From Inquilinus sp. Marseille-Q2685 (GTDB taxonomy: Bacteria; Pseudomonadota; Alphaproteobacteria; DSM-16000; Inquilinaceae): 64,000 bases of DNA. The notes under the pieces were generated by a model, which ran no database searches, was not told the origin of the DNA, and worked only from the letters and a program-made list of their open reading frames with translations. The position numbers and the translations under genes were made by a program. Below, one piece after another: positions 1 to 64,000 of the stretch. The stretch covers positions 310,001-374,000 of the forward strand of contig NZ_CAKAKL010000003.1 in the NCBI RefSeq assembly GCF_916619195.1. Reading direction: 5' to 3'. How positions within the stretch are numbered: position 1 is the first letter of the stretch; each line of letters opens with the position of its first letter.

Positions 1-1045
1 CGAGGTAGCCGGCGAGGATGATCGCCACCCCTTCGAGGGCATGGCTCGATTTATTGATGACGGTGCCCATGATCGCGAGGAAGTCCGGATAGCCGACGGC
101 GATCGCGAGCGTGCTGTTCTTCACGACGTTGATGTACTGGCTGGTCAGCGGCGGCATGATCACCCGGAGCATCTGCGGAATGACGATCAGGCGCAGGATC
201 TGGCCGCGTCGGAGCCCGAGCGCGAGCGCGGCGTCCCACTGTCCCCGGCCGACCGACAGCACGCCGGCCCGGACGATCTCGGCGATGAAGCCGGTGGTGT
301 AGAGGGTGAGGCCGACGACCACGGTCGTGAGCTCGGGCGTCAACTCGAAGCCGCCCCGGTAGTTGCCGCGTTCAAAGCGCGGCCAGTCCACCGCGGCGGA
401 GGTGTCCGACACGCTCAGCGCGCCGATCGCCACCATACCCGCGACCAGAAGCATGGCTCGTCGCCATCGCTTCAGGGCAGGCATGGCCGCCAGCAGCGCA
501 GCCAGCGCGGCACCGGCCAGCACGAGCGCGACCATCGCCGGGATTGACACCGACAGGCTCGGCAGCATCAGGCCGCGCATGGAGAGGAAGACGCCGGGCA
601 CCGGATCGAACGCTGCATCGACCGGCGGGAGCACTCGCCACCACAGCGAATAGAGGAAGATCAGCAGCACGATCGGCGGCGTGTTGCGGGCGACCTCCAC
701 CCAGAGCCGGCAGGTGCCGGATACGAGAGGGTTCGAGCTGAGCCTGCCGATGCCCACCAGAAGGCCGAGCATCGTGGACAGCACGACGACGAGGGCCGAA
801 ATGAAGACGCTGTTGGCCAAGCCGACAATGATCGCCCAGTAGTACGGATCCTGGGAGCGGTAGCGAAGAAGGCTCTCGGATATGACGAACCGGGACGGCA
901 GCGGCAGGAACTCCAAGCCGATCGGGATGCCGCGGGCCCGCAGATTGGCCGTCGTGGTCTCCACGAGCAGCAGGACGACCGCCGCGGCGGCCGCCAGCAG
1001 CAGCCCCTGGATCAGACGCGCCCGGATCCGTTGATCCCTCAGCAT
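1..1045 (-). CDS. aapQ: Amino-acid ABC transporter permease, AapQ-like (3' end outside window)
   Basis: Inner-membrane permease of a polar amino-acid (general L-amino acid) ABC importer. About 348 codons are visible; the gene runs off the left edge. It has an N-terminal membrane segment (about residues 12-28), a long periplasmic loop, then several membrane helices, with the HisM-type signature near the segment RLWVEVARNTPP and later QYINVVKNSTLA before the EAA-like loop. The long N-terminal portion and overall length match AapQ rather than the short GlnP/HisQ class. It lies 72 bp downstream of the binding-protein gene on the same strand, as in aapJQMP operons; aapM and aapP would lie beyond the edge. 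Confidence 0.85.
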   Translation of the reverse strand, partial: MLRDQRIRARLIQGLLLAAAAAVVLLLVETTTANLRARGIPIGLEFLPLPSRFVISESLLRYRSQDPYYWAIIVGLANSVFISALVVVLSTMLGLLVGIGRLSSNPLVSGTCRLWVEVARNTPPIVLLIFLYSLWWRVLPPVDAAFDPVPGVFLSMRGLMLPSLSVSIPAMVALVLAGAALAALLAAMPALKRWRRAMLLVAGMVAIGALSVSDTSAAVDWPRFERGNYRGGFELTPELTTVVVGLTLYTTGFIAEIVRAGVLSVGRGQWDAALALGLRRGQILRLIVIPQMLRVIMPPLTSQYINVVKNSTLAIAVGYPDFLAIMGTVINKSSHALEGVAIILAGYL

Positions 1046-1117
1046 GGCTCCTCGCTTCTCAGACTCGGTGCGGCAAGGCGGGGGCGGCCAACGCTGCCCC
1101 GCCCACGGCGGCGGAGA

Positions 1118-2158
1118 TCAATCCCACGGGAACGGGAAGTTGACGCCGCCGTCGCGGTAGAGGGCATTCATGCCGCGCGGAACCTTCAGCGGACTGTTCG
1201 CGCCGAGATTGCGATCCCAGATCTCCGCATAATTGCCGAGCTGCTTGATGACGTTGTACGCCCATTTGTCGTCGAGGCCGATCGGCTGGCCGAATCCAGG
1301 CTCCCGGCCGAGGACACGCTCGATTTCGGGATCCTCGGAATTCAGCTTCTCGTCAATGTTGGCTTGGGTGATGCCCTTGCTCTCCGCCCAGAGCAGCGCA
1401 TTGAACGTCCAGCGCACGATGCTGAAGAGCTTGTCGTCGCCGTAGGCGATGGCGACGCCGTTCGGCTCCGAGCCGTGACCCATGACGATGATTTCGTGCT
1501 CGCCTGGATCCTTGGCAACGGTCGCACGCTGTCCGGCCGCGGCCGTGCCGTCTGTGATGTAGGAGTCGCACCGCCCGGCGAAATACGCATCGCGCGCCTG
1601 GATCGTCGAATCGAAATAGACCTTCTTCATCTCGATGCCGAACTCCGCCTCGGTCTCGAGCACGGCCTTCTCGGTCAGGCTGCCGCCGCCCTGCAGGCAG
1701 ACGGTCAGACCGTCGAGCTCCTTCTTCTCCTTGATGTTCGAGGCCTTGCGGACGAGCAGCCCGTCATTGTCGTAGAGGGTGATCGCGACGAAGCGCACGG
1801 CCGCGTCGCGCGTATAGGTGATGGTCGAGGTGCGCGACAGGATGTCGATCTCGCCCGTTTGCAGGGCCGGGAGCCGCTGCGCCGCGTTGAGGGGCACGAA
1901 CCGGATCTTCTCCTTGTCGCCGAGGATGGCGACCGCGAAGGCCCGGCAGATATCGGTATCGAAGCCCCGCCACACCCCTTGCTCGTCGGGGCGCGAGAGT
2001 CCGGGCACGCCCTGGCTCCCGCTGCAGACGACGTAGCCACGATCCCTGATCTTGTTGACGACCGATTGCGCCGAGGCCGGAGCCGTCGTCGCCAGGAGTG
2101 CGACCACGCCCGCGGCCAGCGCTGTGGCCAGGCGTGTCACTGAAGCTTGCCTCCTCAT
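1118..2158 (-). CDS. aapJ: Amino-acid ABC transporter periplasmic binding protein, AapJ-like
   Basis: Periplasmic solute-binding protein (346 aa) feeding the AapQ-like permease. It has a Sec signal peptide (residues 1-30, ending SAQS), then the SBP_bac_3 fold. Visible family signatures include GFDTDICRAFA near residue 66, the segment LSRTSTITYTRD, and a Cys pair in the central domain (CLQGGG and AGRCDSY), typical of AapJ. The start is preceded by AAGGAGA at a good distance. It is first in a leftward operon with aapQ. Substrate range (broad L-amino acids, Glu/Asp) is inferred from family only. Confidence 0.9.
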   Translation of the reverse strand: MRRQASVTRLATALAAGVVALLATTAPASAQSVVNKIRDRGYVVCSGSQGVPGLSRPDEQGVWRGFDTDICRAFAVAILGDKEKIRFVPLNAAQRLPALQTGEIDILSRTSTITYTRDAAVRFVAITLYDNDGLLVRKASNIKEKKELDGLTVCLQGGGSLTEKAVLETEAEFGIEMKKVYFDSTIQARDAYFAGRCDSYITDGTAAAGQRATVAKDPGEHEIIVMGHGSEPNGVAIAYGDDKLFSIVRWTFNALLWAESKGITQANIDEKLNSEDPEIERVLGREPGFGQPIGLDDKWAYNVIKQLGNYAEIWDRNLGANSPLKVPRGMNALYRDGGVNFPFPWD

Positions 2159-2251
2159 GTTCTTCTCCTTGTGTTCGTTGCTATTTCCAGACGCGTTGCG
2201 CTCCTCGGTCGGTTCTCCTCCTCGCAGACGACAGGTCGTCCGTCTGATTTC

Positions 2252-3457
2252 TTAGCCGGCCACGCCGGCCGCACCGATCGCAATGCGATCAGCCGCGGGC
2301 GCCAGTTCCGCAAAGAAGCGCTCGAGGTCCGCAATCAGGTCGTCGATGTCCTCAAGCCCGATCGAGAAGCGGATGAGCTGGCCATCGGGCAGCCAGGCGA
2401 GATCGGTGCGGCTCTTGCGCGGGTCGCTCGGCGCGATGAGGCTGTGTGCCCCGCCCCAGCTCGCGCCGATCTTGAACAGGCGAAGGCCTTTGAAGGCGCG
2501 GTCGAGCGCGGCTCTTTCGACGGGCCTGAGCACGACCGAGAACACCCCGGCCGAACCGTTGAAGTCCCGCTTCCAGACGGAATGGCCGGGGTGCTCGGGC
2601 CGCGCCGGATGCAGGATCCGCCGGACGGACGGCTGCATGAGGAGCCGATCGACGATCCTGAGCGCGCCGCGCTCGGAATGGCGCAGGCGCAGTGGCAGGG
2701 TCTTGAGGCCGCGGGCGCAGAGAAACGCGTCATCCGCGCCGACGCCGAGCCCGAGCAGGCGCGAGACGTCCTTGAGCCGCCGGAACAGCGTCTCGTCGCG
2801 GACGGCCACCGACCCCATAATCAGGTCCGAATGGCCGCTGGCGTATTTCGAGAGCGACTGGACCGAAAGGTCGGCGCCACGGGCGAGGGGATTGAACAGG
2901 ATCGGCGTCGCCCAGGTGTTGTCCGCCGCGACCAGCGCGCCGGCCGCATGGGCGACCCCGACGATCGCCGGCACGTCCTGCACCTCGAAGGTGGCGGAGC
3001 CGGGAGACTCCACCCAGACGAGGCGGGTCCGCTCGTCGATCAGAGGGGCGATCGCCCCACCCAGCATCGGGTCATAGGAGGTGATCGCGATGCCGAGCGG
3101 CCGGAGGAGGCCTTCGGCCATCAGCCGCGCCGGCCCGTACATCGACTCCGGCATCAGGATCCTGTCTCCCTCTGCGGCGCAGGCGAGGCAGGCGAGGGCG
3201 ATCGCGGACTGTCCGGACGGGGTCACGAGGGCGCGGGGAGCGCCCTCCAGCGCGGCGATCTGGCGCTCCAGGGCCCGGGTCGTCGGCGTGCCATAGAGGC
3301 CATAGGAGTAGCCGTCGTAGATCCGCTCGTGGCGCCGTTCGAAAGCCTCGATGCTGTCGAAGACCACCGTCGAGGCATGGTGGACCGGCGGGGCGAGACT
3401 CTCGAAATCGTCCGCCTCGTCCGCCGGCTGGTGCACGTGACGCGTGTCGCTGCGCAT
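2252..3457 (-). CDS. metC: Cystathionine beta-lyase-like PLP enzyme (Cys/Met metabolism family)
   Basis: PLP-dependent trans-sulfuration enzyme of the Cys/Met metabolism family (401 aa from this start). The likely reaction is cleavage of cystathionine to homocysteine, pyruvate and ammonia. The PLP lysine lies in SLSKYASGHSD (about K204), with the conserved Asp in ADNTWATP and the TPSGQSA segment upstream. A longer frame begins at 3526, but the ATG at 3457 has a strong AAAGGGGAG ribosome site and leaves room for the divergent LysR promoter. A metC gene beside aapJQMP is known from rhizobia, which supports the call; cystathionine gamma-lyase or another family member remains possible. Confidence 0.8.
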   Translation of the reverse strand: MRSDTRHVHQPADEADDFESLAPPVHHASTVVFDSIEAFERRHERIYDGYSYGLYGTPTTRALERQIAALEGAPRALVTPSGQSAIALACLACAAEGDRILMPESMYGPARLMAEGLLRPLGIAITSYDPMLGGAIAPLIDERTRLVWVESPGSATFEVQDVPAIVGVAHAAGALVAADNTWATPILFNPLARGADLSVQSLSKYASGHSDLIMGSVAVRDETLFRRLKDVSRLLGLGVGADDAFLCARGLKTLPLRLRHSERGALRIVDRLLMQPSVRRILHPARPEHPGHSVWKRDFNGSAGVFSVVLRPVERAALDRAFKGLRLFKIGASWGGAHSLIAPSDPRKSRTDLAWLPDGQLIRFSIGLEDIDDLIADLERFFAELAPAADRIAIGAAGVAG

Positions 3458-3555
3458 GGGCTCCCCTTTCCGTGACCGAAAGGGAAGCACGGTCGCGGCC
3501 TTGCGGGCCATGACTGAAACAGCCAAAGTTCATTCAGATCTGATATGAGATAGCC
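3458..3555. promoter_or_regulatory. Divergent promoter region between metC-like and LysR genes
   Basis: This 98-bp spacer separates the leftward metC-like gene from the rightward LysR gene. It is locally richer in A/T, with the stretch CATTCAGATCTGATATGAG near 3533-3551 that contains short interrupted dyads of the T-N11-A kind bound by LysR proteins. By the usual LysR arrangement the regulator should bind here to control itself and the neighbouring gene. No exact -35/-10 pair is called. Confidence 0.45.
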
Positions 3556-4449
3556 ATGAACCTGCGTGACGTGGAGATCTATCACGCGGTGATGACCACT
3601 GGCGGAGCGGGGCGGGCTGCGGAACTGCTCGGCACCTCGCAGCCGACGGTCAGCCGGTCCATCGCTGCTCTTGAACGAAGCGTCGGCTTTCCGATGTTCC
3701 AGCGTGTCCGAGGCAAGCTGGTCCCGACCCGGGAGGGCCAGCTCTTCTTCGCCGAGCTGTCGAAAACCCTCGTCGGCCTCGATCGGCTGCGCCAGGTGGC
3801 GGCCCGCATCCGGGAGGTCGGGGAGGGGTCGCTCCGCATCGCGTCATTGGCCGCGATGGGACAGATCCTCGTTCCCAGGGCGGTGGCCCGATTCTTGGAT
3901 CGCCATCCCGACGTCCGCCTGTCGCTGCAGGTGCGGACCTCTTCCGTCGTGCGGGATCTGGTCGCCTCCGGCCAGGTCGATCTCGGGCTCGCGGCGGACG
4001 AGATCGACACGACGGGGGTTCACGCGAGCTCGTTCGCCTCGCCGCGCGCGGTGTGCATCCTGCCGCTCTCGCATCGGCTGGCCCGTCGCCCGCGGATCGA
4101 GGCCGCCGATCTCCACCGGGAACGGCTCGTGGCGCTCGCCCCCGACGATACGGTGCGGAAGGCGATCGACCGTATCCTCGCGGGCGCCGGCGTGGAGCCT
4201 CGGATCGTCGTCGAGACGCCGTTCTCCGCCACGGTCGCCGCACTGGTGGCGGAGGGCGCCGGGATCGGCTTGATGAACCCGTTCTGCATCGATCGGGACC
4301 TCCGATCGCGCGTCGCGGTCCTGCCGTTCGAGCCGGCGGTGCATTTCCGGGCGCTCATTCTGCATCCGCCTGGCACGGTGGAGTCGCGGCTGATGAGGTC
4401 CTTCAAGGAGATCCTCTATTCGACACGCAATGCGTTCGTCTCCCACTAG
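3556..4449 (+). CDS. LysR-family transcriptional regulator
   Basis: LysR-type regulator, 297 aa, the normal family length. The N-terminal winged helix-turn-helix (residues about 1-60) includes AAELLGTSQPTVSRSIAALE; the rest is a periplasmic-binding-protein-like effector domain. It is transcribed divergently from the metC-like gene and so probably regulates it and perhaps the aap operon. The co-inducer cannot be read from sequence; a sulfur amino acid or one of its precursors fits the neighbourhood. It converges on the membrane-protein gene that ends 10 bp downstream. Confidence 0.88.
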   Translation: MNLRDVEIYHAVMTTGGAGRAAELLGTSQPTVSRSIAALERSVGFPMFQRVRGKLVPTREGQLFFAELSKTLVGLDRLRQVAARIREVGEGSLRIASLAAMGQILVPRAVARFLDRHPDVRLSLQVRTSSVVRDLVASGQVDLGLAADEIDTTGVHASSFASPRAVCILPLSHRLARRPRIEAADLHRERLVALAPDDTVRKAIDRILAGAGVEPRIVVETPFSATVAALVAEGAGIGLMNPFCIDRDLRSRVAVLPFEPAVHFRALILHPPGTVESRLMRSFKEILYSTRNAFVSH

Positions 4450-4459
4450 GCGTCCCCGA

Positions 4460-5380
4460 TCAGGACAGGGACTCCGTGTCCCGCGGTCGGCTGGCCTGCA
4501 GGCTTCCCGCCGCAGCCGCTCCGTGCGGCTCGTCTCCGACATCGAGAGGCACGTTGCGCGAGCGCTCTTGCGCACTCCATGACGCCGCTTCGGGCGGCCG
4601 GTACTGCCTGAGCCACCCGTAGCGGGTCAGGCCCCGTGGCTTGTAGACCGAGAGCCCGACGAGCAGGAGCAGCACCACCAAGCCGCCGGCGGCGTGCATC
4701 CGCATCGAGCGCCTCAGCCCGAGGAGATCGGCATCGGCCACCGCCGTGTCTGCCGCTATGCCCGCGATGGCGCTGATGCCGTCGAGCTGCAGCAGCAGGA
4801 TGTAGAGGGTCGCGATCGTGAGCACGAGCTTCGCGAGGACCCAATAGTGCCGGAGCAGGCCCCATGGGGAGCCGAGCGACTGCAAGATGCCGATGATCAG
4901 CGCCACCAGGATCAGCGGGAGGATGATGTACCAGGCGATCAGCCCGTCCGCGATATAGGCGGCTCGCACCAGTTGGGCGTCCTGGCTGACGAGACCGGCG
5001 ACGGCGAAGGCGAGAAAGACGGCGACGGCTCCGAGCGAACCGACCGAGGTGGCGACATGCACCAGGAGCACGAGCTTGCGGAGGCGAGGCGGCATGATTG
5101 GCGACCGCGGGGATCGGCGGACGCGCGAGACGTACCGGTCGAGGAGCCGGCCGCGGCTGAGCGCCACGCCGACGGCGAGGGTCACACCGAGAATCGTCAG
5201 CAATCCCCATCCCGCGTGCCCTCCGGCTTGACCACCGGGCGGTGCATGGCGGGCGGGGCCGTGGGGACCGCCGGCGCCGATGAGGACGATGATCGCGAGC
5301 AGCAGCACCAGGCCGCCGATGGCGATCCCCGAAACCTTCACCCAGCGCGGAGCCCCGGGGTAGGGGGGCAGAGGGGCCAT
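4460..5380 (-). CDS. DUF2269-like integral membrane protein
   Basis: Polytopic membrane protein of 306 aa. It has an N-terminal hydrophobic helix (about 14-36), a Gly/Pro/His-rich linker, a second helix, then a DUF2269-like core (about 95-245): a helix beginning LRKLVLLVHVATSVGSLGA, and the characteristic LGSPWGLLRHYWVLAKLVLT segment. The C-terminal 60 residues are charged and probably cytosolic. Function of the family is unknown. It lies downstream of the two-component pair on the same strand (150-bp gap), so it could be a target or partner of that system, but nothing in the sequence proves this. Confidence 0.7.
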   Translation of the reverse strand: MAPLPPYPGAPRWVKVSGIAIGGLVLLLAIIVLIGAGGPHGPARHAPPGGQAGGHAGWGLLTILGVTLAVGVALSRGRLLDRYVSRVRRSPRSPIMPPRLRKLVLLVHVATSVGSLGAVAVFLAFAVAGLVSQDAQLVRAAYIADGLIAWYIILPLILVALIIGILQSLGSPWGLLRHYWVLAKLVLTIATLYILLLQLDGISAIAGIAADTAVADADLLGLRRSMRMHAAGGLVVLLLLVGLSVYKPRGLTRYGWLRQYRPPEAASWSAQERSRNVPLDVGDEPHGAAAAGSLQASRPRDTESLS

Positions 5381-5530
5381 GAGCGTCTCCTCGATGGGAC
5401 GTCGACAGGAGCGGGCCCACGATATCGATCAGTCCGATGAACCGGGTTCAAGACATGTTAAGAAAGATTGCGGGGCAGGGGAGGCTGTTTGCCATCCGAG
5501 CCTCGGACGAGCGCTTCGGCCGAGAGCCGG

Positions 5531-6598
5531 TCAGGCCTGGCCTGGCCGGGCTGGAAAGGAGAGGCGCACGATCAGTCCTCGCGGGATGCGGTCGAGGAGC
5601 TCGATCGCGCCGCCATGATCCCTGACGACGTCGCGCGCGATGGCTAGCCCGAGGCCGAAGCCGCTGCGCGGTCCCGAGCCCCGGGCAGCGTCGCCCTTGA
5701 CGAACGGGTCGAACACCGTCTCCCGCAGCGGCGCCGGAACGCCGGGGCCGTCGTCTTCAACATCGATCTCGATGGCGCCGTCGTCTCGCACGCGCAAGGC
5801 GATCGTGACGGCAGAGCCGTGCCTGACGGCATTGTCGACGACATTGCCGATCGCACGTGTCAAAGCGCCGATCCGGCAGGTCCAGATCAGCTGTGGCGGG
5901 CCCTCATAGGTGATGTTGTGCCCGACATCGGCGAACTCGCTGCAGATCGTCTGCAGGACGCTCGGCAGATCGATGCGGGACGGCTCTTCCGATCGGGCGT
6001 CCCGGCGCAGGACCTCCAGGGTCTCGTCGAGCATGCGCGTGATCCGCGCGATCTCGTTCAGCATGCCCTCGCGCAGGTTCTGATCGGCGACCCGCTCGGC
6101 CCGAAGCCGCAGGCGCGTCAGCGGCGTCCGCAGGTCGTGGCCGATGCCGGCCAGCATGCGCCTCCGGTCGTCGAGGAGCGCTCGGATGCGGGTGCGCATA
6201 TCGTTGAGAGCATGCGCCACCTGCGCGATCTCGCGCGGCCCGCCGCGGCTCAGGAGCCGATCATCCTCGGCGGAGCGGCCGAAGGATTCGGCGGCTGCCG
6301 CGACCGAGGACAGCGGGGCGATGATCCAGCGGACCGCATAGAGCGAAAGGAACGTGACGAACACCAGGACGACGCTCGCCGTGAGGACGGTGGGCGCCAG
6401 GATCAGATGCCAGAGATCGCGCCCGGCCGCGGTCCCGGCTGCTCCGGCGGGGCCCGCCGGCGACGTGTGTCCGGATCCCTCGCCAAGAAGATGCAGGCCG
6501 GTCATGACGAGCAGGACCCCGAGCGGCACGGACACCGCGACGAGGCCGGTGATCTGGGCGGTGATGCTCCACGATCTCGGGCGAGGCAGAGCGCGCAT
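5531..6598 (-). CDS. Sensor histidine kinase, EnvZ/AdeS-like
   Basis: Membrane histidine kinase of 355 aa. Two membrane helices (about 12-38 and 64-95) flank a very short periplasmic loop of about 25 residues, followed by HAMP, a HisKA domain with phospho-acceptor His in GIGHDLRTPLTRL (H154), and an HATPase domain with N box VDNAVRHG, G1 box DDGPGVP and G2 box GFGLGLAIA. The start at 6598 overlaps the stop of the regulator by one base (TGATG), showing translational coupling; longer frames reaching 6748 run into the regulator gene and are rejected. The tiny periplasmic loop suggests sensing in the membrane or cytosol. Confidence 0.9.
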   Translation of the reverse strand: MRALPRPRSWSITAQITGLVAVSVPLGVLLVMTGLHLLGEGSGHTSPAGPAGAAGTAAGRDLWHLILAPTVLTASVVLVFVTFLSLYAVRWIIAPLSSVAAAAESFGRSAEDDRLLSRGGPREIAQVAHALNDMRTRIRALLDDRRRMLAGIGHDLRTPLTRLRLRAERVADQNLREGMLNEIARITRMLDETLEVLRRDARSEEPSRIDLPSVLQTICSEFADVGHNITYEGPPQLIWTCRIGALTRAIGNVVDNAVRHGSAVTIALRVRDDGAIEIDVEDDGPGVPAPLRETVFDPFVKGDAARGSGPRSGFGLGLAIARDVVRDHGGAIELLDRIPRGLIVRLSFPARPGQA

Positions 6599-7338
6599 CA
6601 GACCTCCTTCACGCTCGGCGTGAAGATGTAGCCACCCAGGCGGACCGTCCTGATGAGGCTCGGATCCTGCGGATCCGGCTCGATCTTCTGCCCTAGGCGG
6701 CTGACATGGACGTCGATGCTGCGCTTGACCGGCCCGGCCGACCCGCACGGCGTGAGGTCGAGCAGCTCGTCACGGGAGAGCACCCGACCGGGGTTTCGGC
6801 AGAAGGCCAGGAGCAAGTCGAACTCGGCGCTCGTCAGGGCCACCCGCGCCTCGTCCGGGTTGCGCAGCCGGCGCGAGACCGGGTCGATCACCCAGCCGGC
6901 GAAGGCCAGGGCTCGCGCGCGGGCCTGCGCGCTCTCCCGGCCGCCTTGCGCCCGCCGGAGAAGCGCTCGGATGCGGGCCACGAGCTCACGCGAATTGAAG
7001 GGTTTGGACACATAATCGTCGGCGCCGATCTCCAGCCCGACGATCCGGTCAATGTCCTCGCTGCGCGCCGTGACCATGATGATGGGCATGGCGGACATTG
7101 CTCTCAGCCTCCGACAGATGCTGAAGCCGTCCTCGCCCGGCAGCATGATGTCGAGGAGGACCAGATCAATCCGGTCGCGCCCGAGCACCGCGTCCATCTC
7201 GGCCGCCGATACGGCGGGAGAGACGGCGAAGCCCTTTTCCGACAGGACGTCCTTCAGCATGCCGGAGATTTCCAGATCGTCCTCGACGATCAGGATCCGG
7301 GGCTTCGCTTCGGGATCGGAAGAAGAAGCGGACGACAC
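6598..7338 (-). CDS. OmpR-family response regulator
   Basis: Two-component DNA-binding response regulator, about 246 aa if translation begins at GTG 7338. The receiver domain has the acidic pair in LIVEDDLE, phospho-acceptor Asp in LLDIMLPGEDG (about D63) and the conserved Lys in VSKPF. A winged-helix Trans_reg_C domain follows, ending in the RTVRLGGYIF segment. No ATG lies near the receiver, and an open frame continues upstream to 8085 over the FAD monooxygenase, so the GTG start is a choice by domain boundary. It is co-transcribed with the kinase. Targets are unknown; no copper-like site precedes it. Confidence 0.88.
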   Translation of the reverse strand: MSSASSSDPEAKPRILIVEDDLEISGMLKDVLSEKGFAVSPAVSAAEMDAVLGRDRIDLVLLDIMLPGEDGFSICRRLRAMSAMPIIMVTARSEDIDRIVGLEIGADDYVSKPFNSRELVARIRALLRRAQGGRESAQARARALAFAGWVIDPVSRRLRNPDEARVALTSAEFDLLLAFCRNPGRVLSRDELLDLTPCGSAGPVKRSIDVHVSRLGQKIEPDPQDPSLIRTVRLGGYIFTPSVKEV

Positions 7339-7686
7339 GGGCTTGCACCGGACTTGGAGGACAGGCCGCTTGCAGCGCCGGGCGGCCGCCTCGCCACCGA
7401 AGATAGGATCTTGAATACGGCCCGTCCGCGATTTCGGCAATCGTCGCCCGCCCCCTGCAACATTTCTTAACACGACACGTTCGGACGAGCGCCGACGCTC
7501 GTCGCCCCGTCGATGCGGCCTCGCGCGCCGGGCCGGACCTGAGGCCGAACGGCGTTCCCTTTGCCGGGCGGGTTCGAAGATCCCGCGGAACCTCTTGCTC
7601 GTTCGCGGCGTATCCCGGTGGCCGGCGCCAAGGCGGGCGGGGTCGGTGCGCCTGCGTTTCGGATCATCGTCCGGACGAGGATCATC
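7339..7686. other. Intergenic region between divergent regulator and monooxygenase genes
   Basis: About 350 bp without a supported gene. It must hold the promoters for the leftward response regulator/kinase pair and the rightward FAD monooxygenase. Short direct or inverted motifs are not convincing by eye, and frames crossing it are extensions of the neighbours with atypical composition. Nothing else is recognised. Confidence 0.5.
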
Positions 7687-8853
7687 ATGCGCGTCGTCAT
7701 CGTCGGTGCCGGGATTGCCGGTCTCGCCGCGGCGCGAGGCCTGGGCCTTCTGGGCTGGAACGCCGAGATCTACGAACAAGCACCGGAGCTGAAGGCTCTC
7801 GGCGCCGGAATCTTGCTGAGCGCCAATGCCCTGCGGGCGCTCCGGGCGCTGCATCTCTACGATGCGGTGGTCGCGCGCGCTCAGCCGATCCACCGACTGA
7901 GCCTGCTGACGCAGGACGGCCGACTGCTGCAGACGACCGATCATCTGGCGTTCAGCAGGAGATATGGGCATCTGAGCGCGGCGACGCTGCATCGGGGCGA
8001 TCTGCAGGATGCCCTCCTCTCGCAGCTGCCGCCCTCGATCATTCGGACCGGCAAGAGATGCATCGATGCCCGCCAAGCCGGACACGGGGCGATTCTGACC
8101 TTCGCCGACGGCGAGACGGTCGAGGCCGACCTAGTGCTGGCCTGCGACGGCATCCACTCCGCGGTGAGGGCGGCTGTGTTTCCCGGGGCGAGAGAGCGCT
8201 TCGCCGGCTACACCTGCTGGCGCGCGGTCGCCGACGGCGCTCCGGCCGGAGCGGATCGGACCCATGTGACGGAGAGTTGGGGAGCGGGTGTTCGCTTCGG
8301 CCTGGTGCCGCTGCGAGACGGCAGGCTGTACTGGTTCGCCTGCCGCGGGGCGGCACGAATGGACGATCCTGAGCTGGCGAGGGCTGATCTGGCGGCGTTG
8401 CAGCGGATATTCTCCGGATTCCACCCGCCGATCCCGAAGGTGCTGCAGGCGACGCCCGCAGACGGCCTGATCTGGACCGACATCAGTGATCTCGCTCCGC
8501 TGTCGTCCTTCGTGAGGGGACGGGTGGTTCTGCTCGGCGATGCCGCTCATGCGGTGACGCCCGACCTCGGCCAGGGGGCCGGCTTGGCGATCGAGGACGC
8601 AGCGGTGCTCGCGGCCCTGCTCCGAAGACTTCCCTCGGATGAGGCGCTGCGGAGCTACGACGCGTCGCGGGTCGGGCGAGCCCACAAGCTCGCGGCCGGC
8701 TCCCGGCTCTATGGCCGGATTGCCCAGTGGGAAAACCCCTTGGCCGTCCGACTGCGCGACCTTCTGGTCGGAAGCATCCCGGAGCGCCTGATGGACCGGC
8801 AGCTCGACTCGATTCTCGACGTCCGGTTCGAGCCGGTCGGATCGGAGAGCTGA
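7687..8853 (+). CDS. FAD-dependent aromatic monooxygenase-like protein
   Basis: Class A flavoprotein monooxygenase (388 aa), of the salicylate/3-hydroxybenzoate hydroxylase group. The N-terminal Rossmann motif VIVGAGIAGLAAARGLG binds the FAD ADP moiety; the DG motif is LACDGIHSAVR; the GD motif is VVLLGDAAHAVTPDLGQGA. The family uses NAD(P)H and O2 to hydroxylate aromatic or related substrates in the cytosol. The ATG at 7687 sits at the start of the Rossmann strand and follows an ACGAGGA site; an in-frame upstream extension to 7561 has no support. The substrate is not predictable; the adjacent genes give no pathway. Confidence 0.85.
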   Translation: MRVVIVGAGIAGLAAARGLGLLGWNAEIYEQAPELKALGAGILLSANALRALRALHLYDAVVARAQPIHRLSLLTQDGRLLQTTDHLAFSRRYGHLSAATLHRGDLQDALLSQLPPSIIRTGKRCIDARQAGHGAILTFADGETVEADLVLACDGIHSAVRAAVFPGARERFAGYTCWRAVADGAPAGADRTHVTESWGAGVRFGLVPLRDGRLYWFACRGAARMDDPELARADLAALQRIFSGFHPPIPKVLQATPADGLIWTDISDLAPLSSFVRGRVVLLGDAAHAVTPDLGQGAGLAIEDAAVLAALLRRLPSDEALRSYDASRVGRAHKLAAGSRLYGRIAQWENPLAVRLRDLLVGSIPERLMDRQLDSILDVRFEPVGSES

Positions 8854-8881
8854 GGCTCCGGCACCGTCCCGCCGCGGGCGC

Positions 8882-9331
8882 TCAAGCGTGTCGCGCCCGG
8901 CTGCCGTCACCAGCGTTTGCGCGACGGGCCGATTTGGCCGGGGGCTGGAGCGCCAGATCATCGAGGATCGGGCAGTCGGGCCGATGATCGCCATGGCAGC
9001 TCGCCGAGAGATGCTTCAACGTCGCGATCATCTGCTTCAGGCCCTCGACCTTCTGCTCCAACTCCGTGACATGCTCGAGCGCGATCCGCTTCACATCGGC
9101 GCTCGACCGGTCGCGGTCCTGCCACAAGGTCAGAAGGCCGGCGATCTGCTCGACCGAGAAGCCGAGATCGCGCGCCCGGCGGATGAAGCGCAAGGTATGG
9201 ACCTCGTCGTCGGAATAGACCCGATAGCCGGCCTCGGTCCGGACGGCCTTGCGGATCAGCCCTACCGACTCGTAGTAGCGGATCATCTTGGCGGAAACGC
9301 CGGAGGCGGCTGCGGCTTGTCCTATGTTCAT
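8882..9331 (-). CDS. cueR: Copper-responsive MerR-family regulator CueR (paralogue 1)
   Basis: MerR-type activator, 149 aa. The helix-turn-helix begins MNIGQAAAASGVSAKMIRYY. The metal site matches CueR closely: Cys112 and Cys120 in SCHGDHRPDCPIL and the monovalent-metal signature Ser77 in DRSSADV, at exactly the E. coli CueR positions. It should sense Cu(I) (also Ag/Au) in the cytosol and twist promoters with 19-bp spacers. It is the last gene of the copA1-reductase-cueR operon (11 bp after the reductase), so it is autoregulated through the promoter at 12996-13026. Frames extending upstream to 10249 are out-of-frame readings of the reductase. Confidence 0.93.
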   Translation of the reverse strand: MNIGQAAAASGVSAKMIRYYESVGLIRKAVRTEAGYRVYSDDEVHTLRFIRRARDLGFSVEQIAGLLTLWQDRDRSSADVKRIALEHVTELEQKVEGLKQMIATLKHLSASCHGDHRPDCPILDDLALQPPAKSARRANAGDGSRARHA

Positions 9332-9342
9332 GCTCACGCTCT

Positions 9343-10359
9343 CTAGGATGCTTGGTGGTCGGGCGTGAAGAAGGCGTCGGCATGGATGTCGGCCGATCGC
9401 ATGCCTCGCGCAAGGAGGGCCGCGCCGGTCGCTTCGACCATGGCGGGCGGACCGGCGACATAGGCCTTCCAGCCGTCCAGATCCGACAGATCCGCGGCGA
9501 CCGCGTCCGAGATGGTGCCGGACCGATGGCCAGGCGGAGCCTCCGTCGACAGCACGGGAACGAAGCGCAGATCCGGATGCGCCGCTTCGAGGCTCCTGAA
9601 GTGCCCGGTCAGATAGAGGTCGCGCTCGGTCCGGGCGCCGAAATAGACGTGGATCGGCTGCCGCATGCTCCGGGTCACGGCGGTCTCGACGATCGCCTTG
9701 ATCGGCGCCAGCCCCGATCCGCCCGCGACTGCGAGGATCGGCCCGGCGTGCTTCTCCCGGAGGAAGGCTGACCCGAGCGGTCCCTCGACCGTGACCGGGT
9801 CGCCAGGCATCGCGCGATGAAAGATCCTGGCGCTGGTGGCGCCGCCCGGAACGCATCGGACGTGAAATTCCAGCAGATCGTCCTCGGGGCGGCTCGCCAT
9901 CGAGTAGTCGCGCGGCGGCAAATCGGGGAAGGTGAGCCGGGCGTATTGGCCCGGTCTGAACCGGAAGGCGCTCCGGTCGTCGAGCGCGATCCGGATCAGC
10001 TTGATGTCGTGGGTCGCCTCTCCGACCGCCGCGATCCTGCCTGCAAGCCGCCGAACCGGAAATTCCGCCAGCTCGTCGCCATGGCCCAGCCAGGCGATCG
10101 TGGCATCCGTCTGCGGCACGGCTCGGCAGGCGAGCACGAGCCCCTGGGCTCGCTCCGAAGGCGAAAGAGCGAAGGGGGTATGAGGCAGGAGCTCGACCTC
10201 GCCCTCGAGCAGGCGCGACTTGCAAGCGCCGCACCGGCCGGACCGGCATCCGTGCGGATAGGCGATGCCGGCCTCCAGCGCCTTGGCGAGGATGGTCTCG
10301 CCGGGTCCGACGTCGATCGTGCGTCCGACCTGCGGAATGTCGATGCGCTTCATGGTCAT
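9343..10359 (-). CDS. 2Fe-2S/FAD/NAD(P)H oxidoreductase in copA-cueR operon
   Basis: Electron-transfer reductase of 338 aa. An N-terminal plant-type 2Fe-2S ferredoxin domain has Cys38, Cys43, Cys46 and Cys78 (CRSGRCGACKSR then LACRA). A ferredoxin-NADP reductase module follows, with the FAD motif RDYSMAS and the NAD-binding LAVAGGSGLAPI. This layout is that of oxygenase reductases (phenol hydroxylase P5, CDP-6-deoxyhexose reductase). Here there is no oxygenase; the gene sits between copA1 and cueR in a copper-inducible operon. A role such as keeping copper or a thiol partner reduced is inference. No signal peptide, so it is cytosolic. Confidence 0.88.
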   Translation of the reverse strand: MTMKRIDIPQVGRTIDVGPGETILAKALEAGIAYPHGCRSGRCGACKSRLLEGEVELLPHTPFALSPSERAQGLVLACRAVPQTDATIAWLGHGDELAEFPVRRLAGRIAAVGEATHDIKLIRIALDDRSAFRFRPGQYARLTFPDLPPRDYSMASRPEDDLLEFHVRCVPGGATSARIFHRAMPGDPVTVEGPLGSAFLREKHAGPILAVAGGSGLAPIKAIVETAVTRSMRQPIHVYFGARTERDLYLTGHFRSLEAAHPDLRFVPVLSTEAPPGHRSGTISDAVAADLSDLDGWKAYVAGPPAMVEATGAALLARGMRSADIHADAFFTPDHQAS

Positions 10360-10413
10360 CTGTCCCTCGGGATTGGAGAGACGGCAGGCTCGCGGAAGGC
10401 GAGCCCGCCCGGA

Positions 10414-12963
<2,550 letters not shown>

Positions 12964-12995
12964 GATTCTCATCCTCGCAACGGCGGATGTGCAAG

Positions 12996-13026
12996 GAGAT
13001 GGACCTTCCAACAATGGGAAGGTCAA
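12996..13026 (-). promoter_or_regulatory. CueR promoter/operator of copA1 operon
   Basis: Read on the minus strand: -35 TTGACC (13026-13021), 19-bp spacer, weak -10 CATCTC (13001-12996). The spacer holds the dyad ACCTTCC-N7-GGAAGGT (13003-13023), with seven perfectly paired bases in each arm. It is nearly identical to the E. coli copA operator. The long spacer is the hallmark of MerR-family activated promoters. It lies about 35 bp upstream of the copA1 start. Confidence 0.92.
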
Positions 13027-13161
13027 GGGGCAATCGAGATTTCCCGCAGGATGGCGTTCGGATGCCGGAGGCCCGCCGCGCACAATGGTTTTCCCGTGGG
13101 AAGGGGCGGGCGCCCTGTGCTAGTCGGGCGATGACCGGCACGCCGCAATCCGGCTGACACC

Positions 13162-13605
13162 ATGGATATCGTGACGAGCTATCTCGGCCTGTTCAGCGCC
13201 GCCTTTCTTGCCGCGACCATCCTGCCGGGCTCGTCCGAAGCGGTCCTGATCGCGCTGCTCCTCGGCGGACGGGGCGATCCTGTGGCGCTGCTCGTCGTCG
13301 CGACCGCAGGGAACACGGCCGGCGCGATCCTGAACTGGGGCCTCGGGCGGTGGCTGCTCCGCTATGCCGGGCGCAGATGGTTTCCAGTCACAAGGGAGCA
13401 GCTCGACCGGGCGGGCACCTGGTTCCAGCGGTACGGAGCCTGGTCCCTCCTCCTGTCCTGGGTGCCTGTCATCGGTGATCCCCTGACGGTCGTCGCCGGG
13501 ACGCTGCGCATGTCCTTTCTGCCGTTCGTCATCCTTGTCGGGATCGGGAAGGCCGCTCGCTACGGCATCGTGATCGCGGGCGCCGAAGCCATTCGCTCCC
13601 TGTAA
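13162..13605 (+). CDS. YqaA-like DedA/SNARE-associated small membrane protein
   Basis: Membrane protein of 147 aa resembling the YqaA branch of the DedA superfamily. It has a first hydrophobic segment with LPGSSEAVLIALLLGG, the GNTAGAILNWGLGRW segment, and the VPVIGDPLTVVAGTLRM re-entrant signature. Larger DedA relatives act in lipid flipping and envelope homeostasis; for this short form the role is not established. It is divergent from the copA1 operon, starting about 140 bp from that promoter, and no CueR-type site faces it. Confidence 0.8.
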   Translation: MDIVTSYLGLFSAAFLAATILPGSSEAVLIALLLGGRGDPVALLVVATAGNTAGAILNWGLGRWLLRYAGRRWFPVTREQLDRAGTWFQRYGAWSLLLSWVPVIGDPLTVVAGTLRMSFLPFVILVGIGKAARYGIVIAGAEAIRSL

Positions 13606-13647
13606 CCGCCGGCCGATCGTCCGCCACGGTCGTCGTGCAGTGAGGGC

Positions 13648-15156
13648 CTACATCATCGCGTCGGATCCCGGCGGGAAGATGTAGGAGGATCCGGCGGTGC
13701 TGATGCCGGCCATGAAGCCGGGCGCGTCGGCGAACATGAAGTCGCTCTGCCGCAGGTCGGCAGCGGCCACGCCTTCGAGCAGGACCGAACCGTCGGCCTG
13801 GCCGTTGCCGTCGACATCCCAGCTCACCAGGGCGCCTCCGCTGGTGTCGGCGACGCTCACCTGATCGGGCCGGATCTCCATGAGGGCGATGTGGTCGAAG
13901 GCCCCCTGAGCCGCGCCCGTCGCCTCGAAGTCGAGCACGACATCGTTGCCGCTGCCGGGATCGACCATGAAGGCGTCAGCCCCCGTCCCGCCGCGAATGA
14001 CGTCGTCTCCGGGGCCACCTTCGATCATGTCATGGCCGTCGCCGGCGTCGAGCGTGTCGTTGCCGTCGCCGCCCACGAGCTCGTCCGGCATGGCGCCGGC
14101 ATCGAGACGGTCGTCCCCCGCACCGCCGTCGACCCGGTCCATGCCGTCCTGACCCTCGAGCGCATCGTTGCCGGCGTTGCCCTGAAGGACGTCATCGCCG
14201 CCGGATCCGAGCAGATGGTCGTCGCCGCCTTGGCCGAACAGGTGATCATGGGCGTCGCTACCCTGCAGGCTATCGCCCGCATCCCCGCCGACGGCGACCG
14301 CATGGTCGTCGAAGATGAAGCTGAGACTGCCGCGGCCGATAAAGGCATCGGCGAAGCGATCGAAGGAGGACTGGAGCCAATCCGGCTGCGACGGACCGAT
14401 CTCCGGTCCCTCGGTGCTCGGCGAGGCCGCCTCCGGGCCGGCGGCGTCTGCGGGCCGGCTCGGCGGCGGCAGCTCCGGCTGGTCGGCGAACATGAAGTCG
14501 TCCTGGGAGAGGTCGGCCTTCATGACGCCTTCGAGCAGGACGGAACCGCCGTGCCAGCTGATCTTCACGCCCTGATCGGTGTCGGCGAAGCTGAGGTCGC
14601 TCCAGTGCAGGCCCATGAGGGCGAGGTGATCGAACATGCCGGGGCCGGCGGTGAAGTCCTTGATCACGTCGTTGCCGCTGTCCCGGTCGACCATGAAGGC
14701 ATCCGGCCCCTGGCCGCCGATGAGGGTGTCGTCACCCGCGCCGCCGTCGAGATCGCCGTGGCCGACGCCTTCGTCGAGGACATCGTTGCCGTCGCCGCCA
14801 TGCAGGCTGTCGGCCTCGCCGGCGCCGAACAGGCGGTCGTCCCCGGTGCCGCCATCGAGGCGGTCCCGCCCGTTGCCGCCGGTCAGCAGATCCTGGCCGT
14901 TGTCTCCATGCACGACATCATCCCCGACGCCGCCGGCGAGCTGGTCGTCGCCGTCACGCCCCCAGAGATTGTCCTGGCTATCTGACCCATGCAGCCGGTC
15001 GCTGCCGAAGCCGCCGATCGCGACCTCATGCGAGTCCTGGCCGGCCCCGAAATCGAAGCTCAGGCCGCCGAGCCAGGCGAGGTAGACATTCGCGACCGTC
15101 TGGTCGACGTCACCGCTCGACGGCACGAGATCTTGGACGACGCTGCTCGTTTCCAT
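13648..15156 (-). CDS. RTX-type calcium-binding repeat protein, two repeat blocks
   Basis: Probable secreted Ca2+-binding protein, 502 aa, acidic. Two homologous halves (about 20-225 and 265-490) each contain a run of RTX nonapeptides of the GGxGxDxLx type followed by a conserved tail: DAFMVD-x-GSGNDVI, a DHIAL strand, and a VLLEGV-x-ADL-x-Q-x-DFMFAD end. There is no signal peptide, as expected for type I secretion, and no transporter genes lie nearby. No catalytic domain is seen; it could be a matrix or surface protein. Start at 15156 follows GGGAGATC. Confidence 0.85.
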   Translation of the reverse strand: METSSVVQDLVPSSGDVDQTVANVYLAWLGGLSFDFGAGQDSHEVAIGGFGSDRLHGSDSQDNLWGRDGDDQLAGGVGDDVVHGDNGQDLLTGGNGRDRLDGGTGDDRLFGAGEADSLHGGDGNDVLDEGVGHGDLDGGAGDDTLIGGQGPDAFMVDRDSGNDVIKDFTAGPGMFDHLALMGLHWSDLSFADTDQGVKISWHGGSVLLEGVMKADLSQDDFMFADQPELPPPSRPADAAGPEAASPSTEGPEIGPSQPDWLQSSFDRFADAFIGRGSLSFIFDDHAVAVGGDAGDSLQGSDAHDHLFGQGGDDHLLGSGGDDVLQGNAGNDALEGQDGMDRVDGGAGDDRLDAGAMPDELVGGDGNDTLDAGDGHDMIEGGPGDDVIRGGTGADAFMVDPGSGNDVVLDFEATGAAQGAFDHIALMEIRPDQVSVADTSGGALVSWDVDGNGQADGSVLLEGVAAADLRQSDFMFADAPGFMAGISTAGSSYIFPPGSDAMM

Positions 15157-15399
15157 GACGAGATCTCCCGCAATGGAGCCCCCCGTCCCGGACGGGACGT
15201 TTGTAAGTCAATGAGCGGGCTGGAAGCGCGGTTCCGCCGCAAGGATGACCCGCGGCATCATCCATTCGGACGAGGCTATGAGGTCCGGATCCCACCGCGT
15301 GGAGGGGCATGCCCGAAAGCCCTTGGGAACGAAGACGAACCTTGGTTGTTCAGGCACAGGGTCTCGATCTTGCGCCTTCACAGCCGCCGGTTCCGAGCC

Positions 15400-15831
15400 A
15401 TGATGCGGACCATCACCGCCATCATCGCCGTTGTTGCGTTCTCAGTTCCCGCGCTTGGCCACGACAGCGGTCCGGGCTCGTGGATCAACCATGGCGGGTA
15501 CAAGGAATTCGGCACCGGCGCCCGGTGCTGCGGTCCGAACGACTGCCATCCGTATCCGGCGTCCGAGGTCGATGACCGGCCTGACGGTTTTTTCGTGCGC
15601 TCGACGGGAGAGTTCATCCCCCGCAGCCAGGCTCAGAGCAGCGAGGATTCCAACTATTGGATCTGCCGAAAGGCCGATCGGTCGATCCGCTGCTTCTTTG
15701 CGCCGGCTCCGGCGGCCTATAGGCGGCGACGAAATGGACGCGACCCTCGCCAATCATTATCTCGACACCGAAAGCTATGTGCGGGTAGGTGCCTGTGCGG
15801 GGGGAGAAACACAACCATATCAATCAATTAA
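15400..15831 (+). CDS. Small secreted Cys-containing protein of unknown function
   Basis: 143-aa protein with a Sec signal peptide (about 1-20, ending ALGHDS). The mature part has SWINHGGY, a CC pair in ARCCGPNDCHPYP, and later YWICRKADRSIRCFFAPAP. Proteins with this pattern are common hypotheticals in alphaproteobacteria and normally stop soon after the CFFAP segment. Here about 35 Arg/Cys-rich residues follow before the stop, so the 3' end may have lost its original stop codon or carry a frameshift near 15720. Two adjacent ATGs (15400 and 15403) could start it. The function is not known. Confidence 0.6.
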   Translation: MMRTITAIIAVVAFSVPALGHDSGPGSWINHGGYKEFGTGARCCGPNDCHPYPASEVDDRPDGFFVRSTGEFIPRSQAQSSEDSNYWICRKADRSIRCFFAPAPAAYRRRRNGRDPRQSLSRHRKLCAGRCLCGGRNTTISIN

Positions 15832-15929
15832 GATAACGAGGCTGTCGCCGCCTGCCGAGTCGCAGGATCGAGCGTGCGATCCTCCAGTCGGATTTTGCGG
15901 CGCTTTCGGCCATGGGGAGGCTGCGGCTC

Positions 15930-15960
15930 TTGACCTTCCCATATTGGAAAGATCGACAGT
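15930..15960 (+). promoter_or_regulatory. CueR promoter/operator of copZ-like gene
   Basis: -35 TTGACC (15930-15935), 19-bp spacer, -10 GACAGT (15955-15960). The dyad at 15933-15953 reads ACCTTCCCA-TAT-TGGAAAGAT, with seven of ten positions paired. The left arm is identical to the copA1 site, the right arm is degenerate. The copZ start lies about 34 bp beyond the -10. The spacing and -35 make a CueR site likely despite the weaker dyad. Confidence 0.8.
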
Positions 15961-15993
15961 GCTGTCGGTCTATGCAAATCAGGAGCGAACACC

Positions 15994-16257
15994 ATGTGCA
16001 CCAGCCATCAGGCGCATGATCACAGCCAGGCCGCGACCCTCGAAGGTGCGGTGCTGTCCTTCCGGGTCGAGGACATGACCTGCGGCCATTGCGCCGGCAC
16101 GATCAAGGGCGCGATCGAGGGCAGCATTCCCGGCGCGAAGGTCGATGCGGATCCGGTCCGCCAGATCGTTTCCGTCACCGGAACGACCGATCGCGCGCAG
16201 GTCGCGGAGATCATCACCGCGGCCGGCTACACCCCCGAAGCCGCGTCCGCGGCCTGA
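15994..16257 (+). CDS. copZ: CopZ-like copper chaperone (HMA domain)
   Basis: Cytosolic copper chaperone of 87 aa, a single heavy-metal-associated domain. The metal site is DMTCGHC (Cys30, Cys33), followed by the normal beta-alpha-beta pattern ending AAGYTPE. The N-terminus carries an extra Cys and a His-rich stretch (CTSHQAHDHSQ) that may add metal ligands. It should hand Cu(I) to the CopA ATPases. It stands behind its own CueR-type promoter; AGGAGCG precedes the ATG. A TlpA-like gene follows 149 bp downstream and may be read through. Confidence 0.9.
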   Translation: MCTSHQAHDHSQAATLEGAVLSFRVEDMTCGHCAGTIKGAIEGSIPGAKVDADPVRQIVSVTGTTDRAQVAEIITAAGYTPEAASAA

Positions 16258-16405
16258 CGAGACCCGAAACGGTGCGCCGACGGCCGCGCGGGCGGCCGAC
16301 GGCACGCTGTTCCGCGCTATGCGATTGCATGCTCACCGAGGCCGTGTCCGGTTCGTCGGTAACGCGCTGGCCTACGCTGGTCCCGGCAAGGATTGACGCG
16401 GTTCG

Positions 16406-16999
16406 ATGGCCGATCTGACCAGGCGCGCCCTGCTGGGGCTGGGAGGCGCGACGATGGTCTTCCCCGCCAGGAGAGCAACGGCGGGCGACGATACAACCCC
16501 GCCCGTCCTGATCAGCGGTGCCGGCCAGTATACGGAGCTGGAGCCGGTCCGGACCGCGCCCGACCGGCCGATCGAGACCATCGACGGCACGGTCGTGGAT
16601 TTCGCGGAGTTCCGCGGCCGGGTGGTCCTTGTGAACTTCTGGGCGACCTGGTGCGCCGCCTGCGTCGCCGAGATGCCTTCTTTCGATCGGCTCGCCGCCA
16701 CTGAGGGCGAGCGGAACCTGAAGGTGCTTCCGATCTCGATGGATCGGGGCGGACGCGTGTCCGTAACGGCCTTCTATCGACGCTACCGCCTGTCGCATCT
16801 TCCCGTGGTCACCGATCCGGCCGAGCACATCGGCCATTTCAGAACCGGCAACCTGAATGGCGCGCCCTTCGCGTTGCACGCTCTGCCGATCACCTACCTG
16901 ATCGACCGCCGGTCTCGGATCCGCGGCTACGTGCCGGGCGCGGCCGACTGGCAATCGGAAGCGGCCCAGCGGCTTCTGCAGTTCATGGCCTCGACATAG
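16406..16999 (+). CDS. TlpA/ResA-like membrane or periplasmic thioredoxin
   Basis: Thiol-disulfide oxidoreductase, 197 aa. A Tat/Sec-like N-terminus (TRRALLGLGG, residues 5-14) with a hydrophobic segment is followed by a TlpA-type thioredoxin fold with active site WATWCAACVAEMPSF (Cys83, Cys86) and the cis-Pro in ALPITYLIDR. Such proteins reduce disulfides in the periplasm, for example for Cu-site or cytochrome assembly. It follows copZ in the same direction. It is the first of three TlpA/CcmG-like proteins in this window (others at 39965 and 40561). Confidence 0.85.
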   Translation: MADLTRRALLGLGGATMVFPARRATAGDDTTPPVLISGAGQYTELEPVRTAPDRPIETIDGTVVDFAEFRGRVVLVNFWATWCAACVAEMPSFDRLAATEGERNLKVLPISMDRGGRVSVTAFYRRYRLSHLPVVTDPAEHIGHFRTGNLNGAPFALHALPITYLIDRRSRIRGYVPGAADWQSEAAQRLLQFMAST

Positions 17000-17104
17000 C
17001 TGGTCGGAATGAGGACCCCGCTGCACGATGGAAGCGGAGGGCCTGCGCCGATGACGATAGGGCGCCATGCTTGCGTTTTGATCGGCCACGCGCATAGTGA
17101 CGGC

Positions 17105-17449
17105 ATGTCGGTTCTCCGCCGCCTCTGCAGTTTTCTGGCGATCCTGGCGATGCTGCTGGGCCCGTCGCTGCATGCGGTAGGGGCGGCTGATCCGATCGCG
17201 GTGCCTGGCGCGGCTGGGCATGCCACGGTGGCTTGCGCCGACTGCAAGGCTGGCCTGGGCGCCAAGGCCGCTGCGAAGGCTTCGATCTGCGATCAGGCGA
17301 CATGCACGCCCATCCCGGCCCTGGTTCCCCGCGCCGAGGTGGCCTTTACCCTGACTACCGCGCGGTTTGCGCCGGCCGGCGACGACAGAATCGCCAGCCG
17401 AGCCAGGAGCCCCGATCCGCATCCGCCGAAAGCGGCGGCTTTCGGCTAG
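17105..17449 (+). CDS. Small secreted Cys-rich protein
   Basis: 114-aa protein beginning MSVLRRLCSFLAILAML, with a signal peptide cleaved near AVGAADP. The mature part has ACADCKAG and ICDQATCTPIPAL. The Cys spacing ICxxATC and the following TPIPAL segment recall the protein at 37535 (ICVNATCATVVAFPAL), and less clearly that at 31123. It may be a metal-binding or regulatory secreted peptide of the CopL kind in character; no homology is claimed. A 7-bp stem (17426-17445) overlaps its last codons. An in-frame start at 17009 lacks a signal peptide and is less likely. Confidence 0.55.
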   Translation: MSVLRRLCSFLAILAMLLGPSLHAVGAADPIAVPGAAGHATVACADCKAGLGAKAAAKASICDQATCTPIPALVPRAEVAFTLTTARFAPAGDDRIASRARSPDPHPPKAAAFG

Positions 17450-17750
17450 GGCGACGGAGCCGGGCCCTCGGCCGCTCTCGGATCCCGATGCGATTTGGTG
17501 GAAGCGGACGCGGCTTCGCTGCTGTCCGCAGTCCCCAGGCACCACCGATCGAGACGGCATGCCGGCGGCGGCGTCGGGCTAATACACGAGAGCACGCGAG
17601 CTCCCCTGGAATCCGGCTTCAATACCTGCATGCCCCGAGCATCGGAGCGCGCCGCTCGGTGCGGCCGGATTTCCGGCGGCCTCCGGCTCTCGGAACGTCG
17701 GGTTCCCCCGCAGGTCCTCACTTCGAACCGCAAGACCAAAGGGCCATCAC
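17450..17750. other. Intergenic region before dsbA
   Basis: About 300 bp with no supported gene. A CCGAAAG-N6-CTTTCGG stem at 17426-17445, just inside the end of the preceding gene, could act as a weak terminator, but no T-run follows. The rest should contain the promoter of the dsbA-mrdA operon. No TTGACC-type CueR site is present here. Confidence 0.4.
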
Positions 17751-18503
17751 ATGTTTCGTCCCAAGACCATTCGACGAGTGACGGCGATCTCCGCTGTCCT
17801 GGCGATGATGGCCGCGCCGTCGGCCTTCGCTCAGCAGGACTTCGATTCAGCGCAGAAGAAGGCGATCGAGCAGATCGTGCGCGACACCATCCAGGCGCAT
17901 CCGGAGATTGTGATCGAGGCGCTGGACGCCTATCAGGCCAAGCAGGAGGCCGACCAGCGCGGCGCCCAGGCCAGGGCGCTGACCAGCCGGGCCGACGACA
18001 TCTTCCGCAGCCCGTCATCGCCGGTGATCGGCAACCCGCAGGGTGACGTCACCCTGGTCGAGTTCTTCGACTACCAGTGCCCCTACTGCAAGCGGGTGCA
18101 GCCGGACCTGGAGCGCCTCCTGAAGGAGGACAGCGGGCTGCGCGTGGTGATGAAGGAGTTCCCGATCCTCGGCCCTACCTCGGTGACCGCGGCCCAGGCC
18201 TCGCTGGCGGCGCAGAAGCAGGACAGATACCGCGAGTTCCACATGACCCTGATGGCCGTGAAGGGCCAACTGACCGATCAGGTGATCTTCGACACGGCGA
18301 AGCAGGCCGGGCTCGACGTCGAGAAGCTGAGGCAGGACATGAACCAACCGTCGGTGGCGGCGGAGCTGCGCGCCAACATGGATCTGGCGCAGGCGCTCGG
18401 AATCCAGGGCACCCCAGCCTTCATCGTCAACAATCAGCTCATCCCTGGCGCCGTCGGCTACGACGCACTGAAGAGCCAGATCGAGAAGGACCGCGGTGGT
18501 TGA
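17751..18503 (+). CDS. DsbA-family periplasmic disulfide oxidoreductase (Com1/ScsC-like)
   Basis: Periplasmic thiol-disulfide protein of 250 aa. Signal peptide 1-27 (cleavage after AFA), an N-terminal helical stalk (about 30-85, with HPEIVIEALDAYQAK) like the trimerisation region of ScsC/Com1 proteins, then a DsbA domain with active site CPYC (Cys110, Cys113) and the cis-Pro loop GIQGTPAFIVNN. It could oxidise or shuffle disulfides and, like ScsC, act under copper stress. It heads a run of closely spaced genes: a CPIC membrane protein, a PBP2-like protein and a cytochrome c. Confidence 0.88.
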   Translation: MFRPKTIRRVTAISAVLAMMAAPSAFAQQDFDSAQKKAIEQIVRDTIQAHPEIVIEALDAYQAKQEADQRGAQARALTSRADDIFRSPSSPVIGNPQGDVTLVEFFDYQCPYCKRVQPDLERLLKEDSGLRVVMKEFPILGPTSVTAAQASLAAQKQDRYREFHMTLMAVKGQLTDQVIFDTAKQAGLDVEKLRQDMNQPSVAAELRANMDLAQALGIQGTPAFIVNNQLIPGAVGYDALKSQIEKDRGG

Positions 18504-18557
18504 GGGACTGCCCATGCCCAGTCATCCAACACCGGAATCGTCTCTGGGAGACGGATC

Positions 18558-19034
18558 TTGAGGAGACTTGAATCTGCGCCGGCGGTCGCTCGAGCTATAG
18601 GCGGAATCGCCACCGCCATTCTGTCCTTCTCGGCGCTCGGCACCGTTTCGGCGCTTTGGAGCAATCCGTGGTTCGTGCGGATGACGCCGGTCGGCGACTG
18701 GGAGGTGGCGCTGCTTGCGGCGTCGTCCGCCCTGGCCGGCCTCTACGTCGCCGTCCGACGCCCGGCCTGCTCGGCAAGGATGGCGGGGCTGGGCGGCGTG
18801 ATCAACTTCCTCGGGGTCGCCTGCCCCATCTGCAACAAGATCCTGGTCGCGGCCTTCGGCAGCGAACTGCTGATGAGCTACTTCGACCCGATCCGGATCT
18901 ATGTCGCCGCGGCCGGGGTGATCGTTCTCGCTGTTGCCGTCGTCGTGGAGGTCGCCAGATCACGCGGCCTGCTGCTCTCCCGTGCCTGGCTGAGGCGAGC
19001 CGATGGAGGGCACGGCCAAGGGATGCAGGGCTGA
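18558..19034 (+). CDS. Small membrane protein with CPIC motif
   Basis: 158-aa protein with about four hydrophobic helices. A conserved-looking segment GVACPICNKILVAAFG (Cys89, Cys92) lies in a membrane-embedded region, and Cys71 lies nearby. Membrane proteins with a CPxCNK motif recur in bacteria but have no assigned function. Its place between dsbA and a PBP2-like gene suggests a redox partner of the DsbA protein, a DsbB-like role being only an analogy. The start is a TTG with GGGAG seven bases upstream; no ATG is suitably placed. Confidence 0.65.
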   Translation: MRRLESAPAVARAIGGIATAILSFSALGTVSALWSNPWFVRMTPVGDWEVALLAASSALAGLYVAVRRPACSARMAGLGGVINFLGVACPICNKILVAAFGSELLMSYFDPIRIYVAAAGVIVLAVAVVVEVARSRGLLLSRAWLRRADGGHGQGMQG

Positions 19035-19036
19035 CC

Positions 19037-20908
19037 ATGTTCGAAGACGACAAGGTCAAGCAGAAGGCGTTCACGCGGCGGGCCCTCGTCCTGGCCGGGC
19101 TCCAAGGGGCCGCCATCGCCGGCCTCGGAGCACATCTCTACCGGCTGCAAGTCGTCGAACGGGACAAGTATCAGGTCCTGTCCGACAAGAACCGCATCCG
19201 GCTTCGGATGATGCCGGTCTCGCGCGGCCGCCTGCTGGACCGGACGGGGGCGCCGATCGCTGTCAACACCCAGAGCTTCGCGGCGCTTGTTACGCCGGAG
19301 AACGCCGACGATCTGCGAACGGCGCTCGCGCGGCTGGCCACGATCATTCCGATCGATTCGGACCGCATTCAAGGCGTGATCGACAAAGCCCACCGCCAGC
19401 CCGGCTACGTCCCGATCGAGATCCTGACCGGGCTCACGTGGGAGCAGATGGCGGCGGTTTCGGTCAGTCTGCCCGAGCTGCCGGGCGTCGCCGTGGAGCA
19501 GCGCGACCAGAGATCGTATCCCCTCGGATCGATCATCGGCCATCTCACAGGATATCTGGCCGAACCGTCGAAGCTGGGCGACCCGCTGCAGGAGAGGGCG
19601 GCCAAGCTCGGCTTGAAGGTCGGCGCGAACGGGCTGGAGCGCAGCTTCGAGGAACGGCTCCAGGGCCAGCCCGGAATGGTGCAGGCGGAGGTCGACGTCC
19701 GGGGCCGGACGGTGCGCCTTCTGTCGCAAACCCCGGGCGTTCCCGGCGAGGACGTCACCCTGGCCGTCGACGCCGGGTTGCAGAGCTACGTCGCCGAGCG
19801 CCTCCTCGCCGAACGCAGCGCTGCAGCGGTCGTCCTGGACATTCGCGACGGCGGAATCCTGGCGATGGTGTCCCAGCCCGGGTTCGATCCGAACACGCTG
19901 ATCGACGGCATCACCTCGGCGGAATGGGCCGGCCTTTCGAACAACACCGATCGGCCGCTCCTCAACAAGGCGATCTCCGGCGAGTATGCCCCCGGATCGA
20001 CCTTCAAGATGGTCGTGCTGCTCGCTGGGCTGCAGGCCGGTGTTATCACGCCGGATCACGCCGCCTCGTGCCGCGGCTTCATCGAGGTCGGCAGCTCCCG
20101 CTTCCATTGCTGGAAGCGCGGCGGACATGGTCGCGTCGGCATCCGCGAGTCGCTGAAATGGTCGTGCGACGTCTTCTATTACGATCTCGCCATCCGGGTC
20201 GGGATCGACCGCATCGCCGAGATGGCGAAGACGCTCGGCCTCGGGACCTCCTTCGACATCGGGCTCGCCGGCGAGCGGACGGCCCGGATTCCCACCGCGG
20301 AATGGAAGGAGGCCGCCTTCGGCCAGCCCTGGCGCGTCGGAGAAACTGTCAACGCCGGAATCGGCCAGGGCTACGTCACCACGACCGCCCTCCAGCTCGC
20401 CACGATGGCGGCACGGCTCGCGAGCGGTCGGGCCCTCACGCCATCGCTGATCCGGCGCGGCCCGGACGCGGCGGAGCCCGCTCCCCTGCCGATCGACCCG
20501 GAATTCCTTTCCCTTGCCGTCGGGGGGATGACGGCGGTGGTCAATGACCGCGACGGCACCGCCTGGTCGGCACGGATTCCGAACCCAGCCGAAGCGATGG
20601 CGGGCAAAACGGGAACCTCGCAGGTGCGTCGGATCACCATGGCGGAGCGGCAGGCCGGCGTCATCTCCAACAATGACCTGCCGTGGGAGCGGCGCGACCA
20701 CGCGCTCTTCGTCGCATTCTCGCCGATCCACAAGCCGCGCTTCGCCGCGGCCGTGGTGGTGGAGCACGGCGGCGGAGGATCGGCGGTCGCGGCGCCGATC
20801 GCACGGGACGTGCTCGTCGAAGCTCATCGGCTGCTTCCGGACCAGGCCGAGCATCATCACCTGATCGCCGCCGGCCCGGAGCAGCCGCCGTCGACTGGAC
20901 GCGGGTAG
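19037..20908 (+). CDS. mrdA: Penicillin-binding protein 2 (MrdA-like transpeptidase)
   Basis: Class B penicillin-binding protein of 623 aa with one N-terminal membrane anchor (about 15-37), a PBP dimerisation domain (about 55-225) and a transpeptidase domain. Active-site motifs: Ser321-TFK (PGSTFK), Ser376-Cys-Asp as the second motif, and KTGT at Lys524. SCD in place of the usual SxN is typical of PBP2. It makes D,D-crosslinks in the periplasm during elongation. The ATG at 19037 follows the previous stop by two bases; the frame extending to 18656 is a shadow. Genomes normally keep mrdA beside mreBCD and rodA, so this is probably an accessory copy. Confidence 0.9.
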   Translation: MFEDDKVKQKAFTRRALVLAGLQGAAIAGLGAHLYRLQVVERDKYQVLSDKNRIRLRMMPVSRGRLLDRTGAPIAVNTQSFAALVTPENADDLRTALARLATIIPIDSDRIQGVIDKAHRQPGYVPIEILTGLTWEQMAAVSVSLPELPGVAVEQRDQRSYPLGSIIGHLTGYLAEPSKLGDPLQERAAKLGLKVGANGLERSFEERLQGQPGMVQAEVDVRGRTVRLLSQTPGVPGEDVTLAVDAGLQSYVAERLLAERSAAAVVLDIRDGGILAMVSQPGFDPNTLIDGITSAEWAGLSNNTDRPLLNKAISGEYAPGSTFKMVVLLAGLQAGVITPDHAASCRGFIEVGSSRFHCWKRGGHGRVGIRESLKWSCDVFYYDLAIRVGIDRIAEMAKTLGLGTSFDIGLAGERTARIPTAEWKEAAFGQPWRVGETVNAGIGQGYVTTTALQLATMAARLASGRALTPSLIRRGPDAAEPAPLPIDPEFLSLAVGGMTAVVNDRDGTAWSARIPNPAEAMAGKTGTSQVRRITMAERQAGVISNNDLPWERRDHALFVAFSPIHKPRFAAAVVVEHGGGGSAVAAPIARDVLVEAHRLLPDQAEHHHLIAAGPEQPPSTGRG

Positions 20909-20913
20909 GCGCG

Positions 20914-21369
20914 ATGCGAAGATTATCTGGGGTGGTGATGGTCCTGGGGGTCGCCGGTGCCGTGGCCGGCGGCGCCGGACTCTGGTGGCTCGGTACCCGC
21001 CCCCCGAGGATAGACCCCACCGACGCGCGTCAGGTCGCCGCCGGCGCAGCCTTCTACTCGCAGAATTGCGCGAGCTGCCACGGCGCCGATCTGCAGGGCC
21101 AGGCGAACTGGCGGGAACGGCTGCCGTCCGGACGACTGCCGGCGCCGCCGCACGACGAGAGCGGCCACACCTGGCATCATCCGGACGCTGTTCTGTTCGA
21201 GATCGTCAAGAACGGCTACGGCGAGCTCGCGCCGCCCGGCTACGAGACCGACATGCCTCGCTTCGTCGGAATCCTGAGCGATCAGGAGATCGCCGATGTC
21301 CTCGCCTTCATCAAGAGCAGGTGGCCGCGAGATGTCCAGATGCGCCAAAGCCGCGCCAACAGTCCCTAG
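20914..21369 (+). CDS. Membrane-anchored class I cytochrome c
   Basis: Small c-type cytochrome of 151 aa. An uncleaved N-terminal anchor or signal (about 5-27) is followed by a single heme motif CASCH (Cys52, Cys55, His56) and a likely axial Met in TDMPRF; the C-terminal helix has SDQEIADVLAFIKSRWP. It should be periplasmic and shuttle electrons. It starts five bases after the PBP2-like gene, so it is in the same transcript, an unusual partner for a PBP. The downstream gene begins with the nrsF remnant. Confidence 0.85.
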   Translation: MRRLSGVVMVLGVAGAVAGGAGLWWLGTRPPRIDPTDARQVAAGAAFYSQNCASCHGADLQGQANWRERLPSGRLPAPPHDESGHTWHHPDAVLFEIVKNGYGELAPPGYETDMPRFVGILSDQEIADVLAFIKSRWPRDVQMRQSRANSP

Positions 21370-21393
21370 GTGCGTTCAGCAGGGAGATGCCAG

Positions 21394-22451
21394 ATGCTGA
21401 AGCAGCGACTGTCCACCGAGGTGTTGATCGAATTCCTGATGTCGCAACGCCTGGCCATCCACTATCGGACGACGGCGATCCAGCGGCTTTTCCCGGGCGC
21501 GGGCGGGATGGTCGCGGTGGTTTTTCACGCTTTCGCGCCGCCCCGGATGAGCCAAGTTTTGCGAGCCTTATTCCTGCTGGTGGTCGTTGTCGGCGTGATC
21601 GGGGTCGCGCGCCCGACCACCGGCATTGCGGAGGCGCACTACTTCTCCACTTTGAACCCGGGTGCGGCTCTGCCGGAGGATTGTGAACAACGCGTACGCC
21701 GCTCCTCATGGGAACCACGTCCGCTCAACTACGAAGCAAATCAAACACGTGGAAGAGGCGGCGTTGCGATTGATGGTGCCAGCGCCGATTTCAACCGGAA
21801 GTTCAGAGGCCGCGTGGACGGGAATTTCACAGGCACGACCGACGAGATCATTCGATGGGTTGCCTGCAAATGGGGGTTTGATGAAGATATCACGCGCGCC
21901 CGAGCGGTCCAGGAGAGCTCCTGGCGGCAGTCCAAGCTGGGCGACCGGTCCGACGATGCTCGGGTCTGCGCACGGATCGGCGAGGGTGCCCCATGCTGGC
22001 AGAGCTACGGGCTTCTGCAAGTAAAGGCGACCGTGCACGAGGGGACTTTCCCCTTGGCCCAACAGTCAACTCCGTTCAACGCAGACTATGCCTTGGGATG
22101 GCTCCGCGCTTGCTACGAAGGCGCTTTCAGCCACTGGCTTGGCGACGACTACGGCCCGGGTGACGAATGGGGCTGCATCGGGGCTTGGTACTCTGGCAAA
22201 TGGTACGATGACGCTGCCGTCGATTACATAGGTCACGTTAAGGCATATTCGGCCGCGCGCGCGTGGAAGGAGCCGCACTTTTGAACGGATTCCGACCGCG
22301 GGCGCTGCGCCGTCCTGTCCACCCATATCGTGCCGACGGAGCTCAGCACGCGGGCTTGGCTGGTCGACAGCGATCGGGACGATGGCCGTTGTTCCCGATC
22401 GGGGTGTCCATGCTCCGGCTGGCGGTCGAGTTCGCCAGTGTCCTCACATTC
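21394..22451 (+). pseudogene. Decayed, interrupted copy of nrsF (DUF1109)
   Basis: The segment 21377-21525 repeats the ribosome site and first about 44 codons of the intact nrsF gene at 22534 (CAGGGAGAT-CCAG, then MLKQRLSTE versus MLKRQLSTE), with scattered substitutions. A second piece at about 22371-22451 matches its middle (SGRWPLFPIGVSMLRLAVE versus SGRWLLLPIGATVLWLAVE). Between them lies an unrelated, lower-GC lysozyme-like gene. So a tandem nrsF duplicate appears to have been broken by an insertion of about 0.8 kb and is no longer functional. Confidence 0.7.
21547..22284 (+). CDS. Lysozyme/lytic-transglycosylase-like secreted protein
   Basis: 245-aa protein with a signal peptide (about 1-30, hydrophobic LRALFLLVVVVGVIGVA). 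The C-terminal half has an SLT/lysozyme-like pattern: a Glu-Ser in RAVQESSWRQSKLGD, then SYGLLQVKA, and NADYALGWLRACYEG, followed by WGCIGAWYSGKWYD. These fit a lysozyme-fold enzyme cleaving peptidoglycan glycan strands, though the family is not named with certainty. Base composition is visibly lower in GC than its neighbours and it sits inside a broken nrsF copy, signs of recent insertion. The in-frame extension to 21370 is the nrsF remnant; I start it at ATG 21547. Confidence 0.65.
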   Translation: MSQVLRALFLLVVVVGVIGVARPTTGIAEAHYFSTLNPGAALPEDCEQRVRRSSWEPRPLNYEANQTRGRGGVAIDGASADFNRKFRGRVDGNFTGTTDEIIRWVACKWGFDEDITRARAVQESSWRQSKLGDRSDDARVCARIGEGAPCWQSYGLLQVKATVHEGTFPLAQQSTPFNADYALGWLRACYEGAFSHWLGDDYGPGDEWGCIGAWYSGKWYDDAAVDYIGHVKAYSAARAWKEPHF

Positions 22452-22533
22452 GTGAGAGCCGGCGGCCGGCCGCTGCGCGGGCGCGGCAAAGTCGTGCCAA
22501 GGCGGCACAGACGCCATCGGCAGGGAGATTCCA

Positions 22534-23212
22534 GATGCTGAAGCGGCAATTGTCCACCGAGGAGCTCATCGAGATCCTGGTGTCGCAGAACCGGGCCATC
22601 CCGTCTCGGACGATGGCGATTCAGGGGCTTCTCCTCGGCCTTGGCGGGATGGCTGCGGTCTATTTCATCCTTTCGCTGGGCCCCGCCCGTACAGATCTGC
22701 GCATGTTGACGGCGGACCCGCCGTTCCTGATCCCGGTCGCCACATCCGCGCTCATCTGGCTCACCGGCGTCGCCGCGCTTTTTTTCCTGCGGGCGCCACA
22801 AGGCTCCGGGCGATGGCTATTGTTGCCGATCGGCGCCACCGTGTTGTGGCTGGCCGTCGAAATCGCCGGCGTCATCGCGGACCTGTCGTCCGATGGCAGC
22901 GCCGCCTTCGCCTTTGCCAGCAGCCCCGAATGTCCGCTCGCGATCATCGGTCTGGGCGCCGCGGCCCTTCTGGCGCTCCTATTCTTCGTCCGTGATGCCG
23001 TGCGCCTGTGGAAGGTCCCGGCGATCGGCGTTGCAGCGGCCGCCGCCGCCTCGCTTCCTGCGAGCCTCCTCAATTTGTTCCATTCCCTCGACACCGCCGC
23101 GATGGTCCTCCTCTGGCACGGTGTGACGGTCGGAACGATGACGGCCACAGTGATGCTCGTCGCCCGTCGGCGGTTCCGCCGGCCGATCGCGGATGGAAGG
23201 GTTTCCCCGTGA
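22534..23212 (+). CDS. nrsF: NrsF/DUF1109-family membrane anti-sigma factor
   Basis: 225-aa protein with six predicted membrane helices after a short cytosolic N-terminus (MLKRQLSTEELIEILV). This is the DUF1109/NrsF pattern: in Caulobacter, NrsF is the membrane anti-sigma partner of an ECF sigma (SigF) and senses heavy metals through conserved cysteines. A Cys lies in the expected place (SSPECPLAIIG). No ECF sigma gene is present nearby. Strong AGGGAGAT ribosome site. A DUF305 gene follows 119 bp downstream. Confidence 0.82.
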
Positions 23213-23331
23213 GGGCGGCGGACAAGGCCAGCCGGTCTCGCGGGCCGCCCGAAGCGCGATTTCGGTCCCGAAGAGAAACTCGGCCGAACCAGCGTCTCAG
23301 CAGCAACGTCCACCACAACAGGAGTCGAATT

Positions 23332-23739
23332 ATGGCACGCCTCGCAGTTCCCACCGTGCTCGTCGCCGCCTTGGCGATCAGCAGCTGGGCCGTCGTTCAG
23401 CTTGCGGAGCCCCGGGCCTCGAGCGCCCAGAGCATGGATCACTCCACAATGCCCGGTATGTCGTCCGGCTCGGGGATGATGGATAGCCCCGCTTCGAAGG
23501 CCATGATGGAGGCGATGGGCCGGATGCAGACCAGCATGTCCGGGGCGATGACCGGGAATCCGGATGTCGATTTCGCCCAGGGCATGATCCCCCATCACCA
23601 GGGAGCGATCGACATGGCCAGGATCGAGCTGCAATACGGCACCGATCCGGAGCTCAAGAAGCTCGCCGGAGAGATCGTCGCCGCCCAGGAGAAGGAGATC
23701 GCCTTCCTCAAGGATTGGCTTGCCAAGCGCGGCAAGTGA
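23332..23739 (+). CDS. DUF305 (CopM-like) periplasmic protein
   Basis: 135-aa secreted protein of the DUF305 family. A signal peptide is followed by a Met/His-rich linker (MDHSTMPGMSSGSGMM) and the DUF305 core with MIPHHQGAIDMARIEL near its centre and an alpha-helical C-terminus. Relatives such as cyanobacterial CopM bind copper in the periplasm. It follows nrsF in the same direction and fits periplasmic copper buffering. Start ATG 23332 has ACAGGAG upstream. Confidence 0.88.
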   Translation: MARLAVPTVLVAALAISSWAVVQLAEPRASSAQSMDHSTMPGMSSGSGMMDSPASKAMMEAMGRMQTSMSGAMTGNPDVDFAQGMIPHHQGAIDMARIELQYGTDPELKKLAGEIVAAQEKEIAFLKDWLAKRGK

Positions 23740-23924
23740 CGAAGTAACCCGACCTGAGGCCGGGCTCGTCATCCGGCAGCCGTCGGATCTTCGCCGGCCG
23801 CTGCCGGAAGCGGCGAGCGTCTCCGACACCCCGGACGCATCGGCGTCCGGCGGTTCGGGGTGCGTGGCCAGGTTGGACGGACACCGAAAAGCTGAAACAT
23901 CGTCGACGAGAAAGGATTCTTCCT

Positions 23925-24893
23925 ATGGCGGCCACACCCTACCGACTCTCCGGCAAGCGGGTCTTCGTCGCCGGCCATCGCGGCATGGTGGGCTCGGCCA
24001 TCATGCGCAGGCTGTCGGGTGAGGACTGCGAGTTGCTGACCGCGGGACGAGAAGAGGTCGATCTCCGGCGGCAGGAGCAGGTCGAGGACTGGCTCGCCAC
24101 CAGTCGGCCGAACCTGGTCTTCATGGCAGCGGCGACGGTCGGCGGGATTTTCGCCAATGACACGCGTCCAGCCGACTTTCTCTACGACAACCTTGCGATC
24201 GAGACGAACATCATCCACGCCGCGCACAAGGCCGGCGTGGAGAAGCTCGTGTTCCTGGGCTCTTCCTGCATCTATCCCCGGGATGCGGACCAGCCGATGA
24301 CCGAAGCAGCGTTGCTGACCGGACCGCTCGAGCCCACGAACCAGTGGTATGCCGTCGCCAAGATCGCGGGGATCAAGCTGTGCCAAGCCTATCGGCGCCA
24401 GTACGGCGTAGACTTCATCTCGGTCATGCCGACCAACCTCTATGGTCCGCACGACAATTTCGATCTCAATGCCTCCCACGTCGTACCCGCCCTGATGCGC
24501 AAGGCGCATGAGGCCAAGCTGAAGGGAGATTCGACTTTGGTGGTTTGGGGCAGCGGTCTGCCCCGGCGGGAATTCATGCACGTCGATGATCTGGCCGATG
24601 CCTGCGTCCATCTCGCGGCGGTGTATTCCGGTGAAGAGTACGTGAATGTCGGAGTGGGGCGGGATCTGAGCATCCGCGAATTGGCCGAACTGATCTGCGA
24701 AGTCGTCGGCTTCCGGGGGATGCTCGTCTTCGATGCATCTCGCCCGGACGGCACGCGGCGCAAGCTGCTCGACGTATCACGGCTCACGGGGCTCGGCTGG
24801 AGGGCCCGCATCGGACTCGAAGAGGGCCTGGCTGCGACCTATCGATGGTATTTGGAATCAGCGCCGCGGCTTGCCGGCACGGTTTCCGAGTAG
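23925..24893 (+). CDS. fcl: GDP-L-fucose synthase
   Basis: NAD(P)-dependent sugar epimerase/reductase of 322 aa, normal for the family. It converts GDP-4-keto-6-deoxy-D-mannose to GDP-L-fucose in the cytosol for surface polysaccharide. The N-terminal cofactor site is VAGHRGMVGSA; the catalytic Ser-Tyr-Lys set is in FLGSSCIYP and WYAVAKIAGIK; the substrate segment NLYGPHDNFD is typical of Fcl. No gmd or glycosyltransferase lies beside it, so it is an isolated polysaccharide gene in this region. It has its own upstream gap of 185 bp. Confidence 0.92.
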   Translation: MAATPYRLSGKRVFVAGHRGMVGSAIMRRLSGEDCELLTAGREEVDLRRQEQVEDWLATSRPNLVFMAAATVGGIFANDTRPADFLYDNLAIETNIIHAAHKAGVEKLVFLGSSCIYPRDADQPMTEAALLTGPLEPTNQWYAVAKIAGIKLCQAYRRQYGVDFISVMPTNLYGPHDNFDLNASHVVPALMRKAHEAKLKGDSTLVVWGSGLPRREFMHVDDLADACVHLAAVYSGEEYVNVGVGRDLSIRELAELICEVVGFRGMLVFDASRPDGTRRKLLDVSRLTGLGWRARIGLEEGLAATYRWYLESAPRLAGTVSE

Positions 24894-24915
24894 CAGCGCG
24901 AGCTCGCGGCGCTGC
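24893..24915. terminator. Hairpin between convergent fcl and M23 genes
   Basis: GCAGCGC (24893-24899) pairs with GCGCTGC (24909-24915) around a nine-base loop, directly after the fcl stop codon. It lies between converging genes, so it may stop transcription from the left. There is no clear T-run, so factor-independent termination is only possible. Confidence 0.45.
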
Positions 24916-24993
24916 CTGCTCGGCTCGCAGCCGGATTCCGAGGGTAGTTGCACGCCGGCCGGCGCTGATACCGACGGTGACGCTGCAGGAGCG

Positions 24994-25548
24994 TTACCGT
25001 TGCGCGAGCTGGCGGTCCGCTGCTACCGGCCCGAATGCGAGCTGCGGGTCGACCGGCTTGCTATCCTTCATCAGTTCGAAGTGCAGATGAGTCCCGGTTG
25101 CCCGCCCCGAGCGGCCGACATAGCCGATCGTCTGCCCTTGCTTGACCTGCAGGCCAGGCCGGATCCCAGGTGCGAAATCCTTCAGGTGAGCATAGAGGGT
25201 CTTCGCCGCTGAATGTTCGATTACGATGTGGCGGCCGTACCCGGAGTCGGTTGCGACGATCTCCACCAGACCACTCGCGGCTGCGATGACCGGGGTGCCC
25301 ATCGGTGCCCGGAAGTCGATGCCGGTGTGCATCCGGCCATGCCTCTGCCCGAACGGCGAGCCGATCCCGGTGGCGCGCACCGGCACAATGAAGCTGTCCA
25401 GCCCCGGCGTGGCCGGCGGTCTGGACGAGACCGACTGCGGCGTCGTGCCCTTTGACGATCCCGTCACCGGCGGCGCGGCCGCGGCACCGCACGCAGCCAG
25501 ACCGACCGATGCGATCACCAGGACAAGGGCATGACGCGTTCTCTTCAT
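24994..25548 (-). CDS. M23-family peptidase-like lipoprotein (peptidoglycan endopeptidase)
   Basis: 184-aa protein with a lipoprotein signal (lipobox LAAC, Cys20) and a LytM/M23 domain. Zn ligands are present: His74 and Asp78 in MHTGIDF and the HLHFE motif (His154, His156), with His121 in YAHLKD. It should therefore be an active D,D-endopeptidase, or an amidase activator, at the outer or inner membrane. It lies 142 bp downstream of the L,D-transpeptidase on the same strand, so the CueR promoter at 26894 may also serve it. Confidence 0.87.
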   Translation of the reverse strand: MKRTRHALVLVIASVGLAACGAAAAPPVTGSSKGTTPQSVSSRPPATPGLDSFIVPVRATGIGSPFGQRHGRMHTGIDFRAPMGTPVIAAASGLVEIVATDSGYGRHIVIEHSAAKTLYAHLKDFAPGIRPGLQVKQGQTIGYVGRSGRATGTHLHFELMKDSKPVDPQLAFGPVAADRQLAQR

Positions 25549-25690
25549 CTTCGGGATGATTCCGATGTGTGAATGGGGGGCGGCGAAGGTCAGTGCGGGT
25601 CGAGGGAACCGCGCAGCGGAAAAGGCCTATGCGCTTTCCGAGAACGGAAGCGCGCCGCGACGGTCGTCGCGGCCGTGCCAGCGGTTCAGG

Positions 25691-26851
25691 TCAATCCAGT
25701 CCGTAGACGTCCCGGCCGTAGCGGATTCCGCCGAGTTCGTCCGGATAGGCGGTGTAGTAGGCCATCTGGACGGTCACCGGTGTCGGGACGCGGGCAAAGC
25801 TCGTCTTCCCTGCATTGATACGCGCCTGGACCTCTTCGGTCGTCGTGTCCAGGACCCAGGCTGCGAACTCGAGATACCGTTCGACGCGAACGCAGCCGTT
25901 GGACAGCGCGCGGCTGTCTCGGGTGAACAGCGCCTTCTTGGGTGTGTCGTGCAGGTAGATCGACCGCGTGTTGTCGAGCTCGAATTTCAGAAGGCCGAGA
26001 GCATTGTCGTCCCCCGGTGGCTGCCAGAAGCGCAGGCCGTCATAGCCGATCGAATAGGGGGAAATATCGGCGACGTCGTAAAGCGTGTTTTCCGGACCTT
26101 TGACTTTGACGCCGATGCGACGCACCTCGTCATATCGTCCGGCCAGCAGGAGTTTCCGATACTTTTCGGTCAATCCGGACGGAACGGTCCAGTCCGGATT
26201 GTACTTCACGGCCGTCAGCCGCGACGTCATTCGGGGCGTCTGCGTCTCCGGAGTTCCGACGATGACGCGCGAACGCATCACCTCCTTGCCGTTTTCGAAC
26301 GCGATCACCTCCGCCAAGGGGATGTTGACCAGGATCGACTTGCCCTCCGCCGGCGGAGGGCTGTACCGGGCCAACGTCCTGACAATCGCGGACCGCGCAT
26401 CATCCGGCCCGAAGTTCAGCGCCCACATCGTCGACCGCCCGACCACTCCGTCGTCACCCAATCCCCAGGCGCGCTGGAACGTCTTCACGTTCTCCTCCAA
26501 CTGGGGGTCGTAGACCTGCTCGGACGGCGCGGGCGGCGTCGCCTCGGTCACCGCCGAGGCACTGGCATCTCCGACGGAATAGGCCGCTGGGCCGGGCGTT
26601 CCGTCTCCCAACGCCGCGAGTCGCGCTTTGAGCAACGGAACGCGCGCATCGATGTCGCCTGGTTTCAACGACGTACCCGAGATATCCGCCACCGGGTTGC
26701 CTGCGACTTGGCCATCGAGCTCGCCAAGTGCTTGGGAGAGCCGGGAATATACCGGATCGACGATCGGCGCGGTGGCCGAATGAGTTGTCGCCCATGCAGC
26801 GGTCGAGACGCTCAGCGCAAGCGCACAAACAGACGCGGCCTTCAATATCAC
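25691..26851 (-). CDS. L,D-transpeptidase (YcbB-like) under CueR promoter
   Basis: Periplasmic peptidoglycan L,D-transpeptidase of 386 aa. Signal peptide 1-22; a PG_binding_1-like segment (about 113-146, VKTFQRAWGLGDDGVVG); YkuD catalytic domain from about 170, with His301 (YLHDTPKK) and Cys320 in the SNGCVRV motif. It forms 3-3 crosslinks that bypass penicillin-binding proteins. Size and the inserted region in the catalytic domain fit the YcbB/LdtD class. Its start is about 40 bp downstream of a near-perfect CueR promoter, so it should be copper-induced. This class is known to be inhibited by copper through its catalytic Cys. Confidence 0.92.
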   Translation of the reverse strand: MILKAASVCALALSVSTAAWATTHSATAPIVDPVYSRLSQALGELDGQVAGNPVADISGTSLKPGDIDARVPLLKARLAALGDGTPGPAAYSVGDASASAVTEATPPAPSEQVYDPQLEENVKTFQRAWGLGDDGVVGRSTMWALNFGPDDARSAIVRTLARYSPPPAEGKSILVNIPLAEVIAFENGKEVMRSRVIVGTPETQTPRMTSRLTAVKYNPDWTVPSGLTEKYRKLLLAGRYDEVRRIGVKVKGPENTLYDVADISPYSIGYDGLRFWQPPGDDNALGLLKFELDNTRSIYLHDTPKKALFTRDSRALSNGCVRVERYLEFAAWVLDTTTEEVQARINAGKTSFARVPTPVTVQMAYYTAYPDELGGIRYGRDVYGLD

Positions 26852-26893
26852 TCGCCCCTCCTCACGCTGAGCCTTCGCTCGCAGTATGATCGA

Positions 26894-26924
26894 TAGATCG
26901 ACCTTCCACCGACCGGAAGGTCAA
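26894..26924 (-). promoter_or_regulatory. CueR promoter/operator of L,D-transpeptidase gene
   Basis: Minus strand: -35 TTGACC (26924-26919), 19-bp spacer, -10 GATCTA (26899-26894). The dyad is ACCTTCC-N7-GGAAGGT (26901-26921), both arms perfect and identical to the copA1 site. The transpeptidase start codon lies about 43 bp from the -10. The site faces only this gene; the rightward neighbour begins 180 bp away and has no -35 on its side. Confidence 0.9.
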
Positions 26925-27104
26925 GCTTGCGGCACCGCTGCGCCGTCTTGTCGCTGCTCCGCATCAAGGAACGTCCCTCCGCGTTTGCAAATGACTTTGT
27001 CGTTGCTTCTCAACGCCCAACGTCTATCTTTTCAGACACGGCTTTCGATGCCGTGAGGGGACCGGGCAGCCACCACCGCAGCGAGTTTGGAAATCCCTGC
27101 AGCC

Positions 27105-27464
27105 ATGATGCGATGCAAGTTGTCCTGGCGCCTCAAGCGGCTGCTGTCGACGCTTCTCGCGGTGCTGGTGCTCGTGACTGCGCTTCACAATTTCGGAGTG
27201 CCCGCTGACACGGCGCACGGAGCGGAGTTCGTTGCCGCCGCCGACGGTGACGGGTCGAACCGGGACGACGTCAGGGGACAGCAGGGCGTCGGGCACCATG
27301 TCTTCTCGGAAAAACACGTTCACCCCGTCGGCCTAATCACCTCGGCCGAGCATGATCATGTGCTGTCCGCCTTCAGCTTGAGCTGGCCGGACACCAGCGA
27401 CGGCCTGTCGGAAATGCCGGCAGGGGAGCTGCATCGTCCACCGCGCGAGAGCCGCGTCCGCTGA
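27105..27464 (+). CDS. Small His-rich secreted protein of unknown function
   Basis: 119-aa protein with an N-terminal signal or anchor (SWRLKRLLSTLLAVLVLVTAL). The mature part is acidic with scattered histidines (GVGHHVFSEKHVHPVG and SAEHDHVLSAF), which could bind metal. No family is recognised. It faces rightward from the L,D-transpeptidase promoter region. Paired ATGs at 27105 and 27108 are possible starts. It resembles in size and style the other small secreted proteins of this region but has no Cys in the mature part. Confidence 0.5.
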   Translation: MMRCKLSWRLKRLLSTLLAVLVLVTALHNFGVPADTAHGAEFVAAADGDGSNRDDVRGQQGVGHHVFSEKHVHPVGLITSAEHDHVLSAFSLSWPDTSDGLSEMPAGELHRPPRESRVR

Positions 27465-27562
27465 TGCGCGAAGCGCGTCTGCGACGATGGCCGCGGGTCG
27501 CTCTATAAACAGTCCTGATCCGAGGTTTCGGCAGTCCGCTTCGCGCTGACGAAGAGGCCGGC

Positions 27563-28513
27563 ATGCGCCGGCCGTGGCTCAGCTCAATCGAAACGGACGA
27601 TGACATGCTCATGCAATCCTGGCGCGCTCGGCGCGCCATCAAGAACAATTTCGCCAAGGTCGGATACTTCCCCGACGCCGAGGGCTGGCGGGAAATCAAG
27701 CTCGGGATCGAGCGCGATCTGCAGGCCCGCCGCCTGCGCCCCAATGTCCGGGTGCCTCCCAGGCGCGACCTGCTTCGCTATCTGAGCACGCTGCGGCGAG
27801 AAACCGGCTCGCTAATCAAGGCGCTGGACGCGGCGCTCTATGCGGGATCCTGGACGTCCAGCGGCGGCTCCTTCCGCCTCGCCGACATGATCGGACTCGA
27901 CCTTGCCGCGCTGGTCGGTGCCTGGCTCCGGGTCAACGGAAGCGTCCGCTTCCTGGAGGTCGGCGGCGGCTGGGCTGGGTTCCGATCACGCCCCGGCCGG
28001 GATGCGCTCATCGACGACATCGCCGGGCTCGCCTCCGCCCATCCGAGAAGCCTCGACCGGTCACTGCATCTTCACTTCACCAATCTGACCCGGTGGCACA
28101 ACGATCTGCCCGCCGGCGTCAGGGAGCATCCTTTCGTCACGGCGGCCGGAATCCTCGCGGTCGAGCAGGATGGCGTGCCGCGCGGGAACGTGGACATCAT
28201 CTACTCGCAGGCGGCCGCCTATTTCGAAAGGGACGCGCAAGCATTCCTTTGTGGCGCGGCGACCCTCCTGAGGCCGGCCGGGCTCCTCGTGTTCAATCAC
28301 AGGGAGGAGATCGCCGACGACGTCCTTCGGGCCTCTCGGGCCTGCGGTCTCGACCTTCAGTCACATCGAGACCTCGGAGGCATGAACGGCAGAGTCGCCT
28401 GTCTCGTCAAGGGTGCCGCCCTCTCGAAGACCGCCATGACGGTGCAGGCGGACGACGGGGAGGCATCCTCCGGCCCCGACCACCGTCGCCTGAAGATCCG
28501 TGCCCGCCGGTGA
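27563..28513 (+). CDS. Putative SAM-dependent methyltransferase-like protein
   Basis: 316-aa cytosolic protein. A glycine motif VRFLEVGGGWAGF near residue 133 resembles motif I of class I methyltransferases, followed at a fitting distance by LHLHFTNLTRW and by DIIYSQAAAYFERDAQAFL, which resembles motif IV and the following helix. The N-terminal 110 residues are basic and unassigned. Substrate unknown. GAAGAGG precedes the ATG; a second ATG at 27605 is possible. The transglutaminase-like gene starts 5 bp after the stop, so they are probably co-transcribed with the PBP3-like gene. Confidence 0.55.
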   Translation: MRRPWLSSIETDDDMLMQSWRARRAIKNNFAKVGYFPDAEGWREIKLGIERDLQARRLRPNVRVPPRRDLLRYLSTLRRETGSLIKALDAALYAGSWTSSGGSFRLADMIGLDLAALVGAWLRVNGSVRFLEVGGGWAGFRSRPGRDALIDDIAGLASAHPRSLDRSLHLHFTNLTRWHNDLPAGVREHPFVTAAGILAVEQDGVPRGNVDIIYSQAAAYFERDAQAFLCGAATLLRPAGLLVFNHREEIADDVLRASRACGLDLQSHRDLGGMNGRVACLVKGAALSKTAMTVQADDGEASSGPDHRRLKIRARR

Positions 28514-28518
28514 TCGCC

Positions 28519-29274
28519 ATGAATCGCCGTCTCTTCATGTCCGCGGCGGCCGCCGGGCTGCTGTTCTCGGTCCGGTGCGTCGCTGCGCAGGAGGCGATCC
28601 AACTGGCGGTGCTCGATCGCGCCGCGGCGACCCGATCGTTTCTCGACGATCGGCGCCGGCGGGAAGACGCGATCCCCACAAGCGCGGAGGAAGTCGCGGA
28701 GATCCTCGGGCGCGGCCTCTCGCCGGTCGAGCAGCGCATCATGGCCTTCGAGCTCGTCCGAGGATTCCCCTATCGCCTCAGCCGATGGGATCCGAGCCAG
28801 CCGGACGGGCTGTTCGCCCTGGGCGCTGGAGATTGCCGGCACAAGGCCGCTGCGCTGCGCCGGCTGTTCCGGATCTGGGGCTATCCGGCCCAGCCGGTCC
28901 AGGTCGTTTTCGACTGGAGGGATCTGCCGATCCCGGATTCGATTCTCGCGCTGCTCGGCGAAACACGAAGCTTCCATCAATCCGTGGAGGTCGGCCTCGA
29001 CGGACGCAGCATCATCGTCGACGCGACCTGGGATCCCTTCCTCGGGACACAGGGATTTCCCGTGCTGTCCGCATGGGACGGCCGCGGCGCGACGCTCCAG
29101 TTGACGAAGGCCGCGACCGAGGTGATCCGGCCAAGCGCCTATGCCAGCTTCGGAGAACTGTTCCAGCGGTATGGCATCGCCTGGCCGAGCCGGGAGAAGA
29201 CGCTCGCCTTCAATCGGGCCCTCAACGCGTGGCTCGATGGGCTGCGCGGCGAGGGCAGGGAGGGGAGGACCTGA
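28519..29274 (+). CDS. Transglutaminase-like secreted protein
   Basis: 251-aa protein with a Tat-like or Sec signal (MNRRLFMSAAAAGLLF) and a transglutaminase-like Cys-His-Asp core: Cys106 in GAGDCRHKAAALRRLF, His153 in SFHQSVEVGLDG and Asp168 in IIVDATWDP. Such folds act as cysteine proteases or peptidoglycan-linked enzymes in bacteria; the substrate is unknown. Its stop codon overlaps the start of the PBP3-like gene (TGATG at 29272-29276), so the two are translationally coupled, hinting at joint action in the cell wall. Confidence 0.72.
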   Translation: MNRRLFMSAAAAGLLFSVRCVAAQEAIQLAVLDRAAATRSFLDDRRRREDAIPTSAEEVAEILGRGLSPVEQRIMAFELVRGFPYRLSRWDPSQPDGLFALGAGDCRHKAAALRRLFRIWGYPAQPVQVVFDWRDLPIPDSILALLGETRSFHQSVEVGLDGRSIIVDATWDPFLGTQGFPVLSAWDGRGATLQLTKAATEVIRPSAYASFGELFQRYGIAWPSREKTLAFNRALNAWLDGLRGEGREGRT

Positions 29275-30989
29275 TGGTGCAGGACATCGGAGCCTCTCAG
29301 GCGCGGCCTGTAAACATGAAGCAGGCCAGGAAGCGTCTCGCCGTTCTGACGCTGCTGTCTCTCGCCGCTTTCGTCGTGGTCTCCGTCCGCCTGATCTGGG
29401 TCATGGGGCCGGCGCAGAGCCGCGGGGACGCGCACGGGTTTGAGATGATCGAGGCGACACCTCAGCGGCCGGAGATCCGCGACCGCAACGGAGTCCTGCT
29501 CGCGGTCAATGTCGATATCCCGTCGATCTATGCGGATCCGCAGATCATCCCCGATCCGGAGGAGGCGGCGAAGCTGCTGGCCCGGGTGCTTCCGGGGCTC
29601 GATCCCATTGAGATCCGCAGGCGCATCGCGGCCGGCGGGCGGTTCCTATGGATCAAGCGACAGGTGGCGCCGGCCGTTCTGAAGGCGGTCAATGCCCTCG
29701 GGATCCCGGGGATCGACTATCGCATGGAGACGAAGCGGGTCTATCCCAGCGGCCGGATCGCGGCGCATGTGGTCGGGTACACGAGCGTGGATGATGCCGG
29801 CATCGCCGGCATCGAGGCCTATCTCGATCAACTGGTGCGGCAGACCGGCCCGGGCGGCACGGAGGCGGTGCGGCTGTCCCTCGATATCCGGGTGCAGGCC
29901 CTGCTGCATGCATCGCTTCTCCGCGCGATCGAGACGTATCAGGCCCGAGCGGCCGCCGGGCTGGTGCTCGACGTGACCAATGGCGAGGTCCTCGCGCTTG
30001 TTTCGCTGCCGGATTTCGACCCGAACACACCGGCTGAGGCCCTCGACCCCCAACGCATCAATAGAATCAACGTCGGCGTCTACGAGATGGGGTCGACCTT
30101 CAAGGCCCTCACCACGGCGATGGCGCTGGACTCTGGACTGTTCACGATAAACTCGTCTCTGGATGCGCGGGAGCCGTTGCGGTTCGGACGCTTCAGCATC
30201 AACGATTACCGGGGCGAGAAGCGCATCCTGACGCTTCCGGAGGCCTTTATCTACTCGTCGAACATCGCCATGGCCCGCATGGCTCTGGCAGTCGGCGCCG
30301 AGCGGCAGAAGGCGTTCCTGGGCCTGATGGGGCAGTTCGGGAAGCTGCGGACCGAACTGCCCGAGACGGCCCAGCCGATCGTCCCGGCGCAATGGGGGGA
30401 GGTCACGACGGCCACAGTGGCCTTCGGACACGGCATCGCCGTTGCGCCGCTGCAGGCGGCCATGGCAGTCGCGGCCCTGGTGAACGGCGGCGACCTGATT
30501 AGGCCGACCCTCATCGCAGGGGCGGAGGTCGGATCGAGGCTCGTCGCCCGTGGGGTGGTCACGCCCGAAACGGGCGAGGCCCTGCGATATCTGATGCGTC
30601 TCAATGCCGAGCGGGGCTCGGCCAAGAAGGCGGACGTCGCCGGCTACATGGTGGGCGGGAAGACGGGCACGGCCGAGAAGGTCGTGGACGGCCGATATGC
30701 CGGCAGCCGGTCGCTGACGGCCTTCATGGGCATCTCGCCGGCCGATGCGCCTCGCTACCTCTTCCTGACGATCCTCGATGAGCCGCAAAGCACTCCCGAC
30801 TCCTACGGGTTCGCGACGGCGGGGTGGAACGCCGCGCCAGTGACCGGAAGGATCATGGCGGGCGCCCTTCCCATGCTTGGGGAGGTGCCGCGCTTTGGGT
30901 CGGTACCTCAAGCGTTTCCCACCATGGCAGCGCGCGGGGCGTGGGGCAGCGTGCCCGAGACCGGGAGGGATGCTGCCAAGCATCGGTGA
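29274..30989 (+). CDS. ftsI: PBP3/FtsI-like peptidoglycan D,D-transpeptidase
   Basis: Class B penicillin-binding protein of 571 aa. One membrane anchor (about 21-45), a PBP dimer domain beginning at RPEIRDRNGVLLAVN, and a transpeptidase domain with Ser274-TFK (MGSTFK), Ser328-Ser-Asn (IYSSNIA) and Lys463-TGT (GGKTGTAEK). These identify the division-type septal transpeptidase family. The normal ftsI lies in the dcw cluster; none of those genes is here, so this is probably an accessory copy. It overlaps the transglutaminase-like gene by one base. Confidence 0.88.
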   Translation: MVQDIGASQARPVNMKQARKRLAVLTLLSLAAFVVVSVRLIWVMGPAQSRGDAHGFEMIEATPQRPEIRDRNGVLLAVNVDIPSIYADPQIIPDPEEAAKLLARVLPGLDPIEIRRRIAAGGRFLWIKRQVAPAVLKAVNALGIPGIDYRMETKRVYPSGRIAAHVVGYTSVDDAGIAGIEAYLDQLVRQTGPGGTEAVRLSLDIRVQALLHASLLRAIETYQARAAAGLVLDVTNGEVLALVSLPDFDPNTPAEALDPQRINRINVGVYEMGSTFKALTTAMALDSGLFTINSSLDAREPLRFGRFSINDYRGEKRILTLPEAFIYSSNIAMARMALAVGAERQKAFLGLMGQFGKLRTELPETAQPIVPAQWGEVTTATVAFGHGIAVAPLQAAMAVAALVNGGDLIRPTLIAGAEVGSRLVARGVVTPETGEALRYLMRLNAERGSAKKADVAGYMVGGKTGTAEKVVDGRYAGSRSLTAFMGISPADAPRYLFLTILDEPQSTPDSYGFATAGWNAAPVTGRIMAGALPMLGEVPRFGSVPQAFPTMAARGAWGSVPETGRDAAKHR

Positions 30990-31122
30990 TCGACCGGTGC
31001 CGGCCTCTGCCAGGAGAACTCGGCCAACCGCCGGCCGGTCTTCACGGCGCCGTGTCAGAGGGTCACACCTGCCGGGACAGAACGAGGTTTGCGGCCGGCC
31101 GCCGATCGGGCATAAGGCGAAG

Positions 31123-31437
31123 ATGCTCCGGGCCCTTCGCCTCATCGTCATGCTGCTGGCGCTCGTTGCCGTTTCGCTCGGCAGCGCGACGCTGCCCGGA
31201 AGCGCCGAGATGACGCCGCCATGCCCGATGTCGGGCATGGCCGACGAGATGCCGCAGGACGGCTGCCTGAAGGCATGCCCCATCGCCCTCTGCGCGCTGG
31301 CTCCCTTCACCCAGGCCGACGCCGGACTTCTTGCCGTGGTCCCTTCGCCGCGCCTCGCGGACGGGCCGGCCTGGGGCAGCATCCAAGCGATGACGGGCGG
31401 AGGCCCGCCTCCGCAGCACCGGCCTCCGATCTCCTGA
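31123..31437 (+). CDS. Small secreted Cys/Met-rich protein upstream of cusB
   Basis: 104-aa protein with a signal peptide (LRLIVMLLALVAVSLG) and a mature Cys/Met cluster: PPCPMSGMADEMPQDGC then LKACPIALCALAPF. The tail is Pro-rich. It lies 90 bp upstream of cusB, a place often held by small metal-binding or regulatory peptides in copper operons. No named family is recognised. It may share ancestry with the proteins at 17105 and 37535, which have a similar size, signal and Cys-x-x-x-x-Cys arrangement. Confidence 0.6.
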   Translation: MLRALRLIVMLLALVAVSLGSATLPGSAEMTPPCPMSGMADEMPQDGCLKACPIALCALAPFTQADAGLLAVVPSPRLADGPAWGSIQAMTGGGPPPQHRPPIS

Positions 31438-31527
31438 TCCGACGCTGAGCGCGCCTCCGCTGCGAAGCGGAGGCAACCGACCACGTTGGACCAATCATGC
31501 CGGCGCAGGACGCCGGCGGAGATCATC

Positions 31528-33159
31528 ATGCGCAAACTACGCTATGGGCTCGGCGCCGCCGCGCTGGGACTGGCCGGCTTCGTGCTCGGCCTCTGGGTTC
31601 AGGGCGGCACCTCCCATCTCGTCGATCTCGGCTCTTCGGCCTTCGCAGCCGTCACGAGGACGGCGTCGGAGACGACGATGCGGGTCGCCAAGGAAGACGA
31701 CCCGATCGTGTTCTGGCGCGACCCGATGGGCAATCCCGTCGTCTCGGCGGAACCGAAGAAGGACTCCATGGGCATGGACTACGTGCCCGTCCGGCGGTCC
31801 GAGGTCGCACCGCTGTTCCCGAAGATCGGGCAGGACGGCCAGACGCCGGCCGATGAGCGCCCGCTATTCTACCGCGATCCCATGGGCGGCACCGATACGT
31901 CGCCGGTCCCCCGGAAGGACGGGATGGGCATGGACTACCTGCCGGTCTACCCGTCGCAGGTCGCACCGGTGCTGCCGCCGCTCGGCGCGCGCAGCGAAGC
32001 CGCACCGGCCCCGGAAACCCCTGCAGCTTCGGCTGCAGGGGGAGGGCGCCGGATCCTCTACTACCGCAACCCGATGGGCCTTCCCGACACCTCGCCGGTG
32101 CCCAAGAAGGATTCGATGGGGATGGACTACACCCCCGTCTACGCCGACGAAACGGCCGACGACGGCAGCATCGGCATCAGCCCGGCTCGCCTCCAGACCA
32201 TGGGGGTGCGGACCGCGCCGGCGTCCCGGCAGGTCATGACGCGGAGCATCCGCGCCATCGGCACCATCGCCACCGACGAGCGCCGGAGCGCGATGGTGAC
32301 GCCCCGGGTCGAAGGCTGGATCGAACACCTCTACGTCAACGAGACCGGCCGCGGCGTGGCCGAGGGCGAGCCGCTGATGGAAGTCTACAGCCCGGACCTC
32401 CTGCGGGCCCAGTCCGACTATCTCCTGGCCGTCACCAGCGGCCGCTCCGGGGACCTCGAGGGCGGACGGTTTCGTCTGGTGAACCTCGGCCTCTCCGATC
32501 CGCAGATCGATCGCATCCGGGCCTCGGGGAGGATCCTCCGAACCATCCAGATCCCGGCGCCGATCGGCGGGACAGTGCTGTCCAAGACCGCCATCGAAGG
32601 CATGATGTTCCGCCCCGGAGATCCGCTGTTCCGCATCGCCGATCTCTCCACGGTCGTCGTCCTGATCGACGTCTTCGAACAGGATGTCGGCCTGCTGCGG
32701 CAGGGGCTGCCGGTGTCCGTCACCATCGCCGCCTATCCTGGAGAAACGTTCCAGGGCAGCGTCGACCGCATCTACCCGGCGCTGGAAACTGCGACGCGGA
32801 CCGCCAAGGTCCGCATCACGCTGCCGAACCCGGACGGTCGCCTGCGCATCGGCATGCTGGCGACCGCCGAGGTCGCAGCGCCGACGTCCGGCGGGAACGA
32901 GGTCGTCTCGGTTCCGGCGGCTGCGGTGGTCGATAGCGGCGAGCGCCGGACCGTGTTCGTCGAGACCGGCGCCGGCCGGTTCAAGCCGGTCGAGGTTCGG
33001 ACGGGAGCCCGCGCCGATGGCCGGGTCGAGATCCTCTCCGGCCTCTCCGGAACCGAGACGGTGGTGGACGGCGCCACCTTCCTGATCGATGCCGAGAGCA
33101 ACATGCGCGCGGCGATTGCCGCGTTCGCGGCGGAGCCCGGGCAGGAGGCGTCGCGATGA
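31528..33159 (+). CDS. cusB: CusB-like RND efflux adaptor with three metal-binding repeats
   Basis: Periplasmic membrane-fusion protein of a Cu(I)/Ag(I) RND pump, 543 aa. After a membrane anchor (about 8-25) come three tandem repeats (about 60-90, 112-142, 176-206) of the form (Y/W)RxPMGxPxxSxxPKKDSMGMDYxPVY, the Met-based heavy-metal-binding domain. Then follow the lipoyl/barrel-sandwich part (TPRVEGWIEHLYVNETG) and beta-barrel domains. One copy is usual. The stop overlaps cusA by four bases (ATGA). The frame start at 31486 adds residues without support. No cusC outer-membrane gene is in the window. Confidence 0.93.
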   Translation: MRKLRYGLGAAALGLAGFVLGLWVQGGTSHLVDLGSSAFAAVTRTASETTMRVAKEDDPIVFWRDPMGNPVVSAEPKKDSMGMDYVPVRRSEVAPLFPKIGQDGQTPADERPLFYRDPMGGTDTSPVPRKDGMGMDYLPVYPSQVAPVLPPLGARSEAAPAPETPAASAAGGGRRILYYRNPMGLPDTSPVPKKDSMGMDYTPVYADETADDGSIGISPARLQTMGVRTAPASRQVMTRSIRAIGTIATDERRSAMVTPRVEGWIEHLYVNETGRGVAEGEPLMEVYSPDLLRAQSDYLLAVTSGRSGDLEGGRFRLVNLGLSDPQIDRIRASGRILRTIQIPAPIGGTVLSKTAIEGMMFRPGDPLFRIADLSTVVVLIDVFEQDVGLLRQGLPVSVTIAAYPGETFQGSVDRIYPALETATRTAKVRITLPNPDGRLRIGMLATAEVAAPTSGGNEVVSVPAAAVVDSGERRTVFVETGAGRFKPVEVRTGARADGRVEILSGLSGTETVVDGATFLIDAESNMRAAIAAFAAEPGQEASR

Positions 33160-36100
33160 TCGCGCGCCTCGTCGCGTGGTCGAGCAAGAACGTCTTCCTC
33201 GTCCTGTTCGTGACGGCCTTCGTGGTCGGCGCCGGCGTCTGGGCCGTGCGCACCACGGCGCTCGACGCCATTCCCGATCTCTCCGACACCCAGGTCATCG
33301 TCTACACTGAGATGCCGGGCCAGTCGCCGCAGGTGGTCGAGGACCAGGTGACCTATCCGCTGACCACGGCGCTGCTCAGCGTTCCTCGCTCGAAGGTGGT
33401 CCGCGGCTTCTCGAATTTCGGGGTGTCCTTCATCTATGTGGTCTTCGAGGACGGCACGGATCTCTATTGGGCGCGCAGCCGCGTCCTCGAATACCTGAAC
33501 GGCGTCGCCGCCAGGCTGCCGGCCGGGGTGACGCCGACGCTCGGTCCGGACGCCAGCGGCGTCGGCTGGGTCTACCAATACGTCCTGCAGAGCGACCGGG
33601 ATCCCCTGGTCGAGCTCCGCTCGTTCCAGGATTGGGACCTGCGCTACCGGCTCGCCGCCACCGCAGGCGTGGCCGAGGTGGCGAGCGTCGGCGGCTATGT
33701 GCGGCAGTACCAGGTCGTGGCCGATCCGGCGCGCCTCCGCGGCTACGGCCTGACGCTGGCGGATGTCCGCGCGGCCATCGAAGCCAGCAACAGCGAGGTC
33801 GGCGGCCGGACCGTCGAGATGGCGGAGCGCGAGTTCATCCTGCGCGGCCGAGGCTATGTCCGTGGCACCGATGATCTGGAGAAGATCGTCCTGCGCGCCG
33901 CGAACGGCACGCCCGTGCTGCTGCGCGACGTCGCCCGGGTCGAGCTTGGCCCCGACGAACGGCGCGGCATCGCCGAGCTGAACGGCCAGGGCCAGGCGGT
34001 CAGCGGCATCGTCGTCCAGCGCGACGGCGAGAACGCCCTCGATGTCATCCAGCGGGTGAAGGACAAGATCGCCGCGGCCAAGGGCACGCTCCCGGAGGGC
34101 ACGGTCATCACGCCGGTCTACGACCGGTCGGGGCTGATCGAGCGGGCGATCGAGACGCTGCGCGGCACGCTGATCGAGGAGAGCATCGTCGTCGCCGCGG
34201 TCTGCCTGATCTTCCTCCTGCATGTGCGCAGCGCGCTCGTCGCGATCCTCATGCTGCCGGTCGGGGTTCTGATCGCCTTCCTGATCATGCGGCTGCTCGG
34301 GATCGGCTCGAACATCATGAGCCTCGGCGGCATCGCGATCGCCATCGGCGCCATGGTCGACGCGGCGATCGTCATGATCGAGAACGCCCACAAGCAGCTC
34401 GAGCGATCGCCGGACGAGCCGAGGGTCCGGGTGCTGATCCGGGCGGCGAGCGAGGTCGGTCCGGCGCTGTTCTTCAGCCTGCTCGTCATCACCGTGTCGT
34501 TCCTGCCGGTGTTCACCCTGGAGGCGCAAGAGGGGCGGCTGTTCCGTCCGCTCGCCTTCACCAAGACCTTCGCCATGGCCGCGGCGGCCTTCCTGTCGGT
34601 GACGCTGGTGCCGGTGCTGATGATCCTGTTCGTGCGCGGCCGCATCCTCCCGGAGCACCGCAACCCGATCAACCGCCTGCTGATCGGGCTGTACCGGCCG
34701 GTCATCCGCCTCGTGCTGCGGTTCAAGCTGGTGACCATCGTCCTGGCGCTGGCGGTGATGGCCACGGCGATCGTGCCGATCCGGCGGCTCGGCAGCGAGT
34801 TCATGCCCAGCCTGAACGAGGGCGTCCTGATGTTCATGCCGGTCACGCTGCCCGGCATCTCGATCACCGCGGCGGAGCAGCTGCTGCAGACCCAGGACCG
34901 GATCCTGGCCGGCTTCCCCGAGGTCGCCTCCGCCTTCGGCAAGGCCGGGCGCGCGGCGACGGCGACCGACCCGGCGCCGATGGAGATGAGCGAGACCATC
35001 ATCAACCTCAAGCCCGAAAGCGAATGGCGTCCCGGGCTGACGGTCGACGGCCTGATCGCGGAGATGAACCAGGCGGTGACGCTGCCCGGCGTCAGCAATG
35101 CCTGGACCATGCCGATCCGGGCCCGCACCGACATGCTGTCGACCGGCATCCGGACGCCGGTCGGCATCAAGGTCTACGGCCAGGACCTGAAGGAGATCGA
35201 GCGCATCGCCAAGGAGGTCGAGGCGGCCGTGAGGGCGGTGCCGGGCACGACCAGCGCCTTCGCCGAGCGGGTCACCGGCGCGTCCTATCTCGACATCGTG
35301 CCGGATCGTGACGCGCTCGCCCGCTACGGTCTTTCGATCGAGCAGTTCCAGGCCGCCGTCGGCTCGGCGCTCGGCGGCGAGACGGTGACCACCACGGTCG
35401 AGGGGCGCCGCCGCTTCACCGTCAACCTGCGCTACCCGCGGGATCTGCGGTCGGATCCGGTGGCGATCGCGTCGGAGGTGCTGGTGGAGGGCGCCGACGG
35501 CATGCAGGTGCCGCTCGGCAGCGTCGCCCGGATCACGACGACGCAGGGGCCTTCGACCATCCGGACGGAGAACGCGCAGCTTGCCGCCTATGTCTTCGTC
35601 GACATGCGCGGCCGCGACATCGGCGGCTACGTCGCCGATGCGCAGCGTGCGGTGGCGGAGAGGGTGAGCCTGCCGTCCGGCATGCATCTCGAATGGAGCG
35701 GCCAGTTCGAGTATCTGCAGCGCGCCGAGGCGCGCCTGTCGATCGTCGTGCCGGTGACGCTCGCGATCATCTTCGTGCTGCTGTACCTGAACTTCGGGCG
35801 CCTGACCGAGACCCTGATCGTCATGGCCTCGGTGCCGTTCTCCCTGGTCGGCGGCCTCTGGCTGATGGACTGGCTCGGCTTCAACATGAGCGTGCCGGTC
35901 GCGGTCGGCTTCATCGCGCTGGCCGGCGTCGCCGCCCAGACCGGCGTGGTCATGCTGATCTATCTCGACCAGGCGTTGCGGGAGATCCGCGAGCGGCGAG
36001 CCGCCTCGGGGCAGCCGGTGACGCGGGCCGATCTCCATGAGGCGATCGTCGAGGGTGCGGTCGAGCGTGTTCGGCCCAAGGCGATGACCGTCGCCGCGAT

Positions 36101-36320
36101 CCTCGCCGGCCTGCTGCCGATCCTCTGGACCACCGGGACGGGCTCCGAGGTGATGCGCCGCATCGCCGTGCCGATGATCGGCGGCATGGGCTCGTCGGTC
36201 GTGCTGACGCTGGTCGTGATCCCGGCGGTCTATGCCTTCGTCAAAGGCTGGAGCTTGTCGAAGGCATCGCCCGAAGCCGCGGAAATCGGAGTACGGCCGA
36301 TGGATGCGTCGAGGGTTTAG
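33156..36320 (+). CDS. cusA: CusA-like Cu(I)/Ag(I) RND efflux transporter
   Basis: Inner-membrane RND transporter of the heavy-metal (HME) family, 1054 aa, full length. Family signatures include the N-terminal AIPDLSDTQVIVYTEMPGQS, the TM4 proton-relay segment GAMVDAAIVMIENAHK, and the porter-domain methionines in PMEMSE and RARTDMLSTGIRTPVG that in CusA line the copper path. It pumps Cu(I)/Ag(I) from periplasm or cytosol outward with CusB. Translationally coupled to cusB. A 1201-codon antisense frame overlaps it and is a composition artefact. Confidence 0.95.
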   Translation: MIARLVAWSSKNVFLVLFVTAFVVGAGVWAVRTTALDAIPDLSDTQVIVYTEMPGQSPQVVEDQVTYPLTTALLSVPRSKVVRGFSNFGVSFIYVVFEDGTDLYWARSRVLEYLNGVAARLPAGVTPTLGPDASGVGWVYQYVLQSDRDPLVELRSFQDWDLRYRLAATAGVAEVASVGGYVRQYQVVADPARLRGYGLTLADVRAAIEASNSEVGGRTVEMAEREFILRGRGYVRGTDDLEKIVLRAANGTPVLLRDVARVELGPDERRGIAELNGQGQAVSGIVVQRDGENALDVIQRVKDKIAAAKGTLPEGTVITPVYDRSGLIERAIETLRGTLIEESIVVAAVCLIFLLHVRSALVAILMLPVGVLIAFLIMRLLGIGSNIMSLGGIAIAIGAMVDAAIVMIENAHKQLERSPDEPRVRVLIRAASEVGPALFFSLLVITVSFLPVFTLEAQEGRLFRPLAFTKTFAMAAAAFLSVTLVPVLMILFVRGRILPEHRNPINRLLIGLYRPVIRLVLRFKLVTIVLALAVMATAIVPIRRLGSEFMPSLNEGVLMFMPVTLPGISITAAEQLLQTQDRILAGFPEVASAFGKAGRAATATDPAPMEMSETIINLKPESEWRPGLTVDGLIAEMNQAVTLPGVSNAWTMPIRARTDMLSTGIRTPVGIKVYGQDLKEIERIAKEVEAAVRAVPGTTSAFAERVTGASYLDIVPDRDALARYGLSIEQFQAAVGSALGGETVTTTVEGRRRFTVNLRYPRDLRSDPVAIASEVLVEGADGMQVPLGSVARITTTQGPSTIRTENAQLAAYVFVDMRGRDIGGYVADAQRAVAERVSLPSGMHLEWSGQFEYLQRAEARLSIVVPVTLAIIFVLLYLNFGRLTETLIVMASVPFSLVGGLWLMDWLGFNMSVPVAVGFIALAGVAAQTGVVMLIYLDQALREIRERRAASGQPVTRADLHEAIVEGAVERVRPKAMTVAAILAGLLPILWTTGTGSEVMRRIAVPMIGGMGSSVVLTLVVIPAVYAFVKGWSLSKASPEAAEIGVRPMDASRV

Positions 36321-36399
36321 AATGGGGCTGGCCGGCGCGGGCTCGATGGGCTCGCCGCGCTGCGGCGTCATCCACATTGCCGAGGAGGAGTAGGGACCA

Positions 36400-37014
36400 A
36401 TGGGCTTCTACCAGGACCACATCCTGCCGCACCTCGTCGACCTGGCGATGCGCAACGCACAGCTTGCGCCGTACCGCGAGCGCACCGCTGCCGCGGCCGA
36501 GGGCCAAGTGCTGGAGATCGGCATCGGCTCCGGGCTCAACCTGCCCCTCTACGGGCCGCAGGTGCGCGAGGTCCTCGGCCTCGAGCCGTCGCCACGGCTG
36601 ATCGAGATGGCGCGAGGCGCAGCGAAGGAGGCGCGACCGCCCGTGACGTTCATCGAGGGCCTGGCCGAGGCGATCCCGCTGGACCGAGCCAGCGTCGACA
36701 CCGTGGTGACGACCTGGACGCTCTGCACCATCCCCCAGGCGATCCCGGCGCTCGAGGAGATGCGCCGGGTGCTCAGGCCCGGCGGGCAGCTCCTGTTCGT
36801 CGAACATGGCCTGGCGCCCGAGGAAAGGGTGCGCTGGTGGCAGAACCGGCTGACACCCGTCTGGAGGCCCATCGCCGGCGGGTGTCATCTCAACCGGCCG
36901 ATCAGGACGCTGATCGAGACCGCCGGCTTCACCATCACGGCGCTTGAAAACAGCTACGTGCCGAAGACCCCCCGGATGATGGGCTACCTCTATCAGGGCC
37001 GCGCCACGCCGTAG
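36400..37014 (+). CDS. Class I SAM-dependent methyltransferase (UbiE-like)
   Basis: 204-aa cytosolic methyltransferase. Motif I is VLEIGIGSGLNLPLY, the acidic residue binding ribose is in LGLEPSPRL, and the post-motif segment is LRPGGQLLFVEHGLAP. It starts 80 bp after cusA, with GAGGAG upstream of the ATG, so it probably belongs to the cus transcript. Methyltransferases of this type recur next to metal-resistance genes, but no substrate is known; a lipid or quinone is possible by family. Confidence 0.82.
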   Translation: MGFYQDHILPHLVDLAMRNAQLAPYRERTAAAAEGQVLEIGIGSGLNLPLYGPQVREVLGLEPSPRLIEMARGAAKEARPPVTFIEGLAEAIPLDRASVDTVVTTWTLCTIPQAIPALEEMRRVLRPGGQLLFVEHGLAPEERVRWWQNRLTPVWRPIAGGCHLNRPIRTLIETAGFTITALENSYVPKTPRMMGYLYQGRATP

Positions 37015-37187
37015 CGCGATACTGTCTCGCTGTCTTGCTGATCACCTGCCGCATCAGGCCTCAGAGGATCCGGTGCAGCGACGCGACAGATCTTGGTGAC
37101 GAGGGCGGGCATATTGGTCGAGAATTGATCGATCGAAGCCAATGCACGCCATAGGCATAGTTTGGGCGCCGCGCCCAGGAGTGCCTG

Positions 37188-37370
37188 ATGCCCCTCTACC
37201 TTTACAAGGGCACCACCGTCGATCCGCGGCATACGAGGCCGCGGCGGCGTCGGCACGTCCGGCCGGGAATCGCACGGGCTGCGTCTCGCTTCTTCTGGTT
37301 CTTTTGCGCCGTGATGGTGCTCGCCCTTCTGCTCGTCGACCTTCTCGTCGGTCTTCGGGCGGTCTCCTGA
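37188..37370 (+). CDS. Small single-pass membrane protein
   Basis: 60-aa protein: a basic N-terminal half (RPRRRRHVRPG) followed by one strong membrane helix (about 36-56, FFWFFCAVMVLALLLVDLLVG). An AGGAG site lies seven bases before the ATG. No family is recognised. Its size, position between the methyltransferase and the next small secreted protein, and good ribosome site support a real gene in the copper cluster. Confidence 0.5.
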   Translation: MPLYLYKGTTVDPRHTRPRRRRHVRPGIARAASRFFWFFCAVMVLALLLVDLLVGLRAVS

Positions 37371-37534
37371 GATGCGAGGCCGGAGCACGGCGCAGGAGCG
37401 GGTGATCTTCGAATGCTGGCGCCTCGATCTGGTGGGATCCGTATGCTCGCGGGCTTCCGGCTCCTGCTCCACTTGGGCTGGGCCCTGGCGGAGGGACATT
37501 TGCCAAATCGAGCTGCGCCCACTATCTTTTCCGC

Positions 37535-37897
37535 ATGAGATCGCTCCTCCTGCGCCGGCTGATCGGGCTTCTGGCCCTGTTGGTCTTCGCACTCGTTCTG
37601 CCACTGCAGGCGAGCATGGGGGCGACCATGGCCAGTTGCGCCGCGCCTCACGTCGCCATGAATTCGGATCATGGTGACGCGAAGTCGGGTTGCGGCAAGA
37701 GCGGCGCCCCGCTGAAAGCCACGATGGGCTCGATCTGCGTCAACGCGACCTGTGCGACCGTCGTTGCGTTTCCGGCGCTGGCGAGCGCTCCTCTCGAGCA
37801 TGACCACGTCGCTCCGGCGTATCCGTCGACGCAGTTGCTGACCGGTCTTCTCACCGCCCCGGATCCGTTCCCACCTAGACCCACCGTCCGCGCCTGA
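37535..37897 (+). CDS. Small secreted Cys/His-containing protein
   Basis: 120-aa protein with a signal peptide (about 1-28, LIGLLALLVFALVLPLQ) and mature ASCAAPH, SGCGKSG and GSICVNATCATVVAFPAL segments. The ICxxATC-x(3-5)-PAL pattern matches the protein at 17105 (ICDQATCTPIPAL), so the two look like paralogues. It lies 100 bp upstream of the multicopper oxidase. A metal-binding or regulatory role in the periplasm is likely by context only. Confidence 0.6.
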   Translation: MRSLLLRRLIGLLALLVFALVLPLQASMGATMASCAAPHVAMNSDHGDAKSGCGKSGAPLKATMGSICVNATCATVVAFPALASAPLEHDHVAPAYPSTQLLTGLLTAPDPFPPRPTVRA

Positions 37898-37997
37898 GCC
37901 GCGACCCGTCTTCGCGGGCCGCTCCCTGACGCTTTCGGCCTGACGGGCAGTCGTTCCCAGGGCCGATGGTCATCGCCGATCGCAGCAGCGGTCGTCG

Positions 37998-39464
37998 ATG
38001 ACAGGATCGACGGACGTGATGTCTCCATACCCATTGCTGCCGGTCTTGAACCGGCGTTCCGCCTTGCTCGGATGCGGCGCGGTGGCCCTGTCGTCCTGGC
38101 TTCCCCGGGCCCGCGCCGCCCCGGCCGAACCGAGGACCGTCGCCCTGAGTGCCGCGCCGGGGCGCGCCGCCCTGCTCGGCGACGATGCAACCGAAACCGC
38201 GATCTGGGGCTATGACGGCCGGGTGCCAGGCCCGGAGATTCGGGTTCGGCAGGGCGAGCCCTTGAAGGTTGTGGTCGACAATCGGCTCGACCAGGACACC
38301 ACGGTGCATTGGCACGGCATCCGCCTGCCCAATGCCATGGACGGCGTGCCCGGCCTGACCCAGCCGCCGATCCGGCCCGGCGAGCGCTTCACCTATTCCT
38401 TCACGCCGCCCGACGCCGGCACCTTCTGGTACCACCCGCACGCCAACAGCCTGGAACAGCTCGGGCGGGGCATGGCCGGCGTCCTGATCGTCGAGGAGCC
38501 CGAGCCGGTCGCGGCCGACCGCGACCTGGTCTGGATGCTCGCCGACTGGCGGCTGACCCGGGACGAGCGGATCGCGGCGGGCTTCGGCAACGGGATGGAG
38601 GCGGCGATGGCCGGCCGGGTCGGCAACCTAGTGACGCTGAACGGCGCCATCCCGACCGACCAGCCGGTGCGGGCCGGCGAGCGCATCCGGCTGCGCCTGA
38701 TCAACGCCGCGCTCGCCCGCATCATGGCGCTGCGCTTCGAGGGGCATCGCCCGATCGTGCTGGCGGTCGACGGCCAGCCCTGCGATCCGCACGAGCCCGA
38801 GGGCGGACGACTGCTGCTCGGCCCGGCCATGCGGCTCGACGTCGTCCTCGACCTGCAGGGCGAGCCCGGGAAGCGCTACCGGGTGGTCGACGACTTCTAC
38901 GACGGGCTGTCCTATCCGCTGACCGTGCTCGCCTACGAAGCGGGGCCGCCGATCCGGGAGCAGCCGCCCGACACGCCGCTGCGCCTGCCGCCGAATCCCT
39001 TGCCGGAGCCCGATCTCGCCACCGCGGAACGGCACGAGCTGACGCTCGAAGGCGGGATGATGGGCGGCGGCGCCATGATGGGGATGGGCGGCATGCACGG
39101 CATGGCGACGCCCGGCATGGACGGCGGCGCGGCCTGGGCGATCAATGGCGTGTCGATGACCGGTGACGGCCATGCCGGCATGCCGCCGCTGTTCACCCTT
39201 CAACGCGGGCGAAGCTGCGTGCTGACCATCCGCAACAGGACCGCCTGGTGGCATCCGATGCACATCCACGGCTTCAGCTTCCGGATGCTGAGCCGCAACG
39301 GCGCGCCGATCCTGCATCGGCAGTGGAGCGACACCGTGCTCCTCGCGCCGAAGGACACGGTTGAATGCGCCTTCGTCGCCGACAACCCGGGCGACTGGAT
39401 GCTGCATTGCCACGTCATGGACCACCAGATGGCCGGCCTGATGACCGTGCTGCGCGTCGCCTGA
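37998..39464 (+). CDS. CopA-type multicopper oxidase
   Basis: Periplasmic multicopper oxidase of 488 aa with a twin-arginine signal (NRRSALLGCGAVALSS). All four copper motifs are present: HWHG (near residue 112), WYHPHANS, HPMHIHGFSF and HCHVMDHQMAGLM, so type 1, 2 and 3 copper sites should be complete. A Met-rich loop (GGMMGGGAMMGMGGMHGM, about 355-373) precedes the third cupredoxin domain, as in CueO/PcoA enzymes that oxidise Cu(I). It opens a run of copper genes extending to 45474. Confidence 0.92.
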   Translation: MTGSTDVMSPYPLLPVLNRRSALLGCGAVALSSWLPRARAAPAEPRTVALSAAPGRAALLGDDATETAIWGYDGRVPGPEIRVRQGEPLKVVVDNRLDQDTTVHWHGIRLPNAMDGVPGLTQPPIRPGERFTYSFTPPDAGTFWYHPHANSLEQLGRGMAGVLIVEEPEPVAADRDLVWMLADWRLTRDERIAAGFGNGMEAAMAGRVGNLVTLNGAIPTDQPVRAGERIRLRLINAALARIMALRFEGHRPIVLAVDGQPCDPHEPEGGRLLLGPAMRLDVVLDLQGEPGKRYRVVDDFYDGLSYPLTVLAYEAGPPIREQPPDTPLRLPPNPLPEPDLATAERHELTLEGGMMGGGAMMGMGGMHGMATPGMDGGAAWAINGVSMTGDGHAGMPPLFTLQRGRSCVLTIRNRTAWWHPMHIHGFSFRMLSRNGAPILHRQWSDTVLLAPKDTVECAFVADNPGDWMLHCHVMDHQMAGLMTVLRVA

Positions 39465-39492
39465 ATCCCTTTTCGCTGACAGGAGAACCGAA

Positions 39493-39933
39493 ATGAACCG
39501 TATGTCCCGCATCGCCGCCGTGATCGCCACCCTGGTCCTGCCGCTGCCGGCCTTGGCCGAACCGATCGCGGCGACCCTGTACAAGAACCCACAATGCAGC
39601 TGCTGCGAGGGCTACGCTGCCTATCTCCGCGACAACGGATTCACCGTCGACGTCAAACCGACCAACGACCTGGCCCAGATCAGCGCGGAGGCCGGCGTGC
39701 CAGCCGAGATGGAAGGCTGCCACACCATGTTCGTCGACGGCTATGTCGTCGACGGGCATGTCCCGGCCGACATCGTCAAGAAGCTGGTATCGGAGCGGCC
39801 GGCCATCACGGGCATCACCCTGCCCGGCATGCCGATGGGCTCACCGGGAATGGGCGGGGAGAAGTCCGGCCCGTTCACCGTCTACGCCGTCATCAAGAAT
39901 GGACCGCCCCCGGTGGTCTACGCCGAGGAGTGA
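39493..39933 (+). CDS. DUF411 copper-binding periplasmic protein
   Basis: 146-aa secreted protein of the DUF411 family. Signal peptide 1-22 (ending LAEP); the metal-binding motif YKNPQCSCCEGYAAYL supplies three Cys, and GMPMGSPGMG is the typical Met-rich segment before the C-terminal FTVYAV strand. DUF411 proteins are common in copper and silver resistance clusters. It follows the multicopper oxidase by 28 bp with an AGGAG site, clearly the same operon. Confidence 0.92.
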   Translation: MNRMSRIAAVIATLVLPLPALAEPIAATLYKNPQCSCCEGYAAYLRDNGFTVDVKPTNDLAQISAEAGVPAEMEGCHTMFVDGYVVDGHVPADIVKKLVSERPAITGITLPGMPMGSPGMGGEKSGPFTVYAVIKNGPPPVVYAEE

Positions 39934-39964
39934 CCGGGGCGACGGCCGATGGAGCTCCTCCGCC

Positions 39965-40564
39965 ATGACTGAAGACCTTGCGACGATCGGTGCGCCCCTG
40001 GCCGGGACCACCCTGCCGGACAAGGGGATATCGCGGCGTCGGCTGCTTTACGTCGCGCCGGCGGCCGGCTTCATCGGCCTCGCCGGCCTGTTCGCCTGGG
40101 GGCTGAATCAGGATCCCCGCGTGCTCCCCTCCGCGCTGATCGGCAAGCCGGTGCCGGTGTTCGCGCTGCCGCCGGTTCAGGGGCGCATGCTGGGTCTCGC
40201 CAGCACCGATCTGATCGGTCAGGTCTCGCTGGTGAACGTCTTCGCCTCCTGGTGCACCGCCTGCCGCCTGGAGCATCCGGTGTTCATGCGGCTCGCTGGG
40301 ACCGGCGCCGTCCCCCTGCACGGCCTCAACACCAAGGACAAGCCGGCCGATGCCGCGGCATGGCTCGACGAGATGGGCGATCCCTACAACCGGACCGGCG
40401 CCGATCTCGACGGCCGGGTGGCGATCGACTGGGGCGTCTACGGCGTGCCCGAGACCTATGTCATCGACCGCCAGGGGCGGATCGCGCACAAGCATGTCGG
40501 CCCCGTCACGCCGGACGTGATGGACAGGACCATTCTGCCGCTGGTCGCGGAGCTGCGGCGATGA
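39965..40564 (+). CDS. CcmG/DsbE-like thioredoxin
   Basis: Membrane-tethered periplasmic thioredoxin of 199 aa. One helix (about 27-47) then the CcmG-type fold with the active site FASWCTACRLEHP (Cys97, Cys100), GLNTKDKPADAAAWL and cis-Pro GVPETYVIDRQG. CcmG reduces apocytochrome c before heme attachment; here, without other ccm genes, it more likely serves copper-protein maturation. The stop overlaps the next TlpA gene (ATGA at 40561). It follows DUF411 by 31 bp. Confidence 0.86.
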   Translation: MTEDLATIGAPLAGTTLPDKGISRRRLLYVAPAAGFIGLAGLFAWGLNQDPRVLPSALIGKPVPVFALPPVQGRMLGLASTDLIGQVSLVNVFASWCTACRLEHPVFMRLAGTGAVPLHGLNTKDKPADAAAWLDEMGDPYNRTGADLDGRVAIDWGVYGVPETYVIDRQGRIAHKHVGPVTPDVMDRTILPLVAELRR

Positions 40565-41202
40565 GGGGCGTGCCGATCCTGCCGCGGCGGCAGTTCGTGT
40601 TCGCCCTCTCTTTGGGCCTCTGGCTTGCCGTGGGCCTGGCCGCCGTCGTCACCTTCGTCTTGAGCCGATCCAGCGACCCGTTACCGGGCCCGGCGACGAC
40701 GGCTCCGATGTCCCGTCTGACCCTGCACGAGCAGCCGAGACCGGTGCCGGCCTTCGGCTTCACAGACGCTGGGGGCCAGAGGCTCAGCCTCGACGCCTTC
40801 AAAGGCCGCACCGTGCTGCTCAACCTCTGGGCGACCTGGTGCGCGCCGTGCCGCAAGGAGATGCCGTCGCTCGACCGGCTGCAGGCGGTGATGGGCGGCC
40901 CGGACTTCCAGGTCTTGGCGCTGTCGATCGACCGCGGCGGCCTGGAGCCGGTCCGCGCCTTCTTCGGCGAGCTCGGGCTCGAGCATCTCGCCATCTTTCT
41001 CGACCCTCCGAACGCCTCCACCCAGGCGCTCAACGTCGTCGGCATCCCGACCACGCTGCTGATCGACGGCGAGGGCCGGGAGGTCGGCCGCGCGACCGGC
41101 CCGGCCGAATGGGACAGCCCCGAGATGAAGGCGCTGATCCGGCAGGGCATGGGCCGCAGCGCGGCCGGCCTTCCATCCACATCCGAGGAGAAAGGATCAT
41201 GA
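40561..41202 (+). CDS. TlpA-like membrane-anchored thioredoxin
   Basis: 213-aa protein with an N-terminal anchor (about 12-34) and a TlpA/ResA thioredoxin domain: active site WATWCAPCRKEMPSL (Cys94, Cys97) and cis-Pro VVGIPTTLLIDGEG. It should reduce disulfides in the periplasm, for instance at the Sco or Cu-protein sites nearby. It overlaps both its neighbours by four bases (ATGA at 40561 and 41199), which shows strict co-translation with the CcmG-like protein and the small Cys membrane protein. Confidence 0.88.
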   Translation: MRGVPILPRRQFVFALSLGLWLAVGLAAVVTFVLSRSSDPLPGPATTAPMSRLTLHEQPRPVPAFGFTDAGGQRLSLDAFKGRTVLLNLWATWCAPCRKEMPSLDRLQAVMGGPDFQVLALSIDRGGLEPVRAFFGELGLEHLAIFLDPPNASTQALNVVGIPTTLLIDGEGREVGRATGPAEWDSPEMKALIRQGMGRSAAGLPSTSEEKGS

Positions 41203-41492
41203 CCGATCTGACGTCGAACGAACTGCCGAGGCCCGGCCTCGGCGACAGGGTGCGGCCCTGGCTCCATGGCAGACGCGCCCTCATCCTGGCCGCGGTGGCC
41301 GCGGCTGGGGGCGGACTCTGGTTCGGCTGGCCATGGCTGGTCGCGGCCGGAATCGCCCCGATCCTGCTGTCGCTCGCGCCCTGCGCGGCCATGTGCGCCG
41401 TCGGTCTCTGCACGATGAAAAGCTGCAGCAAGACCGGGAGTTCGACCACGGACGGCATTCCGGTCTCGAAGCAGGACGACTCCGCGCCATAG
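41199..41492 (+). CDS. Small membrane protein with Cys-rich PCxAMC motif
   Basis: 97-aa protein: basic N-terminus, two close hydrophobic segments (about 27-62), then LAPCAAMCAVGLCTMKSCSK. The arrangement GWPWL-x-A-x-I-x-P-x-L-x(4)-PCxAM-x(5)-CxMK also occurs in the 105-aa protein at 46953, so they are paralogues; the second is predicted to be copper-induced. The clustered Cys and Met at the membrane surface suggest a copper-binding peptide. It overlaps the TlpA-like gene. Confidence 0.7.
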   Translation: MTDLTSNELPRPGLGDRVRPWLHGRRALILAAVAAAGGGLWFGWPWLVAAGIAPILLSLAPCAAMCAVGLCTMKSCSKTGSSTTDGIPVSKQDDSAP

Positions 41493-41544
41493 GCACATGG
41501 CGCATCACGGGACGACCGACCACTCCAACCGAAAGGGAATGATC

Positions 41545-41847
41545 ATGCGTAACCGCTTCAATGTCATGCTTGCCGCCACGGCTTTCGCCATCGGGCTGAC
41601 CGGCGCCGCAGCCGTCTTCGCTCAGCAAGCCCAGCAGACGCCGGCCCAGCCGCCGGCGGCCGGCCCGGCCACGCCCGGCATGATGCAGGGCCAGGGCATG
41701 ATGGGTCAGCAGGGCGAGGGCATGATGCCGATGATGAACATGATGACCCAGATGAGTCAGATGATGGAGACCTGCAACAAGATGATGCAGCAGGCGATGA
41801 CGCCGCCCCAGGGCCAGGGCGCTGCGCCGCAGAAGCAGGGCGGCTGA
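41545..41847 (+). CDS. Met-rich periplasmic protein
   Basis: 100-aa secreted protein with a signal peptide (about 1-24, ending AVFAQQ). The mature chain is Gln/Pro/Met-rich, with MMQGQGMMGQQGEGMMPMM and a single Cys in METCNKMMQQ. Methionine clusters of this density bind Cu(I) in periplasmic proteins such as PcoE or CopC-like peptides. Two ATGs (41539, 41545) are near AAAGGGA; the second gives the better signal peptide. It closes the first copper transcript, ahead of a strong hairpin. Confidence 0.75.
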   Translation: MRNRFNVMLAATAFAIGLTGAAAVFAQQAQQTPAQPPAAGPATPGMMQGQGMMGQQGEGMMPMMNMMTQMSQMMETCNKMMQQAMTPPQGQGAAPQKQGG

Positions 41848-41856
41848 TCGAGTCTC

Positions 41857-41887
41857 GGTCCGGGCGCGCTCTCCCCGCGCCCGGACC
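41857..41887 (+). terminator. Strong hairpin after Met-rich gene
   Basis: GGTCCGGGCGCG (41857-41868) pairs perfectly with CGCGCCCGGACC (41876-41887) around a seven-base loop, ten bases after the Met-rich stop codon. No T-run follows, but in very high GC genomes such stems often end transcription. It marks the end of the 37998-41847 transcript. Confidence 0.65.
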
Positions 41888-41985
41888 AGCCTGGATCAAC
41901 GGACAGCCGCAATCACGGAAATGCCCGGGAACGCCATCGCCAACATAGTCACTGAGACCGTCGCGCCTCAGGATCGGTTCGGGTC

Positions 41986-42612
41986 ATGAGCCGTCGCGTG
42001 AAGTGGCTTCTACGGCTCCTGGTCGCGGCGCTCGCCGTCAACGTCGCTGCGCTCGTGCTGCTGACGACAGGGCGCTTGCCGATGATGCCCAGCTCGGGGA
42101 CATGGGTGAGGACCGGCACGGTGCTGATCGGAGGCCCGTTCACGCTGACGGCGACCGACGGCCGGACCGTGACCGACCAGACCTACCGCGGCAAATGGCT
42201 GTTGATCTATTTCGGGTACACCTTCTGCCCCGACGCCTGCCCGACGGCGCTCAACAACATGAGCATCGCCCTGCAGACGCTCGGGGCGGAGGCGGACAGG
42301 ATCCAGCCGCTCTTCATCACCGTCGACCCGAAGCGCGACACCCGGCAGGTCGTGGCGTCCTACCTGGAATCCTTCGATCCCCGCTTCGTCGGGCTGGTGG
42401 GGACCGAGGCGCAGACCGACGCGATCATCAAGACCTACCGGCTCTATGTCGAGCCGCAGAAGGAGTCGGGCGACACCTATCTCGTCGCCCACAGCACCTA
42501 TGTCTACCTGATGAATCCGGACGGCGTGTTCGTGGACGTCATCGACGGCGGTACGCCGGGCGACCAGATGGCGGATGCGGTGCGCAAGCTGATCAACGAA
42601 CACTCGACCTAG
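41986..42612 (+). CDS. Sco1/SenC copper chaperone
   Basis: Membrane-anchored Sco-family protein of 208 aa. One N-terminal helix (about 8-28), then a thioredoxin-like fold with the copper-binding CPDAC (Cys81, Cys85) in YFGYTFCPDACPTALN and the ligand His169 in LVAHSTYVYL. Sco proteins deliver copper to the CuA site of cytochrome c oxidase and act as thiol reductases. It is followed 10 bp later by a PCuAC protein, the usual partner in that pathway. Confidence 0.93.
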   Translation: MSRRVKWLLRLLVAALAVNVAALVLLTTGRLPMMPSSGTWVRTGTVLIGGPFTLTATDGRTVTDQTYRGKWLLIYFGYTFCPDACPTALNNMSIALQTLGAEADRIQPLFITVDPKRDTRQVVASYLESFDPRFVGLVGTEAQTDAIIKTYRLYVEPQKESGDTYLVAHSTYVYLMNPDGVFVDVIDGGTPGDQMADAVRKLINEHST

Positions 42613-42622
42613 GAGCCGATGA

Positions 42623-43093
42623 ATGAAGCGCGTCATGGCCGCTCTTGTTCTTGCGATCGGTGTCTTGTCGACGGCAGCGGCCGAAGCCGATCCGGGCGGC
42701 ATCGCCGTGGACGGCGCCTGGGCGCGGGCTACTCCCAAAGGTGCGGTCACGGGGGTGGTCTATGTGACCCTCGCCAACAACGGACCCAACGCCGATCGTC
42801 TGCTCGGCGCCTCGAGCCCGATCGCTGAGACCATCCAGTTCCATTCTTCGTCCAGCGAGAGCGGGGTGATGAAGATGGACCAGCTCTCCGCCCTCGACCT
42901 TGCCCCGGGAGAGACCGTCACGCTGAAGCCGGGCGGCATCCACATGATGATGCTTGGCCTGACGCAGCCGCTTCGGGAGGGCCAGACCTTTCCGCTCACC
43001 CTGACCTTTGAGACTGCCCATAGCGTCGAGGTGACGGTCCGCATCGGCAAGATCGGCGCGATGGAGGTCCCCGGTGCTGCTGGCGGCGGATAG
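42623..43093 (+). CDS. PCuAC periplasmic copper chaperone
   Basis: 156-aa periplasmic copper chaperone of the PCuAC/DUF461 family. Signal peptide 1-22; cupredoxin-like fold with the Cu(I) motif His74-x8/10-Met (QFHSSSSESGVMKM) and GGIHMMMLGL (His107, Met109), the family's HxnM-HxM set. It passes copper to Sco or directly to oxidase subunits. It sits in a Sco-PCuAC pair at normal 10-bp spacing with a GGAG-type ribosome site. Confidence 0.93.
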   Translation: MKRVMAALVLAIGVLSTAAAEADPGGIAVDGAWARATPKGAVTGVVYVTLANNGPNADRLLGASSPIAETIQFHSSSSESGVMKMDQLSALDLAPGETVTLKPGGIHMMMLGLTQPLREGQTFPLTLTFETAHSVEVTVRIGKIGAMEVPGAAGGG

Positions 43094-43223
43094 GGATGTC
43101 GGAGATTGGGCAATCCGCCGATATCGGCCATCGGCAGAACGCGAAGCCGCGAATGACGGCGAGTCCGCCATGGCGTGGCGCTTGCGGCGAGCTGATCGGA
43201 TCTGAGGGGAGGTGAGGGACAAC

Positions 43224-43796
43224 ATGGGCACACAACACGCGACATCAGCCGGCATTTCCCGTCGGGTCCTGTCCGCCGGCATGGGAGTTCTGGCCCTGCG
43301 CTCGATCATCGGAGCGCCGGTGCACGCGGCGGGCGCCCCGACGATCGCCCAGCGCTTCGCCTATCTGAGCACGCACGGCAACTCCAACTGCTCCCGCGCC
43401 TTCAGGGACTCGATCGCGACCATGCCGCCGGAGGCGCGTCTCCAAGGCTCGTGCTGCAGCCCCATGGATCTACACCGCTACATCGAGCAGATCGAAGGCC
43501 TCAGGGCCTATGCCGACCAGCCGCTGATCCCGTCGGATCCCTACGACATTCCGGCCGGGCTGGCGGCGGATCTGATGGCCTCCTACGACCTGGCTCTCAC
43601 CGAGACAGAGCAAGCGGCGTATGACTACGCCATGCAGCACTCGGACGAGAAGGGACCGTGCTGCTGCCCCTGCTGGCGCTGGCGGGTCTATGGCGGACTG
43701 GCGAAGCGCCTGATCCGCGAGCACGGCTTCACCGGCGAGCAGGTGACGACGGTCTGGAACCTTTCGGACGGCTGCGGCGGCGGCGATCATGGCTGA
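43224..43796 (+). CDS. Cys-rich secreted protein with CCCPCW motif
   Basis: 190-aa protein with a Tat-like signal (SRRVLSAGMGVLALRS). It has nine or more cysteines, including HGNSNCSRAF, QGSCCSPMDLHRY, KGPCCCPCWRW and SDGCGGGDHG. The central region is alpha-helical (TETEQAAYDYAMQH). No family is recognised; the CCCPCW run looks like a metal-binding or disulfide-exchange centre. The ATG at 43224 sits after GGGGAGGTGAG; a GTG at 43212 is less likely. It precedes ccdA by 14 bp and is probably its client or partner. Confidence 0.7.
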   Translation: MGTQHATSAGISRRVLSAGMGVLALRSIIGAPVHAAGAPTIAQRFAYLSTHGNSNCSRAFRDSIATMPPEARLQGSCCSPMDLHRYIEQIEGLRAYADQPLIPSDPYDIPAGLAADLMASYDLALTETEQAAYDYAMQHSDEKGPCCCPCWRWRVYGGLAKRLIREHGFTGEQVTTVWNLSDGCGGGDHG

Positions 43797-43810
43797 GGGC
43801 GGGGACCGGC

Positions 43811-44551
43811 ATGTCTGAACTCTCCGGCATCGGCCTCGTGACCGCCTTCGCCGCCGGCACCGTGTCGTTCCTGTCGCCCTGTGTGTTGCCGCTGGTGCCG
43901 GGCTATCTCTCCTATGTCGCGGGCCAGTCCTTGCACAAAGAGGCGGACCGGAACGATCTGGCCGCCCGGCTGGCCGTCCTGGGTCTCGGGGCGTTTTTCG
44001 TCCTCGGCTTCTCGACCGTCTTCATCCTACTCGGCGCCAGCGCCACCGCGCTCGGCAGCCTGCTCCTGTCCTACCGGTACGAGGCCAACCTGATCGGCGG
44101 TGTGCTCGTCATCCTGTTCGGGCTGCTCACGACCGGCATCGTCCGGTTTGGCTGGCTGCAGCGCGACCATCGCTTCCATGCCGAGCTGCGGGGTGGTCAC
44201 CCCCTGGCGGCCTATACGCTCGGCCTGGCCTTCGCCTTCGGCTGGACGCCCTGCATCGGGCCGGTGCTCGGCGCCATCCTGACGGTGAGCGCCGCCACCG
44301 CGACGGTGTCGGATGGGATCACGCTGCTGGCGCTGTATTCCCTCGGCCTCGGCATTCCGTTCCTGCTGTGCGCGCTCTTCGCCAGCCAGGTCCTGGGCCG
44401 GCTGAGGGCCGTGCGCAAGGCCGGCCGCTATCTTCAGCTCGGGGCCGGCGCGCTGATGGTGGCGATGGGCGCCGCCATGATCACCGGCAAGATGACCGAG
44501 ATGTCCTACTGGTTCCTGGAGACTTTCCCGGCCCTGGCGAGGATCGGCTGA
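43811..44551 (+). CDS. ccdA: CcdA/DsbD-type thiol-electron transmembrane protein
   Basis: Six-helix membrane protein of 246 aa from the CcdA/DsbD-beta family. The two redox cysteines are in the paired motifs FLSPCVLPLVPGYL (helix 1) and FGWTPCIGPVLGA (helix 4). It carries reducing power from cytosolic thioredoxin across the membrane to periplasmic thioredoxin-like proteins such as the TlpA and CcmG proteins upstream. Its stop overlaps the start of the next gene by one base (TGATG), coupling it to the CCNN protein. Confidence 0.92.
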   Translation: MSELSGIGLVTAFAAGTVSFLSPCVLPLVPGYLSYVAGQSLHKEADRNDLAARLAVLGLGAFFVLGFSTVFILLGASATALGSLLLSYRYEANLIGGVLVILFGLLTTGIVRFGWLQRDHRFHAELRGGHPLAAYTLGLAFAFGWTPCIGPVLGAILTVSAATATVSDGITLLALYSLGLGIPFLLCALFASQVLGRLRAVRKAGRYLQLGAGALMVAMGAAMITGKMTEMSYWFLETFPALARIG

Positions 44552-45474
44552 TGCATGGCATGTCGCTCGACCGCAGGCGCTTCGGCATCGCGCTCACCGT
44601 CGTCGCCGGAGCATCGATCGTCGGCTGGGGGTGGCTCAAGCTCGCCTCGCAGCACCGCACCGCAGAGATGCTGGCCACGCCCGAGGGACGCCGCGCGCTG
44701 TTCGACCAAGCGGAGGCCGACGTCAGGCCGAAGGAGGGCTTTCAAAGCCGGATCGCGCTGAAGGACACGGTGTCCCGCCTGATCGAAGAGCGCGTCCTCG
44801 ATCCACGGAAATTCATCTCGCTCTACGACCGGCCGGGCGGGATCCCGCCGGCGGTTCGCTATCTGCTGAAATGGCCGTCGCACAACCCGATCCTCCTGAC
44901 CGCGGAGACGGCGACGGCCTATGTCAATCTGCTCTGGCCGCTTGGCCTGGCCAATCGGATGACGACGAACGAGCAGAGCCCGATCAACACGGTGTCGCTG
45001 CCCAACTTCGCCTCCACCGCCGGCTGGTGGCTGGGCGCGGAGGCGAACGGTGCGGCGTATTTCAACAAGCTGCCGATCGTCGCGCTGACACCGGAGCAGG
45101 AGGCGCTGGCGACCCGCGTCGCCAAGACCACCTTCCGCCCGTGCTGCAACAACTCGACCTTCTACCAGGACTGCAACCACGGCTCCGCGCTGCTCGGGCT
45201 CCTGGAGCTCGGAGCGTCACAGGGCCTGACCGAGGACGAGCTCTACCGCGAGGCGCTCGGCTTCAACTCGTTCTGGTTTCCCGACACCTACGTCAAGACC
45301 GCCCTCTACTTCCGGATCTTCGAGAGGAGGGATTGGCGCGATGTCGATCCGAAGCTGGTGATGGGCCACGACTTCTCCGCCATCGGGCCATGGCGCCGGA
45401 ATGTCGAGGCGCGGATCAAGACGATCCCCGATCTGATCCCCGAGCCGGCGGCCGGCGCCAAATGCGGCGTGTGA
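44551..45474 (+). CDS. Membrane-anchored protein with CCNN-CNH motif, unknown function
   Basis: 307-aa protein with an N-terminal anchor (about 10-30) and a soluble periplasmic domain. A conserved-looking core TTFRPCCNNSTFYQDCNHGSA (about 192-212) offers three Cys and a His, a plausible copper or iron site; the C-terminus ends in AGAKCGV. No named family is recognised. It is translationally coupled to ccdA and two genes after the CCCPCW protein, so all three probably form a functional unit handling thiols or copper in the periplasm. Confidence 0.72.
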   Translation: MHGMSLDRRRFGIALTVVAGASIVGWGWLKLASQHRTAEMLATPEGRRALFDQAEADVRPKEGFQSRIALKDTVSRLIEERVLDPRKFISLYDRPGGIPPAVRYLLKWPSHNPILLTAETATAYVNLLWPLGLANRMTTNEQSPINTVSLPNFASTAGWWLGAEANGAAYFNKLPIVALTPEQEALATRVAKTTFRPCCNNSTFYQDCNHGSALLGLLELGASQGLTEDELYREALGFNSFWFPDTYVKTALYFRIFERRDWRDVDPKLVMGHDFSAIGPWRRNVEARIKTIPDLIPEPAAGAKCGV

Positions 45475-45496
45475 TCCTGGCGCGCCAACTGGCGAG

Positions 45497-46294
45497 TTAC
45501 GCCGCGGCGGCCTCGACCGCCGGCCGGCGGGCCGCCCACAGCACCACGGCGATGCCGATCACGATCATCGGCAGCGACAGCAGCTGCCCCATGGTCGCGC
45601 CGAGCCACAGGAAGCCGAGCTGGGCGTCGGGCTGGCGCACGAATTCGACCAGGAAGCGCGACAGGCCGTAGCCGATGGCGAAGACACCCAGCACCAGGCC
45701 GGGCCTGGCCCGAATGCGCGGATTCGCCGCCAGCGGCAGCAGGATCAGGAACAGCAGCAGCCCCTCCAGCCCGGCCTCGTAGAGCTGGCTCGGATGGCGC
45801 GGCTCCGGCCCGGCATTGGGGAAGACGACGGCCCAGGGCACATCAGTCGGCCGGCCCCACAGCTCGCCGTTCACGAAATTGGCGATGCGGCCGAAGAACA
45901 GCCCGATCGGCGCGGCGGCGGCGACCACGTCGCCGAGCAGCAGGGGCGAGAAGCCGCGCCGCCGGGCGAACAGGATGATCGCGGCGGTGACGCCGATGAG
46001 GCCGCCGTGGAACGACATGCCGCCGTGCCAGATCTCCAGGATCGACAGCGGCACCTTCAGATATTCCTCGAGATTGTAGAACAGGACGTAGCCGAGCCGG
46101 CCGCCGAGGATGGTGCCGACCACCGCCCAGGTCAGGAAGTCGTCCAGCGCCGCGCGGTCGGGCGGCAGCGCGGTGCGGCGGGTCAGCCACAGCGCGTAGC
46201 GCCAGCCGAGGAGGAAGCCGGCGATGTAGGCGAGGGCGTACCAGCGGATCGCGACAGGGCCGATCTGCAGGGCGACCGGATCGAACCATTCCAT
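45497..46294 (-). CDS. lgt: Prolipoprotein diacylglyceryl transferase
   Basis: Seven-helix inner-membrane enzyme of 265 aa that transfers diacylglycerol from phosphatidylglycerol to the lipobox Cys of prolipoproteins. Signature segments are present: WHGGMSFHGGLIG (the essential His) and GRIANFVNGELWGRPT, and RHPSQLYEAGLEG. It lies alone on the opposite strand, converging on the copper cluster with 22 bp between the ends. Whether it is the only lgt of the cell or a second copy cannot be told here. Confidence 0.95.
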   Translation of the reverse strand: MEWFDPVALQIGPVAIRWYALAYIAGFLLGWRYALWLTRRTALPPDRAALDDFLTWAVVGTILGGRLGYVLFYNLEEYLKVPLSILEIWHGGMSFHGGLIGVTAAIILFARRRGFSPLLLGDVVAAAAPIGLFFGRIANFVNGELWGRPTDVPWAVVFPNAGPEPRHPSQLYEAGLEGLLLFLILLPLAANPRIRARPGLVLGVFAIGYGLSRFLVEFVRQPDAQLGFLWLGATMGQLLSLPMIVIGIAVVLWAARRPAVEAAAA

Positions 46295-46406
46295 GAGGCG
46301 TCTCGTTGGCTATGCGACAGGCTCAGGACGCTCGGCAGATGGCCAAACGGGCAGCCTAGGAACCTGATCGCTTCATCGCCTCAGGCCTCGACCGCGGGGT
46401 GTGGCG

Positions 46407-46796
46407 TCACTTGCCGGCGAGGCCGTCGAGGATCGGGCACTCCGGCCGGTCGTCGTCGTGGCAGCACCGGGCGAGATCACCCAGGCTTCTCTGCAGCGAT
46501 CGAAGTTCGCGGATCTTGGCCTCCACCTCCTCCATATGTCGGTCGACGATGGCCTTCACATCGGCGCTGGCGCGGTCCCGGTCCCGCCACAGGTCGAGGA
46601 GGCTTGCGATCTCCTCGAGAGAGAAGCCGAGGCCGCGGGCGCGGGCGATGAAGCTCAGGGTGCGGACGTCGTTTTCGCCGTATGTCCGGTATCCGGATGC
46701 CGTCCGCGCCGCGGCGGGAATCAGCCCGATCTCCTCGTAGTGACGGATCATGCGCGCCGACACGCCCGCTCGCTTCGCGAGGGCCCCGATGTTCAT
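46407..46796 (-). CDS. cueR: Copper-responsive MerR-family regulator CueR (paralogue 2)
   Basis: Second CueR-type regulator, 129 aa from ATG 46796. Helix-turn-helix MNIGALAKRAGVSARMIRHY; Ser77 in DRASADV and Cys112/Cys120 in CCHDDDRPECPIL again match the E. coli CueR metal site, with an additional Cys111. It shares most of its sequence with paralogue 1. An in-frame ATG at 46880 would add 28 residues before the normal start. It lies downstream of the small membrane protein gene and its CueR promoter, so it is likely autoregulated. Confidence 0.9.
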   Translation of the reverse strand: MNIGALAKRAGVSARMIRHYEEIGLIPAAARTASGYRTYGENDVRTLSFIARARGLGFSLEEIASLLDLWRDRDRASADVKAIVDRHMEEVEAKIRELRSLQRSLGDLARCCHDDDRPECPILDGLAGK

Positions 46797-46952
46797 TGGC
46801 CTCGCGCGACCCGCTTCAACCAGCCTTGGGGTCCGAGGCGTGGGTGCGGCCGCTCCGCGCAAGTCAGCGAGAGATGTCATGGGAATACCTTTCGATCGGC
46901 CGCGAGACATGTGCCGTGGAAACTCTCCTTGGATCGCGCCTCGTTACCGGCG

Positions 46953-47270
46953 TCAGGTCCTGCTCGGAGATACCGGATCCGAGCCGGAGGTGTCCCGTCT
47001 CGCTCCGGGGGCCTCACCGCCATGCCGGCCCATCCCCTTCATGCAAAAGGCCATCATCGCCATGCAGGGGAGCAGATAGAGGAGCGGGGCCATGGCCGCA
47101 AAGCCGAGCCAGCCCCAGCCGAGGGCGAAGCCGCCGATCGTGACCGCCACCGCGGCCAGAATGACCGTCCGGCGATGCCGCCCGAACCAGCCGGATGACC
47201 CGCCGCACGCGCTGGAGTGAGACGGCGCTGCCGGAGCCGACCGATCCGGGAGATTGAACGAACCGTCCAT
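46953..47270 (-). CDS. Small copper-inducible membrane protein with PCMAM motif
   Basis: 105-aa protein from ATG 47270. After a polar N-terminus containing Cys (SSACGGSSG) come two hydrophobic segments (about 33-70) and LLPCMAMMAFCMKGMGRHGG. It is a paralogue of the 97-aa protein at 41199. The strong Cys/Met cluster at the end of a membrane helix suggests Cu(I) binding. It has its own CueR-type promoter and lies upstream of cueR2 on the same strand; the longer frame to 47321 would overlap that promoter. Confidence 0.75.
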   Translation of the reverse strand: MDGSFNLPDRSAPAAPSHSSACGGSSGWFGRHRRTVILAAVAVTIGGFALGWGWLGFAAMAPLLYLLPCMAMMAFCMKGMGRHGGEAPGARRDTSGSDPVSPSRT

Positions 47271-47301
47271 CGTGATCTCCTGTGTGAAGGTCGATGGCAT
47301 G

Positions 47302-47332
47302 AAGATGGAGCTTGACATCATGTGAAGGTCAA
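47302..47332 (-). promoter_or_regulatory. CueR-type promoter of small membrane protein/cueR2
   Basis: Minus strand: -35 TTGACC (47332-47327), 19-bp spacer, -10 CATCTT (47307-47302). The dyad at 47309-47329 has the centre CACATGATGT, with eight of ten positions paired; its arms read ACCTTCAC rather than ACCTTCC. The start codon lies 32 bp beyond the -10. This is the second class of operator, found near cueR2. Confidence 0.85.
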
Positions 47333-47372
47333 GGGGCCTGTGGGGCGGCCCGCAGAGGCCTCTGGGGCGAGG

Positions 47373-49775
<2,403 letters not shown>

Positions 49776-49853
49776 CCTCTTGCTCCTCGCAACGCGATAT
49801 CTGTCCTGAGTTGAATGGGCCCGAACCAATGATGCCGCTCCGATCTGCCGTAA

Positions 49854-49884
49854 GCGCTACGGCTTCCCATCATGGTAAGGTCAA
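49854..49884 (-). promoter_or_regulatory. CueR-type promoter of copA2
   Basis: Minus strand: -35 TTGACC (49884-49879), 19-bp spacer, -10 TAGCGC (49859-49854). The dyad at 49861-49881 is centred on CCATGATGG, with seven of ten positions paired; the outer right arm is degenerate. The untranslated leader to 49775 is about 75 nt. It is back to back with the petA-like promoter 50 bp away. Confidence 0.82.
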
Positions 49885-49934
49885 GCCCGATCATGGCCCT
49901 TGCTTCCGGTGTCGCCGAGGCGCCAAGCGCAGTC

Positions 49935-49965
49935 TTGACCCTCACATACTGTGAAGGTCCATCGT
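49935..49965 (+). promoter_or_regulatory. CueR-type promoter of Rieske gene
   Basis: -35 TTGACC (49935-49940), 19-bp spacer, -10 CATCGT (49960-49965). The dyad at 49938-49958 reads ACCCTCACA-TAC-TGTGAAGGT, with eight of ten positions paired. It faces right, toward the Rieske gene, leaving a leader of about 130 nt. It forms a divergent pair with the copA2 promoter. Confidence 0.82.
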
Positions 49966-50095
49966 GCCCTAACCAGCTCTGTTCGATGGGGCGTCCTTCG
50001 GTGAAGGCGGTCGCGCTCACCGGGACGGCTTGCCGAGCACGAGCTTCGGGAGGGCCTCGGCCGCAATAACCGGGGCGCAAACAGGCCATCAGCCG

Positions 50096-50656
50096 ATGAC
50101 CGCCGACAACACAGCGACACCGGAGCCATCAGCCCCCGATGGCGGGACTCGCAGGGACTTTCTTTACCTGACCGCGGGTGCCGTGGCCGCCCTGGGAACG
50201 GTGTCGGCGGTCTGGCCGCTGATCGACAGCATGAATCCCGCGGCGGATGTGACGGCCCTGTCGAGCATCGACGTCGATCTCGAGCCCGTTGCCGTCGGTC
50301 AGCGGATCACCCTCAAATGGAGGGGCCGCCCAGTGTTCATTGCGCACCGCACGGAGGCCGAAATCGCCCGTGCCCGGGCGGACGATGCGAACCCCGGCCT
50401 CATCGATCCGGAGCCGGATGCCGCGCGCGTGCAGCGGCCGGAATGGCTTGTGATCGTCGGCGTGTGCACGCATCTCGGCTGCATCCCGCTCGGCCAGCGG
50501 CCGGTGGATCCGCGCAGTCCCTTCGGCGGCTGGTTCTGCCCGTGCCATGGGTCGATGTATGACACGTCCGGGCGCGTGAGGCGGGGGCCGGCGCCGCGCA
50601 ATCTCGAGGTTCCGCGTTATCGATTCCTCGACGGTACCCGGATTCAGATCGGATGA
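50096..50656 (+). CDS. petA: Rieske iron-sulfur subunit of cytochrome bc1 (orphan copy)
   Basis: Ubiquinol-cytochrome c reductase Fe-S protein, 186 aa. N-terminal Tat motif and anchor ([17 protein letters not shown], about 14-40), hinge, and a Rieske domain with both cluster motifs: CTHLGC and CPCHGS, then the family C-terminus [15 protein letters not shown]. It takes electrons from quinol in complex III. No petB or petC follows. It stands behind a CueR-type promoter, divergent from copA2, which implies a copper-induced replacement subunit. An in-frame TTG at 50030 is a less likely start. Confidence 0.92.
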
Positions 50657-50869
50657 GCGCTGTTGACGCCTATAGCCGGCACCCGTTCATCAATCTCTCG
50701 GCGGTGAAGTCCGCGCCGCGCCGAACGCGCTCGGGGGATTCTGCCTGTCGTCTGGTGATCGACTCCACGATCACGCCAGCCCTGCCATCTTTGGCGAAGG
50801 GGGAAATCCCGCTCCGAGATGAGATCGATGGGGCTTGCCTCAGTATCGTAGTCAGCCCACGGATCGTCA

Positions 50870-50900
50870 TTGACCTTCACAATGCCGGAAGGTGCATCCT
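50870..50900 (+). promoter_or_regulatory. CueR-type promoter of 69-aa protein
   Basis: -35 TTGACC (50870-50875), 19-bp spacer, -10 CATCCT (50895-50900). Outer arms ACCTTC and GGAAGGT (50873-50893) pair well; the centre is unpaired. A strong AGGGAGG ribosome site and ATG 50933 follow within 35 bp, so the site clearly serves this small gene. Confidence 0.8.
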
Positions 50901-50932
50901 CACCGAAGCTGCCCTCTTAAAGGGAGGTCCAA

Positions 50933-51142
50933 ATGTCGCGAGCCAAGTCGCTGGAGGAGGGCGTCCTCAGGCTGTTCAAGCGGTCGTGCCGCGAAGGTCG
51001 GCTCGACGTCGCCGAGCATCTGCTCCATGCATTGGAACAACTGGAGCAACAGGATCGATCGGACCTCACGCTCGACGATGCTTACCTAGCCGTCGCCGAT
51101 CTGCCGGCGAAGCCGCGACCGCAGAAAACCTGGGCGCATTAA
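50933..51142 (+). CDS. Small cytosolic helical protein, predicted copper-inducible
   Basis: 69-aa soluble protein without signal peptide or cysteine. Composition and pattern (SLEEGVLRLFKRSCREGRLDVAEHLLHALEQLEQ) suggest two alpha helices followed by an Ala-rich helix and a basic Pro tail; one Cys occurs at SCREG. It has a perfect AGGGAGG site and a CueR-type promoter directly upstream. No family is recognised. A regulator, adaptor or small chaperone of the copper response is possible. The overlapping frame 50653-51198 is not supported. Confidence 0.72.
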   Translation: MSRAKSLEEGVLRLFKRSCREGRLDVAEHLLHALEQLEQQDRSDLTLDDAYLAVADLPAKPRPQKTWAH

Positions 51143-51202
51143 GCTTCTCCCGCTGCCAACGAACCGATGCATCTGGGCCGCCGGGTACCTCTTGGTGAGT
51201 GA

Positions 51203-51880
51203 TCAAGTGGGCGAGGCCACCCCAGCAAGCGCGAAAAGCCGTCGACTGGCCAACGTCGTCAGACCGACCAGCAGGGCGATCGTGCCGCCGTGCCAGATCA
51301 GCACCATGATCGAGGTGTCGAGCGGGTGGTAAAGCGTAAGGCCGGTGGCTGCGAGCGCGGTAGTGGCGAACATCCCGGTGGCGATGGTGGCGACCGGCCG
51401 AACGTGCCCGGCATGGCGCAGCATGATGAGCATCGCCGCCGAGAGTGGGATGCTCATCGTGAGGATCGACATGAAGCAAGGGAAGCTGCTGCCGATCACG
51501 AAGCCCTGCGAGCCGCGGCGGATCCAGTCGGTCAGGCCGCCGTAGCCGATCACGGCCATCCAGACGATCAGCGCCGACGCGGGCACCAGCGTCCAGCGCG
51601 GCGACCGATCCGGGAGACCGAGATGGAACGCGGCTATGGCCGAGAGGACGCCGGCCAACAGCGACGCCAGCCATTCGAGCCGATAGGCCGGTCGCGCCAT
51701 CTGCTGCGCGAGATCAGGCCGGAGACCGATCGAGGACACGGCCCCGCCGATCACGATCACCGCGATCAGAAGCCAGAGGAGGCAGCGCCAGAGGGGCGGC
51801 CGCAAGGGTCGCACCGGCTCGGCTTCGGCAACGAGGCGGTCGATCAGGGTTTCGGCTCTGTCCGCCCTCTTCCTGATCAT
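51203..51880 (-). CDS. nrsF: NrsF/DUF1109-family membrane protein (second copy)
   Basis: 225-aa membrane protein of the DUF1109/NrsF type, with a cytosolic N-terminus (about 1-30) and six helices. It carries GSSFPCFMSILTMSIPL, the Cys aligned with SSPEC of the copy at 22534, and ends with the LYHPLDTSIMVLIWHG segment also shared (LFHSLDTAAMVLLWHG). Such proteins restrain an ECF sigma factor in the membrane and react to metals. No sigma gene lies upstream: the next 500 bp are non-coding. The ATG at 51880 gives the family start; ATG 51895 is also in frame. Confidence 0.8.
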   Translation of the reverse strand: MIRKRADRAETLIDRLVAEAEPVRPLRPPLWRCLLWLLIAVIVIGGAVSSIGLRPDLAQQMARPAYRLEWLASLLAGVLSAIAAFHLGLPDRSPRWTLVPASALIVWMAVIGYGGLTDWIRRGSQGFVIGSSFPCFMSILTMSIPLSAAMLIMLRHAGHVRPVATIATGMFATTALAATGLTLYHPLDTSIMVLIWHGGTIALLVGLTTLASRRLFALAGVASPT

Positions 51881-52394
51881 ATGGTCCCAACACACGGTTG
51901 CAGCGCTAGCGCTGCCCTGGACGGATCGCCGTAGTCGCCCGGCACAGAGTGCTGGTTCCGGGCACCTGTCGAATGGTTGTTCGCTTCGGGCACGGGAAAG
52001 GTTTCGGCGAGGAACTCAGCATCGTCCGGTGGCTCGATGTCCCTTGTGCTGGATGATAGCTTTTTGCTGCAGCGGAAGCCGGCCAAGGCGGTCCCGACAG
52101 TGCGCTCCCGGGCTGGGAATGGGGAGGAGTGTGGGTTTGGAAAATGCGCCGTAACCCATTGATTTCTGGTTGGGCCGGACACGGGGTTTGTAGCCTCCAA
52201 TGTATTGAAATTACAGAGTTATTTACCTTCCACCCGGCTCACCAATCTCCATGCTAAATGGTTGATCTGTAACAGGGCCGGTCATCTTGATCACGGCCGC
52301 GCCCGCTTCCGTCAGACGTTGCCGAACCTTCTTCTGCTTCGCCTCGGGATGGCGCCGGCTCCTGTCGCCGGCCCGGCAGGGAAGCGCTGGCGAC
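51881..52394. other. Non-coding, lower-GC region at right edge of copper region
   Basis: About 510 bp with no convincing gene. Base composition drops visibly around 52140-52270 (for example AAATTACAGAGTTATTTACC near 52207). Short frames here lack ribosome sites and coding bias. The position, at the end of the copper genes and before unrelated ones, makes it a candidate boundary of an acquired segment, but no direct repeat, integrase or tRNA was found. Confidence 0.45.
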
Positions 52395-54002
52395 ATGCCG
52401 GAATATCAGCTTCGCATGATGGGCGCGGCCGCGTGCGCAGCCGACACCCTGACGAATCTGAAGCTGCCGGTCGATCCGGAGGGCGCCCTCGCCGAGCTCG
52501 GAGAAGGGCTGGAATTGACCGTCGCGCCCGCCTCGCCGGCCGCGGAGGGCGATGAAGGGGAGGACGAGGCCGAGCGGCAGGTGGTCGATCACAGCAACCG
52601 GCTTCAGGGCGTGCTCGCGAAGATGTTCCAGGCCTTCGAGGGGACACCCGAGACCTGGATCGGGAACGTCGTCCATATCGGCGGCCGGCACGGGCTGCAT
52701 GCGATGTGGGTGCTCCTCGCCCGCGAACTCGCCGCCAAGGGCATGCTGCTGTCGATGGACAAGTACTCGGAGGAGGGAAAGGCCGCGCTGGCCGGAAGCC
52801 TGATGGGCCTGACGGCGCTCGGGAACATTCTCGCCCTGGCCTATACCCGGAAGACCGGGACCAGCACCCGGGATTCGGACATCGGCTTGACGGCGAACTT
52901 CGCCCTGATGGTCGCCGGCACTGCCGTCGCCGGGGCGACGGGCGTTCTCGCCCCCATGGCGCCGATCGCCGCCAAGGCGTTGCTGACGGGCGCGGTGCGC
53001 GACGGGGTCTCGACCATGATCGGCCTCGACAACAACCAGGATGGCGTCATGGCGCCGTCATGGCTGTCCATGACCGCAGATTCGGTCCTGTATGCCGGAA
53101 CCCAGATCCTGCCGACCGCTCTGTTCTACTCGGGGTTCTTCCTGTCCGGGAACGCCGAGGCCTCAAAGGATCTCACCTGGGGGCAGAGCGCCTGGGAAGC
53201 AACCAAGTTCGCGGGCCTCTACGCCCTTCCCGAATTCGGCAACGGCCTGAGCTTTCCGGCGACGACGGTGCTTTGGGGCAAGCTGGTGGAGGGGGCGACC
53301 CCGATGCAGCTCAAGGATCTCAAGCTGCGCATCAAGCTGAAGTTTCCCACCCTGCACGACCTGATGATGCAGGCGGGCGGCATCATGCTGGCCCGTGTCG
53401 TCTACATCCAGCTCGTCAATGCCGGCCTGCTGGCCGTCAACAAGAACCTGATCACCCCGGAAAGGCTGGGGGACGCCGGCTACAACGTTGCATCGAACGC
53501 GATGAATTGTCTGCTCTGCTTCGCCCTGTACTATCCCTGGATCCTGGCCTGCACCACCAAGGCACGCCCGGCCCCCGAGGAGCGCGGGGCCACCGACGGG
53601 GAGGCAGGCGACGGCCTCCCGTGCTCATGCCGCCGGGCGACGATCGGGAGGAGGGCGAGGAGGCGGAGCAGGAAGAGGACGGGCATAGGCGCCGCGGCTC
53701 GGGCGAGGCTGCCGCCTAGCCAACCTCCGGTTGGAAACAGATGTACAGCCGTCGACGCTCCCCTTCGAGGAGCGTCGCCTTCTTGGCGGGATGCCGGAGG
53801 CCGCGAGGGTGAGCACGCACGCAAGCGGCCGGACGATCCGGGCATCATCTGCCGCAGGGTCGCGGATCCGGCGTCGCGGGCAGGCCGAGATGCGAGCATG
53901 ACTTCTCCTCGATCGACCGCCGACGCGACTGCGCACGGGTCCGCGTGTCTCCCGCGGGCCCGAAAGCCGGTGCGTACGGTCCGGGGCGAGCCCGCTAGCT
54001 GA
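52395..54002 (+). CDS. Unrecognised hydrophobic protein, probable frameshift near 53620
   Basis: Acidic N-terminus followed by long hydrophobic, Gly/Ala-rich helical segments (about residues 100-390), e.g. LTANFALMVAGTAVAGATG, suggesting membrane insertion; no family is recognised. From about 53620 the open frame turns into Arg-rich sequence using AGG codons, while the next frame reads as a natural charged tail (DDREEGEEAEQEEDG) stopping at 53719. One missing base near 53618-53622 would join them, so the real protein is probably about 441 aa, ending at 53719 just before a hairpin. The ATG at 52395 is chosen over a TTG at 52287. Confidence 0.55.
   Translation: MPEYQLRMMGAAACAADTLTNLKLPVDPEGALAELGEGLELTVAPASPAAEGDEGEDEAERQVVDHSNRLQGVLAKMFQAFEGTPETWIGNVVHIGGRHGLHAMWVLLARELAAKGMLLSMDKYSEEGKAALAGSLMGLTALGNILALAYTRKTGTSTRDSDIGLTANFALMVAGTAVAGATGVLAPMAPIAAKALLTGAVRDGVSTMIGLDNNQDGVMAPSWLSMTADSVLYAGTQILPTALFYSGFFLSGNAEASKDLTWGQSAWEATKFAGLYALPEFGNGLSFPATTVLWGKLVEGATPMQLKDLKLRIKLKFPTLHDLMMQAGGIMLARVVYIQLVNAGLLAVNKNLITPERLGDAGYNVASNAMNCLLCFALYYPWILACTTKARPAPEERGATDGEAGDGLPCSCRRATIGRRARRRSRKRTGIGAAARARLPPSQPPVGNRCTAVDAPLRGASPSWRDAGGREGEHARKRPDDPGIICRRVADPASRAGRDASMTSPRSTADATAHGSACLPRARKPVRTVRGEPAS
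53753..53777 (+). terminator. Hairpin after unrecognised protein gene
   Basis: CGACGCTCC (53753-53761) pairs with GGAGCGTCG (53769-53777) around a seven-base loop, followed by a short T-rich CTTCTT. It lies 34 bp after the stop codon at 53719 in the alternative frame, which supports that frame as the true end of the gene. Confidence 0.6.
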
Positions 54003-54915
54003 CCTTGGTGAAGCGGCCGAGGCTGCGGACGATGTTGTCGAGCAGACCGCCGCCCTCCGTTGCCGCGGCCTCGACCTGTCTCTGCACCGGCTGCCGGGCG
54101 AATCTCGGATCGACCAGGCGCCGGCGATGCTCGCGGATGGCGGCGCTGACGGCGAGGCGGAAGACGTTCGGGCTGAGGGGCTTGATGGCGAAGCGGTAGA
54201 TCTGCCCCTGGTTGATCAGCTTGACGATGGTGTCGGCGTCGGGGGCGGAGGTCGTGGCCACCACGGTGATGGAGGGGTCGATCTTGGCGACCCGCGCCAG
54301 CATGTCGGTGACGTCGACGCCGTCGACCTCGCTGTTGGTGACGATGACGCCGATCTCCTCCTGCTCCAGGATCTCCAGCGCCTCCTCCATGGTGGAGGCG
54401 GTCAGGATGCTGTAGTCGCGGGTGAACATCTCGAGCATTTCCTGGCGGTCGGCCGCCACGCCGTCGATCGCCAGCAGCTTGGTGGCGACGCCGAGCGGCG
54501 GCGTCAGCACCGCCTCGACCTCCTCGGCCGCGGCCGGGGCGGCGCGCGCGATGTCGACCGCCTCGGCGATGACCTGACGCAGCTCATCCTGGTTCCAGGG
54601 CTTGTTGAGGAAACGGAACACCTCGCCTTCATTGACCGCGCCGATGATGGCGACCAGGTCGCTGTAGCCGGTCAGCAGGATCCGCACCGTGTTGGGCCAG
54701 CGCTTGCAGACCTGCGACAGCAACTCGATGCCGACCATCTCCGGCATCCGCTGGTCGGAGACGATCACGTCGATCCGGTGGGCCTCCAGGATCGCCAAGG
54801 CCTCCCGCCCGCTGGTCGCGGTGTAGACGTCGTAGCTGGACCGGAACATCACCTTGAGCAGCTTCACGATGCGCTCTTCGTCGTCCACGAAGAGCAGGCT
54901 GGGCCTGTCAGTCAT
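53995..54915 (-). CDS. Response regulator with REC and pseudo-REC domains
   Basis: 306-aa two-component protein without DNA-binding output. REC1 (about 5-125): acidic pair Asp11-Asp12, phospho-acceptor Asp54 in IVSDQRMPEM, Lys105 in FLNKPW. REC2 (about 145-265) keeps the fold and Lys245 (FAIKPLSP), but the acceptor position is Asn194 (VIVTNSEVDG), so it cannot be phosphorylated in the normal way. REC1 resembles RpfG/HupR-type receivers. Start 54915 has AAGGAGAG upstream. Last gene of the leftward peroxidase-kinase-regulator set. Confidence 0.88.
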   Translation of the reverse strand: MTDRPSLLFVDDEERIVKLLKVMFRSSYDVYTATSGREALAILEAHRIDVIVSDQRMPEMVGIELLSQVCKRWPNTVRILLTGYSDLVAIIGAVNEGEVFRFLNKPWNQDELRQVIAEAVDIARAAPAAAEEVEAVLTPPLGVATKLLAIDGVAADRQEMLEMFTRDYSILTASTMEEALEILEQEEIGVIVTNSEVDGVDVTDMLARVAKIDPSITVVATTSAPDADTIVKLINQGQIYRFAIKPLSPNVFRLAVSAAIREHRRRLVDPRFARQPVQRQVEAAATEGGGLLDNIVRSLGRFTKVS

Positions 54916-54964
54916 CTCGCTCTCCTTCGTACCTCGAAGCGTCATGGGAGGGTGGCGGAACCGT

Positions 54965-56674
54965 CTATGCAGCCGCCTGCTCGAGCCGATGCTCGGCGTC
55001 GGCCTTGGCGCGGTGCGGCAGGATGATGGTGAAGGTGGTGCCGACGCCGACCTCGGACCGGGCGGAGATGGTGCCGCCATGGGTCTGGATGATGCGGTAG
55101 CAGATCGACAGCCCCATGCCGGTGCCCTTGCCGACATCCTTGGTGGTGAAGAACGGGTCGAAGATCCTGGGCAGCACGTCCGGGGGAATGCCGGTGCCGC
55201 TGTCCTCGATCTCGATCCGGATCGAGTCCTCGGATTCCGCCCGCGTGCGCAGGGTCAGCTTGCCTCGTTTGGGCTGGTCGGCCATGGCATGGGCGGCGTT
55301 GTTGATCAGGTTCAGGAACACCTGCTTCAGCTGCGTCGGCGATGCATGGATCCTGGGGATCTTGCCGTAGTCCTTGACCGTGTCCGCGATGTACTTGACC
55401 TCGGACCGCGCGATCAGGGCGGCGCTGTCCAGGGCCTCTTCTATGTCGACATATTCAAGGCGGCCTTTGTCGAGGCGCGAGAAGTTCTTCATCGTGATGA
55501 TCAGGTTGGTGATCTCCTCAAGGCCGTGCAGCCCCTCGTCGATCAGCATGTTGAGCTCGCCGATCCGGTCGTCGGGCTGCCCGTCCGCCGCGGCCGGCCG
55601 CAACTCCGCAACGGTGCCGGGGGCGGCCGTGCCGACCGGATGCATCTCCGCCATCTGGTCCCGGATCAGGCAGAACACGGCCTTCACATAGGCCAGCGGC
55701 GTGTTGATCTCGTGGGTGATGCCCGCCACCATCTGGCCCATGGCGGACAGCTTCGACGACTGGATCAGCTGCGACTGCGCGTCCTCATTGGCCTGCTGCA
55801 GCGCCGAATTGTCCTGGTTGAGCCGCCGGTAGTGCCGGCGTAGCAGATAGCCGGCCCAGGCCGTCGCGGCGATGAGCAGGAAAGTGCACGCCAGCACCAG
55901 GTCGCGCAGCAGCGACCGGTCGCGGTTCTGATCGGCTTCCAGGGCCTGCGCATCGCGCTGCAACCGATCGATGGCCTGGGCGGTCGGCACGGCCGTGAGG
56001 TCGACGATCAGCCTGGTGCCGAGCTGCTTCTGGCGGAGGATGACCGCCATATGGGCCAGCAGCGTCTCTGCCTTCGAAGCTGCCTCGGGCGATGCCCGGC
56101 CGGCGGCCTCGCGCAGGGCCGTCATCTGGGTGTCGATGGCCTGCCGCAGCTGCTCGCTGGGGGTGACGATGTAGCTGGCCATATCGATGACGATGCGGGT
56201 CAGCAGGTCGGCGATCGGCGGATTGGATTGAGGCCTGCTGCCCTCGAGCTCGGCGAACAGGTCGGCCGCGGCGATCGGCAACAGGCGTGAGGAGTTGCTG
56301 ATGATCGAATACTGCGCCTTGATCCGTTCGACGATGCGGATCTTGTCGTCCATGGCCGAGCGATAGGCGGCCAGCGAGGCCGACAGATCGTGGCCCCACG
56401 CCGGGGCGCCCGCGGCCAGCGTCTCGATCGCTCGATAGCGCTCGGCCAGCTTGCCGACGGGGGCGGCCACGGAGTCGTAATTGGGGTTCAGGCCCAGCTC
56501 CAGGCTCAGGACGTCGGCGCTCCACAGGGCGTCGATCTGCTTCATCTCGGCGAGGCTGGCCAGCAGCTCCGACGGCCGGGTGTCCGGCGCGCGCAGCATG
56601 GCCAGAAGGGTCGCCAGTACGGCGAGAAGAACGGCGATGAAGACACTGCAGACGATCCTGGATGTGACGATCAT
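54965..56674 (-). CDS. Membrane sensor histidine kinase
   Basis: 569-aa histidine kinase. Two helices (about 8-27 and 258-278) bound a large, mostly helical periplasmic sensor of about 230 residues. A coiled coil leads to the HisKA site [13 protein letters not shown] (His321), then HATPase motifs [21 protein letters not shown] and [12 protein letters not shown]. The dimer region has a long insertion after the H box. Partner of the REC-REC protein, which starts 49 bp downstream; the diheme protein ends 49 bp upstream. The helical sensor may respond to that redox partner. Confidence 0.9.
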
Positions 56675-56723
56675 GACGTGATCTCCGTCACCGGCCGGTG
56701 GCTCTTCGATTGCGGTGGGCAGT

Positions 56724-57776
56724 TCACTGCGAAGGGCGGGCGTCGAGGGGACGGCCCTTGTATTCGCCGGTCAGGGTTCGCAGGAACGCCACGATCAGCG
56801 CGTTGTCGCGGGACGGGATCTGGCGCCCGAGCTGGTATTTCGCCATGGCGTCGACGGCTTCGGTCAGCGTCGCGGCTGAGCCGTCGTTGAAGTAGGGCGC
56901 CGTGAGCGCGACGTTGCGCAGGCTGGGGACCCGGAAGACGAACTTGTCCTCTTCGGCCTTGGTGGTGTTGTAGAGGCCGAAATCGGGATCTGCGGCGGCG
57001 CCGTGCGACCGGAAGTAGTCCCCGGGCGTCCCCAGCACGCCGAACACCTGGAACATGTTGCCGCCGACATTCACCCCCTGGTGGCAGGAGGCGCAGCCAT
57101 AGGTCTTGAACAGGCTGTAGCCCTCGAGCTCGTCGGGGCTGAGGGCTGCCGCGTCGCCGCGCAGGAATTTGTCGAACCGCGCGTTCGGCGTGGTCAGGGA
57201 ACGTTCGTAGACGACGAGCGCGTCGGTGATGGTCTGCGGCTGCATCCCTTCCGGATAGAGGCCGGCGAAAGCCTGGCTCAGCGCCTGGTCCTGCGACAGC
57301 TTGCCGATGATGGCCGGCCAGGTTTCGCCCATCACGGTCGGGTCGTGGATCGCCGCCTCGATCTGCTGTTCCGCCGACGCGAAGCGACCGTCCCACATCA
57401 GGCGGAAATTCAGTGTCGAGTTGAAGATCGTCAGCGTGTTCCGCTTCCCGGCCTTGCCGCCCAGCCCGCGCGACTTGGGCAGCCCGTCGTCGCCGCCATT
57501 GCCGAGATCGTGACAGGACGAGCAGGCGTTCTCATTGTTCCTGGACAGCCGGACGTCGTGGAACAGGGCCTCGCCCAGATCGACCTTCCGCTGATCCAGC
57601 TCCAGCTGGAACGGGATCGGCGCGATCGGCTCCGGCGTCTGCGCCACGACCAGGGCGGGACCCAGAAACGCCAGGGCCAGGGCGGGCATGGCGGCGATCA
57701 GGAGCGGCCGCCTGGTGGCCGGGGCCGAAGCCTGTCCTGTCGCACGTAGACGCCGAGGGTCGAGATCGCGCTTCAT
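56724..57776 (-). CDS. Diheme cytochrome c peroxidase/MauG-family protein
   Basis: 350-aa periplasmic diheme protein. Signal segment about 24-45 (LLIAAMPALALAFLGP); heme motifs CSSCH (Cys85-Cys88-His89) and CASCH (Cys228-Cys231-His232). Other CCP/MauG features are present: FHDVRLSRN before heme 1, WDGRFASAEQQ and a final RVPSLRNVALTAPYFNDG. It may reduce H2O2 or modify a protein partner. First gene of the leftward set with the kinase and regulator; divergent from the FHA-polyferredoxin gene. The ATG at 57776 is preferred over 57812. Confidence 0.9.
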   Translation of the reverse strand: MKRDLDPRRLRATGQASAPATRRPLLIAAMPALALAFLGPALVVAQTPEPIAPIPFQLELDQRKVDLGEALFHDVRLSRNNENACSSCHDLGNGGDDGLPKSRGLGGKAGKRNTLTIFNSTLNFRLMWDGRFASAEQQIEAAIHDPTVMGETWPAIIGKLSQDQALSQAFAGLYPEGMQPQTITDALVVYERSLTTPNARFDKFLRGDAAALSPDELEGYSLFKTYGCASCHQGVNVGGNMFQVFGVLGTPGDYFRSHGAAADPDFGLYNTTKAEEDKFVFRVPSLRNVALTAPYFNDGSAATLTEAVDAMAKYQLGRQIPSRDNALIVAFLRTLTGEYKGRPLDARPSQ

Positions 57777-58000
57777 CTTCTGCCTGCCCAGATGAATTCG
57801 TGGCCACGACATTGGGGCGTGGCGAGAATTATTGTCTGCCGGAAGAAGATCTCCGCACCATGCGATCTCGTTATGGCCGTATCATCGCGGCGATGGGCGG
57901 AGAGCCTCCGCTGTTGCGGTACCGTCAGGACCCGCGGGCCTCCGGAACCAGAGTGCTGACACGCACTCCCGAGCGTCGCGCACCACTGGCCAGGACATGA

Positions 58001-61000
58001 ATGTCCCGGCCAGTCGTTGCCCAGCCGCAACTGCAGGGGACGCCTGACATGCTCGCCCGGACCGCCGAACGCAAGATGCTCGCCGTACGGGGCGTGCTGC
58101 TGACCGGATGGGTCGGGCTCATCGCCTCACTGTTCTGGGACCCCGTCTCGACGGGCTGGACCAGCCAGGCCGGCGGTGTGGTCGCGGTCCAGGACCGCAT
58201 GCTGGCCAGCGAGCCCTATCAGGTCGGGGCCCGGGTGTTCTGGACCATGGTCGTGCCGGTCATTCCGCTGTTCCTGATGGTGTTCGGTCACGAGGCATGG
58301 CGCCGTATCTGCCCGCTGTCGCTGATGTCCCAGCTGCCGCGCTATCTCGGCTGGCAGCGGCAGCGCACGGTGGTGCGGCGCCGGACCGGCAAGCTCGAGC
58401 GCACCCTGGCCCTGATCCCCCGCGGCGGCTGGCTCGAACGCAACGCGTGGTACGTCCAGTTCGGCATCCTGTTCGCCGGGCTGAATGCGCGGATCCTGTT
58501 CATCAACAGCGATCGCACCGCACTGGCGGCGGCGCTGATCCTGGTCCTGGCCGCGGCGTTCCTCGTCGGCTTTCTCTGGGGCGGCAAGTCCTGGTGCAAC
58601 TACTTCTGCCCGGCGAACATCGTCCAGAAGATCTACACCGAGCCGCGCGGGCTTTTGGAAAGCGCACCGCATCTGCAGCGCCCGGCCGTGCCGCAGTCGA
58701 TGTGCCGCAGCAGCTCGCCGGACGGCGACCGCAGCGCCTGCGTCGGCTGCACCGCCAACTGCGGCGACATCGACCTCGAGCAATCCTACTGGAGTTCGAT
58801 CCTCGATCCGGCCCGGCGTCGCATCTACTACATGTTCAACGGGCTGATCATCGGCTTCTACTGGTATTTCTACCTCTATGCCGGAAGCTGGGACTACTAT
58901 CTCTCCGGCGTCTGGAGCCATGAGTCCGGGGCGCTCGGCCGGCTTCTCGATCCGGGCCTGTATCTCGCCGGCCAGGCGATACCGATCCCCAAGCTCGCCG
59001 CCGTGCCGCTGGTCATGGGGGCCGCTGTCCTGGCTTCGCTGGCCCTGGGCACCGGCCTGGAGCGGGCCTATCGCTGGGCGCGGAGCCGCGCCGGCAAGCC
59101 GATCCCCGAGGTCGAGGTCGTCAACCATTGCCTGAGCGTCAGCGCCTATCTGTCGATCAACATCTTCTATCTGCATGGCGGCCGGCCCAGCCTGCTGATG
59201 CTGCCCTCGGCCGCGATCCACTTCGTCGATATCCTGATCGTCTCGCTGAGCACCATGTGGCTGTGGCAGGCGCTGAACCGCTCGGCCTTCAGGTATGAGC
59301 GCGAGAAGATCGCCTCGAGCCTGCTCGATCAGCTGAAGAAGCTGAAGGTCGATGTCAGCCGGTACCTGGACGGCCGGTCAATCGGCGAGCTCAAGCCCGA
59401 CGAGGTCTACGTCCTGGCCAAGGTGTTGCCGGAGCTGCCGCACGACCAGAAGCTCAAGGCCTACCGTAACCTGCTGGACGATGCCATCAGCACGGGCAAG
59501 ACCGGGGCCGTGTCCTCGGCCGAGCTGCTGCATGACGTGCGGCAGCAGATGGAGATCAGCGACGAAGACCACCTGCGGCTGCTGGAGGAGCCGGAGATCT
59601 CCGAGGCAGCGGTTCTCGATGCCGTCCGCACCACCACCACCAAGGAGCGGATGGCCTGCGTCGCCAACTACCATCAGATCATCGGCCGGTATCTCATCGC
59701 CCATGTCGCGTCCGGCCGGATGCTCGACACGATCCGGACCGACCCGGGCATGCAGGCGACCATCCGGACCCTCCGCACCAGCCTGCAGATCACCGATGCC
59801 GAGCACCGGAGCGTGATGGCGGAATTCACCGCCCAGGGTGGCATGCTGGCCAGGCAGATGGACTCGATCCTCGACGGCTTGGCGAAGCTGCAGGGGGCGT
59901 ATTTCTGCCTGCAGAGCTCCAGCCTGCCCGATCGCTTCGCCCGGACGCTGAACGAGCTGCTGCTGGCAGCCGGGTCGGACCGTTTCACGGCGATGCATGA
60001 AGCCGCCCTGTCCTGCCTGCACGCCTTCGGCGACGGAAAGATCGCCCGCTGGTACGCGCAGGACCTGGCTGCGTTGGCGGGCGACGGCGTGATCGACGCG
60101 CTGTCCCGCCCGGTCGCGGGGCAGGAGGAGGTCCGCTGGAGCGAGGCGCTCGGCGAGACCATCACGGCCATCCTGGAGGGCGCGCCCGACACCGACGACA
60201 AGCGCCCCGCGGAGCTGCCGCGCCGGTCGTTCCGCGAGGTCATCGCTGCCGGCCTCGACCGCGCCGCCAGCCTGGACCTGCTGCTGGAGCACGGGTCACC
60301 GGTCGCCCGCGCCCTGACGCTGACAGCGTTCAGCTATGTCGACGACGCCCTGTCGCGCGCCGCGGCGCGCCGGCTTGCGGACAGTGGGGAGGGCGACGGC
60401 CACTGGCTGCTGCGGCAGACGGTGGACATCCTGAGTGGCGCCGCGGTGGCGGAGGCTGGTGCGCCCGAGCCGGTGATCCACGCCGTGATCGTGCTGCCCG
60501 ACGGCACGCAGAGCCGCTCGACGCATGCGCAGCCGGTGATCACCGTCGGCCGAGGCCCCGGCAACGACATCACCATCGCCAGCCCGCTGGTGTGGCCATA
60601 CCACATGGCGCTGTCCTTGGCCCATGGCGAAGTCCGTCTCCTGCGGCTCGACGACGCCGGGATCCTCATCGACGGCGTTGCCTGCGACGGTGAAGCAACC
60701 ACCCTTCGCCGCGACGCCCTGCTGACCTTCGGGCCGGGCGCCGGGCCCACCCTCCGGATCGACTGGCAGGACGCCACCGAAAGCCGCTGCCTGCGGTCCT
60801 TCGACCCGGTGTTGCGGCTGGTGGCGCTGGCCCGCAGCCCGGCGCTGCGGCCGCTGGGCCTCTCCGCCCTCGCCGAGACCGTCCGCGACTGCCGGGTCGG
60901 ACGTTTCCGGGCCGGCGACGAACTGCCGGCGGCCGGGCCGGGCGAGATGCGCTTCCTCCAGTTCGGATCAGCCCGCACATCCGCGCGCGCCTTCGAGGCC

Positions 61001-61165
61001 GGAGATCTCATGGATCCGGGCGATGGCGACGGCGCGCTCGAGATCGTCAGCGACTTCGCGGTCGTCATGACCATCCCGCGGCCCGACCCGGCTGCGACGG
61101 CGCCGGAACCGACGGGGCATCCCGAGGCGGCGGATCTCGCGCCGCCCCTCCGCTACGCCAGCTAA
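58001..61165 (+). CDS. Membrane polyferredoxin (NapH/CcoG-like) fused to helical and FHA domains
   Basis: 1054-aa fusion. The N-terminal about 420 residues form several membrane helices with Fe-S motifs of the NapH/NosR/CcoG type: RRICPLSLM, then WCNYFCPANIVQKIYTEP, and ACVGCTANCGDIDLEQ, enough for two clusters. A long soluble helical region follows (about 440-800; unassigned), then a forkhead-associated domain (about 827-920) with VGRGPGNDITI and YHMALSL, which bind phosphothreonine. The gene is 33 bp upstream of a reductase. It probably links membrane electron flow to Ser/Thr phosphorylation. A second ATG at 58049, with AGGGGAC upstream, is an alternative start. Confidence 0.82.
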   Translation: MSRPVVAQPQLQGTPDMLARTAERKMLAVRGVLLTGWVGLIASLFWDPVSTGWTSQAGGVVAVQDRMLASEPYQVGARVFWTMVVPVIPLFLMVFGHEAWRRICPLSLMSQLPRYLGWQRQRTVVRRRTGKLERTLALIPRGGWLERNAWYVQFGILFAGLNARILFINSDRTALAAALILVLAAAFLVGFLWGGKSWCNYFCPANIVQKIYTEPRGLLESAPHLQRPAVPQSMCRSSSPDGDRSACVGCTANCGDIDLEQSYWSSILDPARRRIYYMFNGLIIGFYWYFYLYAGSWDYYLSGVWSHESGALGRLLDPGLYLAGQAIPIPKLAAVPLVMGAAVLASLALGTGLERAYRWARSRAGKPIPEVEVVNHCLSVSAYLSINIFYLHGGRPSLLMLPSAAIHFVDILIVSLSTMWLWQALNRSAFRYEREKIASSLLDQLKKLKVDVSRYLDGRSIGELKPDEVYVLAKVLPELPHDQKLKAYRNLLDDAISTGKTGAVSSAELLHDVRQQMEISDEDHLRLLEEPEISEAAVLDAVRTTTTKERMACVANYHQIIGRYLIAHVASGRMLDTIRTDPGMQATIRTLRTSLQITDAEHRSVMAEFTAQGGMLARQMDSILDGLAKLQGAYFCLQSSSLPDRFARTLNELLLAAGSDRFTAMHEAALSCLHAFGDGKIARWYAQDLAALAGDGVIDALSRPVAGQEEVRWSEALGETITAILEGAPDTDDKRPAELPRRSFREVIAAGLDRAASLDLLLEHGSPVARALTLTAFSYVDDALSRAAARRLADSGEGDGHWLLRQTVDILSGAAVAEAGAPEPVIHAVIVLPDGTQSRSTHAQPVITVGRGPGNDITIASPLVWPYHMALSLAHGEVRLLRLDDAGILIDGVACDGEATTLRRDALLTFGPGAGPTLRIDWQDATESRCLRSFDPVLRLVALARSPALRPLGLSALAETVRDCRVGRFRAGDELPAAGPGEMRFLQFGSARTSARAFEAGDLMDPGDGDGALEIVSDFAVVMTIPRPDPAATAPEPTGHPEAADLAPPLRYAS

Positions 61166-61198
61166 CGACATGCGAACCAAGACAGGGACATCACGCGC

Positions 61199-62884
61199 AT
61201 GGACACGCTGACCGAAACTATGACAGCTGAAGCACAGGGGACCGATCTGGCGGTTCTCGTGTTCCTGGTCTTCGTCTTCGTCTCCGACAGCGAGAAGGAC
61301 ATCACACCGCAGGAGGTGCAGCGTTTCCAGATGCTGATGAACGACCTGCACTGGACCGACAACGAGGACATGTGCCGGGCGCTGACGACGCTGCGGTTCA
61401 ACTATACGGCGACCTGGGCCGACTACGAGGCCGGGACGTTGGCGGCGGACCGGGATGCGATCGCCGGCCAGCTGGTCCGGTTCGACCGGGCGTTCGGCAG
61501 CGAACGCGCGGACGCGCTGAAGGCATCGTTGGCCGACCTGGTGCAGCGCATCAGCCGGGGACCGTCACGATCAGGCGTCAGATTCGCCCTCGGGGAGTCG
61601 AAGGGACGGGCCAGCGCCCGGCAGGAGCTCGAAGCGCTGCTGGCGCCTCCGATATCCGCCGCAGCGACGGCCGCGTCGCGCGACCCCGAGATCGAACCGA
61701 AGCCGGAGCCGGCTCTCACTGCAACTCCAGGGACCGAGTCTTGGCCCGCGGCGCGGATGGCGATCGGCGACGCGCCGGTGTGGCAGGGTGGCCAGCTCAG
61801 GGTGCGTTGCATCTCCTGCGTCGACGAGACGCGGGATACCAGGACCTTCACCCTGGCCGCCGACCCGCCCCGCCTTTTCAGCTACAAGCCCGGCCAGTTC
61901 GTCACGCTGGAGCTGCCGATCGACGGCCGCATCCTGCGCCGCAGCTACACGATCTCGTCCTCGCCGTCGCGGCCCTACACCCTGTCGATCACGGTCAAGC
62001 GCGTGCCCAAGGGCTGGGTCTCGAACTGGCTGCACGACACCATGACGCCGGGGTTCGAGCTCGATCTGATCGGCCCGCATGGCCATTTCACCTGCGTCGA
62101 CCGGCCCGCATCCAAGCTGCTGTTCATCGCCGGCGGCAGCGGCATCACGCCGGCGATGTCGATGCTCCGGTGGCTCGCCGACACCGGCTGCGCCGCCGAC
62201 ATCGTGCTGATCAACAACGTCCGGACGCCCGACGACGTGATCTTCGGACAGGAGCTGCAGCATCTCAGCTCGCGCCTGGGCGATGCCCTGCGCCTCGCGG
62301 TCGTGCCGTCGCGGGTGTCCCCGGGGCAGTCCTGGAACGGCCCGACCGGCCATTTCAGCGAGGCGCTGCTGCGGCTGCTGGCGCCGGACGTGCTGGAGCG
62401 CGAGGTTTTCGTCTGCGGCCCCTCCGGCTATATGGCGACGATCAGGATGCTTCTGCAGGCACGAGGCTTCCCCATGGCCCGCTATCATGAGGAGAGCTTC
62501 GGCGGCGCACCGGCCTCTGCGCCCGCGCTGCCGGCACCCCAGGTGTCGCGGGCGCCCCAGGCGCCGCCGGTTCCTGGAGTGACCGCCGCGACCGCACCGG
62601 CCTCGATCGCCGCCGCATCCGCCGAGGCCAGGCTGGTCTTCCGCAACAGCAACCGGACGATCGACTGCGGCGCGGACGAATCCATCCTCGACGCCGCCGA
62701 CCGCCATGCAGTCCCGGTCCCGAGCTCCTGCCGCTCCGGCGTCTGCGGCACCTGCCGGATGCGGAAGCTGAGCGGTACCGTCAGCATGGAGGGCCAGGCA
62801 GCCCTGTCCGATCCCGAGATCGCGGAGGGCTATTTCCTGGCCTGCATCGGCCAGGCCCGGGGGACCGTCGTCATCGACGCCTGA
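61199..62884 (+). CDS. TerB-like/FAD-NAD(P)H reductase/2Fe-2S ferredoxin fusion
   Basis: 561-aa electron-transfer protein. N-terminal about 110 residues are helical and TerB-like (VFLVFVFVSDSEKDITPQEV). A flavin reductase follows: FAD motif RRSYTISSS, NAD-binding FIAGGSGITPAMSML and VFVCGPSGYM. After a Pro/Ala linker comes a plant-type ferredoxin with Cys511, Cys516, Cys519 (CRSGVCGTC) and Cys549. The order FNR-ferredoxin resembles Hcr and similar reductases. It should pass NAD(P)H electrons to the membrane polyferredoxin encoded just upstream. Confidence 0.88.
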   Translation: MDTLTETMTAEAQGTDLAVLVFLVFVFVSDSEKDITPQEVQRFQMLMNDLHWTDNEDMCRALTTLRFNYTATWADYEAGTLAADRDAIAGQLVRFDRAFGSERADALKASLADLVQRISRGPSRSGVRFALGESKGRASARQELEALLAPPISAAATAASRDPEIEPKPEPALTATPGTESWPAARMAIGDAPVWQGGQLRVRCISCVDETRDTRTFTLAADPPRLFSYKPGQFVTLELPIDGRILRRSYTISSSPSRPYTLSITVKRVPKGWVSNWLHDTMTPGFELDLIGPHGHFTCVDRPASKLLFIAGGSGITPAMSMLRWLADTGCAADIVLINNVRTPDDVIFGQELQHLSSRLGDALRLAVVPSRVSPGQSWNGPTGHFSEALLRLLAPDVLEREVFVCGPSGYMATIRMLLQARGFPMARYHEESFGGAPASAPALPAPQVSRAPQAPPVPGVTAATAPASIAAASAEARLVFRNSNRTIDCGADESILDAADRHAVPVPSSCRSGVCGTCRMRKLSGTVSMEGQAALSDPEIAEGYFLACIGQARGTVVIDA

Positions 62885-62888
62885 AGGC

Positions 62889-62922
62889 GGTAAGGCGACG
62901 GCCGATCGGCCGTCGCCTTACC
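62889..62922. terminator. Perfect palindromic bidirectional terminator
   Basis: A perfect palindrome of 34 bases: arms GGTAAGGCGACGGCC and GGCCGTCGCCTTACC around GATC. It separates the rightward reductase (ends 62884) from the leftward SUMF1-like gene, whose TAA stop (62920-62918) lies inside the stem. It should stop transcription from both sides. Confidence 0.8.
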
Positions 62923-64000
62923 GGGTCAGGTCGTCGATCAGGCTCTGCGGGTCGGCGGCGCCGTCGTCGCGCATCCGCCGCATGTGCCGGACGAAGAGGT
63001 CGACATAGGGCAACAGCGCGTCGGAGCCGCGGGCGTGCAACTCGGCCTTCAGCGCCGGCAGCTGGGCGGCGATCACCTCGTCCGAATAGTCGCTGCTGGT
63101 GCTGAGAACGGTGTCGAGATAGGTCTCGCGGGAGGTCTTGACGGTGTCCTCAAGCCCGTCCCGCTGGTCCTCCATCTCTCCGATCCGCGCGGTGGCGTCG
63201 GCGATGGCCTTGCGGATCTGGGTGTCCTGGCGCCGCGCCTGCAATTGCCGCAGCGCCGGCCGGGCCACGCCGTCGATCGCCCTCTGCACCGCCAGCAGCC
63301 GCTGGTGGTCGATGCGCAGCTTGTTGCCCAGCAGGGCGCCGACATTGATCAGCAGCCGGACGGTGCGGTCGCGCGCATCGTTGCGGTCGACCAGCGCCTC
63401 ACGGATCGACCGGCCGGCGTCGCGCAGCTGGATGCGGACCGTCTCGTCGCCCGCCTGGTCGGCGAGACGGTCGAGGGTGCCGAGCGCGGCGTCCTCACGG
63501 CGTGCGGTGGACGGCGCCTCGCCGGAGGACGGCATCGCCTCCCAGGCCTTCTCGATCTCGGTCAGCTTCTCGGGCGAGGTCACCACCGGAGCCGCCACCA
63601 CCAGGCGGAATCCCAGCTGCCGGCTGGCCGTGGCCGTGGCGGCGCCGGCCGTGTAGTAGGGCATCTCGACCCGCATGCCGGACCGGATCTGGCTGAGCGG
63701 CGTGTTGTAGTCGCCGCCGCGTGCGATGAAGCCGCCGGCCTGGCCGTGCAGCCGGCCGCGCCGGTTCAGCCGGAAGGATTCGAGCATCATCTCCGAGGCG
63801 TTGCCCAGGATGTCGTGGAGGCCGAGCGGGTTGGGCTTGAGCAGCCCGATCGGGTGCATCCGGCCTTCGGCTGAGCCGCTGCCCTGGTACCAGACATAGG
63901 CAGCGGCGCCCTCCGGCATCGGGAATCGTGGCGCCAGAAAATTCTCGGAGGACACGGCCATGCCGCCGCGGGCCGCATATTCCCATTCGTCTTCGGTCGG
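62918..64000 (-). CDS. Formylglycine-generating (SUMF1)-like protein with helical tail (5' end outside window)
   Basis: Only the C-terminal about 360 residues are in the window; the gene enters from the right edge. It begins within an FGE-sulfatase fold (TEDEWEYAARGG, then GLHDILGNASEMMLESF and the final ARGGDYNTP and GFRLVVA), followed by about 200 residues of alpha helix. The catalytic Cys positions of true FGE are not seen in this part, so it is probably a non-enzymatic SUMF1 domain as found with Ser/Thr kinase and FHA systems. It converges on the reductase. Confidence 0.82.
   Translation of the reverse strand, partial: PTEDEWEYAARGGMAVSSENFLAPRFPMPEGAAAYVWYQGSGSAEGRMHPIGLLKPNPLGLHDILGNASEMMLESFRLNRRGRLHGQAGGFIARGGDYNTPLSQIRSGMRVEMPYYTAGAATATASRQLGFRLVVAAPVVTSPEKLTEIEKAWEAMPSSGEAPSTARREDAALGTLDRLADQAGDETVRIQLRDAGRSIREALVDRNDARDRTVRLLINVGALLGNKLRIDHQRLLAVQRAIDGVARPALRQLQARRQDTQIRKAIADATARIGEMEDQRDGLEDTVKTSRETYLDTVLSTSSDYSDEVIAAQLPALKAELHARGSDALLPYVDLFVRHMRRMRDDGAADPQSLIDDLTR

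Follow-up and report, generated by a model that had tools for sequence, protein, structure and literature searches.

Copper resistance is usually explained by the export, oxidation, and binding of the metal. In the CueR regulon of Escherichia coli, as in the locus described here, CueR, copA, a multicopper oxidase, and promoters with TTGACC palindromes are found together, but the E. coli regulon is not known to include a wall synthase. Other copper loci do contain envelope enzymes, as far as the available parts of the reports go. The copper-resistance operons of Listeria (Armbruster 2019, via PMC7387801) contain lit2, which likewise encodes an extra, copper-induced envelope-maturation enzyme in a mobile copper operon; however, it is a lipoprotein enzyme of Firmicutes, and wall synthases are not mentioned in the accessible text. 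The tcrYAZB copper islands of Enterococcus faecalis carry lgt, that is, an extra prolipoprotein diacylglyceryl transferase (Lgt) similar to the one found here at 45497-46294, whereas penicillin-binding proteins (PBPs), L,D-transpeptidases (LDTs), and transglutaminase-like genes are not named in the available portion of the source (PMC4511184). The pco/sil determinant (CHASRI) with pcoG places an M23 metallopeptidase amid copper genes, as does our locus, but the accessible parts of its descriptions name no PBP (PMC4276825, PMC8478169). Copper loci with additional lipoprotein enzymes (lit2, lgt) or with M23 (pcoG) are thus already on record.

The window, which is the whole 64,000-nucleotide stretch of Inquilinus sp. 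Marseille-Q2685 DNA analyzed here, contains a predicted copper island in which two CueR, two Cu-ATPases, and CusBA are encoded together with wall enzymes. In our view, with a probability of roughly 55%, the island provides spare enzymes for building the envelope, as a set that is linked to copper and would supply copper-induced replacements. It holds extra copies of such enzymes with intact active-site motifs, in a neighborhood that is conserved in three groups and with boxes before the LDT gene. The link to copper comes from this conserved neighborhood and from the CueR-type boxes predicted before LDT in both the window and Rhodobacterales; the boxes point to copper induction, and we infer a division of labor among the enzymes and a benefit under copper.

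The copper genes frame the wall enzymes. The first CueR (8882-9286, minus strand, start codon uncertain) and the other (46407-46796, minus) score 153.8 and 163.8 bits, respectively, against a cut-off of 147.4. A perfect CueR box (13003-13023, minus) lies ahead of the gene for a CopA-type Cu P-type ATPase (10414-12963, minus), and a CueR-type box is found 163 bp upstream of that for the second Cu P-type ATPase (47373-49697, minus). The second Lgt gene (minus strand) adjoins cueR and a Cu-ATPase gene; the housekeeping Lgt is encoded elsewhere in the genome. A CusB/HlyD adaptor and a CusA/CzcA efflux pump are encoded at 31528-36320 (plus), and a multicopper oxidase, DUF411, two redoxins, SCO1, and PCuAC at 38082-43093 (plus). 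Set against CHASRI with its pcoABCD, silESRCFBA, and pcoG genes, the window shows the CusBA-type pump, the multicopper oxidase, and M23. Two CueR above the cut-off and perfect boxes at copA and LDT are the features of a CueR regulon at the sequence level.

On the plus strand, a CueR-type box with 2 mismatches (15933-15953) stands ahead of genes for a heavy-metal-associated (HMA) protein (15994-16257) and a TlpA-like thioredoxin-fold protein (16406-16999). These are followed by a run encoding a DsbA/ScsC-type periplasmic thioredoxin-fold protein with DSBA and ScsC_N matches (17778-18503), a small helical CPxCNK-motif membrane protein (18558-19034, start codon uncertain), PBP2 (19037-20908), and, close behind it, a cytochrome c (20938-21369). 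The CPxCNK protein has no Pfam or NCBIfam match above cut-off and no fold relative in the PDB. A DUF305 protein (23332-23739, plus) is present in related copper islands too, and GDP-fucose-synthase-like and RTX genes lie near the wall cluster. The original prediction had counted six wall enzymes within 12 kb. Five of them are in place, but searches of Pfam, NCBIfam, and PDB sequences gave no match for the sixth, a putative lysozyme-like secreted protein (21370-22284, plus), in which the sole pointer to a lysozyme or transglycosylase is the motif ESSW...SYGLLQ found by eye. The N-terminus of this ORF resembles NrsF. The idea of a wall toolkit as a whole was right in part: the set is duplicate and copper-linked, it may be copper-tolerant and come into use once copper has harmed the regular enzymes, and its lysozyme is a candidate member only. 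Beyond the members first listed, it takes in thiol-redox proteins, the small CPxC membrane protein, and lipoprotein enzymes, namely Lgt and, in some relatives, Lnt.

The PBP2 of the window is a class B PBP of the MrdA type. It matches Pfam Transpeptidase (1.1e-55) and PBP_dimer (9.6e-34), scores 637.6 bits for NCBIfam pbp2_mrdA against a curated cut-off of 455, and retains its active-site motifs (STFK 321, SCD 376, and KTG 524). Its context is copper genes, not mreBCD/rodA, but it is PBP2 by sequence because membership in the family does not require that context. The housekeeping PBP2, 44% identical to the window copy, is encoded at C2:674637, where it is preceded by mreB, by mreC, and by an MreD-like gene whose match is just below its cut-off, and the housekeeping ftsI at C1:1424751 lies in the dcw cluster between MraW and MraY/Mur-ligase genes. 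These two are the nearest relatives of the window copies, which are therefore not the sole mrdA and ftsI but, as had been proposed, duplicates outside the usual dcw and mre contexts. A second PBP2 was not found in five genus relatives (0/5), indicating that the island is accessory, and no close relative of the window PBP2 was found by exact peptides in one genome per species from 84,980 species. Second PBP2 copies are rare in 61 genomes and in 387 genomes of the class, 5 of the 387 giving two PBP2 matches when at most three candidates were scored per genome. All 12 Rhodobacterales genomes searched have one PBP2 inside the island clade and one outside, and STxK, SCD, and KTG are kept in all 22 aligned rows of island PBP2s. 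In the PBP2 tree, the window copy falls outside the Rhodobacterales copper clade; a single clade of copper PBP2s was not rejected by the AU test (p 0.08; 66 rows, two long outgroup rows excluded). The copper PBP2s are thus possibly a case of convergence in which PBP2 was recruited twice into the same neighborhood.

The LDT gene (25691-26851, minus) encodes PG_binding_1 and YkuD domains, the latter at 80.2 bits against a Pfam cut-off of 23.4, and an SNGCVR motif forms the active site (SNGC with Cys320). The protein is related to LdtD/YcbB but scores below the LdtD/YcbB equivalog NF007891 of NCBIfam (190.6 bits against 425), and four other YkuD genes exist elsewhere in the genome. On the same strand, 142 bp behind LDT, an M23 endopeptidase-like lipoprotein with a lipobox-like LAAC is encoded (24994-25548, minus). 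The predicted CueR-type operator (26901-26921, minus), a perfect palindrome 49 bp ahead of the LDT start, has its TTGACC facing LDT, which agrees, as far as sequence goes, with the earlier claim that at least one of these genes is copper-regulated. In the Rhodobacterales islands, a box model trained on copA boxes only placed a CueR-type box 27-34 bp ahead of LDT in 40 of the 56 matches to LDT on the plus strand, which represent 54 genes with two split matches; the boxes are of 11 distinct kinds. There, the LDT behind the box heads the PBP2 operon, and in one such locus (L015) the genes from LDT through PBP2 are ≤131 bp apart or overlap. The Rhodobacterales run reads LDT-...-CPxCNK-FRE-PBP2-cytc-DsbA, and carriers of the island include Rhodobacter capsulatus SP108 and Gemmobacter nectariphilus DSM 15620. 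The LDTs of the window and of Rhodobacterales are different subtypes, the latter being best matched by short Tabrizicola LDTs and never by that of the window. Across the loci, no CueR-type box was found directly ahead of PBP2 (0/50), PBP3, the methyltransferase-like gene (MTase), or the transglutaminase-like gene (TGL) (0/7 each), M23 (0/11), or Lgt (0/2), and the same is true of these six genes in the window. The box at 15933 could possibly be the promoter for the DsbA-CPxCNK-PBP2-cytochrome c run via read-through over a gap of ~300 bp, on which copper control of the window PBP2 would hinge.

Beta-lactam tolerance is classically reached through additional class B PBPs, and it might be supposed that low-affinity PBP paralogues merely travel with metal resistance here; an unrelated PBP3-like gene on an enterobacterial plasmid does adjoin blaLAP-2, with no metal gene annotated there. 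Such an explanation appears very unlikely to us because the operon is headed by CueR-type boxes, its lipoprotein and redox genes fit poorly, and no beta-lactamase is annotated in three Rhodobacterales copper stretches, the plasmid annotation being incomplete.

The other class B PBP (29274-30989, plus) ends a trio with the methyltransferase-like protein (27563-28513, plus; Pfam match only E 0.042) and the transglutaminase-like protein (28510-29274, plus). Its STFK, SSN, and KTG motifs are intact. In the tree, 12 FtsI rows are on one side of a branch that excludes it (support 51/95; 93% of 200 bootstrap trees), and since a dcw copy exists elsewhere, this PBP3-like protein was classified as an accessory (non-FtsI) class B PBP and was not filed as FtsI. 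The transglutaminase-like protein scores 19.9 bits for Pfam Transglut_core, below the cut-off of 23, although Cys109, His156, and Asp171 are invariant in 7/7 rows, and its modelled fold is nearest, if weakly (best E 1.3e-3), to LapG-complex and transglutaminase-type entries. In six Hyphomicrobiales loci the MTase-TGL-PBP3 trio adjoins the CPxCNK gene, and two of the six also have Lgt and CopA. As no box directly precedes its genes, the trio is at most a possible target of copper control.

Conservation of the block with copper genes in other genomes was seen in both Rhodobacterales islands and Hyphomicrobiales loci; neither of the outcomes named beforehand as speaking against the idea, namely that these were the only mrdA and ftsI or that the block never occurs with copper genes, came true. 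DsbA, the CPxCNK protein, PBP2, and cytochrome c are common to the window and the copper islands and plasmids of Rhodobacterales, where the PBP2-cytochrome c pair recurs. A scan for the CPxCNK family in one genome per species gave 89 relatives. Among the best 80 of the 89 loci, 61 match a class B PBP, LDT, or M23 (60 without L125, a locus with only a PBP2 fragment), a count that is partly circular for Rhodobacterales because the marker was picked for lying next to PBP2, and a copper gene is also present in 57 of the 61. Outside the Rhodobacterales type, a wall enzyme was found in 11 of 30 CPxCNK loci against 1 of 40 arbitrary loci (Fisher 2e-4, same panel), the other 19 having none in view. 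These 40 controls were 20-kb loci at hand-picked round coordinates in other Alphaproteobacteria, and their 1/40 with class B PBP, LDT, or M23 by the query panel is the chance level that the window cluster exceeds. Multicopper-oxidase loci were not enriched (1/40 against 1/40 with the common panel, 2 against 2 with the broad panel; the 40 came from the top of the list after eight loci had been skipped, namely the one in the window and seven more, of which six lay close to a contig end), and we therefore confine the claim to islands with CPxCNK or MTase-TGL genes.

Envelope genes with no role in copper survival might also be collected by chance on accessory replicons. The accessory nature of the island, the apparently unrelated GDP-fucose-synthase-like and RTX neighbors, and the plasmid-borne accessory PBP3s away from annotated metal genes would suit this explanation, as would the reduction of PBP2 to a 180-492 bp fragment in 3 of 47 loci (L117, L125, and L128), in which the neighbors are still there and which indicates that PBP2 can be lost. 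However, distinct groups repeatedly show these gene sets together with copper genes, the gene order is conserved, genes overlap, and the CueR-type box keeps a near-fixed spacing, which makes chance collection quite improbable.

How the spare set would work can be proposed from the reported effects of copper. In E. coli, according to the available parts of the sources, copper inhibits LDTs and stalls lipoprotein maturation, and the cells appear Lgt-depleted (PMC6538781; PMC9302775 citing Peters 2018). CueR sensing Cu(I) would switch on LDT together with the copper pumps, and LDT would be accompanied by the M23 hydrolase in the window or by the PBP2-containing gene run in Rhodobacterales. The extra LDT, the extra Lgt, and the thiol-independent serine transpeptidases PBP2 and PBP3 would then refill or bypass the copper-damaged steps, while DsbA, TlpA, CPxCNK, and cytochrome c might safeguard the thiols of the periplasm and keep copper harmless. 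Because no SEDS glycosyltransferase is encoded in the window, PBP2 and PBP3 would depend on RodA/FtsW borrowed from elsewhere. To add a copper-sensitive LDT during copper stress is odd, unless dosage matters. Another possibility is that the wall is remodelled for copper export or shielding and damaged enzymes are not replaced: through changes in cross-linking, the LDT, M23, and PBPs would lower copper binding by the envelope or make room in it for CusCBA. M23 and LDT are indeed remodelling enzymes, CusBA lies downstream of PBP3, the M23 of pcoG is already known from the pco/sil determinant (PMC4276825), and, in the accessible text, N-acylation of lipoproteins by Lit2 has been suggested to shield the membrane from copper (PMC7387801). 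Remodelling, however, has no need for an extra PBP2, PBP3, or Lgt whose catalytic motifs are intact or whose family scores are full, and the Rhodobacterales operons join wall enzymes to thiol-redox proteins and cytochromes, not to a pump; we therefore regard it as unlikely.

A spare set might be taken one step further. Mobile alphaproteobacterial copper islands may carry a CueR-controlled second assembly line for wall and lipoproteins, made up of LDT, PBP2 or PBP3, M23, Lgt or Lnt, and CPxCNK with DsbA as thiol-redox partners, that stands in for the housekeeping enzymes once copper has poisoned them, and PBP2 may have entered the neighborhood on two occasions; we hold this tentatively, at somewhat less than an even chance. 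It suggests that copper survival involves replacing damaged wall enzymes besides pumping copper out. If so, the envelope would be among the main targets of copper in nature, and exposure to the metal could select for extra PBPs and LDTs and thereby affect the response to beta-lactams. CPxCNK, a small uncharacterised membrane family, could serve as a marker for finding such islands.

Among the matches listed, the open-licence literature contains no report of PBPs inside copper islands. The accessory PBPs on alphaproteobacterial plasmids of Agrobacterium (L014) and Microvirga (L019) include PBP3 relatives that are 52-55% identical to that of the window, but they differ in adjoining a PBP1A gene and in having no metal gene annotated nearby. 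If the replacement of poisoned targets is correct, the islands would do against a metal what some drug-resistance genes do against a drug when they import an insensitive target.

Gene calls and family searches place DsbA, a small helical membrane protein with a CPxCNK motif (18558-19034, plus strand), the adjoining PBP2 (19037-20908, plus strand) and a cytochrome c at 17.8-21.4 kb of the window; minus-strand genes for an M23 endopeptidase-like lipoprotein (24994-25548) and an L,D-transpeptidase (LDT, 25691-26851) at 25.0-26.9 kb; and a plus-strand trio of methyltransferase-like (MTase, 27563-28513), transglutaminase-like (TGL, 28510-29274) and PBP3-like (29274-30989) genes at 27.6-31.0 kb. The wall enzymes are flanked by genes for two CueR proteins, two copper ATPases, CusB/CusA and a multicopper oxidase, and also by DUF305, DUF411, SCO1 and PCuAC. 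The lysozyme-like ORF (21370-22284) of the original prediction was the sole named member that gained no support from any search; its N-terminus, judged by eye, resembles a third, broken copy of the NrsF-type anti-sigma proteins encoded at 22382-23212, in the copper region, and 51203-51880, at its edge. Two further genes encode an RTX calcium-binding-repeat protein (13648-15156, between copA and the gene of a heavy-metal-associated protein, HMA) and, inside the island, a GDP-fucose-synthase-like epimerase (23925-24893, between DUF305 and M23).

That the window carries duplicates of housekeeping enzymes was borne out in the genome, which comprises 7.29 Mb in 18 contigs and has nine transpeptidase-domain matches. 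Outside the window, the closest relatives of its PBPs are a copy on contig C2, preceded by mreB, mreC and an MreD-like gene, and another on contig C1, with MraW on one side and MraY/Mur-ligase genes on the other; the C2 copy and the window PBP2 share 44% identity. Four YkuD genes exist besides the window LDT, and a second Lgt, the prolipoprotein diacylglyceryl transferase, is at C2:836589. The only two SEDS glycosyltransferases of the genome are both on C1, and none is within the window. Because a second PBP2 was found in 0 of 5 genus relatives, the island is accessory.

Exact matches to ACCTTCC-N7-GGAAGGT occur twice in the window, ahead of copA and at 26901-26921. The latter site has TTGACC on the minus strand and precedes the LDT start by 49 bp; the M23 gene comes 142 bp after LDT. 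A 24-base model of the CueR-type box, trained on 15 copA boxes of related loci and run on 21 window genes, exceeded the 99th percentile of random windows for copA, HMA, LDT, the second copper ATPase and the gene at 50933, and did not for PBP2, MTase, M23, Lgt and the remaining scored genes. The PBP3 trio is without a CueR box, and a scan of 15.8-31.6 kb found no more ordinary promoters or terminators than in shuffles.

Plasmid islands of Neotabrizicola shimadae (L012), Tabrizicola piscis (L015) and Gemmobacter fulvus (L054) share cueR-copA-HMA-DUF305 and a run of LDT-cytc-cytc-CPxCNK-ferric-reductase-like-PBP2-cytc-DsbA, followed by DUF411 and multicopper oxidase, while M23, SCO, PCuAC and Lnt are additionally present in L015 and L054. 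The CPxCNK, PBP2, cytochrome c and DsbA proteins of the window are 40-51% identical to their equivalents in L012 and L015. LDT heads the Rhodobacterales run; in L015 its successive genes, counted from LDT through to the final one, are spaced by 76, 131, 2, -11, -38, -4, -14, -4, 112 and -4 bp. The copA-trained model matches 40 of 56 plus-strand LDT matches, or 40 of 54 genes since two matches are split halves; all 40 hits, which comprise 11 distinct boxes, are in PBP2-carrying loci, at 27-34 bp. LDTs without a box include second LDT copies, those of small LDT-CPxCNK loci (Aminobacter and others) and those of some PBP2 loci (L064, L085, L100, L101 and L117), and the model assigned a box of their own to 0 of 39 minus-strand LDTs and 0 of 50 PBP2 genes. 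In a second Rhodobacterales arrangement (L063, L064 and L069), copA and cueR lie about 1 kb downstream of PBP2.

Conservation of wall enzymes with copper genes held in a scan for CPxCNK relatives, whose pattern demanded the motif and whose marker was picked because it is next to PBP2. One genome per species gave 113 pattern matches and 89 relatives; among the best 80 of the 89 loci, a fixed query panel recovered class B PBP, LDT or M23 matches in 61 (PBP2 47, PBP3 7, LDT 49, M23 23), and 57 of these 61 also have a copper gene. The loci are not independent, as some genomes give several; Pseudogemmobacter bohemicus and Cypionkella psychrotolerans, for instance, contribute three apiece. In three of the 47 loci, the PBP2 match is a mere fragment of 180-492 bp (L117 7675-8043, L125 11084-11263 and L128 10646-11137), which is the only wall match of L125, and stricter counts are thus 60 of 80 loci with a wall match and 44 full PBP2 matches. 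Judged from these sequences, PBP2 appears to have been lost from the three islands; the next cytochrome c is still present in each. A wall match is present in all 50 loci of the Rhodobacterales type (49 if L125 is set aside), which were assigned by title or island likeness and include L077, L104, L122 and L128, titled otherwise or vaguely. Outside this type, 11 of 30 loci have one, versus 1 of 40 arbitrary loci screened by that panel (Fisher p 2e-4); the other 19, all Azospirillum-like ones included, have none, five of the 30 being shorter than 10 kb. Multicopper-oxidase loci showed no wall-enzyme enrichment. A PBP2 search of 16 of the genomes found at least two copies in 12 of 12 Rhodobacterales and no match at 1e-60 in four Hyphomicrobiales. 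The CPxCNK proteins are an uncharacterised family with the motif in 5 of 5 rows of a tblastn-derived alignment and no fold relative in PDB; copper islands and DsbA/DsbD loci encode them, and haloarchaeal plasmids give weaker matches.

In a PBP2 tree of 68 rows, the 22 Rhodobacterales copper PBP2 rows, some of them identical copies, form one clade (SH-aLRT 100) nested within Rhodobacterales housekeeping PBP2s (support 99). The window PBP2 falls outside this clade on a long branch, yet a single clade of window and copper PBP2s is not rejected by the AU test (p 0.08), and therefore either PBP2 would have been recruited twice or the tree position of the window copy would be misjudged. STxK, SCD and KTG are kept in all 22 island rows. 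Beside the active site these rows share GST[VI]K and SQVFSI (e.g., L015 13893-15848), in place of the GSTFK and SQVR or AQVR of the displayed alphaproteobacterial housekeeping rows; GSTVK is also found in the Pseudomonas row. In the PBP3 tree, a branch (support 51/95; 93% of 200 bootstrap trees) separates the 12 FtsI rows from the window PBP3, which falls with island and plasmid PBPs at a position that the tree does not fix exactly.

The order MTase-TGL-PBP3-CPxCNK, with M23 nearby, is found in six Hyphomicrobiales loci (L066, L067, L070, L073, L090 and L129), whose wall enzymes played no part in the choice of marker and whose PBP3s are 57-58% identical to that of the window. CopA and Lgt are upstream in L073 and L090; CopA, CueR, MTase and TGL adjoin CPxCNK in L093, where the contig breaks off, and the Bosea locus L061 comprises CopA, multicopper oxidase, CPxCNK, PBP3 on the opposite strand and a second CopA. 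Accessory PBP3s occur also away from annotated metal genes. An enterobacterial plasmid has a PBP3-like gene directly before blaLAP-2, with no metal gene annotated (L223 8803-11455). The TGL family is uncommon within the class: 3 of 389 genomes match, two of them weakly and the third being that of the window itself. Plasmid records give 263 matches, and 232 of these records bear the name Klebsiella or Enterobacter. Four plasmid stretches, representing two pairs of near-identical elements, were inspected: the MTase-TGL pair adjoins the nickel-resistance genes ncrA-ncrB-ncrC in L219 and L220 (13069-17851 in both; Klebsiella), and in L221 (13966-15714) and L222 (Rhizobium and Shinella) a nickel/cobalt efflux gene is about 4 kb away; identity to the window pair is 37-48%.

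What the extra enzymes do might be explained by replacement of copper-damaged counterparts, by remodelling of the wall or by mere hitch-hiking. Excerpts of the literature state that L,D-transpeptidases are inhibited by copper (PMC9302775, citing Peters 2018) and that Lpp forms build up in copper-treated E. coli as in Lgt-depleted cells (PMC6538781), and the islands duplicate LDTs and Lgt along with other enzymes. We infer that replacement is the favoured explanation, mainly because these known copper targets match the duplicated genes; the serine-based PBPs could carry cross-linking while copper blocks thiol enzymes. PBP2, PBP3 or a CueR-driven LDT in copper islands is unreported among the matches listed from open-licence literature, and within that scope these members are apparently new. 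Envelope enzymes as such are already known cargo of copper islands, since, in the excerpts of the respective papers, Listeria copper operons have copper-induced lit2 (PMC7387801), Enterococcus copper islands have lgt (PMC4511184), and pcoG, encoding a putative M23B enzyme, lies between pco and sil (PMC4276825).

Follow-up and report, generated by a model that had tools for sequence, protein, structure and literature searches.

The right end of the window, by which we mean the whole stretch of 64,000 nucleotides that was analysed, raises the question whether the six genes found there belong to one redox-signalling system. A preliminary description had treated them as a single block, and a sequence check confirmed all six genes at the coordinates given below. 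However, the six genes are two separate things, a five-gene cassette and the end of a type VI secretion system (T6SS) operon. The cassette consists of genes for a response regulator, a DAHL histidine kinase and a diheme cytochrome c peroxidase-like protein (CCP) and, in the divergent direction, a 4Fe-4S membrane protein and an FAD/2Fe-2S reductase. Its order and orientation are kept in 12 other alphaproteobacterial loci (13 cassettes with the window), so that the grouping is far from chance. Some of these loci are plasmid-borne, for example in Rhizobium etli 8C-3 and Agrobacterium fabrum, where no SUMF1 or T6SS genes were found nearby; the neighbours of the plasmid cassettes are conjugation and replication genes. 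The five redox and signalling genes are one conserved and horizontally mobile unit. The combination had been thought undescribed, and we found no description of it in the open-licence literature, which is weak evidence.

The sixth gene (62918..64000, minus strand), which had been counted in the redox unit, is not a cassette member. It encodes a TagR-like FGE/SUMF1-like (FGE-sulfatase) protein of 539 aa in full, of which the window edge leaves the 3' two-thirds of the gene. It closes a T6SS threonine-phosphorylation operon that runs on to the right, with genes for a Ser/Thr kinase, a VWA-like protein, an ABC ATPase and an ABC permease, and with T6SS structural genes adjoining. This operon is colinear with the TagT-TagS-TagR/PpkA pathway, the TagR-like assignment being based on domain and gene order. 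A second SUMF1-like copy in the same genome has no redox genes, and three congeners carry homologues without a cassette. On these grounds the gene was left out of the cassette, and a single system of all six genes was rejected, as the SUMF1-like gene travels with the T6SS operon. The suggestion that a Ser/Thr kinase might lie past the right edge proved correct, as a predicted one was found about 4.5 kb out (L004 18486-19877) within this operon. Its partners are likely the SUMF1-like protein, which is co-operonic with it, and the T6SS Fha protein (C3:399 kb). The membrane 4Fe-4S protein, whose FHA domain had also been taken to point to such a kinase, is not clearly a partner, since the FHA domain has lost phospho-threonine-binding residues and is absent from three of the 13 cassettes.

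The 4Fe-4S protein (58001..61165, plus strand; 1054 aa) has approximately eight transmembrane helices, a helical region, an FHA domain at residues 822-923 and a cyclic-nucleotide-binding-like domain at 935-1033. Seven Cys are invariant and Fer4_5 (PF12801) was matched in 19/19 proteins, which places this membrane protein with the NosR/NapH/CcoG-type polyferredoxins. The FHA domain scored 18.7 bits in the protein scan, slightly below the Pfam cut-off, and 24.3 bits in the genome search, above it. Foldseek and VIA-align searches with the model of the whole protein, which is of middling confidence (pLDDT 75, pTM 0.51), listed both FHA and cyclic-nucleotide-like domains; the predicted FHA beta-sandwich gave a Z of about 13 over its residues and the C-terminal domain a Z of about 11.8. 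The latter had a Pfam match in 7/19 relatives and none in the window protein. The reading as an FHA-polyferredoxin stood, with the C-terminal domain overlooked. The assumed recognition of phospho-threonine was not supported. Of the contact residues, 10/10 cassette FHA domains retain the Arg but have Trp or Leu in place of the Ser of SRxH, and they lack the SxNGT stretch with its Asn, so that, judged from these residues, such recognition is unlikely.

The reductase (61199..62884, plus strand; 561 aa) combines an N-terminal TerB-like helical domain with FAD_binding_6, NAD_binding_1 and Fer2 domains. The TerB-like part named in the preliminary description was confirmed: TerB was matched in 2/18 relatives (E 0.0016), and residues 10-148 are all-helical in the model. 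The closest resemblance of the protein is to reductases of the oxygenase type, with a match to the GbcB model at E 1e-114, which is under that model's cut-off. In cyanobacteria an FHA domain is found on the reductase, and here on the 4Fe-4S protein; this swap, like the occurrence of the two genes as a bare pair, is as expected for two parts of one complex.

On the other strand, the response regulator (53995..54915, minus; 306 aa) has a REC and a pseudo-REC domain (Pfam Response_reg, E 1e-32) and lacks an output domain. The second receiver is without the acceptor Asp in 13/13 cassettes, with N in 12 and T in one. The membrane kinase (54965..56674, minus strand; 569 aa) carries a periplasmic DAHL domain (PF19443, E 5e-40), HATPase_c, a weak HisKA match and the phosphoacceptor His321 in a HEINTP motif; the DAHL domain, HATPase_c and this His make it a DAHL histidine kinase. 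It was found that in 50 of the 56 loci examined across Pseudomonadota (46/48 loci, plus 4/8 in a Rhizobiaceae-type family) the DAHL kinase gene has a diheme CCP gene as its immediate neighbour, usually with overlapping stop and start. The exceptions include two VirA-like kinases (L255 and L258; NCBIfam, E = 0). The gene pairing is well supported, and no description of it was found in the open-licence literature on DAHL kinases or on histidine kinases linked to MauG or cytochrome c peroxidase, again weak evidence.

The CCP of the cassette (56724..57812, minus strand; alternative start Met13 at 57776) is exported and belongs to the CCP/MauG family (CCP_MauG, PF03150, E 2e-48); its two CXXCH heme motifs are at residues 97 and 240. 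The Met ligand of the high-potential heme (Met275 region) is kept in 13/13 cassette proteins. The catalytic distal Glu114 is replaced by V, T or A in all 13, as against its presence in 9/9 bCCP-type CCPs from the same genomes without a DAHL neighbour and in 4/4 solved CCPs. Cleavage of H2O2 has been proposed for the equivalent Glu (PMC10094543), and E277Q inactivates BthA (PMC6405878). In the tree, the loss marks one alphaproteobacterial clade of 22 rows (support 99/96). The redox-switched distal His71 is absent from 13/13 cassette CCPs and from all 45 alignable DAHL-linked CCPs, and also from some ordinary CCPs; Gln104 is changed to His in several. That all DAHL-linked CCPs are dead peroxidases was rejected, because Glu114 is retained in 31/45 rows, its column being uncertainly aligned for some short-looped gammaproteobacterial ones. 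In gammaproteobacteria the majority of DAHL-linked CCPs still have this residue, so that catalysis may play a part in sensing there.

The explanation we favour, to which we give about an even chance, is a mobile redox-signalling cassette in which a diheme co-receptor of the DAHL kinase is fed by an NAD(P)H-driven transmembrane electron line. The CCP-like protein, having lost its peroxidase acid-base residue, would be a periplasmic redox or ligand sensor and would act on the kinase by analogy with VirA, whose periplasmic region receives a sugar signal from periplasmic ChvE (PMC9149312). The kinase would phosphorylate the receiver protein, which probably acts through protein contact. The divergent pair would pass electrons from NAD(P)H to FAD, 2Fe-2S and the membrane 4Fe-4S clusters, and reduce a periplasmic target, for which the diheme protein is the likeliest candidate. 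If so, the kinase would read the balance between cellular reductant and periplasmic oxidant. The conserved unit, its domains, the pairing of the genes and the lost residues were observed; the contact between CCP and DAHL domain, electron transfer into the CCP and the output of the receiver are the steps that we infer.

A possible, though rather unlikely, alternative is that the two halves are linked by regulation only: CCP, DAHL kinase and receiver would sense a periplasmic oxidant or ligand, with the 4Fe-4S protein and its reductase as the output under regulation, reducing the quinone pool or a different substrate. Both halves do occur alone, the bare 4Fe-4S protein/reductase pair in cyanobacteria, SAR324 and one MAG, and CCP/DAHL pairs without it elsewhere, so that the case for a link between them is the conservation of the cassette. 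The divergent arrangement and the similarity to oxygenase-type reductases also fit. However, a DNA-binding domain is absent from the receiver protein, which therefore cannot itself control the divergent promoter, and the cassette contains no further substrate enzyme that is conserved.

It is improbable that the cassette is a complete periplasmic H2O2 reductase, in which NAD(P)H electrons reach a working diheme peroxidase and the two-component system is its regulator. The cassette CCP does have the fold, the two heme motifs and the Met of the high-potential heme, which agree with this, but the losses at Glu114 and His71 and the change at Gln104 speak against it. We likewise give little credence to an accessory that gates type VI secretion by redox state. 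The cassette adjoins the T6SS island in the window genome and in one congener, a second CCP-DAHL pair has a PP2C-like (pppA-like) gene of this T6SS as its neighbour, the Poseidonocella cassette (L008) sits between vgrG and tagF-tssM, and TssC of Arboricoccus and Poseidonocella shares 72-78% identity with its counterpart in the window genome. Against this, a TssC match is missing from three of the nine cassette genomes searched, by which an obligatory T6SS part was rejected, the plasmid cassettes lie amid conjugation and replication genes, and genomes without DAHL (G204 and G146) have related T6SSs, with TssC 62-67% identical. That the CCP is a MauG-like enzyme, maturing the DAHL domain or some other periplasmic protein by oxidation, is very improbable, since, for all its CCP_MauG membership and the action of MauG on a protein substrate (PMC6405878), the cassette protein has Met instead of the Tyr of MauG/BthA at the high-potential heme, has lost the Glu and, the kinase aside, has no conserved candidate substrate.

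Returning to the co-receptor reading, a generalisation of it is tentative and, to our minds, somewhat short of an even chance: DAHL kinases as a class may use a diheme peroxidase-family periplasmic receptor, which in one alphaproteobacterial branch would have turned into a pseudo-peroxidase. There, a dedicated transmembrane iron-sulphur line fed by NAD(P)H would set the redox state of its hemes, and the sensor would compare cytoplasmic reductant with periplasmic oxidant. To our knowledge, the signals of sensor kinases with all-helical periplasmic domains are usually unknown. The near-constant gene pairing names a concrete candidate receptor for many uncharacterised kinases and a testable class of signals, namely peroxide, other oxidants and heme ligands. 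The cassette itself is a small, mobile example of a retired peroxidase that appears to function in signalling, with genes for its likely electron supply next to it. What is new here is the CCP gene beside the DAHL kinase gene; the SUMF1/T6SS pathway was already known.

Among known systems, VirA-ChvE of Agrobacterium shares with the cassette a membrane histidine kinase whose periplasmic part is a DAHL domain and which, in the cassette presumably, receives its signal from another protein of the periplasm. It differs in that the cassette's presumed partner, encoded by the adjoining gene, is a diheme cytochrome instead of a sugar-binding protein, and the cassette receiver lacks a DNA-binding domain. 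The CCP shares family and two CXXCH with bCCP, MauG and BthA, its Met-ligated high-potential heme being bCCP-like, whereas distal His71 and Glu114 are lost and its gene is tied to a histidine kinase. The 4Fe-4S protein resembles NapH, CcoG and NosR in Fer4_5, the CxxxCP motif and presumed transmembrane electron passage, and departs from them in its cytoplasmic helical, FHA and cyclic-nucleotide-binding-like domains and in having its own NAD(P)H reductase gene. The reductase has the single-chain FAD, NAD and 2Fe-2S domains of GbcB/BenC, but with an N-terminal TerB-like domain (FHA in cyanobacteria) and a membrane 4Fe-4S protein as partner gene. Finally, the SUMF1-like operon matches the TagR-TagS-TagT-PpkA-PppA-Fha pathway in content and order, except that here the kinase and the VWA-like part are each encoded by a gene of their own, and it is the neighbour of the cassette.

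All six genes named in the preliminary description were present, by gene calls and a domain scan, in this part, contig C3:310001-374000, of a 7.3-Mb genome whose alphaproteobacterial placement was inferred from its relatives. A diheme protein of the cytochrome c peroxidase/MauG family (CCP), a histidine kinase with a periplasmic DAHL sensor domain and a REC-pseudoREC protein are encoded on the minus strand, leftwards from 57812, and a membrane 4Fe-4S protein (1054 aa) followed by a reductase (561 aa) on the plus strand. The SUMF1-like gene is convergent to the reductase side and is cut by the right window edge. The proposed single redox-signalling block held for five of these genes, which recurred with unchanged order and orientation at 12 further loci, whereas a SUMF1-like homologue was mostly not found in the flanks available there. 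The hosts were a congener (deposited as Mycobacterium sp. KBS0706), Arboricoccus, Poseidonocella, two Rhizobiales isolates, Rhizobium, Agrobacterium, Neorhizobium and Mesorhizobium, with plasmid-borne copies in R. etli 8C-3 and A. fabrum. As the cassette is rare in the genus (2/6 genomes) and in the Rhizobiaceae-type family (1/298 genomes sampled), and some copies lie on plasmids, its distribution points to horizontal transfer. Separately, a likely cytochrome bc1 subunit, a Rieske-type iron-sulphur protein with CTHLGC and CPCHG motifs, was seen by eye at 50030-50656.

DAHL was uncommon in the class (a match of any kind in 8/240 genomes), and a CCP gene lay beside the kinase in all six loci fetched from this sample. 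Phylum-wide, 62 of 398 genomes had matches and the best-scoring 40 loci were fetched; over both samples the CCP gene directly adjoined the kinase, usually with a few-base overlap, in 46/48 loci, the pairs of the window and of one further cassette included. In the Rhizobiaceae-type family the figure was 4/8. Among the six exceptions, two (L255 and L258) hit a VirA-like model at E = 0, and a third, L257, is presumably VirA too, since its DAHL score and frame length equal those of L258. The periplasmic region of VirA is served by a separate periplasmic protein, ChvE (PMC9149312), and by analogy the diheme protein may be the partner of DAHL in the non-VirA loci. At one locus (L185, 5845-9510) no CCP gene accompanies the DAHL kinase, and after it comes a fusion of a Ser/Thr kinase with two receiver domains.

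We compared the cassette CCPs with solved CCPs and with nine bCCP-type CCPs that are encoded in the same genomes but have no DAHL gene beside them. Catalytic Glu114 was replaced by V, T or A in each of the 13 cassettes and the redox-switched distal His71 was lost, with the high-potential Met kept. The Glu loss fell in one clade of the tree (99/96), which unites the CCPs of all cassettes with eight further DAHL-linked ones from alphaproteobacteria, among them that of a second pair in the window genome. The equivalent Glu has been proposed to cleave H2O2 (PMC10094543), and E277Q inactivated BthA (PMC6405878). The cassette CCP is thus probably not an ordinary peroxidase.

The seven candidate cluster cysteines of the 4Fe-4S protein (104, 199, 203, 235, 247, 250 and 254) were invariant in 20 aligned sequences. 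A cyclic-nucleotide-binding domain forms the C-terminus of its relatives in cyanobacteria, SAR324 and Sulfurimonas; in the predicted model of the window protein a degenerate version (residues 935-1033, Z about 11.8 by structure comparison) comes after FHA (residues 822-923; Z about 13). FHA was absent from 3/13 cassettes, and wherever present had lost the phospho-threonine-contacting Ser and Asn. The bare 4Fe-4S protein/reductase pair was found in an alphaproteobacterial MAG, SAR324 and nine cyanobacteria. The reductase N-terminus carries a TerB-like domain in alphaproteobacteria and FHA in the cyanobacterial pairs (L044, L045, L050, L052, L055, L056, L058, L063 and L067), with the GR motif kept and the SRxH motif in most. 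Such switching of FHA between subunits would be expected of two proteins that function in a single complex. In many further cyanobacterial members of the 4Fe-4S protein family the cyclic-nucleotide-binding domain is C-terminal and there is no neighbouring reductase. Rhizobium plasmids (e.g. L075, 9998-11305) encode a 435-aa version, 57% identical over the membrane part, without the C-terminal domains or cassette partners.

The diheme protein would most likely inform the DAHL kinase of a redox or ligand state in the periplasm, and the kinase would in turn act on a receiver protein without a DNA-binding domain. The reductase and 4Fe-4S protein would carry NAD(P)H electrons to an acceptor on the periplasmic side, most simply the diheme protein.

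The cassette lies beside or within type VI secretion system (T6SS) clusters in two lineages, the window genome with its congener and Poseidonocella; a T6SS is not required, since 3/9 cassette genomes searched had no TssC match. In Poseidonocella (L008, 15136-19392) the cassette is separated from tagF-tssM, within the T6SS cluster, by a Tll0287-like sensor-like gene (CXXCH, HAMP) and a gene with a caspase domain. Right of the window (L097, 9708-13276; C3:409.7-413.3 kb) there is a second pair, a diheme CCP that lacks Glu114 and is conserved in one congener and a hybrid DAHL kinase. An OmpR-like regulator lies upstream of this pair, and a pppA-like phosphatase gene belonging to the window's T6SS directly adjoins it.

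The SUMF1-like gene belongs to a separate system. Fetched sequence to the right showed that this gene, for an FGE/SUMF1-like protein, closes a compact operon, after a Ser/Thr kinase, a VWA-like MIDAS protein (seen by eye, Pfam match absent), an ABC ATPase and an FtsX-type permease. The Ser/Thr kinase anticipated past the right edge was therefore correctly placed but belongs to this neighbour. Further right lie T6SS genes for VgrG and Fha (Pfam) and for ClpV, TssF, TssC, TssA and TssK (by eye). A second T6SS on contig C2 (L098/L099, 1.275-1.306 Mb) has its own copy of the operon, with kinase, VWA-like, ABC-pair and SUMF1-like genes at 59-75% identity; the redox genes are absent there. Three congeners without the cassette also have SUMF1-like homologues, and of the 12 cassette loci beyond the window 11 had none in the available flank. 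In gene content and order the operon matches the TagT-TagS-TagR/PpkA pathway of threonine phosphorylation, where TagS and TagT together make up an ABC transporter and TagR resides in the periplasm (PMC6657622).

Follow-up and report, generated by a model that had tools for sequence, protein, structure and literature searches.

A membrane Fe-S protein with an FHA-fold domain and a CNB-like tail in a conserved five-gene cassette of Inquilinus sp. Marseille-Q2685

The usual view of respiratory-type membrane electron carriers is that expression or substrate supply regulates them. The closest described counterparts of the protein considered here are the NapH/NosR/PceC-type membrane proteins, which display two CX3CP motifs associated with transmembrane (TM) helices, two C-terminal [4Fe-4S] motifs and an extracytosolic FMN domain; a passage in PMC8238504 proposes that NapH-like proteins carry electrons across the membrane. 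A second point of comparison is the CcoG/RdxA/FixG group of membrane Fe-S proteins, and a third, for the enzyme encoded next to it, is the GbcB-like or hybrid-cluster-type NAD(P)H reductases with their FAD, NAD and Fer2 domain order. For the FHA domain, a passage in PMC4037201 has Arg, Ser and Asn contacting the phosphopeptide directly, and from the same source we took Gly, Arg, Ser, His and Asn as the residues defining a phosphothreonine-binding version. According to a section of PMC3635987, the FHA folds of the type III secretion (T3SS) proteins PrgH, YscD and MxiG keep these residues poorly and are proposed to serve in protein contacts.

We analyzed a 64,000-nucleotide stretch of Inquilinus sp. 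Marseille-Q2685 (NZ_CAKAKL010000003.1, positions 310,001 to 374,000; henceforth the window), in which genes for a response regulator, a DAHL histidine kinase and a diheme peroxidase are divergent from those for a membrane Fe-S/FHA protein and an NAD(P)H/[2Fe-2S] reductase. In window coordinates, the features of this five-gene cassette are:

53995..55137, minus strand: response regulator with a canonical receiver and a second receiver-like domain (Pfam Response_reg, two stretches)
54965..56674, minus strand: DAHL histidine kinase (Pfam DAHL 4.8e-40, HATPase_c 6.8e-30)
56724..57812, minus strand: diheme cytochrome c peroxidase (CCP)-type protein (Pfam CCP_MauG 2.3e-48)
57813..58048, no strand: intergenic region between the divergent arms, a probable regulatory region
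58001..61165, plus strand: open reading frame of the Fe-S/FHA protein
58049..59308, plus strand: its membrane Fe-S module (residues 17-436 of the reported frame; AF2 helices, loop charges, invariant columns, Fer4_5)
59309..60439, plus strand: its helical linker (residues 437-813), the last ~60 residues HEAT-like (AF2, Pfam HEAT_2, structure alignments)
60476..60790, plus strand: its FHA-fold domain (residues 826-930), without the phosphothreonine-binding Ser and Asn
60791..61120, plus strand: its reduced cyclic-nucleotide-binding (CNB)-like tail, without the phosphate-binding cassette (hhalign)
61199..62884, plus strand: NAD(P)H oxidoreductase (Pfam FAD_binding_6, NAD_binding_1, Fer2)

The reading frame of the Fe-S/FHA protein is real and intact, with 1054 codons and no internal stop; its translation probably starts at Met17 (58049) rather than at 58001, because the Agrobacterium and cyanobacterial relatives start at the same place. 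The gene is conserved, since a relative in the same genus shows 88% identity over residues 2-1054 and other orders have full-length relatives at 41-45%. The initial annotation had described one chain joining a membrane Fe-S module to an FHA domain through a helical region of 360 residues, and the intact frame, a Fer4_5 match and a matched FHA fold bear this out. A phmmer search of the PDB with the protein returned a single weak row, HP1242, and a PDB profile search with the whole family alignment had solely CNB-containing proteins among the best 60 of 235 rows. Sub-cut-off Pfam matches to ENT and ParD are also present in the data.

The membrane module is predicted from AF2 helices and loop charges to have eight TM helices with both termini inside, and helix prediction and charge also have its seven invariant cysteines (104, 199, 203, 235, 247, 250 and 254) facing the cytosol; His97 and His224 are likewise invariant. 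The cysteines make up one CX3CP (C199-C203) and a lone C104-P, both invariant in 73 sequences, and one four-Cys set (C235/247/250/254). With a Pfam Fer4_5 (PF12801) score of 25.8 bits against a gathering cut-off of 22, and TM helices bearing a CX3CP, the module resembles the NapH/NosR/PceC type, from which it differs in having one such motif and a lone Cys instead of two motifs and a single four-Cys set where that type has two, in lacking an extracytosolic FMN domain, and in its additional C-terminal helical, FHA and CNB-like parts together with a dedicated NAD(P)H reductase. Against three true NapH proteins of the relatives, hhalign aligns the CX3CP motif (probability 70%, E 4e-5) over 30 columns only. 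Of the proposed label "NapH/CcoG-like polyferredoxin", the NapH-like part stands on the Fer4_5 match, whereas the cysteine count rules out a polyferredoxin. True NapH/MauN membership fails on score (TIGR02163, 10.5 bits versus a curated cut-off of 213.05) and on motif mismatch, and CcoG membership on a weak match round the same motif (TIGR02745, 13.7 bits versus 316.7). No CcoG was found in the Inquilinus sp. Marseille-Q2685 genome.

The remainder of the chain is of a different character. Structure prediction of the 440-800 region returned the anticipated helices (AF2, pLDDT 87.9), and only its HEAT-like end gives consistent PDB rows (57-60 residues, Z about 6), with Pfam HEAT_2 found in 7/35 and 8/48 relatives. 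For residues 437-813, Foldseek gave a best E of 0.44 and a second structure comparison had no row at Z 8; such weak matches of a predicted model do not amount to a new fold. The Pfam FHA score is just under the cut-off of 20.7 (the whole protein scores 18.7 bits, its C-terminal part 20.5), and the AF2 model (mean pLDDT 84.2), aligned over 95-97 residues with solved FHA domains, reaches Z 14.5, which identifies the FHA fold. Pfam Yop-YscD_cpl also matches the protein weakly. The window domain keeps Gly-Arg and His, reads VWPYH where VSRxH would be expected and is devoid of the Asn, which places it outside the phosphothreonine-binding class. The Asn is missing from all 16 proteobacterial rows and the Ser is present in one (L017, itself without the Arg); all the phosphothreonine residues are kept in 10/18 cyanobacterial rows. 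The window domain is thereby like PrgH, YscD and MxiG in combining an FHA fold with poorly kept residues, and unlike them in having no T3SS and being fused to a redox protein.

Beyond the FHA lies a CNB-like remnant that had been missing from the initial annotation, supported by an hhalign match to the CNB domains of relatives (97.5% over 68 columns; 1% for the control against FHA). The phosphate-binding cassette of CNB domains has the motif GE..R; it is gone from the window and alphaproteobacterial rows and visible in the relatives L020, L025 and L026.

The adjacent reductase comprises a helical N-terminal domain, FAD- and then NAD-binding domains, and a C-terminal plant-type [2Fe-2S] ferredoxin domain. 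It shares the order of the last three with the GbcB-like enzymes and scores 383 bits with NCBIfam GbcB, below the cut-off of 500, the difference in layout being an additional domain, in proteobacteria a helical one at the N-terminus and in cyanobacteria an FHA. On the other side of the intergenic region, the CCP_MauG match and two CxxCH motifs (at 97 and 240) mark the diheme protein as one of the cytochrome c peroxidase type with putative peroxidase activity; an N-terminal hydrophobic stretch predicts its export, and in alignment to 9qdt/1nml it keeps a Met where solved CCPs have one, which we take to be the axial ligand. Identity with MauG was rejected (TIGR03791, 116.3 bits versus 443.85), the protein being nearer to CCPs. 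The DAHL kinase has its H-box His321 and its N and G boxes. The second receiver-like domain of the response regulator has no Asp at the phospho-acceptor place, and no output domain was found in this protein, which is conserved in 13/13 full-length alphaproteobacterial relatives; its listed start falls within the kinase gene, and one near MTDRPSLLFVDD is more likely. All five genes are present in each of the 13 full-length members of the tree-defined alphaproteobacterial clade, and some of these cassettes are carried by conjugative plasmids.

The explanation we favor, at evenly balanced confidence, is a two-protein electron-transfer system in which the Fe-S/FHA protein forms the membrane subunit and has a regulatory and docking tail. 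More broadly, we read it as a transmembrane electron-transfer module under signal control, with an input that has been swapped between lineages. The gene set and its synteny, the fold, the conserved cysteines and the loss of ligand residues are observed; the path and direction of the electrons, their acceptor and the control are what we infer. NAD(P)H would donate electrons to the reductase, whose FAD would relay them to its [2Fe-2S] domain. The Fe-S cluster(s) on the cytosolic side of the membrane protein would receive them next, and the membrane protein would deliver them either within the membrane or across to the periplasm; in the window lineage, the exported diheme peroxidase next door, or else a quinone, would be the likeliest acceptor. 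The helical/FHA/CNB-like tail would act as the regulatory and docking module, in this lineage no longer reading phosphothreonine or cyclic nucleotide and possibly offering a surface on which other proteins dock, perhaps the reductase or the output-less response regulator. The electron flow would be adjusted by the DAHL kinase, whose redox- or peroxide-sensing partner would be the diheme protein. The adjacent reductase, the 13/13 cassette, the inward-facing cysteines, the pairing of CCP and DAHL genes, the electron-carrying role proposed for NapH-like proteins, and the loss of both the phosphothreonine residues and the CNB cassette argue for this explanation. Against it stand the shrinkage of the first NapH CX3CP to a lone Cys, the lack of an adjacent reductase in most cyanobacterial members, CCP adjacency at just two loci outside the alphaproteobacterial clade, and our finding no conserved intramembrane heme or flavin site in the membrane module by which electrons might cross.

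An alternative that we consider unlikely is an assembly or activation factor, akin to the CcoG- or Nap/Nos-type helpers, whose electrons would go into maturing or activating an exported metalloprotein (the diheme peroxidase or another) and not into its turnover. Part of PMC5928378 does discuss NosR and NapH as activation as well as electron-transfer factors, and a CCP gene belongs to the cassette; however, it is not adjacent in most relatives, and with the CcoG and NapH models the score falls short by hundreds of bits. It is quite improbable, too, that the protein is a redox sensor and not a carrier, with the reductase setting the oxidation state of the cluster and the tail reporting it to partners: sensors need no dedicated reductase and eight TM helices would seem many for one, even if more than half of the chain consists of linker and signalling-type domains, its end domain alternates among FHA, CNB and EF-hands in relatives, and signalling genes flank its gene. 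Very unlikely is the original suggestion that phosphothreonine binding by the FHA gates electron flow in the window protein itself, which could draw on the real fold with its Gly-Arg and His, on those cyanobacterial relatives whose residues are intact, whose reductase also bears an FHA and which have a Ser/Thr kinase downstream, and on a Ser/Thr kinase gene ~5 kb past the window edge (L105 5487-7049), but which goes unsupported because the domain is devoid of the binding Ser and Asn, like nearly all its proteobacterial counterparts, and the reductase of this lineage has no FHA, while the conserved cassette has no Ser/Thr kinase and the nearby one sits close to FGE- and VgrG-type genes, accompanying the cassette among alphaproteobacterial loci only in L015.

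The favored module, with its exchangeable input, is best seen against the spread of the family, which is mainly cyanobacterial: a relative of any architecture occurs in 36/292 cyanobacteria and a full-length one in 2/398 Pseudomonadota genomes, in line with the rarity first surmised for the fusion and not with a widespread architecture. The literature searched, with most subscription papers outside it, yielded no description of the architecture and no family name. A same-strand adjacent reductase gene accompanies 34 of the 82 relatives examined, plus the window protein, across alpha-, beta- and gammaproteobacterial and cyanobacterial members. It is absent from the other 48, most cyanobacterial members included, and therefore another donor must serve there. 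The cyanobacterial reductase carries its own FHA, where that of the window lineage has the helical domain. A Ser/Thr kinase is encoded downstream at eight cyanobacterial loci; in the Nostocales form, CHASE2-Ser/Thr kinases lie downstream of the reductase gene, unlike in the window's cassette, where they are absent. A statistical tie between FHA presence and an adjacent reductase (28/35 versus 6/48) was discarded, as on the tree it reduces to four independent pairs, leaving a sign test powerless, and Fisher's test ignores kinship.

Judging from these residues and neighborhoods, phosphorylation gating would fit the cyanobacterial relatives much better than the window protein and makes a good testable hypothesis for them. 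More tentatively, and with considerable doubt on our part, the whole might be a kinase-controlled transmembrane electron-transfer family: in Nostocales, the CHASE2 Ser/Thr kinase, with its extracytoplasmic sensor, would phosphorylate a partner, and the FHAs on the membrane Fe-S protein and the reductase would read the mark and couple or uncouple the two, switching the flow; in alphaproteobacteria, plasmids would have been where the core was re-wired, its new input being the diheme-peroxidase/DAHL two-component system, with the FHA and CNB left behind as fossils. If a carrier and reductase core retains its chemistry through changes of signalling front end, transmembrane electron flow would be seen to be under post-translational control, and the exchanged front ends (Ser/Thr kinase with FHA, CNB, EF-hand, and two-component with heme peroxidase) would provide a natural comparison series.

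Finally, the CCP gene immediately precedes the DAHL sensor gene in six of the seven above-cut-off DAHL loci, the window's own included; therefore, the two appear to be a sensing pair of their own, which gives a sensor domain about which little is known a concrete partner for redox sensing. A CCP gene also follows the reductase gene in L025, and in Nostoc (L035) a CCP and DAHL-SpoIIE pair is found near the Fe-S gene.

The component parts of this system are of known kinds; what sets it apart is how they are combined, the swapping of signal domains and the grouping of five genes in a cassette. The cassette comprises a membrane Fe-S gene with a reductase gene on one arm and, divergently, genes for a diheme peroxidase (CCP) and for a two-component pair, a DAHL histidine kinase with a response regulator that has two receivers. 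The following features of the window bear on it:

52287-54002: ORF of 571 aa that contains membrane-like stretches and matches neither Pfam nor NCBIfam; its first 400 residues lack a relative in the examined loci
54965-57812: diheme CCP/MauG gene directly upstream of a DAHL sensor gene
58001-61165, plus strand: membrane Fe-S/FHA ORF, intact and open throughout
62918-64000, continuing in 5487-13001 of L105 (same genome, outside the window), running away from the cassette: genes for an FGE-sulfatase-type protein, a Ser/Thr kinase and a VgrG-like baseplate protein

The membrane Fe-S protein probably starts at codon 17 (58049), because its relatives begin there. Its AF2 model (1038 residues, 73 sequences, pLDDT 84.2, pTM 0.54) displays eight membrane helices, with Lys/Arg-rich loops at TM2-TM3 (12) and TM4-TM5 (6) and one such residue each in TM1-TM2 and TM5-TM6. 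From this distribution, the seven Cys invariant in the family (104, 199, 203, 235, 247, 250 and 254, numbered from 58001) would lie on the cytosolic side; His97 and His224 are likewise invariant. NapH/NosR/PceC-type modules are described as having two CX3CP motifs, and NapH and NosR two further [4Fe-4S] motifs (PMC5928378), both of which are present in three true NapH proteins of the relatives. Unlike these, the membrane module features one CX3CP, a lone CP and a single four-Cys set, and in a profile comparison with the three NapH proteins only 30 columns align, around the CX3CP (probability 70%, E 4e-5). Thus, where the initial annotation spoke of a NapH/CcoG-like polyferredoxin, "NapH-like" is fair, whereas "NapH/CcoG" and "polyferredoxin" are not.

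The same annotation held the fusion to be rare, and the arrangement does prove uncommon. Our scan of 84,980 species genomes recovered 295 relatives, 80 of which were kept, and a plasmid search gave 36 records; L001-L003, L008, L009, L036, L055 and L087 were left out of the counts, being the window's own gene, duplicates, distantly related, short or cut. In drawn samples, a relative occurs in 36/292 cyanobacterial genomes and a match in 7/398 Pseudomonadota genomes, full-length in only two, the window's own and G349. Among the matches listed in a literature search extending to few subscription journals, we found no paper on the architecture, including for FHA domain, iron-sulfur and NapH together. 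The window is part of contig 3 in a 7.29 Mb genome, and the gene is patchy in the genus, being found in two of six genomes searched; the nearest relative (88% identity) is filed under the name "Mycobacterium" sp. KBS0706. A tree of 87 rows separates proteobacterial (23 rows) from cyanobacterial members (64 rows); its root is a midpoint one and does not indicate the direction of transfer.

Beyond the membrane module, residues 437-813 are helical throughout except for one short strand (AF2, pLDDT 87.9). This agrees with the helical region of the initial annotation, whose proposed structure prediction we ran: the final ~60 residues resemble HEAT repeats (structure comparison, Z about 6), and structure searches returned no clear solved relative for the remainder. 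Pfam HEAT_2 is matched in 7/35 relatives of the reductase set and 8/48 of the set without it. The FHA fold that follows is secure in the model (Z 14.5 to 3poa and 3po8, 14.4 to OdhI), confirming the domain proposed earlier, though its Pfam score of 20.5 falls just below the cut-off of 20.7. The piece after it had gone unnamed; in profile comparison, alphaproteobacterial tails match the cyclic-nucleotide-binding (CNB) domains of other members at 97.5% over 68 columns (control 1%), and the phosphate-binding cassette is absent from this tail in all alphaproteobacterial rows of the window's clade.

Tails differ among family members. The 34 members with an adjoining reductase, together with the window's, include 28 with FHA and 22 with cNMP_binding; among the 48 without one, the counts are cNMP_binding 39, FHA 6 and EF-hands 2. 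The sets of EF-hands, in L076 and L085 (Microcystis), suggest a putative calcium-controlled variant. A 433-434-residue form, the membrane module alone without tail or reductase, occurs in Rhizobium, on plasmids of the R. leguminosarum group and in R. bangladeshense (L008, L009, L036 and L055).

FHA domains are described as binding phosphopeptides via Arg, Ser and Asn (PMC4037201), and we inspected the corresponding residues across all FHA rows, 16 proteobacterial and 18 cyanobacterial. The proteobacterial rows have the Asn in 0/16 and the Ser in 1/16 (L017, which lacks the Arg), which counts against the earlier proposal that phosphorylation gates electron flow in the window protein. T3SS proteins such as PrgH are likewise reported to have the fold without the motif, probably for protein contacts (PMC3635987). 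All residues are present in 10/18 cyanobacterial rows (L029, L030, L031, L034, L037, L039, L041, L052, L057 and L061), the other eight (L026-L028, L033, L046, L050, L053 and L059) being incomplete. Eight cyanobacterial loci with intact residues have a same-strand Ser/Thr kinase gene downstream. In five (L037, L039, L041, L052 and L057) it immediately follows the reductase gene; a Cu/Zn superoxide dismutase gene separates the two in L029 and L031. The kinases of five of the eight loci (L029, L031, L037, L041 and L057) were scanned with Pfam, and all are CHASE2-kinases. As the four genomes tested, 7.5-9.8 Mb in size, contain 6-20 CHASE2 matches apiece, this position is unlikely to be due to chance, though the lineages are related and the events hence few. 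In the CNB clade, none of the 42 rows showed a kinase match within its flanks, whose length varied.

Around these operons we also observed convergent TPR-CHAT genes beside the CHASE2 kinase operon (L037, L057, L029), ShlB-type transporter genes adjoining the Nostocales operon (L037, L057) and DUF928 genes upstream of the Fe-S gene (L057, L029). The Ser/Thr kinase of L105, about 5 kb outside the window, lies near FGE- and VgrG-type genes, the group resembling a T6SS-type cluster; these accompany the cassette in only one other alphaproteobacterial locus, L015, and the kinase is therefore left unassigned to the membrane Fe-S system.

The FAD/NAD/[2Fe-2S] reductase gene is directly 3' of the membrane Fe-S gene in the window and adjoins it on the same strand in 34/82 relatives, lying upstream instead in L069; L034, whose copy is 8 kb off on the opposite strand, was counted as lacking it. 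The N-terminal domain of the proteobacterial reductases is helical in appearance (Pfam match in 0/3 scanned), and that of the cyanobacterial ones is an FHA domain (8/8 scanned, E 9.2e-12 or better). With L044 omitted because a contig end cuts it, all 14 aligned cyanobacterial reductase FHA domains retain Gly-Arg and the Ser/His pair, and only two (L058, L077) the Asn.

A role in carrying electrons across the membrane, with exchangeable partners, has been proposed for NapH-like proteins (PMC8238504). The most likely route here would run from NAD(P)H via FAD to the reductase [2Fe-2S], thence to the membrane protein's cluster(s) on the cytosolic side, and on to an acceptor that is either a quinone or periplasmic, in the latter case perhaps the diheme peroxidase. 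Against this electron-carrier reading count the 48/82 members without an adjoining reductase, an FHA-reductase association that lacks statistical power on the tree, and a membrane module with no evident intramembrane cofactor site. Control would be exerted via the C-terminal tail: for Nostocales, residues and gene order point to the FHA and the kinase, whereas the window's lineage would use some other contact, possibly with the output-less response regulator. Other signalling neighbours would fit a swap of signalling input between lineages: a dCache-PAS-GGDEF protein immediately behind the reductase in L020, a CCP following the reductase in L025, and, in Nostoc L035 (5068-9404), CCP, DAHL-SpoIIE and HAMP-SpoIIE proteins close to the membrane Fe-S gene. 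The DAHL sensor of L035 stands beside the CCP and carries a SpoIIE (PP2C-type) phosphatase domain in place of the kinase.

The window's clade has 16 rows, 13 of them full length; all five genes are present in 13/13, in two cases on a conjugative plasmid (R. etli, A. fabrum), and the three short forms lack the other four genes altogether. In a survey of DAHL in 98 cyanobacterial and 142 alphaproteobacterial genomes, the CCP gene directly adjoins the DAHL gene in six of seven loci above the cut-off, the window's included; hence, the two are a probable heme-protein/sensor pair independent of the cassette. A DAHL domain also occurs in a chemoreceptor of Campylobacter described as detecting several ligands (PMC9796306). 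As in the window, a diheme CCP/MauG gene lies directly upstream of DAHL sensor genes in L107, L114, L115, L116 and L119, and a second pair, CCP with a DAHL hybrid histidine kinase, is encoded about 37 kb past the window edge on contig 3 of the same genome (L120, 6445-10277).
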